A stretch of DNA of 38,668 nt, taken from the NCBI GenBank assembly GCA_016932475.1, contig JAFGCU010000036.1, positions 1 to 38,668 of the forward strand, given 5' to 3'. This stretch comes from Anaerolineales bacterium. GTDB lineage: Bacteria; Chloroflexota; Anaerolineae; Anaerolineales; RBG-16-64-43. Positions 1-38,668 of this stretch are shown piece by piece; position 1 is the first letter of the stretch; every line of letters begins with the position of its first letter. The translations under genes and the position numbers were made by a program. The notes beneath the pieces are model-generated. The model was not told the origin of the DNA, did not search any database, and saw nothing but the letters and a program-made list of their open reading frames with translations.

Positions 1-185
1 AGCTCGGCCTTCTCCGCGATCGTATCCGCGGCGATCAGCTCCCAGTAGAAGCGGATCGAATCGTCGACCAGGCTCGAGAGCTGTCCGAGCTTGATCGAAA
101 TCGCGGTCACCCGCGCGGCTTTTACGCGTGCGGCATGGTCGAGCGTGATCCGCAAAATGCTTTCGGTAACCACCATCTCATGCAT
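1..185 (-). CDS. hypA: HypA hydrogenase nickel-insertion protein, N-terminal part (cut by window edge)
   Basis: Reading leftward from the ATG at 183-185 gives 61 residues beginning MHEMVVTESIL, the hallmark start of HypA/HybF, with the His2 used for nickel binding in the family. HypA delivers Ni to [NiFe]-hydrogenase large subunits with HypB. The zinc-binding half lies left of the window and cannot be seen. The frame is open across the visible part. This copy is nearly identical to the second copy at 1381-1730 but lacks that copy's 5-base insertion, so it may be the working gene. A TATAAT box sits just upstream on the minus strand (about 200-205). No other hyp or hydrogenase gene is in the window. 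Confidence 0.85.
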   Translation of the reverse strand, partial: MHEMVVTESILRITLDHAARVKAARVTAISIKLGQLSSLVDDSIRFYWELIAADTIAEKAE

Positions 186-307
186 AGGAATTCGGACAAA
201 TTATATCAGATAATTACAGCCACCCGGGGGAGGGGAGATATCTCGTCGGGGCCCCTTTTTCCCTCTTTAATCGGTCGATGGTGTCGACCCAGGGGAAGGA
301 AATCCGG

Positions 308-436
308 ATGGCGAATTGCTTGCACCCGGTCCAGTTTACCTTCTATAATATGACCAATATGGGATTGGGGTTCGCCGTCGATGCCGCCGGGCGGATATTT
401 TTCTCTGCGGGGGATCGCCAAATCCAGGGTACATAA
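308..436 (+). other. Short open frame resembling one NHL-type propeller repeat (possible remnant)
   Basis: A 42-residue frame from ATG 308 to TAA 434-436 ends with GFAVDAAGRIFFSAGDRQIQ, which has the look of an NHL/SMP-30-like blade (G-x-AVD-x-x-G-x-I). No ribosome-binding site or flanking repeats support a complete gene. It may be a coding fossil or chance. The rest of 186-508 contains no convincing gene, only the promoter candidate below. Confidence 0.2.
320..349 (+). promoter_or_regulatory. Sigma-70-like promoter for the lipoprotein at 509
   Basis: TTGCAC (320-325) and a perfect TATAAT (344-349) are separated by 18 bases. Transcription would start near 356, giving a 5' leader of about 150 bases before the ATG at 509. 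Confidence 0.4.
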
Positions 437-508
437 GCATCCGTTGTCTTCTCAAGTGCCATTCCAAGTACCGGAGTCGCCTGGAACTTCCAAAAAAGGA
501 GAAAATAC

Positions 509-1231
509 ATGAAGAAGCCCGCTCTGCTCTTTGCATCGGTCGTTTTGTTGTCTATTGTAATGGCATGCTCCATCGTCGGGGTGGCGGCTCCCCCGACGCC
601 GCAACCCACGCAGACGCCTATGCCTGCTGATACGGTTATTCCGCCGACAGCCACGAGCACATCCAAACCCAAGCCGACGAATACGCCGAAGCCGACCGAA
701 ACCCCGATGGTGACCCTCCGCGAGTTTGAAAATGCGTTGAGGGATGCCGGCTTCACGCCGTACGCCTTCTCGGATGGCAGCGGAAATTCCTGGGTTCTGG
801 ATAATGTGTTCGAAAACACGTACACGTATGACAACGGCTGGGTCGAGATGGAAGTGCTCAACAGCCTGAAAACCCGTTTGGACCACATGGAGGATAGATT
901 CCAGGTGATGGACGATCTGTTCTCCGCGGATTTCATGGAACAACTCCGCGCGGAAAATGAGGCGTATGCGGCGACGGTCGGCGCCGGTGTGACCGGCAAA
1001 GCCGTCGATCCGTACGGCCCCAACCCGGGAGATTTCTGGAAATATCAATCGGCATATTACAACGTTTCAAATATGACGATCGGGGGGTACGACGTTCGGT
1101 TCGCGCTCTACTTCCAGCAGTGGACCTGCCCGCCGGAATATATTTGCACTTTCCCGTCTTTCGGTAATCAGGAATTTTCGGGACAGGCGTCTTTTGTCTT
1201 CTACGAGGTTTCGCTCAAGTTGGATGTGTAA
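509..1231 (+). CDS. Lipoprotein with Pro/Thr-rich linker, unknown C-terminal domain
   Basis: The 240-residue product starts with a Lys-Lys hydrophobic signal ending in the lipobox IVMAC (Cys20), so it should be lipidated and exported. Residues about 27-70 are a PT/KP-rich spacer typical of surface-anchored proteins. The remaining ~170 residues, with two C-terminal cysteines (WTCPPEYIC), match no family I recognise. An AAAGGAG ribosome-binding site at 495-501 sits 7 bases before the ATG. The gene lies between the two hypA copies and runs convergently with the second, the two being separated by strong hairpins. It could be a small ligand-binding lipoprotein, but nothing in the sequence shows a ligand. 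Confidence 0.75.
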   Translation: MKKPALLFASVVLLSIVMACSIVGVAAPPTPQPTQTPMPADTVIPPTATSTSKPKPTNTPKPTETPMVTLREFENALRDAGFTPYAFSDGSGNSWVLDNVFENTYTYDNGWVEMEVLNSLKTRLDHMEDRFQVMDDLFSADFMEQLRAENEAYAATVGAGVTGKAVDPYGPNPGDFWKYQSAYYNVSNMTIGGYDVRFALYFQQWTCPPEYICTFPSFGNQEFSGQASFVFYEVSLKLDV

Positions 1232-1250
1232 GCCGCGGTGGTTAGCAGCC

Positions 1251-1343
1251 CGTGACCCAATATAAATCCCAGGGTCACGCGGGGGATTGCAGGTGTAAAT
1301 TCATCAGGGCATGCCCGTATAATTTTTCGGCATGCCCTGATGA
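1251..1343. terminator. Two hairpins between convergent genes (terminator candidates)
   Basis: Hairpin one pairs CGTGACCC (1251-1258) with GGGTCACG (1272-1279). Hairpin two has a perfect 15-bp stem, 1301-1315 with 1329-1343, and a 13-base T-rich loop. They lie between the stop of the lipoprotein and the stop of the convergent hypA copy, where a shared terminator is expected. Neither has a classic long U-tract. Confidence 0.5.
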
Positions 1344-1380
1344 TTTCATTGTCGTCCGCGTCCCGACAGAGGGTCGGGCA

Positions 1381-1730
1381 TCAGGTCTCCACCGCAATGC
1401 TCTCGACGGTCATTTCCTCACCGGCGGTGATCCGGAAGCGTTCGGATTTGCAGGCCGGGCAGGTGAAGGAATCCTTCGCCAGCGCGAACCCGGCCGCGCA
1501 ATCCAGGCACAGCGCGCGCGCCGGGATGCGCTCGAACCGTAGCTCGGCCTTCTCCGCGATCGTATCCGCGGCGATCAGCTCCCAGTAGAAGCGGATCGAA
1601 TCGAATCGTCGACCAGGCTCGAGAGCTGGCCGAGCTTGATCGTGATCGCGTTCACCTTCGCCGCCTTGGCGCGCGCGGCGTGGTCGAGCGTGATCCGCAA
1701 AATGCTTTCGGTAACCACCATCTCATGCAT
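1381..1730 (-). pseudogene. hypA: Second hypA copy, frameshifted by a 5-base duplication
   Basis: From the ATG at 1728-1730 the frame reads MHEMVVTESILRITLDHA and continues to DDSIR, then shifts because GAATC is repeated (about 1599-1608), ending at an early stop after about 49 residues. Removing five bases restores a 114-residue HypA, including the C-terminal zinc site CLDC...CPAC and a stop at 1381-1383. The intact length matches the family (about 113-118 residues). Either the gene is dead or the duplication is an assembly or sequencing error. The left copy (1-185) does not have it. The gene is convergent with the lipoprotein at 509 and divergent from the GH127 gene. Confidence 0.8.
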
Positions 1731-1759
1731 AGTAATTCGGACAAATTATATCGGATAAT
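1541..1759. repeat. Direct repeat of positions 1-214 (hypA 5' half and its upstream region)
   Basis: Bases 1541-1759 repeat 1-214 with few substitutions and one 5-base insertion. Identity continues about 29 bases upstream of the hypA ATG, past the TATAAT box, then stops abruptly. The other end of the repeat lies off the left edge, so the duplicated block is longer than seen here. Confidence 0.9.
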
Positions 1760-1766
1760 ATCCGAT
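1745..1766. promoter_or_regulatory. Palindromic operator candidate in the divergent hypA copy 2 / GH127 region
   Basis: ATCGGATA-a-TATCCGAT (1750-1766) is a perfect 17-base palindrome overlapping the TATAAT box of hypA copy 2 (minus strand, 1745-1750). The matching position upstream of copy 1 (from 205) keeps only a damaged left half. This position could let one regulator control both divergent genes. Confidence 0.35.
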
Positions 1767-1853
1767 GAAACGCAAAAATGTGTGATTCTCTGTAGAATGA
1801 TATTAGGGCTATTCCCCTGATAATCATGTTCTTCGAAAGGGTTATTCTAAATT

Positions 1854-3818
1854 ATGGAAGAAATGTTGATTTCCCAGGTCGCAATTTCCGACCCCTTTTG
1901 GAGCCCGCGCCTGGAAACCAATGCCAAGGTTTCCATCCTTCATCAATGGCGGGAACTGGAAGCCAGCCGCTGCATCGATAATTTTCGGATTGCCGCGGGG
2001 CTGAAAAAGGGGTTCCGGAAAGGATGGTTTTTCGCCGATTCGGACGCCTATAAATGGCTGGATGCGGCCGCCCGCATCTATGGCGACTGGCCTTCGAACG
2101 ACCTGAAAGCAAGTATGGATGCGCTCATCTCCCTTCTGGCGCGCGCACAGATGGAAGACGGCTACCTGTACACCTACAACCAAATCCATTTTCCCGGCGA
2201 ACGCTGGGGGAACCTGATGATCGAGCACGAGCTCTATTGCCTCGGCCATCTCATCGAAGCGGCCGTCTCCCACTTTCAAGCCACCGGCGATCCGTCTGCC
2301 CTGAATCTCGCGCGGAAAGCCGCCGACCTGCTGGTGCGGGATTTCCTGACGGCCACAGCGGAAAAAACCTCCGGTCACGAGGAGATCGAAATCGCCCTGC
2401 TGCGCCTTTATCTTGTCACCCGGCACACGCCTTACCGGGATCTGGCAAAACAATTCCTGGAGCGCCGCGGAAGGGTCCGCCCGTTTGCGCCGCTGATTCT
2501 CCGGCAGAATTCCCGGGTTGAAAAACGCAGAAAAATTGTACGGGAACAACGCCGGGCTTTTCTGGCCGGGAATCCGGATCAGCAATCCTTCCAACTACCG
2601 CCCGAAAATTATGCGAAGCGGCCATTTTCCGCCAAGTGGCGCTGGTTCCTCAGTGTGCTGAACGGAAAATATTTTCAGCAGCACGCTCCCATCCGTTCCC
2701 AGAACGTCCCGGTCGGGCATGCGGTCCGGTTTGGATATTTGGAGACGGCGATCGCCATGCTCCACCGGATCGAACCCGATCCGACTCTTCTGCCGGCGAT
2801 GGAACAAGCCTGGGAGCACATGGTGCTTCACCGGATGTACGTCACCGGCGGGATCGGCTCACTGCCGGAGTCGGAAGGTTTCGGCCGGGACGGGGAGCTC
2901 GACCCCGAGGTCGCCTACGCCGAAACGTGCGCCGCCCTGGCCGGCCTTTTTTGGAACTGGGAGATGGCGCTGATCCACGCGGAAGCCAAATTCAGCGACC
3001 TGTTCGAGTGGCAGTTGTACAACGCCGCGGCGGTCGGAATCGGCCTGGGCGGAGACAGCTACCTGTACAACAATCCGCTGCTTTGCCGGAAGGGGATCAC
3101 CCGGCGCCCCTGGTTCCAGGTTCCTTGTTGCCCGTCAAATCTTTCCCGCACCTGGGCGGCTCTGGGAAAATATATCTATTCATATGACCAGGATGACCTG
3201 TGGATTCATCAGTACATCGGCAACGAATTGAGAATGGCGGACGGAAAATGGAAAACGGTCAGCTTGGAATCCAGCCTGCCGTGGGAGGGGAAGATCAGGA
3301 TTGCGTTCCAGCCGGATCGGCCGGTGAATTTCACGCTGCATGTGCGGATTCCGTCCTGGGCGGGAAATACCTCCCTGAAGGTCAATGGATCTTCCGTGGA
3401 TGTTCCTGTTAACAAGAATATTCCCTTGCCGCCTCCCGCTTCCGGGTATGATCCCCGCCTCTCGAGTTACATCGCCCTTCCGCGCTGCTGGTCCCCGGAT
3501 GACACCGTGGATCTGGAATTCGAAATTCCGATTGTCCGGCGAAAAGCCGCCCCGCATCTGCGCGGCTGTAAAAACAAAGTCGCACTCTCGCGCGGGCCAT
3601 TGGTATACTGCCTGGAAAGCACGGATAACCCCGGTATGGATATCTTTACGGCAAGGATAAACCCGGAAACGATCCACGTGGAGCGGGACCAAAACCTCCT
3701 GGGCGGCGTTCAAGTCCTCCGCGGAAAAACGAGGGACGGAATGGATTTCACCGCCATCCCCTACCCATTATGGGCCAATCGGAATGAATCACAGATGACG
3801 GTGTGGGTAAATACATAG
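1854..3818 (+). CDS. GH127-family beta-L-arabinofuranosidase (DUF1680)
   Basis: The 654-residue protein has the length and key motifs of GH127 enzymes such as HypBA1 (about 658 residues), which release L-arabinofuranose through a zinc-bound cysteine nucleophile. AETCAALAG carries Glu357 and Cys359, and PCCPSN carries Cys425-Cys426, corresponding to the Glu/Cys and Cys-Cys zinc site of the family. QNVPVGHAVR is the conserved His-containing segment. There is no signal peptide, so action is probably on imported oligosaccharides in the cytoplasm. A basic insert (residues about 200-240) is less typical. The ATG at 1854 follows GAAAGGG with long spacing; ATG 1863 is an alternative. The gene stands alone, diverging from hypA copy 2. 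Confidence 0.85.
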   Translation: MEEMLISQVAISDPFWSPRLETNAKVSILHQWRELEASRCIDNFRIAAGLKKGFRKGWFFADSDAYKWLDAAARIYGDWPSNDLKASMDALISLLARAQMEDGYLYTYNQIHFPGERWGNLMIEHELYCLGHLIEAAVSHFQATGDPSALNLARKAADLLVRDFLTATAEKTSGHEEIEIALLRLYLVTRHTPYRDLAKQFLERRGRVRPFAPLILRQNSRVEKRRKIVREQRRAFLAGNPDQQSFQLPPENYAKRPFSAKWRWFLSVLNGKYFQQHAPIRSQNVPVGHAVRFGYLETAIAMLHRIEPDPTLLPAMEQAWEHMVLHRMYVTGGIGSLPESEGFGRDGELDPEVAYAETCAALAGLFWNWEMALIHAEAKFSDLFEWQLYNAAAVGIGLGGDSYLYNNPLLCRKGITRRPWFQVPCCPSNLSRTWAALGKYIYSYDQDDLWIHQYIGNELRMADGKWKTVSLESSLPWEGKIRIAFQPDRPVNFTLHVRIPSWAGNTSLKVNGSSVDVPVNKNIPLPPPASGYDPRLSSYIALPRCWSPDDTVDLEFEIPIVRRKAAPHLRGCKNKVALSRGPLVYCLESTDNPGMDIFTARINPETIHVERDQNLLGGVQVLRGKTRDGMDFTAIPYPLWANRNESQMTVWVNT

Positions 3819-3859
3819 AACCCGATTTGTTGTGAAAACAGGGTAAGTACTCAGCCTGT

Positions 3860-4110
3860 CGATCATCATGCCGGTGCCCGCCCCTGCGCCTGTCCTCCGA
3901 GCGATGAGCGCCGGCGGTTTCCCGGTGCGAAGTTCTCGCGAGCGGGGGACGCATCCCGGCTCGCTTCTGGTTCTTGAGCCGGGATGAATGCAAAGCGGGG
4001 GTGAACTTGGCCGGCATCCATGAAACGCGAAAATTACTGGACCCCGGCCTCGAGCACGCCGGGGTGACGGACGAGAACGACCACGCCGGGGTGACGGACG
4101 AAACCGAGCA
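3860..4110. repeat. Intergenic repeat region with 27-bp tandem unit
   Basis: Between GH127 and the GT-C gene (3819-4404) there is no gene. The stretch contains CCGG/ATGA-type palindromic pieces (such as GAGCCGGGATGA) and two copies, 27 bases apart (4056 and 4083), of ACGCCGGGGTGACGGACGA. Its wording resembles the element before the AGE gene at 9540-9930, so both look like members of one dispersed family. From 4112 to 4404 I see only the promoter below. Confidence 0.6.
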
Positions 4111-4292
4111 CACCCGGTTCATCCATTGGCGAATTGACCCCGGAGCGGAGTTGCGTCGGCATGATGCGAGAGGAAGGCTGTTATAAAATTGATTCTAAAA
4201 TTTACCCATTACCTTTATTGTCGGAAAAGGCGGCCCATCGGTTGTTGGAAAAGGTTTGCGGATACGGCTTTCTACTTTCCCGGCAGATAAAC

Positions 4293-4321
4293 TTGTCCGG
4301 TCAAATTGGATCGTTTATACT
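4293..4321 (+). promoter_or_regulatory. Sigma-70-like promoter for the GT-C-like gene
   Basis: TTGTCC (4293-4298) and TATACT (4316-4321) are separated by exactly 17 bases, about 80 bases upstream of the ATG at 4405. Confidence 0.45.
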
Positions 4322-4404
4322 GCCCGAGGGCAAACCGGGACATGGGTCCGCCGTTCATTCGGCCCGATCTGGAAAGCGGGAAAATCTGATTGCATAGGCG
4401 GCGT

Positions 4405-5751
4405 ATGAAGCCTCGATCTTGCTGGCAGTACGGCATTCTGGTGCTTGGAATTGCGATCTCCGCGATCCTCGTCGCCGCTTTTCCGGATTTTTACCACCAC
4501 GGCGATATCGGCGCGTTCATGGATTGGGCGAGGCAGTGGAACCAGGGCTGGAGTGCGGTATACGAATCCTGCCCCTCGTGCAACTACCCCATCCTCGGCA
4601 TGGCCGGATCGGCGGGAGTATTCAAACTGCTGTGGAAAGCCGGAATCCCGAATGCGGAATGGGTGTTCCGCTTCCTGCTGGCGGTTGTGGACGGCCTGAA
4701 CGTATTCCTGGTTTTCCTCATCCTTAAGGAACTGAAAATAAAAAATGCCGCGCTGTGGGCCGGGATAACCGGACTGCTGATTTCCTCGTGGGCGGGTGGC
4801 GCGGTGTGGGGGCAGATAGACGGCATCAGCCAATTTTTCATACTGGCTGTTTTGTATTGGATTATCCGGTTTCAATTGACCGGAGGAATTCATCCAGTTG
4901 TTTTCTTCGTCGCCGTCAGCCTGCTGACGGCAATGCTTCTGTTGACGAAGCAATTAAGCATCTTCAGCTTGTTTTCCATCGAGTTGCTTCTCATCGTCTG
5001 CATCTTTTACGGCCGAAAAATCCGCACTGGGTTCCCGTATTTGGGGATGCTCCTCGCCCTGCAGTTCTTTTTCGTGTTCGCATGGGATCTTTTCCTGAAG
5101 CTCCCGGATTCTTATCGTTCTCATTTACCGCTGGTATGGGGTGCACGCAGCAATCCCGGCGGCCTGCTCTCGGCCAACGGCATCAACCTGTGGGTCCTGC
5201 TGGATCGCGACATGTGGCGTTCGTCCTCTGATCCGCTGTTCCCAGATACCGGCAGCGCGTTCGCAAACCTCCTGACCCCGTATGGCATAGGGATAGTCCT
5301 TTTTCTTGTTTTCGCCGCGGGGATAACCCTCTCTCTGTTGTCCTTCCTCCGCCGGCGCCGGCCCGCGAACGTTGCGGGGATGGACCGGGAGGCGTTGTTG
5401 AATTTTATTTTGCACCTGGCGTTGATCAACCTGGCTTTCAACCTCTTGCTCACCGGAACGCATGAACGCTATCTGTTCCACTGCTACCCCTTCCTCCTGG
5501 CGGCATGCCTGGGGTTGCGCGAGTATGATAGACGGTTTTCCGGATTGATTGCCGCGATGGTGCTCGTCGGCGCAAACCTGTACGGATTGTTCGTGCTGGG
5601 TGTGCTGCATGGTGAGTTGGCCTGGAATTACCAGGTCCATAAATACCTGGCGGTGTATCACCTGGGGATGCTGACCGTTCTTCTTTTCTTGACATTGAGG
5701 TATCCATGGCGCTCCGGCGGGACCCGCGGAGCACAATCCGTCGTTAAGTAA
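4405..5751 (+). CDS. Polytopic membrane protein, GT-C glycosyltransferase-like
   Basis: The 448-residue product is dominated by about ten hydrophobic segments. Just after the first membrane span comes HHGDIGAFMDWARQW, an acidic motif in the first external loop as in GT-C enzymes, which transfer sugars from polyprenyl-phosphate donors outside the membrane. The later loop THERYLFHCYPF also resembles such proteins. The acceptor is unknown. It might glycosylate surface polymers or proteins, such as the lipoproteins with Thr/Pro linkers nearby (inference). ATG 4405 is preceded closely by AGGCGG; an in-frame TTG at 4390 is possible. The superfamily call is from layout and motif only. Confidence 0.6.
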   Translation: MKPRSCWQYGILVLGIAISAILVAAFPDFYHHGDIGAFMDWARQWNQGWSAVYESCPSCNYPILGMAGSAGVFKLLWKAGIPNAEWVFRFLLAVVDGLNVFLVFLILKELKIKNAALWAGITGLLISSWAGGAVWGQIDGISQFFILAVLYWIIRFQLTGGIHPVVFFVAVSLLTAMLLLTKQLSIFSLFSIELLLIVCIFYGRKIRTGFPYLGMLLALQFFFVFAWDLFLKLPDSYRSHLPLVWGARSNPGGLLSANGINLWVLLDRDMWRSSSDPLFPDTGSAFANLLTPYGIGIVLFLVFAAGITLSLLSFLRRRRPANVAGMDREALLNFILHLALINLAFNLLLTGTHERYLFHCYPFLLAACLGLREYDRRFSGLIAAMVLVGANLYGLFVLGVLHGELAWNYQVHKYLAVYHLGMLTVLLFLTLRYPWRSGGTRGAQSVVK

Positions 5752-5833
5752 TTCGCACCCGGATGCAGGTGGAAGGATGCGGATGGGAAATACGGGGTGG
5801 GGATTTTCATTCTGGGGATCGTTGGAGGCGGGT

Positions 5834-6259
5834 ATGCCGGTCGATGAACGGATGTGGAAAGTAATGCAGAAGCGGCTGGGCTATTCGGACGCGGAACTGG
5901 CGGAATTCCGGAAGGAACCGCGCAATGAGGATGTTTTGGAGAAGAGCGGTCTGCTGCAGAAAAAATTCATCATTTTGGAAGCGGTCGAGGCGCATGGCTG
6001 CAACAGCCGCCACAAGGTCGGCGACAAATTATATTTTGACGGCGCGGGAAATCTCCTGACGGAGTTGAGCCCGAAGAAGATCTGCGCCTACTCCCTCAAC
6101 TCGGCCCTGCTCCTGATCTACACCGCCAACGAGATGCTGTATGCCGGGGTCGACCCGAACGAGATGCGCTTCCGGCGCGCCGGTTGCGTGGATGTCGGGC
6201 TTCCATGCGGCGGATGGGGGCGCGTGGTGTGGGAACTTCGGGTCGAGGACCGGACCTGA
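5834..6259 (+). CDS. Small TIGR04076-like protein of unknown function
   Basis: The 141-residue protein begins MPVDERMWKVMQKRLGYSDA and contains AHGCNSRHKVGDKLYF and a C-terminal CVDVGLPCGGWGRVVWEL. The pattern of a Cys followed by H-K-V-G-D and a later Cys-rich strand recalls the TIGR04076 family, whose role is unknown. I chose ATG 5834 because GGAGG at 5824-5828 sits 5 bases before it. In-frame ATGs at 5777 and 5783 would add up to 19 residues, the latter also behind GGAAGG. It lies 82 bases after the GT-C-like gene in the same direction and may be co-transcribed. Confidence 0.55.
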   Translation: MPVDERMWKVMQKRLGYSDAELAEFRKEPRNEDVLEKSGLLQKKFIILEAVEAHGCNSRHKVGDKLYFDGAGNLLTELSPKKICAYSLNSALLLIYTANEMLYAGVDPNEMRFRRAGCVDVGLPCGGWGRVVWELRVEDRT

Positions 6260-6470
6260 AACCGATGGTCGGCCGCACGCCCTTGCCGATTGCCTCTGCA
6301 GGCGCCGCGGATTTCGCGGAAGGCAAGCGATGATCCGCGGAAAAGCCTTTTCGGAAAACGCATCCGAGGGGCGGTAATAAAAAGCAATTCCGGAAAGCGG
6401 CCGGCATTCTGAAAAAACCAGGCGGGGCTTGGGATAAAAGTAAGAATGGTCGTCCTTCCAAAAAAATTGT

Positions 6471-6499
6471 TTTTCACCGGTTGTGATATGTGGTATACA
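6471..6499 (+). promoter_or_regulatory. Possible promoter for the propeller lipoprotein
   Basis: TTTTCA (6471-6476) and TATACA (6494-6499) are 17 bases apart, 75 bases upstream of the ATG at 6575. Each hexamer matches consensus at four of six positions. The remainder of the 6260-6574 gap shows no gene. Confidence 0.3.
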
Positions 6500-6574
6500 G
6501 GGCTTGGCCGCGGGATCACGGCTTTCGTCCGGTCTAGGATGAGCTTGGTTATACGCACGGCGGGAGGGAACGAC

Positions 6575-7759
6575 ATGAAAGAACGGATTCTTGTCGCGTC
6601 CATGCTTTTGGCGGCAGTCCTCACAGCATGCGAGATGCCGCTGGCCGCAACCCCCGAAGAGCGGGCGGCCAACCAGATCGTACGCGCGGCGTATCAGAAA
6701 TCGGACGGTCCGTACATTTGGACCGAAGGCGGAGAACCGCAAAAACTCGCCGACAGCGTCAACACCACGGATATCTGCATCTCCGGCGACGGCTCAGCGG
6801 TGGCGTACCGGAAGAATGGGGAGATATATGCCATCCGCGTCGAAGGCGGAGAGCCGGTTCCTTTGCTCGGCCGCGCCTACCTGGATACCCTATCGCCGGA
6901 AAGCGGCGGTTTTATCACCATTAATCAATTTGATTTCAGCGCCGACAGCCGCTACCTGTACTTCAACACGAAGGTCCCCGACGGCCAGCAGTACGACCTA
7001 TACCGCGTGGATCTCGACGGTTCCACCCCGGAACGGATCTTTGCGCCGGGCGAGGGCGGCAATTTCAGCTTTTCCCCGGACGGCGAGTGGATGACGGTCT
7101 TTCATACAGGGGAGATCGTGCTTGTGCGGCAGGACGGGAAGGATCCAAACGCGGCGTTCGCCTTTCCGGAGAACGCCCCCGTTGGCTCCAACGGGCCGCA
7201 AATCGTATGGGCGCAGGATTCCTCCGGATTCTCGGTGGTGTCGTATGGCGCAAAAACGCCTGGCCCGCAGCCGATGACGGTCTGGTTCGTGCCCGTCCAG
7301 GGGGAGCCCGAGAAGCGATGGGCCTTCCAAGGATACCCGGGCGCGATCCTTTCGCCCGACGGCAGCCGGGCGGTGTATTTCGACCGCCACGACGGGACAA
7401 CCGATGTGCACATTGCGGATGCCGCCGGCTTGGATACGCTGTATGCGTCGCTTGGGAAAAGCGCGGATCTCATGGAGTGGGCGCCGGATTCCCGGCGGTT
7501 CCTCCTGAATTATTACCAGTATCGTGAGGACTCGCCGGCGATGATCAACGTGCCCTATGTTTGCGCGCCCGGCGAGGCGCTGGTGCGCCTGACCGATACG
7601 CCGACGGCCTACCCCGCCCATTGGGTGGATGCCCGCCGGGTGCTGTTTTCGGGCGAAGACGGCAGGCTCTTCCTGCAGGAGTTGGCGAACCCCAGCGTGC
7701 TGGTTGATGAAGGCCTTTCGATCAACGCGTTCGATTTCACCCTGCTTCCGGCGGAGTGA
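6575..7759 (+). CDS. Lipoprotein with TolB/PD40-like beta-propeller
   Basis: The 394-residue protein has a signal ending in the lipobox VLTAC (Cys19), so it should be membrane-anchored outside the cytoplasm. The rest shows repeated blade motifs such as ISGDGSAVAY, FSADSRYLYF, FSPDGEWMTV, LSPDGSRAVYF and WAPDSRRFLL, the S-x-DG/DS-R signature of PD40/WD40-like six-bladed propellers related to TolB. These usually bind proteins or peptides. GGAGGG at 6563-6568 lies 6 bases before the ATG. In-frame codons upstream (from 6446) lack a ribosome site and would bury the signal peptide. It is a propeller lipoprotein of a different fold family from the RCC1 set downstream. Confidence 0.75.
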   Translation: MKERILVASMLLAAVLTACEMPLAATPEERAANQIVRAAYQKSDGPYIWTEGGEPQKLADSVNTTDICISGDGSAVAYRKNGEIYAIRVEGGEPVPLLGRAYLDTLSPESGGFITINQFDFSADSRYLYFNTKVPDGQQYDLYRVDLDGSTPERIFAPGEGGNFSFSPDGEWMTVFHTGEIVLVRQDGKDPNAAFAFPENAPVGSNGPQIVWAQDSSGFSVVSYGAKTPGPQPMTVWFVPVQGEPEKRWAFQGYPGAILSPDGSRAVYFDRHDGTTDVHIADAAGLDTLYASLGKSADLMEWAPDSRRFLLNYYQYREDSPAMINVPYVCAPGEALVRLTDTPTAYPAHWVDARRVLFSGEDGRLFLQELANPSVLVDEGLSINAFDFTLLPAE

Positions 7760-7890
7760 TTCATGGCCATCCGCTTGCGGATTTTCCGAATCGGCATTTG
7801 GATTCGAGGGCGGAATCCTGGACCGGGTGCGGTTATTTCCTTCCTCCCTCCGGATCAAAAGCCTTAATCATGCCTGAAAGGAATACTCTC

Positions 7891-8340
7891 ATGGAATTTC
7901 CGTTTATTCCGATCGTCATCCGGGAAAACACCGCCGAGCACGTGCGCTTGGCGGATTTGGCCGCCGGATTGACCGACGAGGAACTTGCGCGTCCGGTGGA
8001 CGCCGGCTGGACGGTTGCCGCGCTCCTGGCGCATCTGGCGTTCTGGGACGCGCGCGCGATCCTCTTGATTGAAAAATGGAAACGCGAGGGAATCGGCCCG
8101 TCGCCGGTGGACGTCGACATCATAAACGACGCGGCGCGGGATTTGTGCCTGGCCATCCCGCCCCGCGCGGCGGCGGAACTGGCGGTTAAAAAATCGCTCG
8201 AGATCAATCAGACGATCGAAGCCCTCACTTCCGAGATGGTCGAGGGGATCCAAACGATCGGAACGGCGGTGCATCTGACCCGCTCCGAACACAAACGAAT
8301 GCATCTGGAAGAGATCGAGCGGGCGCTGGGGAAGGGATGA
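7891..8340 (+). CDS. DinB-like four-helix protein
   Basis: The 149-residue protein has the DinB/mycothiol-transferase style: an N-terminal helix with LADLAAGLTDEELARPVDAGW, then VAALLAHLAFWD with the first metal-ligand histidine, and near the C-terminus RSEHKRMHLEEIE with further histidines. Family members bind a divalent metal and many transfer thiols or act on small electrophiles; the substrate cannot be told. GAAAGGA at 7876-7882 is 8 bases before ATG 7891, which favours it over ATG 7870. It stands 131 bases after the propeller lipoprotein. Confidence 0.65.
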   Translation: MEFPFIPIVIRENTAEHVRLADLAAGLTDEELARPVDAGWTVAALLAHLAFWDARAILLIEKWKREGIGPSPVDVDIINDAARDLCLAIPPRAAAELAVKKSLEINQTIEALTSEMVEGIQTIGTAVHLTRSEHKRMHLEEIERALGKG

Positions 8341-8482
8341 GGGGCGACCATCGCGGATAACGCACCCCATCACCTTATTTCTCGTTTGGCACAATCTGCG
8401 TCTTGAAGGATTGCCAGCGATGGTCGACAGCCCATCGCCCCTCGTCTTTTCGACGGTCGATCGTCGATCGTCGATGGTCAGT
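8335..8482. repeat. Imperfect inverted repeat with short GATCGTC iterations
   Basis: CGACCATCGC (8345-8354) pairs with GCGATGGTCG (8417-8426), and GGGGCGA near 8341 is repeated in inverse at about 8433-8440, so the region folds into an imperfect hairpin with an 11-base bulge. It is followed by iterated TCGATCGTCGAT units (8455-8475). It starts at the stop of the DinB-like gene. Confidence 0.55.
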
Positions 8483-8550
8483 TTATAATTGGATCGGTCT
8501 CGATTAGTGATAATCCCCCCGCGGCTTCCGCCCGGCGATAGGAGCCACCC

Positions 8551-9519
8551 ATGCGCCTGACCGGCACCTTCCTCGACGAGATCTCGCACGACATCCCGCA
8601 TCAGAATTGGGGGCCCCAGGAGTGGGCGAAGGATTTCCTCGCCATGCGCACGATCGGGATCGACACCGTGATCCTGATCCGCTCCGGCCACAAGCGCTGG
8701 CTGACATACCCCTCGGATATCCTCATCGAACGCGAAGGCTGTTACCGCCCGCCGCTGGACCTGGTAGATCTTTTCCTGACGCTGGCCGAACAGCACGACA
8801 TGGCGTTTTTCTTCGGGACGTACGATTCCGGCCGCTACTGGTCCGCCGGCGATTTCCGGAAGGAGGTCGATCTCAACCGCGCCGTGGTCGACGAGGTCTG
8901 GGGGCGCTATGGCAAGCGCGCGGCATTCAAAGGCTGGTACCTTACCCAGGAGGTCAGCCGCCGATCAAAGGGGATCATCGACCTCTACGCCACGATGGGC
9001 CGCCACTGCAAGGAGGTCTCGGGCGGGCTGCCCACGCTCATCTCACCCTGGATCGACGGCCCGAAAGCGGTCAGCTCTTATGATGCGCTGACGGAAAAGG
9101 GGGATGGGATCTCGCTCGCGGCGCACGAAGCGGAGTGGGGGGAAGTGATGGCCGGGATCCGCGGCGCGATCGATATCGTCGCCTTTCAGGACGGGCACGT
9201 GGATTTCCACGCGCTGCCGGATTTCCTGGCGGTGAACAAGGCGCTGGCGGAGAAGCACGGCCTGCGCTCGTGGAGCAACGTCGAAACGTTCGACCGCGAT
9301 ATGCCGATCAAGTTCCCGCCCATTAAGTGGGAAAAGCTGCTGCTCAAGCTCGAGGCCGCGGAAAAAGCCGGCGCGGAAAAGGCGATCACCTTCGAGTTCC
9401 CGCATTTCCTCAGCCCGAATTCCTGCTACCCGCAGGCCGGGCACCTCTTTCGCCGCTATTGCGAACATTTCGGCGTCCGGCCGGGATGGAAAGAACCGGT
9501 CCGGCATATTCCGCTATAA
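8551..9519 (+). CDS. DUF4434-like TIM-barrel putative glycoside hydrolase
   Basis: The 322-residue protein starts MRLTGTFLDEISHDIPHQNW, followed by EWAKDFLAMRTIGIDTVILIR, which is the typical opening of DUF4434 proteins, a TIM-barrel family related to glycoside hydrolases. Acidic candidates include the Glu in YLTQEV and in TFEFPHFLSPNS near the C-terminus; catalytic roles are inferred. There is no signal peptide. AGGAG at 8540-8544 is 6 bases before the ATG. With GH127 and AGE nearby it fits a loose carbohydrate-use neighbourhood, but the genes are separated by repeats and are not an obvious operon. Confidence 0.6.
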   Translation: MRLTGTFLDEISHDIPHQNWGPQEWAKDFLAMRTIGIDTVILIRSGHKRWLTYPSDILIEREGCYRPPLDLVDLFLTLAEQHDMAFFFGTYDSGRYWSAGDFRKEVDLNRAVVDEVWGRYGKRAAFKGWYLTQEVSRRSKGIIDLYATMGRHCKEVSGGLPTLISPWIDGPKAVSSYDALTEKGDGISLAAHEAEWGEVMAGIRGAIDIVAFQDGHVDFHALPDFLAVNKALAEKHGLRSWSNVETFDRDMPIKFPPIKWEKLLLKLEAAEKAGAEKAITFEFPHFLSPNSCYPQAGHLFRRYCEHFGVRPGWKEPVRHIPL

Positions 9520-9539
9520 AGCGTGCGAACCGCCGGTGT

Positions 9540-9716
9540 GATAGTGGCTGTCATCCCGGCGCCTGCCCTCGCGCAATATTCCGGCTCGCATTTGTCCTTG
9601 GAGCCGGAAGTGTTGTGCCTGCCCGGCGTACTATGAAGGGAAGCGAGGGTGATCCCAGCCGGGATCCAAAGGCAGGCTGCGAATTATCATCCGTAATCTT
9701 TCCTTTGACCCTGGAT
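9540..9716. repeat. Dispersed intergenic repeat element (GTCATCCCGGC type)
   Basis: This gene-free stretch contains TGTCATCCCGGCGCCTGCC, GAGCCGGAAG and CAGCCGGGATCC, closely parallel in wording to 3860-4000. It leads into the 38-bp tandem array. I see no coding potential in it. Confidence 0.5.
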
Positions 9717-9932
9717 GCCGGCCAAGTACACGCCGGCATGACGATCGCCCTCATCCCGGCCAAGTACACGCCGGCATGACGATCGCCCTCATCCCGGTCA
9801 AGTACACGCCGGCATGACGATCGCCCTCATCGCGGCCAAGGACACGCCGGCATGACGATTGCCCTCATCGCGGCCAAGTACATGCCGGCATGACGATCGC
9901 ACTCATCCCGGTCTGGTACACGCCGGCGAGTG
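9717..9932. repeat. 38-bp tandem repeat array, about 5.5 copies
   Basis: Units begin at 9721, 9759, 9797, 9835, 9873 and 9911, exactly 38 bases apart, each containing CAAGTACACGCCGGCATGAC followed by GATCGCCCTCATC with one or two changes. There are no unique spacers, so it is a minisatellite and not a CRISPR array. Its right end falls about 30 bases before the AGE start codon, close to that gene's expected promoter and leader. Confidence 0.9.
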
Positions 9933-9963
9933 AAGTCATCCTTTCTGGAGGCGTGCATTCCCC

Positions 9964-11136
9964 ATGACCAATTTCTCCGAATACGCCGAACAGTACCGCC
10001 GCGCGCTGCTTGAGGATGTGATCCCGTTCTGGGAGAAGCATTCGATCGACCGCGAGTGCGGCGGCTACTTTACCTGCCTGAACCGCGACGGAAGCGTGTT
10101 TGACACCGATAAATTTATTTGGCTGCAGGCGCGGCAGGTATGGACCTTTTCCATGCTGTACAACCGCTGCGAAGCGCGCCAGGAATGGCTGGAGGTCGCC
10201 CGCCACGGCGCGGAGTTCCTGATAAAGCACGGCCGTGCGCCCGACAGCAACTGGTATTTCTCGCTGGCCCGCGACGGCCGGCCGCTTGTCCAACCCTACA
10301 ACATCTTCTCGGATTGCTTCGCGGCAATGGCGTTGGCGCAGTACAGCTTGGCATCCGGGGATGAACAGGCCGCCGGCCTGGCGCGCAGCACGTACCGGAA
10401 TATTCTGCGCCGGCGGGAGAATCCCAAGGGTATCTACAACAAACTCGTCCCCGGCACCCGCCCGCTGAAGAACTTCGCGTTGCCGATGATCCTGTGCAAC
10501 CTCGCGTTCGAACTCGAGCGGCTGCTGCCGCCCGAAGAGACCGAAGCGGCGATCGACGAATGCATGAAAGCCGTGCCGGGGGAATTCCTCGATCCGGAGA
10601 AGAATATCATCCTCGAAAACGTGGCGCCGGATGGGAGCCAGGTGGATTCGTTCGAAGGCCGCTTGCTCAACCCGGGCCACGCGATCGAGGCGATGTGGTT
10701 CCTGATGGATATCGGAATCCGGCGCGGCGACCGCGCCCTGATCGAGAAGGCGGTCGGCGTCGTCCTGGCCACGCTCGACCACGCCTGGGACCGGGAATAC
10801 GGCGGCCTGTACTACTTCCTCGACCGCCACGGGCATCCGCCGCAGCAGCTGGAATGGGATCAAAAACTGTGGTGGGTCCACATCGAAACGCTGATCGCGC
10901 TCGCGCTCGGCTTCGCCCAAAGCGGCCGGGCGGAATGCCGGGAGTGGTACGAGCGCGTACACGAATACGCCTGGGAGCGTTTTCCGGACCCGCGCTACGG
11001 CGAGTGGTTCGGCTACCTCACCCGCCGCGGCGAAGTCCTCCTGCCGCTCAAGGGCGGGAAGTGGAAAGGCTGCTTCCACGTCCCGCGCGGGCTGTTCCGG
11101 TGCTGGAAGGTATTCGAGGGGATGAAGGAGAAGTGA
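9964..11136 (+). CDS. N-acylglucosamine 2-epimerase family (AGE) enzyme
   Basis: The 390-residue protein matches the AGE/renin-binding-protein family in length and motifs. It has WLQARQVW (Arg57), [10 protein letters not shown] (His239), WVHIETL (Glu308) and GCFHVPRG (His372), the four positions reported as essential in the Anabaena enzyme, here at the same residue numbers. The family interconverts N-acyl-glucosamine and N-acyl-mannosamine, while relatives epimerise mannose/glucose or cellobiose, so the substrate is open. It is cytosolic with an alpha/alpha barrel. GGAGG at 9947-9951 lies 12 bases from the ATG, rather far. No sialic-acid genes are nearby, which favours a neutral-sugar or oligosaccharide role (inference). 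Confidence 0.85.
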
Positions 11137-11147
11137 AACAAGGTCTC

Positions 11148-11222
11148 ACCGCAGAGGCGCAGAGAGCGCAGAGAAAAAATTAAATCAAAGAAAAACCTCT
11201 GCGTCCTCTGCGGCTCTGCGGT
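11148..11222. repeat. Inverted repeat of CGCAGAG type forming a long hairpin
   Basis: A 26-base arm (11148-11173, starting ACCGCAGAGGCGCAGAG) is matched in inverse by 11197-11222 with about three mismatches and a 23-base A/T-rich loop. The right arm ends 6 bases before the ATG of the AAC(3)-like gene. A half-copy of the same wording occurs at 36069-36095. Confidence 0.8.
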
Positions 11223-11228
11223 AAAAAA

Positions 11229-12071
11229 ATGTTTGAATTTCAAGATCGCTTCCGCAAAGACCTCCTCGCCCTGGGTGTGCGCCCCGGCGGATTGCTGCTC
11301 GTCCACAGTTCATTCCGTTCGTTTACGGATTCGCTTCCGGCTGGCATCCCCCTCTCCCGGTACTTGTCCCGAGCGGCATCGAGGGATCAGCCGGGAGAGG
11401 GGGAACGAGGGGGTGGGGCCGGCGGGCCGGAAACCGTGATCCAGGGTTTGCTCGAAACGCTCGGCCCGGACGGCACGCTGCTCATGCCGGCCCTGACCTG
11501 GGAGCGGGTAACCCCCGAGAATCCGATTTTCGACATCCGTCACACGCCATCCAATGTGGGGATCATCCCCGAAACATTCCGCACCAGGCCGGGAACGCTG
11601 CGCAGCCTGCATCCGACCCATTCCGTGTGCGCCGCCGGGCCGCTGGCCGCGGAACTGATCGAAGCGCACGCGGCCGACAGCACCCCCTGCGGCCCGCATT
11701 CCCCCTTCCGCGCTAACGCCGAACGCGGCGGGCAGATTCTGTTCCTTGGCTGCGGCCTCGAGGCGAATACGACCATGCACGCGGTCGAAGAGATCATCGT
11801 ACCGGCTTACCTGTTCGACCCGCCGATCGAGTACCGGCTGACCCTCGCCGACGGATCGGAGCGGAGAAAATCGTATGCGCCGCGCAATTTCCGCGGCTGG
11901 CGCCAGCGTTACGACCGCGCGGCGGAAATCCTGCGGCCTCCGGATCTGATCCGCGCAACCGTCGCGGGCGCCGTGTCGGTCCTGCTCGACGCCGCGGCGC
12001 TGTGGGATGCGGCGCTCGCGGTGCTAAGGAAGGATCCGCTGTTTTTCGTGGAGAGGGTGTCCGATTCTTAG
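11229..12071 (+). CDS. AAC(3)-family acetyltransferase with in-frame repeat insert
   Basis: The 280-residue protein shows the aminoglycoside N3-acetyltransferase fold signature: LLVHSSFRSF near the N-terminus, then ETVIQGLLETLGPDGTLLMP, LHPTHSVCAAG and TMHAVEE, including the conserved histidines. The family uses acetyl-CoA; many chromosomal members are not drug-resistance genes and act on other amino-sugars. Residues about 39-65 (PLSRYLSRAASRDQPGEGER and on) have no counterpart in the family and come from a palindromic DNA element at 11348-11403 that keeps the frame. No clear ribosome-binding site precedes the ATG, which directly follows a long hairpin repeat, so expression may be low. Confidence 0.75.
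   Translation: MFEFQDRFRKDLLALGVRPGGLLLVHSSFRSFTDSLPAGIPLSRYLSRAASRDQPGEGERGGGAGGPETVIQGLLETLGPDGTLLMPALTWERVTPENPIFDIRHTPSNVGIIPETFRTRPGTLRSLHPTHSVCAAGPLAAELIEAHAADSTPCGPHSPFRANAERGGQILFLGCGLEANTTMHAVEEIIVPAYLFDPPIEYRLTLADGSERRKSYAPRNFRGWRQRYDRAAEILRPPDLIRATVAGAVSVLLDAAALWDAALAVLRKDPLFFVERVSDS
11348..11403. repeat. Palindromic element inserted within the AAC(3)-like coding region
   Basis: CCCCCTCTCCCGG (11348-11360) and its perfect inverse (11391-11403) flank a 30-base loop. The wording resembles intergenic CTCTCCC/GGGAGAG hairpins at 19867-19900 and 23082-23180. It encodes a charged Gly/Arg-rich loop and does not break the reading frame. Confidence 0.7.
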
Positions 12072-12217
12072 GATAAAAAATGGACAGGATTTGCAGAATT
12101 GTCCAGGAGTTAACCTAATCTCGCGGCTCCGATCCAGAAAAAACAAATCTCAGTCTTGTGATACAGTAAACGGGTGGTGTGGTTCCTCCAAACCGTTCAA
12201 AGAGAGAAGGTTTGACG

Positions 12218-12391
12218 ATGACCAATCAACCGCCCCCTGCGCCGAGCAAAGGAAAAATCCCAACCGTTGTCGTAATCCTGTTGATCCTTCTTGTCTTTTG
12301 CATCCTATTGCCTTGTTGCATCATCATCCTCTTGTCCCTGCTCGGCCCCGCCGTCGGCAACGTGTTTTCGAATATCATCCTCGAAATCTAG
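12218..12391 (+). CDS. Very small single-span membrane protein
   Basis: The 57-residue product has a short Pro/Lys-rich head (MTNQPPPAPSKGKIP) followed by one long hydrophobic helix rich in Ile/Leu with a Cys-Cys pair, and a short tail. GAAGG at 12206-12210 is 7 bases before the ATG, which supports translation from here and not from an upstream in-frame ATG (12179). I recognise no family. It could be a membrane-inserted small regulator or structural peptide. It sits alone between the AAC(3)-like gene and the RCC1 region. Confidence 0.55.
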   Translation: MTNQPPPAPSKGKIPTVVVILLILLVFCILLPCCIIILLSLLGPAVGNVFSNIILEI

Positions 12392-12531
12392 GGGCCGATC
12401 CCCTGAAGAGACCGGCGGCGAGCAGGAATAGGAGAGCCTTCCCGGCAGATGGCATTCTCCGTTCCGGGCCAGCGCCGGACGCGGCGGCCGACAAACGGAT
12501 GCATAAAGCGAAGCTGCCGGCTTTGGGATAG

Positions 12532-12663
12532 GGCCATATGTGCGTTATCACCGGAACCGGCGGGATCCGGTGTTGGGAGCTTATCGAATCCGGCCAGGTC
12601 GGCGACGGCACGATCGAGAACTCGTACCAGCCCGCGGATGTGATCGGCCTGCCGGGGGAATGA
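12532..12663 (+). pseudogene. Orphan single RCC1 blade (remnant)
   Basis: Reading 12532-12663 in one frame gives GHMCVITGTGGIRCWELIES followed by GQVGDGTIENSYQPADVIGL and a stop (TGA 12661-12663). This is one complete RCC1 unit of the local type, with both cysteines, CW, and GQ-x-GDGT preserved; WG has become WE. A stop lies just upstream of the blade, so it is not attached to a signal peptide or further blades. It can also be read as a 41-codon frame from ATG 12538. It is best seen as the last blade of a lost RCC1 gene. Confidence 0.75.
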
Positions 12664-12696
12664 CCCTGGGAATCCATTCAAGATGGATGCAAGGAG

Positions 12697-12733
12697 AGGC
12701 CGGCTGCGTCCGTGAAAGCGATGCAGCCGGCTT
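12697..12733. terminator. Hairpin followed by T-rich run
   Basis: AGGCCGGCTGCGT (12697-12709) pairs with ATGCAGCCGGCTT (12721-12733), 13 bp with two G-U pairs and an 11-base loop, followed by TATCCATTTCC. It lies about 35 bases after the orphan RCC1 blade and probably once ended that gene. The rest of 12740-12952 shows nothing I can name. Confidence 0.5.
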
Positions 12734-12952
12734 TATCCATTTCCCATGAGACGGCGTGGTTTTCCTGCCCATCCTCTCACTCGAGAAAATTGCCGGGAGA
12801 GTCAAGAAGATCTCTTCCAGCCCGGTGAATAAGGCGGGGCAGGCTACCGGTTCAATCGGACGAGTCCTCCGGGTTCAAGCCGGTCCCGGCGTATCGGAAT
12901 TGACACACCCCTGTAGCATCCCGGCTACGTGATTCTGTTAGAATTCCCAGCA

Positions 12953-14116
12953 ATGAAAAATAATCCGGTTTTTCAGCGGATTTCAAGCCTCGGCTCGCGG
13001 CTGCGCGGGCTGCCCAAACGCCGCCTTTTCCTCCTGGCGGTCCCGCTGGCTTTGGTGCTCATCTGCCTCGGAGTGTATTCCGGGATTCGTTCCTACGCGC
13101 CCGCCGCGGCGCGCGTGTCGCAAACGCCGTCGGCCACTCCGTTCCAGCCGGCCACCGAGACGTCCGAAAAAAACGGCCGCTCCCCGACCCGCGGACCGAA
13201 GGCGACCGTCGCCACCCTGGCGCCGCTCGCCACGCCGACCGCATCGGGCGTAGCACCCCCCTGGTCGCCCTACGCCGGCCCGATCCACCCGGCCTCGACC
13301 CAAATTCCCCTCCCCGCCGAAGTGATCGATCCCGGTCCGGGTACGATCACCATCGCGCTCCTGGGGATCGACAAATCCGAAACCGCCGGCGCCTACCGCA
13401 CCGACGCGATCATGATCCTCCACCTCAACCGCGAGCGCAACCTCGCCGCCGTCATCTCCTTTCCGCGCGATCTGTACGTATACATCCCCGCTTACGGGAT
13501 GCAGCGCATCAACATCGCGTTCCAGCAGGGCCGGGAGCTCCACTATCCGGGCGGGGCTTTCGAGCTGTTTCGGGATACGATGAAATACAATTTCGGCCTG
13601 CAGGTTGACCATTACGCGCTGATGAATTTCCAGGGTTTCAAGGACATGGTCGACAAGCTGGATGGGATTGATGTGCAGGTCGGCAGAACCTACACCGATT
13701 ACCGCTACGGGTACGGCAACATCACCGTCGAAGCCGGGGAGCGGCACATGGATGGATCCCTGGCGCTGTGGTACGTGCGCGCGCGCCAGGCCTCCAGCGA
13801 TTTCGACCGCACCCGGCGCCAGCAGGAGGTGATCGTGGCCGTCGCCCAGCGCCTGCTGGATCTGCGCGCCATTCCCAACCTGCCGGGCTTCTTCAAGATC
13901 TTCATGGAATATTTCGAAAGCGACCTGACCCTCGACGACATCACCCCCTTCGCGGATATGGCCGGTTCGGTTTCGCTTTCCTCGCTGCGCCGCTACCGGG
14001 TGACGACTCCCGACGGCTGCAGCAACTGGACGACGCCCCAGGGCGGAATGGTCCTGCTCCCGAAATATGATGCGATCCGCGCGATGCTCGAAGCGGCGCT
14101 TGCTCCGCCGGAATGA
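12953..14116 (+). CDS. LytR-CpsA-Psr (LCP) family wall-polymer transferase
   Basis: The 387-residue protein has a short basic cytoplasmic tail, one membrane span (about residues 25-45), a Pro/Thr-rich spacer to about residue 125, then the LCP domain with TDAIMILHLN, SFPRDLYVYIP, INIAFQQG and DFDRTRRQQ, the arginine/aspartate motifs that hold the polyprenyl-pyrophosphate head. LCP proteins attach anionic polymers or glycans to peptidoglycan outside the membrane. ATG 12953 is chosen because the basic tail starts there; an in-frame GTG at 12929 is possible. It lies 101 bases before the first RCC1 lipoprotein in the same direction, with a strong hairpin between. Confidence 0.85.
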   Translation: MKNNPVFQRISSLGSRLRGLPKRRLFLLAVPLALVLICLGVYSGIRSYAPAAARVSQTPSATPFQPATETSEKNGRSPTRGPKATVATLAPLATPTASGVAPPWSPYAGPIHPASTQIPLPAEVIDPGPGTITIALLGIDKSETAGAYRTDAIMILHLNRERNLAAVISFPRDLYVYIPAYGMQRINIAFQQGRELHYPGGAFELFRDTMKYNFGLQVDHYALMNFQGFKDMVDKLDGIDVQVGRTYTDYRYGYGNITVEAGERHMDGSLALWYVRARQASSDFDRTRRQQEVIVAVAQRLLDLRAIPNLPGFFKIFMEYFESDLTLDDITPFADMAGSVSLSSLRRYRVTTPDGCSNWTTPQGGMVLLPKYDAIRAMLEAALAPPE

Positions 14117-14150
14117 GACCGGCGGGAAGAAATGATCCGCCGGTGAAAAT

Positions 14151-14187
14151 CCTCCCCCGTTTTTCGCACCCTGAAAAACGGGGGAGG
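14151..14187. terminator. Perfect 15-bp hairpin between LCP and first RCC1 gene
   Basis: CCTCCCCCGTTTTTC (14151-14165) and its exact inverse (14173-14187) enclose a 7-base loop. It lacks a trailing T-run on the plus strand, so it may be a weak terminator, an mRNA stabiliser, or a repeat element of the CCTCCC/GGGAGG kind. Confidence 0.5.
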
Positions 14188-14217
14188 AAAGAGGAGGGGG
14201 AGTGGATTGGAATCGAT

Positions 14218-16653
14218 ATGAAAATCAAGATCAGACTGCCTTTGATCCTCCTGCTGCTTATCCTCCTCGCCGGCTGCGGCACGCTGAAGATCAACGTTGA
14301 TTTTCGAAATACTCCGGTTTCCGGCGTTGCGGAAATCCCTTCCGGTTTGCCGGAATCGTCGGTTGCGGCTCTCGTATCCACCCCGACCGCCTCTCCCACA
14401 GCCGGCGAATCCGCAGCCACTCCGGAACGGGCCGCTCCAACACCGGAAACGGTACATCCCGTCGCCCTGGCCGCCGGCCGGAATTTCACTTGCGCGGTGA
14501 TGAGCAACGGGGGGGTGAGATGCTGGGGCGACAACGAGCACGGGCAGTTGGGGAACGGCCTCCGGGTGAACACCAACCACCCGGTCAATGTCATCGGTTT
14601 GACGGACGTAAAGGCGGTTACGACCGGTTGGGCGCACGTTTGCGCGCTGACCGCCGGCGGCGGTGTGAAATGCTGGGGATACAACGCCAACGGTGAGTTG
14701 GGCAATGGAAAAAATGTGGACAGCAATAAGCCGGTGGATGTCCAGGGACTTGCTTCGGGTGTGGTGGCGATTGATTCGGGTGACGATCATACCTGTGCGG
14801 TTATGAGCAGCGGAGGGCTGAAGTGCTGGGGGATCAATACCTACGGCCAGCTGGGTGATTGGACAAAGGATGCTCGCAGCGTTCCGGTCGACTCACCGTG
14901 GTTCGGGGGCGGCGTGGCGGACGTGCAAGCCGGTTGGGGGCACACCTGCGTCCGCACGACCGCGGGCTGGGCGAAGTGCTGGGGCAACAACCAGTATGGG
15001 CAGTTGGGATTCGGCAAACTGACGGATATCCACCTTCCGGCCGAGGATGTGGTCGACCTCAGCGCCAAGATTCTCGACGTTACGGCGGACGGCAGCCAAA
15101 CCTGCGCGCTCATCGCCGGGGGCGGTGCGTACTGCTGGGGTAACAACCGCTACGGGCAATTGGGGGATGGCACAACCCAAAAGCAATATGCCCCGGTTGC
15201 GGTGGCGGGATTATCGACCGGCGTCATCCGCCTCGAAGCCGGCTGGAATCACACTTGCGCGGTGGTCAGCGGCGGCGAGCTGCGGTGCTGGGGTTGGAAT
15301 TATTTCGGTCAGCTCGGAGAAGGGACAACCCTTAACCGCAGCACGCCTGCGCGCGTGCAGTACCTGACCGATGGAGCAATGGATGTAGCTTTGGGCTGGG
15401 GGCACACCTGTGTGTTGACCGGGCTCGATGCGGTGAAGTGCTGGGGCTCAAACTCATCGGGCCAGCTCGGCGACGGCACCTGGACCGACAGCAAGATCCC
15501 GTTGACCGTAGTGGATCTGATTTTCGAGGCTCCCCTGACGAAAACGCCCAAGCCGACGCAGACGGCAACCCGCGCCCCGACGGTAGTTGCGTCGCGTGTC
15601 TTTGTCTCCCTCTCGGCCGGCCTGAATCATACATGCGGAGTGACGTCTTCCGGAGGTGTGATGTGCTGGGGAGACAACTCGTTCGGGGAATTGGGCGATG
15701 GTACGAAGACCAATCGGACCGTGCCGGTGGATGTTGTCGGTTTGCCGGACGTCGCTATCGCGGTGGCGGCCGGCGGAGAACATACCTGCGCCTTAACCGC
15801 GTCGGGCGAAGTTTCGTGCTGGGGAAAAAACGAATTCGGCCAGTTGGGGGAAGGGACGACGTCGGATAGTCGGATTCCGGTGATGGTGAAAGGACTGCCG
15901 GCAGGGATGCGGGGCGTCGATGCGGGGTATAACCATACCTGCGCGTTGACTTCAACCGAACAGGTGATGTGCTGGGGCGGCAACCTGGCCGCTCAATTGG
16001 GCGATGGAACAAGGACCAATAGCAGCGTACCCAAGCAGGCGACCGGATTGAATGGAGTGGAGGTATCCTTCATTGCTACGGGTGATTTGTACACTTGTGT
16101 GTTAACGAAAGCCGGCGGCGTTAAGTGTTGGGGGGAAAGCAGCGCCGGCCAGCTGGGAAGCCGGCCTTTCAACAAAGACGGCTATCCTCCGGAGGATGTT
16201 TTTGGGTTGTCCGGTGGAGTTGCGGCGATATCCACCGGTGCATCCCGTACATGTGCAATTATCCGGGATGCAGGGGTCAAGTGTTGGGGATTTTATTTTT
16301 TAGGGGATGGCACCGGACGCAGCAGCCGGGAGCCTGTGGATGTCGCTAACCTTTCGGGCGGCGCGGTCGATATTGGTGTGGGTGCTGACCAGACCTGCGC
16401 GCTGATCTCCGGAGGCGGCGCGCAATGCTGGGGATTTAATCCCGGCGGGGGGGTAGATCTTTTCCCGGTAAGCGTTGTTGGTGTGCACGGACCATGGAAG
16501 GCGATTGCCGCCGGTTCTCATCACACCTGCGTTCTCTCCGTCGATGGCAGGGCAAAGTGCTGGGGAAGGAATTGGTACGGTCAACTTGGAGATGGCACAA
16601 CAATAAACCGCGACACCCCGGTTGATCTCGCGACAGCGCCGCCGTGGAAATAG
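14218..16653 (+). CDS. RCC1-repeat lipoprotein 1: two seven-bladed propellers (14 blades)
   Basis: The 811-residue product has a signal ending in LLAGC (Cys20), a mature start CGTLKINVDF, a Thr/Pro-rich spacer to about residue 80, then 14 RCC1 units of form HTCAL...GGVKCWGxNxxGQLGDGT. Blades 1-7 (to about nt 15520) and 8-14 (from about 15600) are separated by a linker rich in KTPKPTQTATRAPT, so I predict two complete propellers. All 14 units keep two cysteines about nine residues apart. Blades 12 and 13 are degenerate in the GQLGDGT part. RCC1 propellers bind proteins; BLIP-II is a secreted bacterial example. ATG 14218 is chosen because it opens the signal peptide; the reading frame itself is open from 14113, overlapping the LCP stop. 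Confidence 0.88.
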   Translation: MKIKIRLPLILLLLILLAGCGTLKINVDFRNTPVSGVAEIPSGLPESSVAALVSTPTASPTAGESAATPERAAPTPETVHPVALAAGRNFTCAVMSNGGVRCWGDNEHGQLGNGLRVNTNHPVNVIGLTDVKAVTTGWAHVCALTAGGGVKCWGYNANGELGNGKNVDSNKPVDVQGLASGVVAIDSGDDHTCAVMSSGGLKCWGINTYGQLGDWTKDARSVPVDSPWFGGGVADVQAGWGHTCVRTTAGWAKCWGNNQYGQLGFGKLTDIHLPAEDVVDLSAKILDVTADGSQTCALIAGGGAYCWGNNRYGQLGDGTTQKQYAPVAVAGLSTGVIRLEAGWNHTCAVVSGGELRCWGWNYFGQLGEGTTLNRSTPARVQYLTDGAMDVALGWGHTCVLTGLDAVKCWGSNSSGQLGDGTWTDSKIPLTVVDLIFEAPLTKTPKPTQTATRAPTVVASRVFVSLSAGLNHTCGVTSSGGVMCWGDNSFGELGDGTKTNRTVPVDVVGLPDVAIAVAAGGEHTCALTASGEVSCWGKNEFGQLGEGTTSDSRIPVMVKGLPAGMRGVDAGYNHTCALTSTEQVMCWGGNLAAQLGDGTRTNSSVPKQATGLNGVEVSFIATGDLYTCVLTKAGGVKCWGESSAGQLGSRPFNKDGYPPEDVFGLSGGVAAISTGASRTCAIIRDAGVKCWGFYFLGDGTGRSSREPVDVANLSGGAVDIGVGADQTCALISGGGAQCWGFNPGGGVDLFPVSVVGVHGPWKAIAAGSHHTCVLSVDGRAKCWGRNWYGQLGDGTTINRDTPVDLATAPPWK

Positions 16654-16693
16654 TAGAGAACGGATTTCACGAACTACATTAAGAAGGAATTCT

Positions 16694-18034
16694 ATGAGAC
16701 AGAATCCTTTATCTGCTCTGATTATCCTTGCCCTTCTCACCGGCTGCGGCACGCTGGATATCGACGTCGATTACGGATGGACGGCCGCCGCCAGTCCGCA
16801 TCCGACACGGGCCGCGGCTTCGCCCACGGCGGAAGCGGATACGCCCGCCCCGACCGCTTCCCCGACCGCGACGGCGGAGGAAGACACCCTTATGCCCACC
16901 CCGACTTCGACCGTCCCGCTGGTTCTGCATGCGGCCGCCCTCTCCTCCGGCGAGGAGCATACCTGCGCACTGACGGACCAGGGCGGCGTGAATTGCTGGG
17001 GTAACAACGAGCACGGCCAGCTCGGGGACGGTTCGATGGTCAACAGCAACATCCCGGTGGAGGTGAAGGGGCTGGAGAACGTCTCGATGGTGGCGGCAGG
17101 CTGGGCGCATACCTGCGCCCTGACCCGGTCCGGCGCGGTGCGGTGCTGGGGATACAACAAAAACGGCGAGCTGGGCAACGGGAAGACCGCTGATTCAAGC
17201 GTGCCGGTCGAGGTTGAGGGGCTGGCTTCCGGCGTCGTCAACATCGGCACCAAAGAGGATCACACCTGCGCGGTGATCGCGGACGGCGCGGTGCGATGCT
17301 GGGGCTACAACCAGTTCGGGCAGCTGGGCGATGGAACGCACATCAGCCGCAGCGTGCCGGTCGCGGTTCAGGGACTCTCCGGCCAGGCCGCGGCCGTGGT
17401 GGCGGGCTGGGGCCATACTTGCGTGCTCGTCTCTGCGGGCGGTATTCAATGCTGGGGAAACAACGAGTACGGCCAGCTGGGTTACGGTGAGGAGGCGTTT
17501 GAGCGGCTTACGCCGGTGATCATTCCGGAATTGCAGAGCGGCGTGATCGGCCTCAGCGCCGCCGGCGGCCAGACCTGCGCGCTCCGGACGGGCGGCGCGG
17601 TCCAATGTTGGGGGAACAACAAGTACGGCCAGCTGGGCGACGGAACGGCGGAAAAGCGCCTGAGCCCCGTCGCGGTGGAGGGCCTGGATCAGGGCATGGC
17701 GCGGGTGACCGCGGGCTGGAATCACACCTGCGCCGTGACGGGCAACGGCGAGGTGAAATGCTGGGGTTGGAATTATTACGGCCAGCTGGGCGACGAAACC
17801 AAAGCCACCCGGAGCCGGCCGGTGAGCGTCCGCCGGCTGATGGAGGACGCGGTCGAGGTCGCCCCCGGCTGGGCGCACACCTGCGCCGTCACGGCCGCCG
17901 GCGGGGTCAAGTGCTGGGGCCGGAACGACTCCGGCCAGCTCGGCGACGGCACCAACCTCGACAGCATCGTGCCGCTGAGCATTGTTGGATTGCGCCCGGC
18001 GGCGGCCGCCGCCGGGGCCTCATCCAGAATTTAA
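16694..18034 (+). CDS. RCC1-repeat lipoprotein 2: one seven-bladed propeller
   Basis: The 446-residue protein has the lipobox LLTGC (Cys18) and a mature start CGTLDIDVDY, almost the same as in lipoprotein 1. A Pro/Thr/Ala spacer follows (residues about 30-75), then exactly seven RCC1 blades, each with TCA...CWG. Blade 2 (GYNKNGELGNG), blade 4 (NNEYGQLGYG) and blade 6 (GWNYYGQLGD) match the same-numbered blades in lipoproteins 1 and 3, so the genes duplicated whole. AAGAAGGAA at 16681-16689 precedes the ATG, 40 bases after the previous stop, consistent with an operon. It ends with an Ala-rich tail, and a decayed blade follows downstream. Confidence 0.88.
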   Translation: MRQNPLSALIILALLTGCGTLDIDVDYGWTAAASPHPTRAAASPTAEADTPAPTASPTATAEEDTLMPTPTSTVPLVLHAAALSSGEEHTCALTDQGGVNCWGNNEHGQLGDGSMVNSNIPVEVKGLENVSMVAAGWAHTCALTRSGAVRCWGYNKNGELGNGKTADSSVPVEVEGLASGVVNIGTKEDHTCAVIADGAVRCWGYNQFGQLGDGTHISRSVPVAVQGLSGQAAAVVAGWGHTCVLVSAGGIQCWGNNEYGQLGYGEEAFERLTPVIIPELQSGVIGLSAAGGQTCALRTGGAVQCWGNNKYGQLGDGTAEKRLSPVAVEGLDQGMARVTAGWNHTCAVTGNGEVKCWGWNYYGQLGDETKATRSRPVSVRRLMEDAVEVAPGWAHTCAVTAAGGVKCWGRNDSGQLGDGTNLDSIVPLSIVGLRPAAAAAGASSRI

Positions 18035-18039
18035 CCCCG

Positions 18040-18190
18040 GCCGCTGGCTTGGGGATGAAATCACGCCCGCGAGTAGACCAAAGGCGGCAGGGTGATGCGC
18101 CGGGGCGGTAATGCCCACGGCCAGCCGGGCGATGGGACGGCGGGACCCCGGTTTGTTCCGGTGACGGTTGTCGGGATCCAATCCGGGAGG
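18040..18190 (+). pseudogene. Decayed single RCC1 blade after lipoprotein 2
   Basis: From 18062 the frame reads HARE, stop (TAG 18074-18076), TKGGRVMRRGGNAHG, then QPGDGT and PVTVVGIQSG. This aligns with a full RCC1 unit in which both key cysteines became Arg, W became R and the L of GQLG became P. All four changes are explained by single T-to-C transitions. The frame then runs on without blades, partly readable from ATG 18092. It is a fossil of a longer lipoprotein 2 or of a separate gene. Confidence 0.75.
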
Positions 18191-18245
18191 CGGGAGTGTG
18201 CCCGCTTTTCCCCCGCTTCCCATCCGGAAATTGGAGAACGAGATC

Positions 18246-19703
18246 ATGCGAAGACCAGCCTTGGCGGCGTTGCTTCTATCGGCGTTCCTGGCCGGTTGCG
18301 GCACGTTAAGCGTCGATGTGGAAATGGGGAGCACCCCCTCAAGTTCAGGATCCGCGGATCCTTCCGCCTCGGCAACCATCCCGGACGCCGGGGAAATCCT
18401 CCTTGCTGAAACGCCGGGCGCCGCTGTCACCCTCCCGGAATCCGGCCCGCCCGCAGCCACCGCGACCTTGCAGATACCGCGTGTTGTGGATATCGCGCTG
18501 GGGAAAGCCCACTCCTGCGCGGTTTTCGACACCGGCCGCGTGAAATGCTGGGGAATGAACACCCGCCGGCAGCTGGGAAACGAAAGCATGGTCAACAGCA
18601 ATCTGCCGGTGGAGGTGGAAGGGCTCGCGGACGTGAAGGCGCTCACGGCGGGTTGGGCGCATACCTGCGCGCTGACCAAATCCGGCGGTGTGAAATGCTG
18701 GGGGTATAACAAATACGGTGAATTGGGAAACGGGCAAAACGCCGACAGCGGGCCGCCCGTGGCTGTCCACGGATTATCCGCGGGCGTAATCGCGATCGAA
18801 GCCGGCGACGATCACACCTGTGCGGTGACCGCATCGGGCGCGGTGATGTGCTGGGGCTTCAACCAATACGGTCAGTTGGGCGACGGAACGACAACCAGCC
18901 GCAGCGTTCCCGTCCCGATCCAGGCTCCGATGGGCAATGGGGCGCTGGCGGTGGCGGCGGGGTGGGGGCACACCTGCATTCTGACCGCGGATAAAAGCGT
19001 CCGGTGCTGGGGCAACAACGAATACGGCCAGCTGGGATACGGCGCGGTGGAGGATTACCGGTTTACCCCGATGGATGTGGCGGGGCTGGCTATGAGCGCC
19101 GAGAGAATTTCCGCCGACGGCGGGCAGGCCTGCGCGCTGACGATCTACGGCGGGATCCGCTGCTGGGGCAACAATAAATACGGCCAGCTGGGCGATGGGA
19201 CAGGCGACACGCGCAGTACCCCGGTCGCGGTTCACGATCCCGCACAGGGAATGCGGAATGTGGCGGCGGGCTGGAACCACACCTGCGGGATTACGCGGGC
19301 AGGCGGGGCTCTGTGCTGGGGATGGAATTATTCGGGCCAATTGGGGGATGGCACGAAGGCCTCGCGCGCCGTGCCGGCCGAGGTGTACGGGCTGGGGGAG
19401 GGCGCGGAAGTGCTGAGCCTGGGATGGGCTCATACCTGTGCCGTGACGGACTTGGGCGGCGTGAAGTGCTGGGGCGCCAACGAATCCGGCCAACTCGGCG
19501 ACGGCACCGACCTCGACAGCCAGGTTCCGCTCGCGGTGGCGGGGCTGGGCGGGAAGCCCGATCCGCTCCCGGCGAAAACCGATTCGGCCGCCCCCACGGT
19601 GACCCGGACCTCCCCCGCGCCGTCTCCTACCGCGACCACTACACCGACCGCCGTCACGTACGGTTTTCCGCCAAGCGGCATGACGAAGCAGATAAGGACT
19701 TAA
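18246..19703 (+). CDS. RCC1-repeat lipoprotein 3: one seven-bladed propeller with Thr/Pro tail
   Basis: The 485-residue product has the lipobox FLAGC (Cys18), a mature start CGTLSVDVEM, a spacer to about residue 77, and seven RCC1 blades, all with both cysteines. Blade-specific wording again matches lipoproteins 1 and 2. After blade 7 comes a tail of about 50 residues, DSAAPTVTRTSPAPSPTATT and on, which is like the linker joining the two propellers of lipoprotein 1, as though a second propeller had been lost. GGAG at 18233-18236 is 9 bases before the ATG. The gene is convergent with the histidine kinase. Confidence 0.88.
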   Translation: MRRPALAALLLSAFLAGCGTLSVDVEMGSTPSSSGSADPSASATIPDAGEILLAETPGAAVTLPESGPPAATATLQIPRVVDIALGKAHSCAVFDTGRVKCWGMNTRRQLGNESMVNSNLPVEVEGLADVKALTAGWAHTCALTKSGGVKCWGYNKYGELGNGQNADSGPPVAVHGLSAGVIAIEAGDDHTCAVTASGAVMCWGFNQYGQLGDGTTTSRSVPVPIQAPMGNGALAVAAGWGHTCILTADKSVRCWGNNEYGQLGYGAVEDYRFTPMDVAGLAMSAERISADGGQACALTIYGGIRCWGNNKYGQLGDGTGDTRSTPVAVHDPAQGMRNVAAGWNHTCGITRAGGALCWGWNYSGQLGDGTKASRAVPAEVYGLGEGAEVLSLGWAHTCAVTDLGGVKCWGANESGQLGDGTDLDSQVPLAVAGLGGKPDPLPAKTDSAAPTVTRTSPAPSPTATTTPTAVTYGFPPSGMTKQIRT

Positions 19704-20075
19704 TCCCGCGAGCCGTGAAAAAAAAGAACCGTGAATGTCCCCTTAAGGCTGCTTTATTTTTTTTTTATTGCTGCTCAACCTTTGCTGTCCTAATCCCCAC
19801 ACCCCGCCTTCACCTCGAAGAACACCGAGGTTCAGGCACCCTCCCCTCGCTTTGCTCGAGGACAGGCTCTCCCACTTCCCCGTAAGGGGAAGGGGGAGAG
19901 GAGGTTAGGACTGTGTATCATCGGAAGCCTGAGCAATTACAAAAAAACCGCGCACCCTACAGGTGTGGCATTCCCACGCTCCTGCCGTTAATAGAATTTT
20001 TTCTCACGATCATTTCGAAGAAAGGGAAGAATTGGTTCTAAGTAATCCGGGAAAGATTTTCAACGGCAGGCGCTG
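19704..20075. other. Gene-free gap between lipoprotein 3 and the kinase, with T-tract and hairpin repeat
   Basis: The gap carries a long T-tract around 19758-19768 that could help end transcription of lipoprotein 3. At 19867-19900 an almost perfect 15-bp hairpin (CTCTCCCACTTCCCC with its inverse, GTAA loop) belongs to the CTCTCCC/GGGAGAG repeat type. No gene is supported here. Confidence 0.5.
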
Positions 20076-21023
20076 TTACCCCGCCGATTTCGATTTCTGC
20101 GGGATGTGGGCCGCGACCGGCAACGTGACGGCGAACACCGTCCCCCGTCCACCGTCGCGGCGGCTGCGGACAGTCACCGTCCCCTCGTGCCGATTCACCA
20201 CGCGCCTCACCAGCGCCAGGCCCAGCCCGGAGCCCTCGCAGCCGCGGGCGTTCGTTCCGCGGTAAAGCTCCTCGAACAGGCGCGGCAGTTCCTCCGGCGG
20301 GATCCCCGGACCGGTGTCCGCGATCTCTACCTGCACGTGGCGGGCCTGTTCGCTCGCCCGCACCTCGACCGTATCCACCCGCCCGGTGTACTTCATCGCA
20401 TTCTCGATCAGGTTGAAAAAAGCAAGGGAAAGCAGGTCGCGGTCGCCGGTGATCTCCGGCAGCGGCCACGGCACGCTTGGGACGATCAGACGCAGATCCC
20501 TTCCACTTACGGAAGGCAGCGCCCGGACGGCTTCCACGGTTTCCTTTAGGAGCTCGCCCAGATTGACTTTCGTGTATTCCAGCGGGATCTCTTCCAAATC
20601 CGCCAGCTTGCGCAATCCGGCGGTAAGGCGGGTCAGGCGTTCCACCTGATGCTGGATATCCGGAATAGCCGAAGGAGTCGCCCCGGCCCCGCCGGTGCCC
20701 TCCAGGTTGGCGAGTGCCGCCCGGATGCCCGTCAGCGGATTCTTTAATTCGTGGTCCAGCCGGCGCAGGAACCGCCGCTGGGCTTCCGCGTGCTTCAGTT
20801 TTTCACGGGCAATTCCATATTCGCGCTGTCGTTTATATGCGTACCGCGTCGGCACAACCAACAGCAGGAGTGTGCTGAGGAAAATCCCGGCAAAGAACGC
20901 CAGCAGGCCGAAATCGATCTTGATCGAAAGCAGGGGGAGCGGGCGCATCAGTTTCTGCAGAAGGATCATCGCCGCCAGGCCCAACGCCAGCGGCAGCAGC
21001 GCCAGCCCGATGCGCAGCCTCAT
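20076..21023 (-). CDS. Sensor histidine kinase, short-loop intramembrane type
   Basis: The 315-residue kinase has two membrane spans (about 2-22 and 38-57) with only about 15 residues outside, then a coiled linker, an H-box LDHELKNPLTGI (His91), N-box LIENAMKYTG, G1 DTGPGI and G2 GSGLGLALV. It autophosphorylates and passes the phosphate to the regulator encoded just upstream. The tiny external loop suggests sensing within the membrane or through a partner protein, as in BceS/LiaS-type kinases (inference). Its ATG overlaps the regulator's stop (ATGA), implying translational coupling. It lies between RCC1 genes 3 and 4. Confidence 0.92.
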   Translation of the reverse strand: MRLRIGLALLPLALGLAAMILLQKLMRPLPLLSIKIDFGLLAFFAGIFLSTLLLLVVPTRYAYKRQREYGIAREKLKHAEAQRRFLRRLDHELKNPLTGIRAALANLEGTGGAGATPSAIPDIQHQVERLTRLTAGLRKLADLEEIPLEYTKVNLGELLKETVEAVRALPSVSGRDLRLIVPSVPWPLPEITGDRDLLSLAFFNLIENAMKYTGRVDTVEVRASEQARHVQVEIADTGPGIPPEELPRLFEELYRGTNARGCEGSGLGLALVRRVVNRHEGTVTVRSRRDGGRGTVFAVTLPVAAHIPQKSKSAG

Positions 21024-21739
21024 TGCTCGCCCTCGACCGGCGCGCGGAACCGGTATCCCTCGCCGGTGACGGTTTCGATGAATTGCGGCTGCTCGGCTTC
21101 ATCCTTCAGCGCCCGGCGCAGTTCGGCGATGCGCGTATCGACCGCGCGCGTACCGGCCGGGTAATCCCATCCCCAGACCGCATCCAGAAGGCGTTCGCGC
21201 GTGATCAGTTCATCCGGGTGGGTCATCATATACTCCAGAAGCGAGAGTGCCTTGGGCGTCAGCGTCAGCACGTTCCCCGCCAGCGCCGCCCGCCGTGCGC
21301 GGCGGTCCAGCACCAGCCCGGCGGAGGTGATTTTCCAGGCCGAGGAAAGCGCCACGGGCGAACCCTGCGCCCGCCGCAAGACCGCCCGGACGCGGGCCAG
21401 GAGTTCGCGCGGGTCAAACGGCTTGTTCAGGTAATCGTCCGCGCCTTCCTCAAGCGCCATCGCGCGCTCGCCGGCTTCTCCCACCTGGGTCAGCAGGATG
21501 ACCGGCGTGTGATTTCCCTGTGACCGCAGCGTGCGCAGCACGGCCCGCCCGTCCATTTCCGGCATGAGCACGTCCAGGATGACCAGCTCCGGCTGGGTTT
21601 TGCCGACCGCCTCGAGCGCCTCCTGGCCGTTGGAGGCGCATTGAACCGTGTAGCCGGCGCGTTCCAGAAAGGCGCTCAGGTGCTCCGTGATGGACGGTTC
21701 ATCATCGACCAGGAGAATCTTGGGGTTTGTGGGGGGCAT
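21020..21739 (-). CDS. OmpR-family response regulator
   Basis: The 239-residue protein has a receiver domain with acidic pair Asp12-Asp13, phosphoacceptor Asp56 (VILDVLMP), Thr84 and Lys106 (NKPF), followed by a C-terminal winged helix with TPKALSLLEYMM, AVDTRIAELRRAL and TVTGEGYRF. ATG at 21737-21739 is chosen since the receiver begins right after it; the frame extends upstream to 21967 but without domain content. AAAGGAC lies about 12 bases upstream. It diverges from RCC1 lipoprotein 4 across 226 bases, so that gene is the first candidate target (inference). Confidence 0.92.
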   Translation of the reverse strand: MPPTNPKILLVDDEPSITEHLSAFLERAGYTVQCASNGQEALEAVGKTQPELVILDVLMPEMDGRAVLRTLRSQGNHTPVILLTQVGEAGERAMALEEGADDYLNKPFDPRELLARVRAVLRRAQGSPVALSSAWKITSAGLVLDRRARRAALAGNVLTLTPKALSLLEYMMTHPDELITRERLLDAVWGWDYPAGTRAVDTRIAELRRALKDEAEQPQFIETVTGEGYRFRAPVEGEQ

Positions 21740-21775
21740 GGACTTGCCGTCCTTTGTTCGGGATGGATGGGATAT

Positions 21776-21804
21776 ATCATACTGAAATCGCGGGATTCTG
21801 TCAT
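21776..21804 (-). promoter_or_regulatory. Promoter for the two-component operon
   Basis: On the minus strand ATGACA (21799-21804) and TATGAT (21776-21781) are separated by exactly 17 bases; each matches consensus at five of six positions. Transcription would start near 21769, about 30 bases before the regulator's ATG. Confidence 0.55.
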
Positions 21805-21965
21805 TTGGATCCTCCGCGGCACCGCCCCGCACCCCAAGGGCGGCGAAGGGTCCCCCGCGCCCTAAGAGAATTTGCGGCGCTTGGATTACAATACGGTTTA
21901 CGGATGGATCGATAAGGTCTTCATCCGACGGAGAATCCCGCGCAGAAAAGCGATTTGGAGGATCC

Positions 21966-23069
21966 ATGCCTCACCCAAAACCGTTCACGTTTGTTGCGCC
22001 GCTTCTATTCCTGATCCTTTGCACTTCTTGCCAGACTGCGGCCGGCGCGAAAGCGTCCATCATTGCCGCGGGCGGCAACCAGACTTGCATTCTGGATTCC
22101 GGCGGTGTGAAATGCTGGGGAAAGAACGACGCCGGCCAGCTCGGGGATGGCACAACCGAGGACCGCAAAACCCCGGTGGCGGTCACCGCCGTTCCCGACA
22201 GGGTTACGGCGATTGCCATGGGGTATAACCACTCCTGTGCGGTTACGGAATCGGCGGAAGTAATCTGCTGGGGAGGGCAGCCGTCGGACCAGTCCAGAAT
22301 CAAATCGGATTCGGGCTTCACGGCGGTGAGTGTTGGTTCCATGCATTCCTGTGCCTTGACCGCCCAGGGCGGGTTGAAGTGCTGGGGCGCGAACAGCTTC
22401 GGCGGGCTGGGCGACGGAACCACGGAGGAGCATCTTTCGCCTGTCGATGTACTCGGCCTGTCCGGCGGTGTCACCTCGGTCGCGGCGGGCGGCAATTTCT
22501 CCTGTGCGGTGGAGAAAAGCGGCGTTAAATGCTGGGGATCCAATCATTCGGGCCAGCTCGGCAACGGCGGTTACGAAAGCAGCGCCACCCCCGTCGCCTT
22601 GCCCGGTTTGGAATCCGGAGTCGTGGCCATCGCCGCGGGCGTTTTCCATGCCTGCGCGTTGAAAACCAACGGGGAAGTGTGGTGCTGGGGCGAGAATTTT
22701 GCCGGGGAGTTGGGTGATGGCACCAATAAAAACAATCCGATCCCCGTCAGGGTTCTCAACCTGGAGGATGAAATCCAATCCATCGCCGTCGGCGGCAGCC
22801 ATAGCTGCGCGTTGACCAAAGCGGGCGGGGTAAAATGCTGGGGCGGCAATTCCGGCGGGCAGTTGGGCGACGGGACAACGACTGACCGGAATTCGCCCGC
22901 GCAAGTGTCGGGCCTTGCCAGCGGCGTCTCGGCGATTGCCGCCGGAGGCGGACATACGTGCGCGGTCCTCGGCGATGGAACGGTTAAATGCTGGGGATCG
23001 AACGGGAACGGCCAACTCGGAAATGGATCCAATACGGACAGCAGCGTCCCGGTCGATGTGCGCATGTAA
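21966..23069 (+). CDS. RCC1-repeat lipoprotein 4: one seven-bladed propeller
   Basis: The 367-residue protein has a signal ending in LCTSC (Cys22) and, unlike the other four, almost no spacer: the propeller starts about 10 residues after the lipid-bearing Cys, so it would sit close to the membrane. There are seven blades, all with two cysteines; blade 2 (EVICWGGQPSDQSRI) has lost GQLGDGT. GGAGG at 21957-21961 gives an ideal ribosome site. The gene diverges from the response regulator and ends before a strong bidirectional terminator. Close membrane placement beside a kinase with almost no sensor loop makes it a candidate accessory sensor (inference). Confidence 0.87.
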   Translation: MPHPKPFTFVAPLLFLILCTSCQTAAGAKASIIAAGGNQTCILDSGGVKCWGKNDAGQLGDGTTEDRKTPVAVTAVPDRVTAIAMGYNHSCAVTESAEVICWGGQPSDQSRIKSDSGFTAVSVGSMHSCALTAQGGLKCWGANSFGGLGDGTTEEHLSPVDVLGLSGGVTSVAAGGNFSCAVEKSGVKCWGSNHSGQLGNGGYESSATPVALPGLESGVVAIAAGVFHACALKTNGEVWCWGENFAGELGDGTNKNNPIPVRVLNLEDEIQSIAVGGSHSCALTKAGGVKCWGGNSGGQLGDGTTTDRNSPAQVSGLASGVSAIAAGGGHTCAVLGDGTVKCWGSNGNGQLGNGSNTDSSVPVDVRM

Positions 23070-23081
23070 TTTTTCTTCCCT

Positions 23082-23180
23082 ATCCATCCCCCGGCCCCTA
23101 TCCTTTTCCGGAGATTCGGGAGAGGGGGGCTGAAACCTGGAGGTCGTCCGGGTTGAAGACGGGGTGAGGGGATTGGGACA
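23082..23180. repeat. GC-rich CCCC/GGGAGAGG intergenic repeat
   Basis: The stretch after lipoprotein 4 contains CCCCTATCC and, in inverse with one mismatch, GGAGAGGGG, followed by GACGGGGTGAGGGG. It resembles the CTCTCCC/GGGAGAG elements at 11348 and 19867. Confidence 0.35.
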
Positions 23181-23203
23181 CGGTTGCCAGTCGGGCTGTT
23201 AAA

Positions 23204-23250
23204 AAAAATAAGACCGGAAGCGTTTTTCACAAGCTTCCGGTCTTATTTTT
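23204..23250. terminator. Bidirectional intrinsic terminator between lipoprotein 4 and mreB-like gene
   Basis: An 18-bp perfect stem (23204-23221 with 23233-23250; core AAGACCGGAAGC) encloses an 11-base loop, with an A-run on the left and a T-run on the right. It therefore works as a terminator on both strands and serves both convergent genes. Confidence 0.85.
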
Positions 23251-23269
23251 GTTCTTCGTGCAATGATTA

Positions 23270-24277
23270 TTACGCCGTTGGCAAATAGCGTTTGAACGCT
23301 TCCATTTGATGCAGGACAAGTTCGGCTCCCAGCGCCAGGCAACCGACCGGTTCCTCGGCCAGGTAGGCGGGAATGCCGGTGGCGTCGGTCAGGTAGCGGT
23401 CCACGCCGCGCAGAAGCGCGCCGCCGCCGCACAGCATGATTCCGCGGTCGATGATATCGGATGTCAGCTCGGGCGGCGTGCGTTCGAGTGTGGCCCGGAC
23501 GCAGCCGACGATTTCCTCCAGTGGTTCTTCCAGTGCTTCGACCACATCCGCGGTGGAGATGGTGATGGTGCGCGGGAGGTTGTTGACCTGGTCGCGTCCC
23601 TGGATTTCCAGGTTTTCGTTCGGGTCAACCGGGGCGGCGGCGCCGATCCGGAGTTTGATCTCTTCGGCGACCATTTCGCCGACCACCACGCCGTATTTGC
23701 GGCGGATGAATGCGGCCAGCAGTTCGTCCAGCCGGCGGCCGCCGACCCGGATCGTGTTGGCCACGACCGGGCCGTTCATCGTGATCACCGACGATTCCGT
23801 CACGCCGCCGCCCATGTACACCACCATGTTTCCGGACGGAGTGGAGATCGGCAGCCCGGCGCCGACCGCGGCGGCCAGCGTGCGCGTGACCAGGAAGACT
23901 TCCCGGCAGCCGGCGCGCAACACCGCTTCGCTTGCGGCGCGGCGTTCGACGCTGGTGATCCCGTGCGGAATGGTCACCATCGCCCGCGGTTTGAACGGGC
24001 TGACGGCGCCGCACACCTTGCGGATGAACCAGGTTAGGAGCACCTGCGCCACTTCGAAATCGGCGATCGCGCCGTATTGCAGCGGATGGACGACTTCGTA
24101 CCCTTCCGGAACCCGGCCGTACATGTGGCGGGCCTGCTCGCCCACTTCCACGACTTTCTGCTCGTCCACATCGATCACCACCATCGTCGGTTCGGAGAGG
24201 ACGATTTGCCCGCCCTCGGCGATGATGGTGTTGACCGTTCCCAGGTCGATTCCCAATTCCTTATAGAATAATGCCAT
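23270..24277 (-). CDS. mreB: MreB-like actin homologue with altered ATPase motifs
   Basis: The 335-residue protein aligns along its whole length with MreB: GIDLGTVNT (phosphate 1, Asp11), PHGITSVERRA, VGAGLP, IRVGGRRLDE, IKLRIGAA, PPELTSDIIDRGIMLCGGGALLRG. MreB normally forms membrane-bound filaments that guide wall synthesis. Two core motifs differ: phosphate 2, usually VVDIGGGTTE, reads VVYMGGGVTE (Tyr154 for Asp), and the usual EEP before AAAIGAGLP reads TRT (131-133), removing the Glu that positions the attacking water. ATP turnover is therefore probably impaired. No mreC or mreD is adjacent. No good ribosome site is seen. It diverges from RCC1 gene 5. Confidence 0.85.
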   Translation of the reverse strand: MALFYKELGIDLGTVNTIIAEGGQIVLSEPTMVVIDVDEQKVVEVGEQARHMYGRVPEGYEVVHPLQYGAIADFEVAQVLLTWFIRKVCGAVSPFKPRAMVTIPHGITSVERRAASEAVLRAGCREVFLVTRTLAAAVGAGLPISTPSGNMVVYMGGGVTESSVITMNGPVVANTIRVGGRRLDELLAAFIRRKYGVVVGEMVAEEIKLRIGAAAPVDPNENLEIQGRDQVNNLPRTITISTADVVEALEEPLEEIVGCVRATLERTPPELTSDIIDRGIMLCGGGALLRGVDRYLTDATGIPAYLAEEPVGCLALGAELVLHQMEAFKRYLPTA

Positions 24278-24478
24278 AAGGTGTCAGACCACTCTCCCGG
24301 AATAGAATTTGGCTGTTTTCACGAGAACGATGGATAATTGTACCCCAATAGACGGGGGCGGATGCGGTGGACGACCCGTTGGACCGCCCTTTCGCCGCCC
24401 CGGTATGAAAACCGCGCCGGTCCGGATTCGATTACAATCGGCCCATTCCGGCCGGTTTGGCCCGTATCGGGAGCGAAA

Positions 24479-26794
24479 ATGAGAGTTCGATTCACCCTGA
24501 TCCTCGCCGCGGCACTTGGCGTGTGGCCGGCATCCTGCGGCCCTTCCGGTGATGTTTCTCCGACGGCTATGCCGGACGCGAAACCCGCCACCCCGACCGC
24601 CCGCATCGTGTCTCCCTCCCGAACGGATCTCCCGGAGGAATATTCCGCCGATTCCCCCATGGCGCTCGGAGCCAGCCATACCTGCGCGCGTACGATCGGA
24701 AACGGAGCGGCCTGCTGGGGAAACAACCGTTACGGGCAGCTGGGCAACGGGACGATTCTCGGGAGCAGCCTCCCCCAGCCGGTCAGCCGCATGACCGGCG
24801 GAGTGAAATCGATCGCCGCGGGTTGGTCGCATGCCTGCGCGCTGCTATCCGGCGGCGGGTTGGAATGCTGGGGCTCGAACACCAAGGGACAGCTGGGAGA
24901 CGGCACCACAACCGAAAGCCTCTCGCCGGTCGCGGTGCTCGGGCTTGCGGAGGGGGTGAAGGCCGTCGCAGCCGGGCACCGGCATACCTGCGCGCTGATG
25001 GAAACGGGCGGGGTGAAGTGCTGGGGGGAAAACGCATCCGGCGGTCTGGGCGACGGCACCACCATAAACCGCAGCATACCTGTCGATGTCCCCGGCCTCG
25101 AGGCCGGCGTGAAAGCCGTGGCGGCCGGCGCGGGGCACACCTGCGCGCTGATGCAGGATGGTTCGGTGAAATGCTGGGGATGGAATCCGAGCGGCCAGCT
25201 GGGCAATGGGACCCAGACCAACGGCCTGCTCCCCGGCGATGTCGGCGGGCTGTCCGGCCCGGTGCGCGCCGTCGCGGCCGGCGATCAGCACACCTGCGCA
25301 TTGCTTGAAGACGGATCGGCGGCATGCTGGGGCGCAAACGCCAGCGGTCAATTGGGCGACGGCTCGCGCATTCGCTCGAGCGTGCCGGCCGGGGTGAAGG
25401 GCCTGTATTCCGCCGCCGTGCAACTGACGGCCGGCGGCGCGCATACATGCGTGCGACTTGAGGGCGGCGGTGCCGCCTGCTGGGGAGACGATCAATCCGG
25501 GCAGCTGGGCGACGGCGGGTACGAGAATCGCACCGTTCCGGTGGAGGTGACCGGGCTGGCGGGTGATGTGGAATATATCGCCGCGGGGTACAGCCATACC
25601 TGTGCGCTTCTGCTGGATCGCCGGATTCAATGCTGGGGTTGGAATGCCGAGGGCCAGCTTGGGGATGGAACCGCAAAAGGCCGCCGGATCCCGGGAGATG
25701 TCGCCGGCTATGCCGGCGGCGTCGCGGCCATCGCGGTCGGATGGGCGAATACCTGCGCGCTGGATTTGACCGGTGGGGGGATACGCTGCTGGGGATTGAA
25801 CGGCGGAGGGCAGTTGGGCGACGGCACCTTCGACGACAGCCTTTCGCCGGTGGAGGTGGATGGACCTGCGTCCGGAAGAATCTCGGTTGCGGTCGGCGGC
25901 GGGCATGTGTGCGCGCTCTCCGCCGCCGGCGGGGTGAAGTGCTGGGGCCGGAACGATCGCGGCCAGCTTGGCAGCGGGACGGCCGCCGACCGGAATACCC
26001 CGATCGATGTCGCCGGATTGCCGGAGGAGATCATTGCGATTACCGCCGGGAAGGAGCACACCTGCGCGCTGACCGTCCTCGGCGGGGTGAAGTGCTGGGG
26101 CGCGAACGGATCCGGCCAGCTGGGCGACGGCACCACAAGCGATTCCGGCAAGCCGGTGGATGCGCTCGGGCTCTCCGAAAACGCAAGCGCGATCGCCGCC
26201 GGGAGCGGGCATACCTGTGCGCTCCTCCGCGGCGGCGCGGTTAAATGCTGGGGATCGAACAAATACGGCCAACTGGGAGACGGCACGCGCGAGGAACGCG
26301 CCGTGCCGGTCGATGTGACCGGCCTCGCCGCCGGAGCGGACTCCATTGCGGCGGGCGGATCCCATACGTGCGCGATCGTCTCCGGCGGCCAATTAAAGTG
26401 CTGGGGATGGAACGCTTATGGCCAGCTCGGCGACAGCACGCCGACCGACAGGAACACTCCAGTGGATGTCCGCTGGCTGGCGGGGACTCCCGCCTTCGTC
26501 TCCGCCGGCGCCGATTACACCTGCGCGATCCTGCGCGCCGGAAACCTGCGCTGCTGGGGGAACAACGAATTCGGCCAGCTCGGCGATGGAACCGCCGCGG
26601 TCCGCCATACGCCGGTCAATGTCCAGGGGCTTAAGGGCAAGGTTCTTCTGCTTGCAGCGGGGTATTACACGGCCTGCGCGGTGACGGCCGACGGGCGGAT
26701 GATGTGCTGGGGCAACAATCTCTACGGCCAGCTCGGCAACGGCGCGACGGCAAACAGCAGCCTCCCGGTGGCTGTGACGGGGTTGGAGCTGTAG
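24479..26794 (+). CDS. RCC1-repeat lipoprotein 5: fourteen blades without a linker
   Basis: The 771-residue product has the lipobox WPASC (Cys20), a short spacer (residues about 21-58), and 14 consecutive RCC1 blades, each with TCA...CWG and nearly all with GQLGDG or GQLGNG. The count fits two seven-bladed propellers fused directly, in contrast to lipoprotein 1, where a Thr/Pro linker divides them. Its mature N-terminus (CGPSGDVS) lacks the CGTL motif of lipoproteins 1-3, so it is a separate branch. GGGAG at 24469-24473 precedes the ATG by 5 bases. The frame extends upstream to 24338, but the signal peptide marks the start. It ends inside a terminator hairpin. Confidence 0.88.
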   Translation: MRVRFTLILAAALGVWPASCGPSGDVSPTAMPDAKPATPTARIVSPSRTDLPEEYSADSPMALGASHTCARTIGNGAACWGNNRYGQLGNGTILGSSLPQPVSRMTGGVKSIAAGWSHACALLSGGGLECWGSNTKGQLGDGTTTESLSPVAVLGLAEGVKAVAAGHRHTCALMETGGVKCWGENASGGLGDGTTINRSIPVDVPGLEAGVKAVAAGAGHTCALMQDGSVKCWGWNPSGQLGNGTQTNGLLPGDVGGLSGPVRAVAAGDQHTCALLEDGSAACWGANASGQLGDGSRIRSSVPAGVKGLYSAAVQLTAGGAHTCVRLEGGGAACWGDDQSGQLGDGGYENRTVPVEVTGLAGDVEYIAAGYSHTCALLLDRRIQCWGWNAEGQLGDGTAKGRRIPGDVAGYAGGVAAIAVGWANTCALDLTGGGIRCWGLNGGGQLGDGTFDDSLSPVEVDGPASGRISVAVGGGHVCALSAAGGVKCWGRNDRGQLGSGTAADRNTPIDVAGLPEEIIAITAGKEHTCALTVLGGVKCWGANGSGQLGDGTTSDSGKPVDALGLSENASAIAAGSGHTCALLRGGAVKCWGSNKYGQLGDGTREERAVPVDVTGLAAGADSIAAGGSHTCAIVSGGQLKCWGWNAYGQLGDSTPTDRNTPVDVRWLAGTPAFVSAGADYTCAILRAGNLRCWGNNEFGQLGDGTAAVRHTPVNVQGLKGKVLLLAAGYYTACAVTADGRMMCWGNNLYGQLGNGATANSSLPVAVTGLEL

Positions 26795-26824
26795 GGGCGA
26801 TCCATTGGATCGCCCCTGCTTTTA
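26793..26824. terminator. Terminator shared by lipoprotein 5 and the convergent metallo-hydrolase
   Basis: AGGGGCGATCC (26793-26803) pairs perfectly with GGATCGCCCCT (26807-26817) around a 3-base loop, followed by GCTTTTA. The stem begins within the stop codon of lipoprotein 5 and ends next to the stop of the minus-strand gene. Confidence 0.75.
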
Positions 26825-27505
26825 TGCCATCCGGCGGATGCGGATTTCTATTTCCTTTTCGTCTTTCATCAAAGCCGTCAGCAGGGAAAGATCGGTCTCG
26901 CCATAATGGTACGGGTAGAAAATCCGCGGGCGGATCATCCGCGCGGCCTCCGCCGCCATTTCCACCGACATGGTATAGGGCAGGTTTACCGGCAGGAAGG
27001 CGATGTCGATTTTGCCCAGCCTTTTCATCTCGGGGATGTTTTCGGTGTCGCCGGCGAGATACACGCGCCGATCCCCGAATGCGAGGATGTATCCGTTGCC
27101 CTCCCCCGGTATGTGGAACGGCTGGCCGTTCGGCCGCTTGTGGGCGATGTTGTAGGCCGGCACGGCTTCGATCGAAATCCCTTCGAAAGTCCGCAAATCG
27201 TCGTTGCACATGACGATCCCGCCGGGCCAATTTTCGGCGCAGATCGCGGTGCATACGATTTGCGTTTTCCCGGTGCGGATCGCGGCGATGGCCTGCGGGT
27301 CGAAGTGGTCTGAATGGTGGTGGGTGACAAGGATCAAATCCGCCTTTGGAAGCGCGGAATAATCCGCCGCTTCGCGGAAAGGATCCGCGTATATTTCCTT
27401 CCCGCCGAAGGTTAGCCGAAGGCTTCCGTGCCCGAGGAAGTGAAGCGCCAGTTCGCCCAGAGAGGTGGAAAATACATCCTTTGCATAGCCGTTTTGGTTG
27501 GACAT
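26822..27505 (-). CDS. Metallo-beta-lactamase-fold hydrolase, UlaG-like
   Basis: The 227-residue protein has the metal-binding motif THHHSDH (H-x-H-x-D-H type), a later Asp in LAGDTE, and a final His in YPYHYGETD, the layout of UlaG/UPF0173-type metal-dependent hydrolases in the MBL fold. The substrate is unknown. GGAGG 8 to 9 bases upstream supports ATG at 27503-27505; a longer frame to 27574 has no ribosome site. It is 43 bases after the alpha/beta hydrolase stop and probably the last gene of a minus-strand operon with it, the methyltransferase and the CPBP protease. Confidence 0.8.
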   Translation of the reverse strand: MSNQNGYAKDVFSTSLGELALHFLGHGSLRLTFGGKEIYADPFREAADYSALPKADLILVTHHHSDHFDPQAIAAIRTGKTQIVCTAICAENWPGGIVMCNDDLRTFEGISIEAVPAYNIAHKRPNGQPFHIPGEGNGYILAFGDRRVYLAGDTENIPEMKRLGKIDIAFLPVNLPYTMSVEMAAEAARMIRPRIFYPYHYGETDLSLLTALMKDEKEIEIRIRRMA

Positions 27506-27548
27506 GTATATTCCTCCAATCCGATAACGCCTTGGATTTTTCGAATGC

Positions 27549-28436
27549 TTACCCGGTGGATCCGAGAAATTCAAGAACGGATTTGTTTATTTGATCCGGC
27601 TGATCCGAATGCAACAGATGCCCGGCATTCGTCACCAGCTCCGTCTTCACGTTCGGCATCCGCTTTTTGGCCTGACCCAGAGCGGTTTGGGCATCATAGA
27701 GTATCTCCTGTTCCCCCACCAGCAGCAATACGGGTGTTTGCAGCCGGTTCCACTCCGTATCCCCGATCACCGGCCGCATCATGCTCCTGGAACGCAGGGC
27801 GGTTGCCCCGGCGATGAACGCTTCCTGAACAGGATCGCCGCGGATAAAGCCCTTGACGGAGGCGCCGGCCAGGAACCATTCCACCGTGCCCCGCGACGCG
27901 AAAAGCATCATCGGCATCCCGCGGATCATCCAATGGATGGTGAAGGGCGCCAGCGGCAGGCCCGGGCACAGCAGCACCAGGCGGTGGAGATGCTCCGGAA
28001 ATTGCAGGGCGTAATTGACGGCCAAAAAACCGCCGTACGACATCCCCAGGAGATCCGTTTTTTCGATCCCCAGCCCTTTGCGAAGTTCGTCGAGCCAGTC
28101 CGCGTAATCCGCGCGGTTGGCAGGGAGCCGCTGCGGGATGCTTTTTCCGGCGTCGCCGATCACATCCACCGCGTATACGAGGTTCGTTCGGACCAGGCCG
28201 GGAATAATGGAGAACCAATCGGCGGAACTGGCGAAATTGCCTGGCAGGAGAATCAGGGGAGGGGCGCCGGGAACACCGCTGACATTGACGTGAGTCCGGC
28301 CGAAGCGGGTGGGGATGCCGACCGCCTCGTACGGCACCGGCCAGCGGTTGAATACATTATCGTATGCCTGCAAAAAAGCCGCCTCACCGGCCGGGTTCTT
28401 GAACGGAGAAATGGGTCGCGGCATGAGAATGCTCAC
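27549..28436 (-). CDS. Alpha/beta hydrolase
   Basis: The 295-residue protein has the alpha/beta-hydrolase oxyanion segment LILLPGNFASSADW, nucleophile elbow GMSYGG (Ser), and catalytic His in NAGHLLHSDQPD. The usual acid position after the LLLVGE strand reads EQEILYD, so the acid may be Glu or the later Asp. There is no signal peptide. A GTG start at 28434-28436 sits 7 bases after AGGA; ATG 28422-28424 is the alternative. Substrate cannot be assigned. It lies between a methyltransferase and an MBL-fold hydrolase. Confidence 0.8.
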   Translation of the reverse strand: MSILMPRPISPFKNPAGEAAFLQAYDNVFNRWPVPYEAVGIPTRFGRTHVNVSGVPGAPPLILLPGNFASSADWFSIIPGLVRTNLVYAVDVIGDAGKSIPQRLPANRADYADWLDELRKGLGIEKTDLLGMSYGGFLAVNYALQFPEHLHRLVLLCPGLPLAPFTIHWMIRGMPMMLFASRGTVEWFLAGASVKGFIRGDPVQEAFIAGATALRSRSMMRPVIGDTEWNRLQTPVLLLVGEQEILYDAQTALGQAKKRMPNVKTELVTNAGHLLHSDQPDQINKSVLEFLGSTG

Positions 28437-28529
28437 GGAATAGTCCTATTCCCGGCCAATATATCATATCCCCGGAAGGGATCGGCGTTTGCCGAAGCAG
28501 GGATGTCGTTCGCGTTCACCCGGAACAGA

Positions 28530-29297
28530 TCAGGGAAGCGCGCCTCGCGGCTTTGCGCCGCGCGAGATGGATCCGCTTTTCGCGGATAATTGGGCCAGGT
28601 AATTCCCATCTTCCTGCTGGCGGATTATGCGGCATTCCCAACCGGCCGGTCCGGCGTGATCGGCGAGCGTTTCCGCATCCACATGCAGCCAGCCGAAGAG
28701 CGGCCCGCGCACCCCCTTGTATTCGAATTGCATCCGGATTTCCCCGAAGTAGCGTCCCGCCCGGCGGTTGGCTTCCTGATAGGCCCGGTGTTTGGGGTCA
28801 TCGGTCCGCCGGACGTCGAGGGAATCCAGCAGGAGCCGGCCATCCTCCTTCACAAGCGTGCGGGCGTGGCGGAGGAACCGGTCCAGTCCGGAAAGCGTTT
28901 CCACCATCCCGATCCCGTGCATCATCATCAACAACGTGTCGTAGGGGCCGCCGTGGAGTTCGTATACGTTCACAAGCCGCGTCTTGGCTACTCCGCGCTG
29001 TTTCATGATCTCGGCCGCCTGGGGGGAGATCTCAATCGCCAGAATATTCGCACCCCGTTCCTGCAGGGCCAGGCTGTGGCATCCGGTGCCCGCGCCGATG
29101 TCGAGCACATCGCCCGTGCAAAGCTCGATCGCATCCTTTTCGATATCGGAGAAGCCGGCGGGTTTGCGGAAGAAAACGGCGGCCGGCAGCGGGCTGACAT
29201 ACCCGTCATCGCGATGGACGGTTATCGTCGCCGACGGTCCGCCGTTGTGGAAATCGAGCAAAGCCTGCCCGTACGGATCCATCGATTTCGAATCCAT
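28530..29297 (-). CDS. Class I SAM-dependent methyltransferase
   Basis: The 255-residue protein carries motif I VLDIGAGTGCHSL and the following acidic strand end ILAIEIS, the Rossmann-type SAM-binding site, then YDTLLMMMHGIGM (motif IV region). It is soluble and small-molecule type by size; the substrate is unknown. GGGAG about 5 bases before ATG 29295-29297 is a good ribosome site. It follows the CPBP gene by 51 bases and precedes the alpha/beta hydrolase by 93 bases. A long open frame on the opposite strand (28590-30278) is only its mirror. Confidence 0.82.
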   Translation of the reverse strand: MDSKSMDPYGQALLDFHNGGPSATITVHRDDGYVSPLPAAVFFRKPAGFSDIEKDAIELCTGDVLDIGAGTGCHSLALQERGANILAIEISPQAAEIMKQRGVAKTRLVNVYELHGGPYDTLLMMMHGIGMVETLSGLDRFLRHARTLVKEDGRLLLDSLDVRRTDDPKHRAYQEANRRAGRYFGEIRMQFEYKGVRGPLFGWLHVDAETLADHAGPAGWECRIIRQQEDGNYLAQLSAKSGSISRGAKPRGALP

Positions 29298-29348
29298 GAT
29301 TCTCCCTCAAACGCGCTCGCCAGTGATGTGGAATCGGATTCCGAAACG

Positions 29349-30116
29349 TTAATCCAGATCCAACGCGGCCGCCGTGCGCGGCATCTTCCAGAGGATCAGG
29401 GCCAGATTAACGAGCAGGACGACGGTGAAGACCGCTTCCCCGCCCTGGACGGGAAAATTCAAAAGCCTGGCATCCTGGATGAGATTGAAGACGAAATGGA
29501 ATCCGAGAACCCACCCCAAATTCCCGCGCCGGACCACCACCTCTCCGAAAAGCAACCCGATCAGAAAGGCGTAGAGAAATGCGAACACATAATAATCCGG
29601 ATTCAGCAAATGGAGAGCCGAAAACAACACCGCCGAAACGACCATCGCGGTCCGAACGCCGAGCGGGTGCTTGAGGATCGAGAGCATGTATCCGCGGAAC
29701 AGGCTTTCCTCGGTGAGCGCCACCAGCAGCCAGTAGAGGAGCATGCCCGGGATGGAAAGCAGGGTAAAACCCTGCCAGAATTCCCCGGAATTGATTTCAC
29801 GGGTAAGGAACACCATGGCCGCAGCAACCAGCCCGATCGAAACGCCTCCCCACGCCAATCCCGCGAGGAAGTCTTTCCAAAAAGCGCTTTCCTTGAAAGT
29901 AATTCCTATGAAGGCCGGGGTTTTATGCGAGATCATCAGTTCCATGCCGAGTGCCGCGAGGATCGCCAGGTTGAATGCATAGCCCCCGGCGCCCTCGATG
30001 TTCAGCGCGGACGCAAGCACGGCGATCAGGATGGCGAAAACGAACGTGAGCATCATGACGCGCAGGATTTTCCACCCCGAGCGCAATTCTTTTTTATTCG
30101 TCAGGAACAGATTCAT
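29349..30116 (-). CDS. CPBP-family intramembrane metalloprotease
   Basis: The 255-residue polytopic protein has TEESLFRGYM (E-E-x3-R motif), then FSALHLLNP (F-x3-H) and HFVFNL (H-x3-N), the three conserved motifs of CPBP/Abi proteases related to Rce1. Such proteins cleave within membranes or protect against self-made peptides. ATG at 30114-30116 follows GGAGA by about 9 bases; the frame extends further upstream without a ribosome site. It probably leads the operon with the methyltransferase. A second CPBP gene is at 35150. Confidence 0.82.
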   Translation of the reverse strand: MNLFLTNKKELRSGWKILRVMMLTFVFAILIAVLASALNIEGAGGYAFNLAILAALGMELMISHKTPAFIGITFKESAFWKDFLAGLAWGGVSIGLVAAAMVFLTREINSGEFWQGFTLLSIPGMLLYWLLVALTEESLFRGYMLSILKHPLGVRTAMVVSAVLFSALHLLNPDYYVFAFLYAFLIGLLFGEVVVRRGNLGWVLGFHFVFNLIQDARLLNFPVQGGEAVFTVVLLVNLALILWKMPRTAAALDLD

Positions 30117-30375
30117 ATTGGGATTCTCCGCCGGATGGATTTGGATATTGCCGCCCGGCGCCGGATCACCGCCGACACGCCGAAACCGGAATGCCGTGCC
30201 CCGGAGCCGCCGGGACGACCAAATTATATGAGAGTAATATCCCGGATCTGTTTCATGATCCAAGACTATCCCCCATAATAATCCTTCCCGGCGTTTTCCA
30301 CATCGGGTGGAAGGCGGCCGCCGATCCTTGCGAGGGGGGCTTCTGGAATATGTGGCAGGCTGCCCGGAGGAAAAT

Positions 30376-31086
30376 TTATTGGCGAACCGCGTTTTCCGTT
30401 GACGCCGCGGACACATTCAGAAACCAACAGCCATCATGAAGGACCGCCTTGCCGGTCGCAAAGGCAATCCTGGATTGAAAGATCGGGCCGCCCGTCACCA
30501 CGGTGTGGTATTCGCCTGTTTCGCCTGATGGGTCGATCCCAAGCTTCTCCATCTCCGAGAGGGCGCGTGCATCGATTGTCCTTCCCAGCCAGTCCGGCCC
30601 CATTTTTTCCGCTTTCGTGACGATAATGGTTGCCGTAAACCCAAGCCCGATGAATTCCTCGAGCAATTCCCGGCGCGGACGTTTCCACAATGGGTGGCGG
30701 GCGCGGATGCCATGCGCCCCGCACACGCGCAGGCACCAATCCCGGTGATCCGGAATGTCGATGTCTCCAAAGACGCCGTCTTCAATACCATCGGCCCGGA
30801 ATTCTTCCAGCGCGGAAGAAAAAACCTTTTCGTATTCAGCCCAGGACGCGGATCGAAAAACGATCGGGCACCCGATTTGCCGAGCCTGTTCCTCCAGGAG
30901 CGGACGCGGCAGCCCGTGCGAACGCGACCCATGGCCGTCTTCGGACATCATCGTCAGCAAAAACCTGGGCGCGCCCCCTTCCTGAATTGCGTAATGCAAG
31001 GCGAGGGTTGAATCCTTCCCGCCGCTCCACGAGCAGAAGAAGGGCCGGTCTGCGATCGAAGGATGTGCCGAAGTAATCGTATCCAT
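30376..31086 (-). CDS. Dph6-like ATP pyrophosphatase (DUF71, PP-loop)
   Basis: The 236-residue protein begins its domain with SWSGGKDST, the PP-loop that binds ATP, followed by ALHYAIQEGG and, near the C-terminus, SGETGEYHTVV, both typical of the Dph6/DUF71 group. The eukaryotic and archaeal members amidate diphthine on elongation factor 2; bacteria lack diphthamide, so the role here must differ and is unknown. ATG at 31084-31086 is chosen from the domain start; a GTG at 31126-31128 would place a 22-base palindrome inside the gene. It is 54 bases downstream of the ABC permease on the same strand. Confidence 0.75.
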   Translation of the reverse strand: MDTITSAHPSIADRPFFCSWSGGKDSTLALHYAIQEGGAPRFLLTMMSEDGHGSRSHGLPRPLLEEQARQIGCPIVFRSASWAEYEKVFSSALEEFRADGIEDGVFGDIDIPDHRDWCLRVCGAHGIRARHPLWKRPRRELLEEFIGLGFTATIIVTKAEKMGPDWLGRTIDARALSEMEKLGIDPSGETGEYHTVVTGGPIFQSRIAFATGKAVLHDGCWFLNVSAASTENAVRQ

Positions 31087-31098
31087 ATCACAAATGGG

Positions 31099-31120
31099 AG
31101 GGCGGACGGCCGTCCGCCCT
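31099..31120. terminator. 22-base perfect palindrome between ABC permease and Dph6-like gene
   Basis: The sequence centred on GACGGCCGTC (31099-31120) is fully self-complementary. It would fold into a tight hairpin at the end of the ABC operon, just upstream of the next start codon. There is no T-run, so termination is uncertain; a regulator site or a repeat is possible. Confidence 0.4.
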
Positions 31121-31139
31121 TCCTGCACCGGTCCCTATT

Positions 31140-32342
31140 CTATCGCGCCGCGTCGGATTGGAAGCGCAGGACGGCCAGCGCGTAAAACGCCAGCGCATAC
31201 AAAACCAGAATCGCGGCCGGTCCCGTTACGGTTTTCCAGCCCGCCGCGCGCAGGATAATATCCTGGAATCCCCGGATCGCCCAGGCGCTGGGCATCATCC
31301 GCCCGACGGCTGCGTACGCTGCTCCGGCCAGATCGAGCGGGAAAAAGGCGCCGCCCACAAAGCCGAACACCAGCGTGGCGCCCATTACCAGGAGCACCAC
31401 CTGGTTTTCGTCTCGGGCCAGGGTACCGATCAGCAGGCCGAAGGCCGCCGACCAGAGCGCAAGCACGCCGGCCATGAGCAGGAGCGCGGCCGGATCGCGC
31501 CAGTAATCCAGGCCAAAGGCCGCCTGCCCGAACAGGGTTAAGAGAATCACCTGCAGGAAGCCCGCCACAAACATGGCCAGGGTATGCCCGGCGATGATCT
31601 CGGCCCGGCGTATGTCCGTCGTCAACATGCGCGCCAGAGTCCGCGAGCGGCGCTCGGCCAGCAGCAGGTACCCGGGGGTGATCATCCCGATCGTCGCGAA
31701 GAAAACCATCATCCCCGGCGAGGCCTGCGCGAATCCGTCTGCTGCGGCGTTGCCGGTGCCGGCCGGGCGGGCGGTCACTCTGACGAGCGGATCGCGCCAA
31801 GCCCGTACCGCATCCGCAAGCGACGCCAGCAGATATTCCTGCCGCGCGGCTTCGCTTCCGAAAGGACCATGTGCCTCCGCGCCGAGACGAGCGGTTTGAA
31901 CCGCGCCGAGCAGCCGGGTAGCCGCGAGTTGGATCGCGCGGTCAGCCGCCTGGCCGGCCGGCGCATTGCGGTCGACGATCACGGTCAGACGCGGGGATTC
32001 TCCCGCCAGGGTTTGGCGGCTGAATCCTTCCGGGATGATGACCGCCGCGGCGGCTTTCTGGGAGCGGACCAGCTGTTCGAGCGACGCCGCGTCCGTTTGC
32101 CCGGGCGCCGTCGGATGGATCGTATCCGAATACCCCAGCAGCGTTTCGTAATACGCGCCGAGCGCTCCGGCATCGCGCATGGCCAGCGCGACCGGCAGGC
32201 GCGGATCCTCCTGCCCGTTCCGGGTGAATACGGCGCCGAGCAAGCCGGTGAACAGAACGGGCAGGATCAGGAGAAATAACGCCGATTTCTTCTGCCGGAT
32301 GATTTGCGAGAGATCCTTCATGGCTAAGTAGAGGATGCGCAT
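31140..32342 (-). CDS. ABC-2 type permease (second of pair)
   Basis: The 400-residue protein has an N-terminal span (LFLLILPVLFTGLLGA), a large external domain of about 170 residues, and five or six spans in its C-terminal half, the ABC2_membrane_3 layout of DrrB/YhbS-like exporters. It starts MRILYLAMKDL, like its partner at 32451, with AAAGGG 8 to 9 bases upstream. With the neighbouring ATPase and permease it should form a heteromeric exporter for a lipid, drug or peptide; the cargo is unknown. It is separated from its partner by a 108-base palindromic repeat. Confidence 0.85.
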   Translation of the reverse strand: MRILYLAMKDLSQIIRQKKSALFLLILPVLFTGLLGAVFTRNGQEDPRLPVALAMRDAGALGAYYETLLGYSDTIHPTAPGQTDAASLEQLVRSQKAAAAVIIPEGFSRQTLAGESPRLTVIVDRNAPAGQAADRAIQLAATRLLGAVQTARLGAEAHGPFGSEAARQEYLLASLADAVRAWRDPLVRVTARPAGTGNAAADGFAQASPGMMVFFATIGMITPGYLLLAERRSRTLARMLTTDIRRAEIIAGHTLAMFVAGFLQVILLTLFGQAAFGLDYWRDPAALLLMAGVLALWSAAFGLLIGTLARDENQVVLLVMGATLVFGFVGGAFFPLDLAGAAYAAVGRMMPSAWAIRGFQDIILRAAGWKTVTGPAAILVLYALAFYALAVLRFQSDAAR

Positions 32343-32383
32343 GGTGTTGCCCTTTCTAAAAAGGATGATTCCAAAAACACTTA

Positions 32384-32450
32384 TGGCACCTTTCAACACC
32401 CTTAGGGTGCCGAAAGGTACCTCCACCCTAAGGGTGTCAAAAGGTACCGT
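32384..32450. repeat. GGTACC/CACCCTAAGGGTG repeat between permease genes
   Basis: ACACCCTTAGGGTG (32396-32409) and its exact inverse CACCCTAAGGGTGT (32424-32437) are each themselves near-palindromes, interleaved with GAAAGGTACC and AAAAGGTACC. On the minus strand this reads as two to three units of GGTACCTTT plus a CACCCTNAGGGTG core. The element is intergenic and in an operon, so it is transcribed and would fold. Confidence 0.7.
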
Positions 32451-33710
32451 CTAGGCGAATTTCGCCTTCAACTTGTGGACGCCGATCCAAAGGAAGATCA
32501 AACCCAATCCCGTCCCCACGGCGGCTGGAACGGCCGCCTCTATGGTGCCGCCGCCGCGCATCGCGGCGCTGAACCCGCGCAGGATCCATCCCTGGGGCGT
32601 GAACAGGTTGACCGTCTCGAACAGTGCGGGCGGATTGACAAACCATGTGGTCATCGTGCCGCCGGCCATCCCGGTCAGGATCACCGCGCCGCCCATGACC
32701 AGGAAGGCCTGCCGTGTGGTGCGCATAAAGGCGATCAGCATGATCCCGAAGCCGCCGGCGGCGACGACCAGCGCCGATCCATTGAGGATAACAAGTATGG
32801 GATCGCCCCATGCAATTCCAAAAAGCGCCTTCCCGATCCCGATCAACAGGATGACTTGCAGCGCCAATAGAATTTCGACGGTGGCGAATTTGCCGGTCAG
32901 GATTGCGGTTTTCGACGCGGGGGTCCGGAACAACCGCGCCAGCGTTCCCTGTTCCGCTTCGTGCAGCAGGGATTGGGCGGAGATGGCGCCGGTAAAAAAG
33001 GCGAAGAAGACCAGCATACCCAGCATGATCGGGCCGATCTGCGCCTTCATTACGGATTCGGATGGCTGCACCCGCGCCGAGGCTTCGTAGCGGACCGCCG
33101 GATGGATGCCCTGCCCAAGGCTTTCTCCGACACCCTGAGCCCAATCCCCGTAGCGCCGCATAATTTCAAGGCGGGAGTTATCGTCCAGCAGCGCCCCATC
33201 CTCCGCGGCGCGCCGGGCGGCTGTGTCGGCCGCGATCAACGAGCCGGCGAAACCGTCGAGGAAGTTGGTGACGACGTCGCGCACCACGGCCGGGCCGAGG
33301 GTGAGCGCCGGGTCGTGATAAATCTCGATCTCCGTTCGTCCCTCCCCGCCAAACAGCGCGGCGGTGAGGCCGGACGGGATGATCACGGCGACGTCCGTCT
33401 CGCGCGAGTCGACGGCGGCGCGCGCGGCAGCTTCGGAATCCCCGACTGTTGTGTCGAGCAGATCCCCCAGTTCGTCATTCCGGAACATATCCGCCAGCAA
33501 GTTCCCCGCCAGAAAATCCGGATATTGCTCCACGGGCCGGTCGAGGTTGACGAGCAGCACGCGCGTGGTCTGCACGGGAAGCCCGGAAGAGAGGTTGGAA
33601 AACGCCAGGTACGGGAGCCCGGCTTCCAGGAGCGGCAGGATCAGCATGAACGCCAGGGTAAACGGACTGCGCAAGGAGCGCATCAGGTCTTTCAAGGCAA
33701 TGTAAAACAT
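32451..33710 (-). CDS. ABC-2 type permease (first of pair)
   Basis: The 419-residue protein starts MFYIALKDLMRSLRSP, has one N-terminal span, an external domain of about 190 residues, then a C-terminal block of spans containing LHEAEQGTLARLFRTP, the conserved cytoplasmic segment of ABC-2 permeases that docks on the ATPase. Its domain order matches the permease at 31140, and the two likely form a heterodimer. AGGAG lies about 12 bases before the ATG. It follows the ATPase gene by 269 bases of repeats. Confidence 0.85.
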   Translation of the reverse strand: MFYIALKDLMRSLRSPFTLAFMLILPLLEAGLPYLAFSNLSSGLPVQTTRVLLVNLDRPVEQYPDFLAGNLLADMFRNDELGDLLDTTVGDSEAAARAAVDSRETDVAVIIPSGLTAALFGGEGRTEIEIYHDPALTLGPAVVRDVVTNFLDGFAGSLIAADTAARRAAEDGALLDDNSRLEIMRRYGDWAQGVGESLGQGIHPAVRYEASARVQPSESVMKAQIGPIMLGMLVFFAFFTGAISAQSLLHEAEQGTLARLFRTPASKTAILTGKFATVEILLALQVILLIGIGKALFGIAWGDPILVILNGSALVVAAGGFGIMLIAFMRTTRQAFLVMGGAVILTGMAGGTMTTWFVNPPALFETVNLFTPQGWILRGFSAAMRGGGTIEAAVPAAVGTGLGLIFLWIGVHKLKAKFA

Positions 33711-33766
33711 ATTATCGTTGTCTCCTGATCCGAACCAACCGGGAAGGCAGAATTTGCTCGATGGCG

Positions 33767-33854
33767 GCCACAAAGAACACAAGAAACACAAAATACACTA
33801 CGAATAATAAAAGTCCTTCCGAAATATTTTTGTGTCCTTTGTGCTCTTTGTGGC
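33767..33854. repeat. ACAAAG-type inverted repeat (long hairpin)
   Basis: A 27-base arm, GCCACAAAGAACACAAG and on (33767-33793), is matched in inverse by 33828-33854 with a few mismatches and an A/T-rich loop. It is A-rich on one arm, unlike its GC-rich surroundings, and is analogous in design to the CGCAGAG element at 11148. Confidence 0.75.
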
Positions 33855-33885
33855 GATAAGCACCATCATCGACCCGGATAAATTG

Positions 33886-33964
33886 CCGATCCCTCGCTGC
33901 GCTCGGGATGACTTATCATAAAAGTTTCGCTTGGAATGTCATGCCGAGCGAAGCGAGGCATCGG
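33886..33964. repeat. CCTCGCT-type inverted repeat pair
   Basis: CCGATCCCTCGCTGCGCTCG at 33886 (27-base arm to 33912) is matched in inverse at 33938-33964 with 24 of 27 positions agreeing. It ends 16 bases past the stop of the ATPase gene and may serve as its transcript end. Confidence 0.7.
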
Positions 33965-33979
33965 TTGGTTTGACTCGCT

Positions 33980-34924
33980 TCAATCCCGCAGCGCCTTGCC
34001 CGTCAGATGCAGGAAGACCGCTTCCAAATCCGGCTCCTGAATATCCATCCCGGTGATGTGCGTCTCCTCGCGGGCGGCGGATTCGAAAAGGGTGGGGAGG
34101 ACGCGCGTGCTGTCTTGGACGAGCAGGCGGACTCGCTCCCCCTCTTCGCTGACCGAATGGACGCCGGCCAGCATCCGCCACAACGCAAGCAATCCGGCCG
34201 GTTTGCGGCTGAGGGTCAGGGTGATGCGGTGCAGCCCGCCGACCATCCGCATAAGTTCGTTGTGCGTGCCCTGGGCGATGAGCCTGCCGTGATCCATGAT
34301 CGCAATCCGGTGCGAAAGCTCCTGGGCTTCCTCCATGTAATGGGTGGTGTAGAGGACGGTGACGCCGCGCGCGTTGATCTCCTTAACTCCGTCGAGGATG
34401 CGCCGGCGGCTTTGCGGGTCGATCCCGACGGTCGGCTCATCGAAGATGACGATCCTAGGTTCGTGCAGCAGGGCGATCCCGATGTTGAGCCGGCGCTGCA
34501 TCCCGCCGGAATACAGCCCGGCGCGATCGTGGCGGCGGTCGGCCAGGCCGGTCAGGTCGAGGACTTCGTCGACCCGCCGGGAGAGGCGGCTCCCGCGCAG
34601 CCCGTACATCCGGCCCCAGAAGACCAGGTTCTGATGCGCGCTCAGGTCGTCGTAGAGAGCGATCTCCTGCGGCACCACGCCGATCGTCCGTTTGACGGAC
34701 CCGGACGCGCGGGTGATGGAATGGCCCGCAATCAGCGCGTCTCCACCGCTCGGCGGAAGCAGGCAGGAGAGCATCGATATGGTCGTGCTCTTCCCGGCTC
34801 CGTTCGGCCCCAACAGGCTGAAGATCTCGCCTTCGCGGACGGTGAATTCGAGGTTGTGAACGGCCGGGAAACCGTTGTAGTTTTTTTTCAATCCTTTCAC
34901 TTGGATGGCGTTCGTCGAAGTCAT
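33980..34924 (-). CDS. ABC transporter ATP-binding protein (DrrA/CcmA-like)
   Basis: The 314-residue ATPase has Walker A GPNGAGKST, Q-loop VVPQEIALYDDL, signature YSGGMQRR, Walker B IVIFDEPT and switch His in YTTHYMEEA, then a C-terminal extension of about 90 residues typical of DrrA-like exporters. AAAGGA 7 bases before ATG 34922-34924 supports this start. It heads the operon with the two ABC-2 permeases and drives export of an unknown substrate. Confidence 0.9.
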   Translation of the reverse strand: MTSTNAIQVKGLKKNYNGFPAVHNLEFTVREGEIFSLLGPNGAGKSTTISMLSCLLPPSGGDALIAGHSITRASGSVKRTIGVVPQEIALYDDLSAHQNLVFWGRMYGLRGSRLSRRVDEVLDLTGLADRRHDRAGLYSGGMQRRLNIGIALLHEPRIVIFDEPTVGIDPQSRRRILDGVKEINARGVTVLYTTHYMEEAQELSHRIAIMDHGRLIAQGTHNELMRMVGGLHRITLTLSRKPAGLLALWRMLAGVHSVSEEGERVRLLVQDSTRVLPTLFESAAREETHITGMDIQEPDLEAVFLHLTGKALRD

Positions 34925-35149
34925 GGTTGGTCCTTTCCGTATTGCGTCCATGGTAGCCGGGAGGGGGGTGATCCGTGCTCACCCGATCGGGTGAACGGGG
35001 AGGGTGGTTTTCCAAGGGTGGTCGAGTAGCCCCGCGCAGGGTTTTCGTCCGGGCGTAGCGAGACCCGGTGCTTGTATTCGTTGAAACATTTCGTCGGCAA
35101 GGTTGTCTAAACAGAAGTGGAAAAGACCTTAACGAGCGGAGATCAAAAA

Positions 35150-35971
35150 GTGAATGCTTTGGTTTCTTCAACGGGAAAAAATCCGGCCGTCGGCGGACCG
35201 GTCCCGCAATATTCCCTTCCTAAGATATTATTCATGTTCGCCTGGCCGGCGGCGGTGTTCCTTCTACTGATTTATATTGCCGGCCCCGTATTTGCCCCCC
35301 CGGACGGCCCCGTCCCCACTTGGGTATACCTGACCATATCCATGCTGGCGAACGGATCGGAGTTGCTGGCGGCGGTCATCATCCTGCGCCGCGAAGGGTA
35401 TTCCCTGCGGTTCCATCGAGCCCTCCGCGCCCGAATCCACTGGCGTTTTCCGTCAACGTGGAAGCAATGGGGGATGGCGGTATTGGTTTTTATCCTGGTC
35501 TTCGCCGGGATTAAAACCCTCGGAGCGCTGACCCCGCACATCGCGGCTTGGGCCGATCTCCCCGCATGGATGCCGGGTTTTTTGAACCCGTCGCTTCCTT
35601 ACATGGATATCGCCGAAAAATACCGGGATGTTTCGCTCCCCGGCAACATTCCCTTTCTGATGATTACTCTGATTTTCCGGAGTTTTATCTTTAATATCAT
35701 GGGCGAGGAACTGTATTACCGGGGAGTCCTTCAGCCGAAAATGAAGGGGGTTTTCGGGAGATGGGCATGGGTGGCCAACGGATTCCTTTTTGCGGGGAAG
35801 CACGCCGCATTGTTCTGGATGATTCCCACCCTGATCCCTGTCGGTTTGGGATTGGCGTTCTTCTTTGATCCCCTGGGCAGCCTTCCACTCGCGATTCTCG
35901 CGCATTGGATCGGCAATGATCTGGATTTACTCCCCGAGATGATCATGGCTGTTTTTGGATCGAGCGGATAG
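35150..35971 (+). CDS. CPBP-family intramembrane metalloprotease, second copy
   Basis: The 273-residue polytopic protein has GEELYYRGVLQ (E-E-x3-R), FAGKHAALFW (F-x3-H) and HWIGND (H-x3-D), the CPBP motifs. I chose the GTG at 35150 because GGAGA lies 7 bases upstream; an in-frame GTG at 35117 would add 11 residues. The gene stands alone, facing away from the ABC operon with which it shares 225 bases of upstream DNA. It is not closely similar to the CPBP protein at 29349. Confidence 0.8.
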   Translation: MNALVSSTGKNPAVGGPVPQYSLPKILFMFAWPAAVFLLLIYIAGPVFAPPDGPVPTWVYLTISMLANGSELLAAVIILRREGYSLRFHRALRARIHWRFPSTWKQWGMAVLVFILVFAGIKTLGALTPHIAAWADLPAWMPGFLNPSLPYMDIAEKYRDVSLPGNIPFLMITLIFRSFIFNIMGEELYYRGVLQPKMKGVFGRWAWVANGFLFAGKHAALFWMIPTLIPVGLGLAFFFDPLGSLPLAILAHWIGNDLDLLPEMIMAVFGSSG

Positions 35972-36068
35972 GCCGCCGCAGCAATGCGCGGAGGAATGCA
36001 ACCCCCTTTATCCGGGATAAAAACGGATCGCCGCGCGCGATCGCAAGAGAGTACAAATATAGTACAAC

Positions 36069-36095
36069 CTTTGCGTCCTTGGCGGCTTTGCGGTG
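36069..36095. repeat. Half copy of the CGCAGAG-type repeat
   Basis: TTTGCGTCCTTGGCGGCTTT and the following GCGGTGAG match the right arm of the inverted repeat at 11197-11222 with several changes. No partner arm is seen nearby. It sits just after the stop of the regulator gene on the minus strand. Confidence 0.5.
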
Positions 36096-36103
36096 AGAAA
36101 GGT

Positions 36104-38668
36104 TTAGATCAGCTTCAATTCCTGCGCTCGCAGAAGCGCCTGGCTGCGGTTGTGGACCCCCAATTTGGCGAAGACACTCTTGACATGAGCCTTGACCGTA
36201 TTCAATGAGATGTACAGCGCCTCAGCGATTTCGGGGTTCGAGCGGCCGGCCGCGAGCAGACGCAGCACGTCCAATTCGCGCTCGCTGAGCGGTTCCGGCA
36301 GCGCGGATGGCGCGGCGGGCACGGCATGGGTGATGCGTTCGGCAAGCCCGGATTCCGGCGCAAGTTTCTTGATCATTGCGGCCGCGGATTCTCCTTCGTC
36401 GAGGTAGATCCGGGTGTAGCCTTCCGGCTCGGATAACGCCAAGGTACGCGCTAATTCCACCTTTGCCTGCGGATCGTCCGGGTCCCGCGCTGAAAAATTA
36501 ATCGCCCGCAGGAAGCCCGCCTCGATCTCGGAGGAGCGGCTGCCGCATTCGGATGCGGACCGCTGGATCCGCGCCAACAGCCGCTCGGCCGCGTCGAAGC
36601 GTCCCTGCGCGGTGAGCACACGCGCGAGTGTCAGCAACCCGGCCTCGCGGTGAAAGACGGGCTCTTCCTCCTCGGAATAACCGCTCTCCATAACCCACCG
36701 GACGGCATCCTCCAAATTTCCCGCTACCAGCGCAATCCGGGCCTGCTGCAGGAGCACCGAATCCAGCGACCAGGCCGAGATCTCGCTTGCCACCCGGCGG
36801 GCTTTTTCCAGCGTTGCGGTTGCGTCTTCCAATTTGCCCCGCCCGCGCTGGATGCGCGCCAAAACGGTATAGGCGGTCATCAGGATGTCGGCCTGCCCGA
36901 GCAACTCGCACATCTCAACACCCCTGGCCGCATATTCCAGCGCTTCGTCCAACCGGTCCCATTCGCGCAGGATGTCCGCCAGGTGGGCGAAAGCGTAACC
37001 CGGTGCGAGCATGACGGATGCCCCGGTCAGGCGCAGCCCGTCCTGATAAATCTGATACGCGGCGCGCAGGCGCCCGAGCGCGGCGGTGATCTGGGCCAGC
37101 GCCACGCTGGCGAGCATTGCATTGAATTGATTGCCGCCGGCCAGGCTCAGGGCCTTGGATTGTTCGAACGAACGGATGGCTGAATGGAAATCGCCGGCGT
37201 AACTGAAAGCCGCTCCCTGGATCAGCGCGGTGGTGGCGCTGATGACGAAATCCTCCGCCGTCAGCTGCGCCAGCGCTTCGCCGGCGTGCGCGGTCGCGGC
37301 GGGGATCGCGCCCTGGATGAAATCCGTCTGCGCGCGGACCGCCGCAATATACCCGCGAATGCGCTCCTGATCGGCCGCGGAGATTTCAGCTCCCGGCAAA
37401 GCCGCCTCCGTATCCTGCAATCGGGCCGCGATCTGATCGGCTTGACCGGTTAGGATGTACAGCCACGCATCCAGCACGCACAGCCACGGGCGGCCCCGGA
37501 TTGTTTCGTCGGGAAGCGAGCGCAGCCATTGGATCAGCGTCCCGAGTTCGCTGCGCGCCAGCAGGTCGAGGAAGATCCGTTCGAGGATTTGCGCGGCGCG
37601 CTCGTTGTCTTGCGCGGCCAAAGCGTGCCGGATCGCTCCGCCCGGGTCGTTGTTTTGCTCACACCAATCCGCCGCGCGGCGGTGCAGGCCGGGCAGGGCG
37701 CCGGGGGATTCTTCGCGCAGCTGGCGGGTCAGCAGGTTCGCAAACAGCGGGTGGTAGCGGTACCACCGCCGTTCCTGATCCAGCGGAAGCAGAAACAGGT
37801 TGGAGGATTCGAGATGTTCGAGCATGGCCTGCCCGTCCCGCCCATCCGTCAGGGAATCACAAAGCGGGGCGCACAGCTGTTCGAGGATCGAGGTGGAAAG
37901 AAGGAAGGAGCGGACTTCCGCCGGCTCGCGCTGCAGGACTTCCGCGAGCAGATAATCCAGCACGAAACGGTTGTTGCCGGTGAAGGTCTGAATAAAACCG
38001 GCCGGATCCGGATTGCCCTGCATCGAAAGCGCCGCCATCTGCAAACCGGCGATCCAACCCTCGGTTTGCGCATCAAGCGCGGCGACATCGGCCGCGGCAA
38101 GCGGCAACTTCATGGCCCGGGTCAGGAACTCGGAGGCCTCCTCCGCTGTGAAGCGCAGGTCCGCCGGCCGGAGCTCGGTCAGTTGCGCGCGCGCGCGCAG
38201 CCGCGCCAGGGGCAGGCTTTCGGGGTCGGCCCGTGTTCCGATCACCAGTTTGAGCGGATCGGGCATGTGCTCGGTGAAGAAGGTCAAGCCTTCGCGGATC
38301 GGCGCCGTCGTTATGAGGTGCAGGTCATCGAGCACCAGCAGGCTGGGAGAGGACGGCTGCGCTACGGAAATTTCGTTGATCAGGATTGTCAAAAACGCCT
38401 GGGGAGGGACCGGGCGCGAGGCGGTGAGTATCGGTAGGATCTCCCGGCCGGCCTCCGGCCATAGCCGCTGCAGCGCGGCGGTGAAATAAGACCAGAAGCG
38501 GGCGGGATCGTTGTCGTCCTCGTCCAATGCCAGCCACGCCGCAGGGCGGTTGGGATCGCTGCGCACCCAATCCGCGATCAGCGTGGTCTTGCCGAATCCG
38601 GCGGGTGCCGACAGCAGGATCACCCGGCCTTCCAGGCCGGCTTCGAGTTTTTCAAACAGCCGTGCCCG
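36104..38668 (-). CDS. MalT-like LuxR-family regulator (5' end outside window)
   Basis: 854 residues are visible and the frame is open to the right edge. It starts with the lead-in [20 protein letters not shown], then Walker [11 protein letters not shown] and Walker B-like LLVLDDLHL of the STAND ATPase module, then a winged-helix and TPR-like helical superstructure, and a C-terminal LuxR helix-turn-helix ([20 protein letters not shown] to [12 protein letters not shown]). These regulators bind an inducer through the TPR region, oligomerise with ATP and activate transcription. The inducer and target are unknown. It runs towards the CPBP gene and shows no special link to the RCC1 cluster. Confidence 0.92.

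Follow-up and report, generated by a model that had tools for sequence, protein, structure and literature searches.

Palindromic repeats captured within bacterial genes

The systems closest to the one described here are the Rickettsia palindromic elements (RPEs) and the intragenic REPs. In the accessible text of one review, RPEs are multi-copy palindromic repeats of about 150 bp, some of which lie in frame within genes and add peptide segments to the encoded proteins; in R. conorii nearly half of them are found in genes (PMC10969869). The REPs of the GTAG and CGTC superfamilies are presented, in the accessible text of a further paper, as small stem-loops which are mostly intergenic, with some located within genes of several bacteria. 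Many of the intragenic inserts amount to 20-30 amino acids, some REPs lie inside other palindromes, and GTAG repeats have been reported in the phylum Chloroflexi (PMC3733652).

The locus considered here comes from an Anaerolineales bacterium and was found in a stretch of 38,668 nts (contig JAFGCU010000036.1), which is referred to as the window. An AAC(3)-family gene in this stretch very probably received, by insertion, a composite palindromic repeat that left its reading frame open. Compared with the examined homologues, all of which lack it, the gene carries a net insert of 84 nts, the modules of which are dispersed repeats of the genome and of its relatives. The capture of a palindromic repeat by this gene, as proposed in the initial annotation, is borne out by its absence from all 34 homologous copies, by the dispersal of its modules and by a second in-frame case in another gene. 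The parallel with RPEs drawn at the same time holds for the outcome: a dispersed palindromic repeat (18 core and 29 arm-type matches, none with the control patterns) lies in frame within genes of known families. Judged by the review's description, however, the element is set apart from RPEs by its size (about 78 nts versus about 150 bp), its sequence context and its host. Captures are also rare (2 of 46 sites), and no conserved peptide is found, the arm frames differing between the two captures. Because this last feature of RPEs is lacking, the element is not classed as one. Its likeness to intragenic REPs equally concerns in-frame capture as an outcome, the comparison being with the accessible text of PMC3733652, consensus figures aside.

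The kind of event is already known from these two systems; the novelty lies in the sequence family, in its host and in the build, where a core sits within the loop of a hairpin. No earlier report of in-frame capture in Chloroflexota was found in the literature searched, which took in passages and two sections of the key papers, and no paper in that search matched four 18-nt spellings of the core. The locus adds another case of a palindromic repeat turned into a protein segment, this time in an environmental lineage; its homologues form a clear set that lacks the insert, and the same genome provides a second example.

The AAC(3)-family gene and its hairpin

The gene, the components of its insert and the related repeat in the window are as follows.

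11229..12071, + strand: AAC(3)/Antibiotic_NAT-family acetyltransferase gene, 280 aa, open frame
11325..11420, + strand: extra peptide TDSLPAGIPLSRYLSRAASRDQPGEGERGGGA, codons 33-64, 32 residues, from the homologue alignment
11346..11423, + strand: most likely inserted unit, 78 nts, ends uncertain, placed from the frame and the homologues
11347..11360, + strand: left arm TCCCCCTCTCCCGG, 14 of 14 bases paired
11367..11386, + strand: loop core TCCCGAGCGGCATCGAGGGA, a pattern match and one of 18 in the genome
11391..11404, + strand: right arm CCGGGAGAGGGGGA, 14 of 14 bases paired, with 30 nts between the arms
11397..11417, + strand: end of the right arm and tail GAGGGGGAACGAGGGGGTGGG, 21 of 21 nts identical to a hairpin (L143) in G413, a genome from another family of the order
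33890..33908, − strand: second match to the core pattern in the window, from the pattern search

A profile search places the gene product in PF02522 (4.8e-50; best stretch, residues 64-266), in agreement with the AAC(3) family first assigned to it, and its best solved relatives are AAC(3)-IVa and FrbF. While it reaches the cut-off of this wider family, it does not reach the curated one for AAC(3) aminoglycoside resistance: its scores against the five NCBIfam resistance models matched are all far under the cut-offs, the top one being 106 bits versus a cut-off of 420. Since these scores are so low, and since the two genes 5' of it are a GlcNAc 2-epimerase gene and a DUF4434 gene, we refer to it as an AAC(3)-family acetyltransferase gene and not as a resistance gene.

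The hairpin, originally placed at 11348-11403 with arms of 13 bp, is real and in frame, but its arms are 14 bp long (11347-11360 and 11391-11404). Perfect arms of at least 14 bp with a spacer of 3-60 nts were counted at five positions in the window, whereas 100 order-3 Markov simulations of the whole window gave 0.04 on average and never more than 1. Taken by itself, the folding energy of the hairpin segment is only modestly unusual (-51.7 kcal/mol for the RNA of 11335-11425; z = -2.25, with 5 of 200 shuffles equally good). The 280-codon reading frame stays open through the insert, as had been noted from the start, and five of the six frames are open across a 78-nt stretch of it at 11343-11420.

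The junctions can be read in two ways. GGC triplets at 11343-11345 and 11421-11423 bracket the 78-nt unit and are in frame. Alternatively, the unit would comprise the 82 nts between the CCGGC repeats at 11337-11341 and 11419-11423, along with two extra nts nearby (upstream), which would mean that the frame was once broken and then restored by the two added bases. The former reading needs fewer steps, and the latter is the better fit to the fixed length of the linker in the homologues. A clean target duplication was not found at the ends of the insert: GGC/GGC suits the frame, CCGGC/CCGGC does so only with the two extra bases.

Homologues without the insert

The segment is missing from all 34 homologous copies examined, which are not all from separate genomes (L098 and L101 share one, and L012 could duplicate another copy). 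Alignment with these AAC(3) homologues defines the insert as 32 residues in place of a linker of 3-4, which follows the segment bearing the VHSSFRSF motif and precedes the GGPETVIQGLL segment. The linker has four residues (GxVx) in 29 of the 30 aligned homologues and three in one (L020). The net gain of the window protein is thus 28 aa (84 nts), or 29 with respect to L020, within the 25-30 residues estimated beforehand. A counterpart of this loop built from unrelated DNA was looked for in the 34 copies and not found.

To collect the homologues, 396 genomes of the class were searched; a match is present in 37 (the own genome included), and 41 non-self matches were listed. The alignment comprises the 29 homologues with fetched loci and L012, the 12 listed matches without loci being left out. 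A search at the level of the order (301 genomes, own included) gave five non-self matches in four other genomes; all were read and one had already been counted. In L012 (about 2977-3719 of this locus, from an assembly named Anaerolineaceae) the AAC(3) gene is frameshifted downstream, and the four-residue linker was read from the DNA. By eye, the AAC(3) gene of L012 is followed by one reading like the DUF4434 gene of the window. At E 1e-20 no AAC(3) homologue was found in the genus mate or in the three other genomes of the family, and therefore there is no very close empty site for comparison.

Dispersed modules of the insert

The loop core and the arms are both of dispersed types, as seen in the genome of the window (G000), in one of the same genus (G002) and in one of the same family (G001). 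The core pattern TCCCGAGC-N1-7-CGAGGGA has 18 matches in G000, window copy included, and its reversed version has none. At the level of the order, 26 of 151 genomes (G000 among them) carry this pattern: it has 18 matches in G000, 26 in G002 and 12 in G001, and is absent from the remaining two members of the family. Reversed, it has a single match in the 151 genomes. The hairpin pattern CCCTCTCCC-N3-33-GGGAGAGGG has 29 matches in G000, two of them overlapping, and again none when reversed. The hairpin of the AAC(3) gene falls outside these 29 arm-type matches because its loop measures 34 nts by this definition. Outside the genome, the best match to the insert is CTCTCCCAGC-GTCTG-TCCCGAGCGAAGCGAGGGA-TCA-GCTGGGAGAG in G002, which has the same core and the same kind of arm. 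A near-identical full copy of 11320-11440 was not found in the genome, where the segment has, beside itself, partial matches only (best E 0.0045). As matches are only partial here and in the relatives, the element is to be seen as a mosaic of repeat modules and not as a fresh master copy. The resemblance to intergenic elements of the window, to which the initial annotation had drawn attention, extends only to one more exact core match (33890-33908, − strand); the other relatives lie elsewhere in the genome.

These modules bear on a rival account of the origin, according to which the palindrome formed within the gene itself, through template switching or a local inverted duplication, and owes its likeness to the dispersed repeats to a shared GC-richness. 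The GC-rich arms are indeed of low complexity and the genome has no second full-length copy. Nevertheless, such an origin is very unlikely, because a local event would not supply the dispersed core, tail and arm modules: the loop core fits a pattern with 18 members and a control of 0, the tail is found in another family of the order at 21 of 21 nts, and a core set between arms in the same manner is seen in the congener. Insertion of a composite repeat therefore remains the preferred reading.

A second capture and the frequency of captures

The search of the genome for other genes with the element in frame led to a second case. On contig C119 of G000, a related palindrome lies in frame within a 772-aa ORF weakly matching YfhO (1.1e-6; at 27.8 bits it falls slightly short of the gathering score, 28.5). 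Of 199 genomes, G000 among them, 57 have matches to its protein. The YfhO-like membrane protein has 40 residues (SPSPKVIWERGSGGEGVGGEEGYRKKGLGNEGEGERGREG) where 19 of 19 aligned homologues have 1 to 9, a net gain of 31-39. The arm is translated as PGEGE in the AAC(3) protein and as WERGSG in the YfhO-like one. It is thus read in different frames in the two genes and encodes no fixed peptide.

In a coding screen, which can miss short or atypical genes, the AAC(3) and YfhO-like genes account for the two sites found inside genes among 46 assessable repeat sites of G000; the corresponding figures are 0 of 22 in G002 and 0 of 10 in G001. Sites within 150 nts of each other were merged, and those with at least 400 nts on both sides were assessable (46 of 51 in G000, 22 of 25 in G002 and 10 of 11 in G001). 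The loci screened in the two relatives were core or insert matches, one core near a contig end being left out in each. A site was taken to lie within a gene if stretches of 30 to 60 codons on each side, starting 60 nts away, appeared coding in one shared open frame, according to a codon model built from 60,501 codons of long ORFs in the fetched loci and a threshold set by the analyst. The window gene passed this screen, with one of its two pattern hits barely above the threshold. Several long ORFs overlapping repeats were set aside by eye, since in these the repeat either precedes the probable start or falls in an antisense frame.

Occasional survival in coding sequence might be due to the GC-rich arms, which are purine-only on one strand and would rarely carry a stop codon. 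This offers a testable view of capture survival, based on the scarcity of stop codons in any frame of such arms and without a selected coding frame.

Fate of the gene

Whether the gene survived the insertion is a question distinct from that of its origin. Of the positions conserved at the 90 % level in 23 homologues (L012, two partial copies and four members of another subfamily having been dropped beforehand), the window protein keeps 76 of 86. By the same count, the order relative L018 keeps 74 of 87 and the left-out homologues 74 to 86 of 86 to 93. The gene is among the more diverged, yet it is not evidently decayed. It might still be a decaying pseudogene, inactivated by the insert and with its frame kept by chance: the linker that was hit has a near-fixed length (four residues in 29 of 30 aligned homologues, three in one), and the 82-nt CCGGC reading implies that the frame was broken before two nearby bases restored it. 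However, the 280 codons contain neither a stop nor a frameshift and, with 76 of 86 conserved positions retained, we consider decay unlikely.

At the other extreme, the loop could be an adaptive new segment, functional in the enzyme, as its open frame and its insertion at a conserved position would allow. Against this, the insert is known from one genome only (assembled contigs), the peptide is of low complexity and Gly/Arg/Glu-rich toward its end, and an unrelated protein carries a similar insert in another frame, which points to chance tolerance; an adaptive role is highly improbable. As far as can be judged from sequence, the additional residues most likely form a flexible loop on the protein surface, which is tolerated or does only mild harm and has not been selected for. 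An AlphaFold2 model of the window protein as a single sequence was worthless (mean pLDDT 31.8, pTM 0.19), and nothing on contacts between the linker and CoA was found in the accessible text of PMC7504452.

Relation to REPs and MITEs

The captured element could be a non-autonomous hairpin, spread by machinery that it does not itself encode. It is like bacterial MITEs in being a short non-autonomous inverted repeat, but lacks the long CTGTCCTAACCCCCTC..GAGGGGGTTAGGACAG ends of other palindromes in this genome, and neither its GGC nor its CCGGC end repeats are convincing as a target duplication. By eye, a larger MITE-like palindromic family with CTGTCCTAACCCCCTC..GAGGGGGTTAGGACAG ends is present in G000 (many of L042-L056 and L062-L069).

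Unlike CGTC REPs, as described in the accessible text on them, the captured core has no starting A-T pairs, whereas the core at 33890 has GTCAT..AT. Of the CGTC/TGTC/CCTC tags that adjoin the stem in CGTC REPs, TGTC can be read at the window core, which follows ACTTG, with an overlap into the stem; GCCTG precedes 27 of the 54 cores tallied. At 33886-33967, two core-type repeats face each other, and a related TGTCATGCCGAGCGAAGCGAGGCAT repeat at 33937 (+ strand) adjoins the 33890 core. One repeat within this segment, with TGTCAT..ATCGG ends, closely resembles CGTC REPs as they are described.

Mobilisation by a RAYT was considered and rejected, as the sole Y1_Tnp found, a borderline one on contig C90, is accompanied by no arm or core match on that contig. 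A transposase tied to the captured element was not found in the genome. The borderline Y1_Tnp gene (L061, G000:C90:2462-2812) is flanked on both sides, by eye, by palindromes of a different, GACCTGTCAGGTC type, with which it possibly forms a separate REP-transposase unit.

Nested arrays of the core

Nested forms of the core, such as (CCTGTCCCGAGCG)n-AA-(GCGAGGGAAA)n, are also present. Among 53 cores, extra units were counted on the left at 14, on the right at 14 and on both sides at 10. Nine of the ten both-sided nests are in G002 (L157, L158, L160, L165, L167, L173, L176, L177 and L178) and one is in G000 (L102). Shuffling within genomes gives 5.9 both-sided nests on average, and a count of 10 is reached in 11 of 5000 shuffles; for G002 alone, 68 of 5000 reach nine. 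A shuffle across genomes (mean 3.7, maximum 9 in 5000) mixes genomes and overstates the signal. The left-right symmetry of the nests is the trace expected if units entered a hairpin loop or grew out of it, and is suggestive, not strong. Arms of another kind flank the core less often: perfect ones of at least 9 bp enclose four cores out of 54, that of the window among them, versus a mean of 0.4 and a maximum of 2 for shuffled pairs. With such arms at just these four cores, the idea that the core generally enters other hairpins at their loops was judged weak and not retained.

The lodging of the core in the loop of another hairpin may reflect a tendency of such cores to enter, or to grow from, hairpin loops. 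It is conceivable, if doubtful, that the core is itself a hairpin that enters the loops of other hairpins, including those of its own copies, to give nested 'Russian-doll' palindromes. If so, a nest whose host hairpin is located in a gene would turn into a new peptide loop, and the symmetric (CCTGTCCCGAGCG)n..(GCGAGGGAAA)n arrays would be the trace of such loop insertions. The nested arrays are the more unusual lead and would point to loop-directed spread.

Other repeats in the window

Further repeats were seen around the AAC(3) gene. Directly upstream of it lies an inverted repeat of the CGCAGAG..CTCTGCG type (11131-11239), the extended right arm of which crosses the start codon at 11229. A 38-bp tandem repeat, CGGCCAAGTACACGCCGGCATGACGATCGCCCTCATCC, at 9719-9927 separates the epimerase gene from the DUF4434 gene. 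Long repeat stretches with a spacing of about 153 bp extend over 14464-26790 and encode TC..CWG.N..GQLG units, which are putatively RCC1-like.
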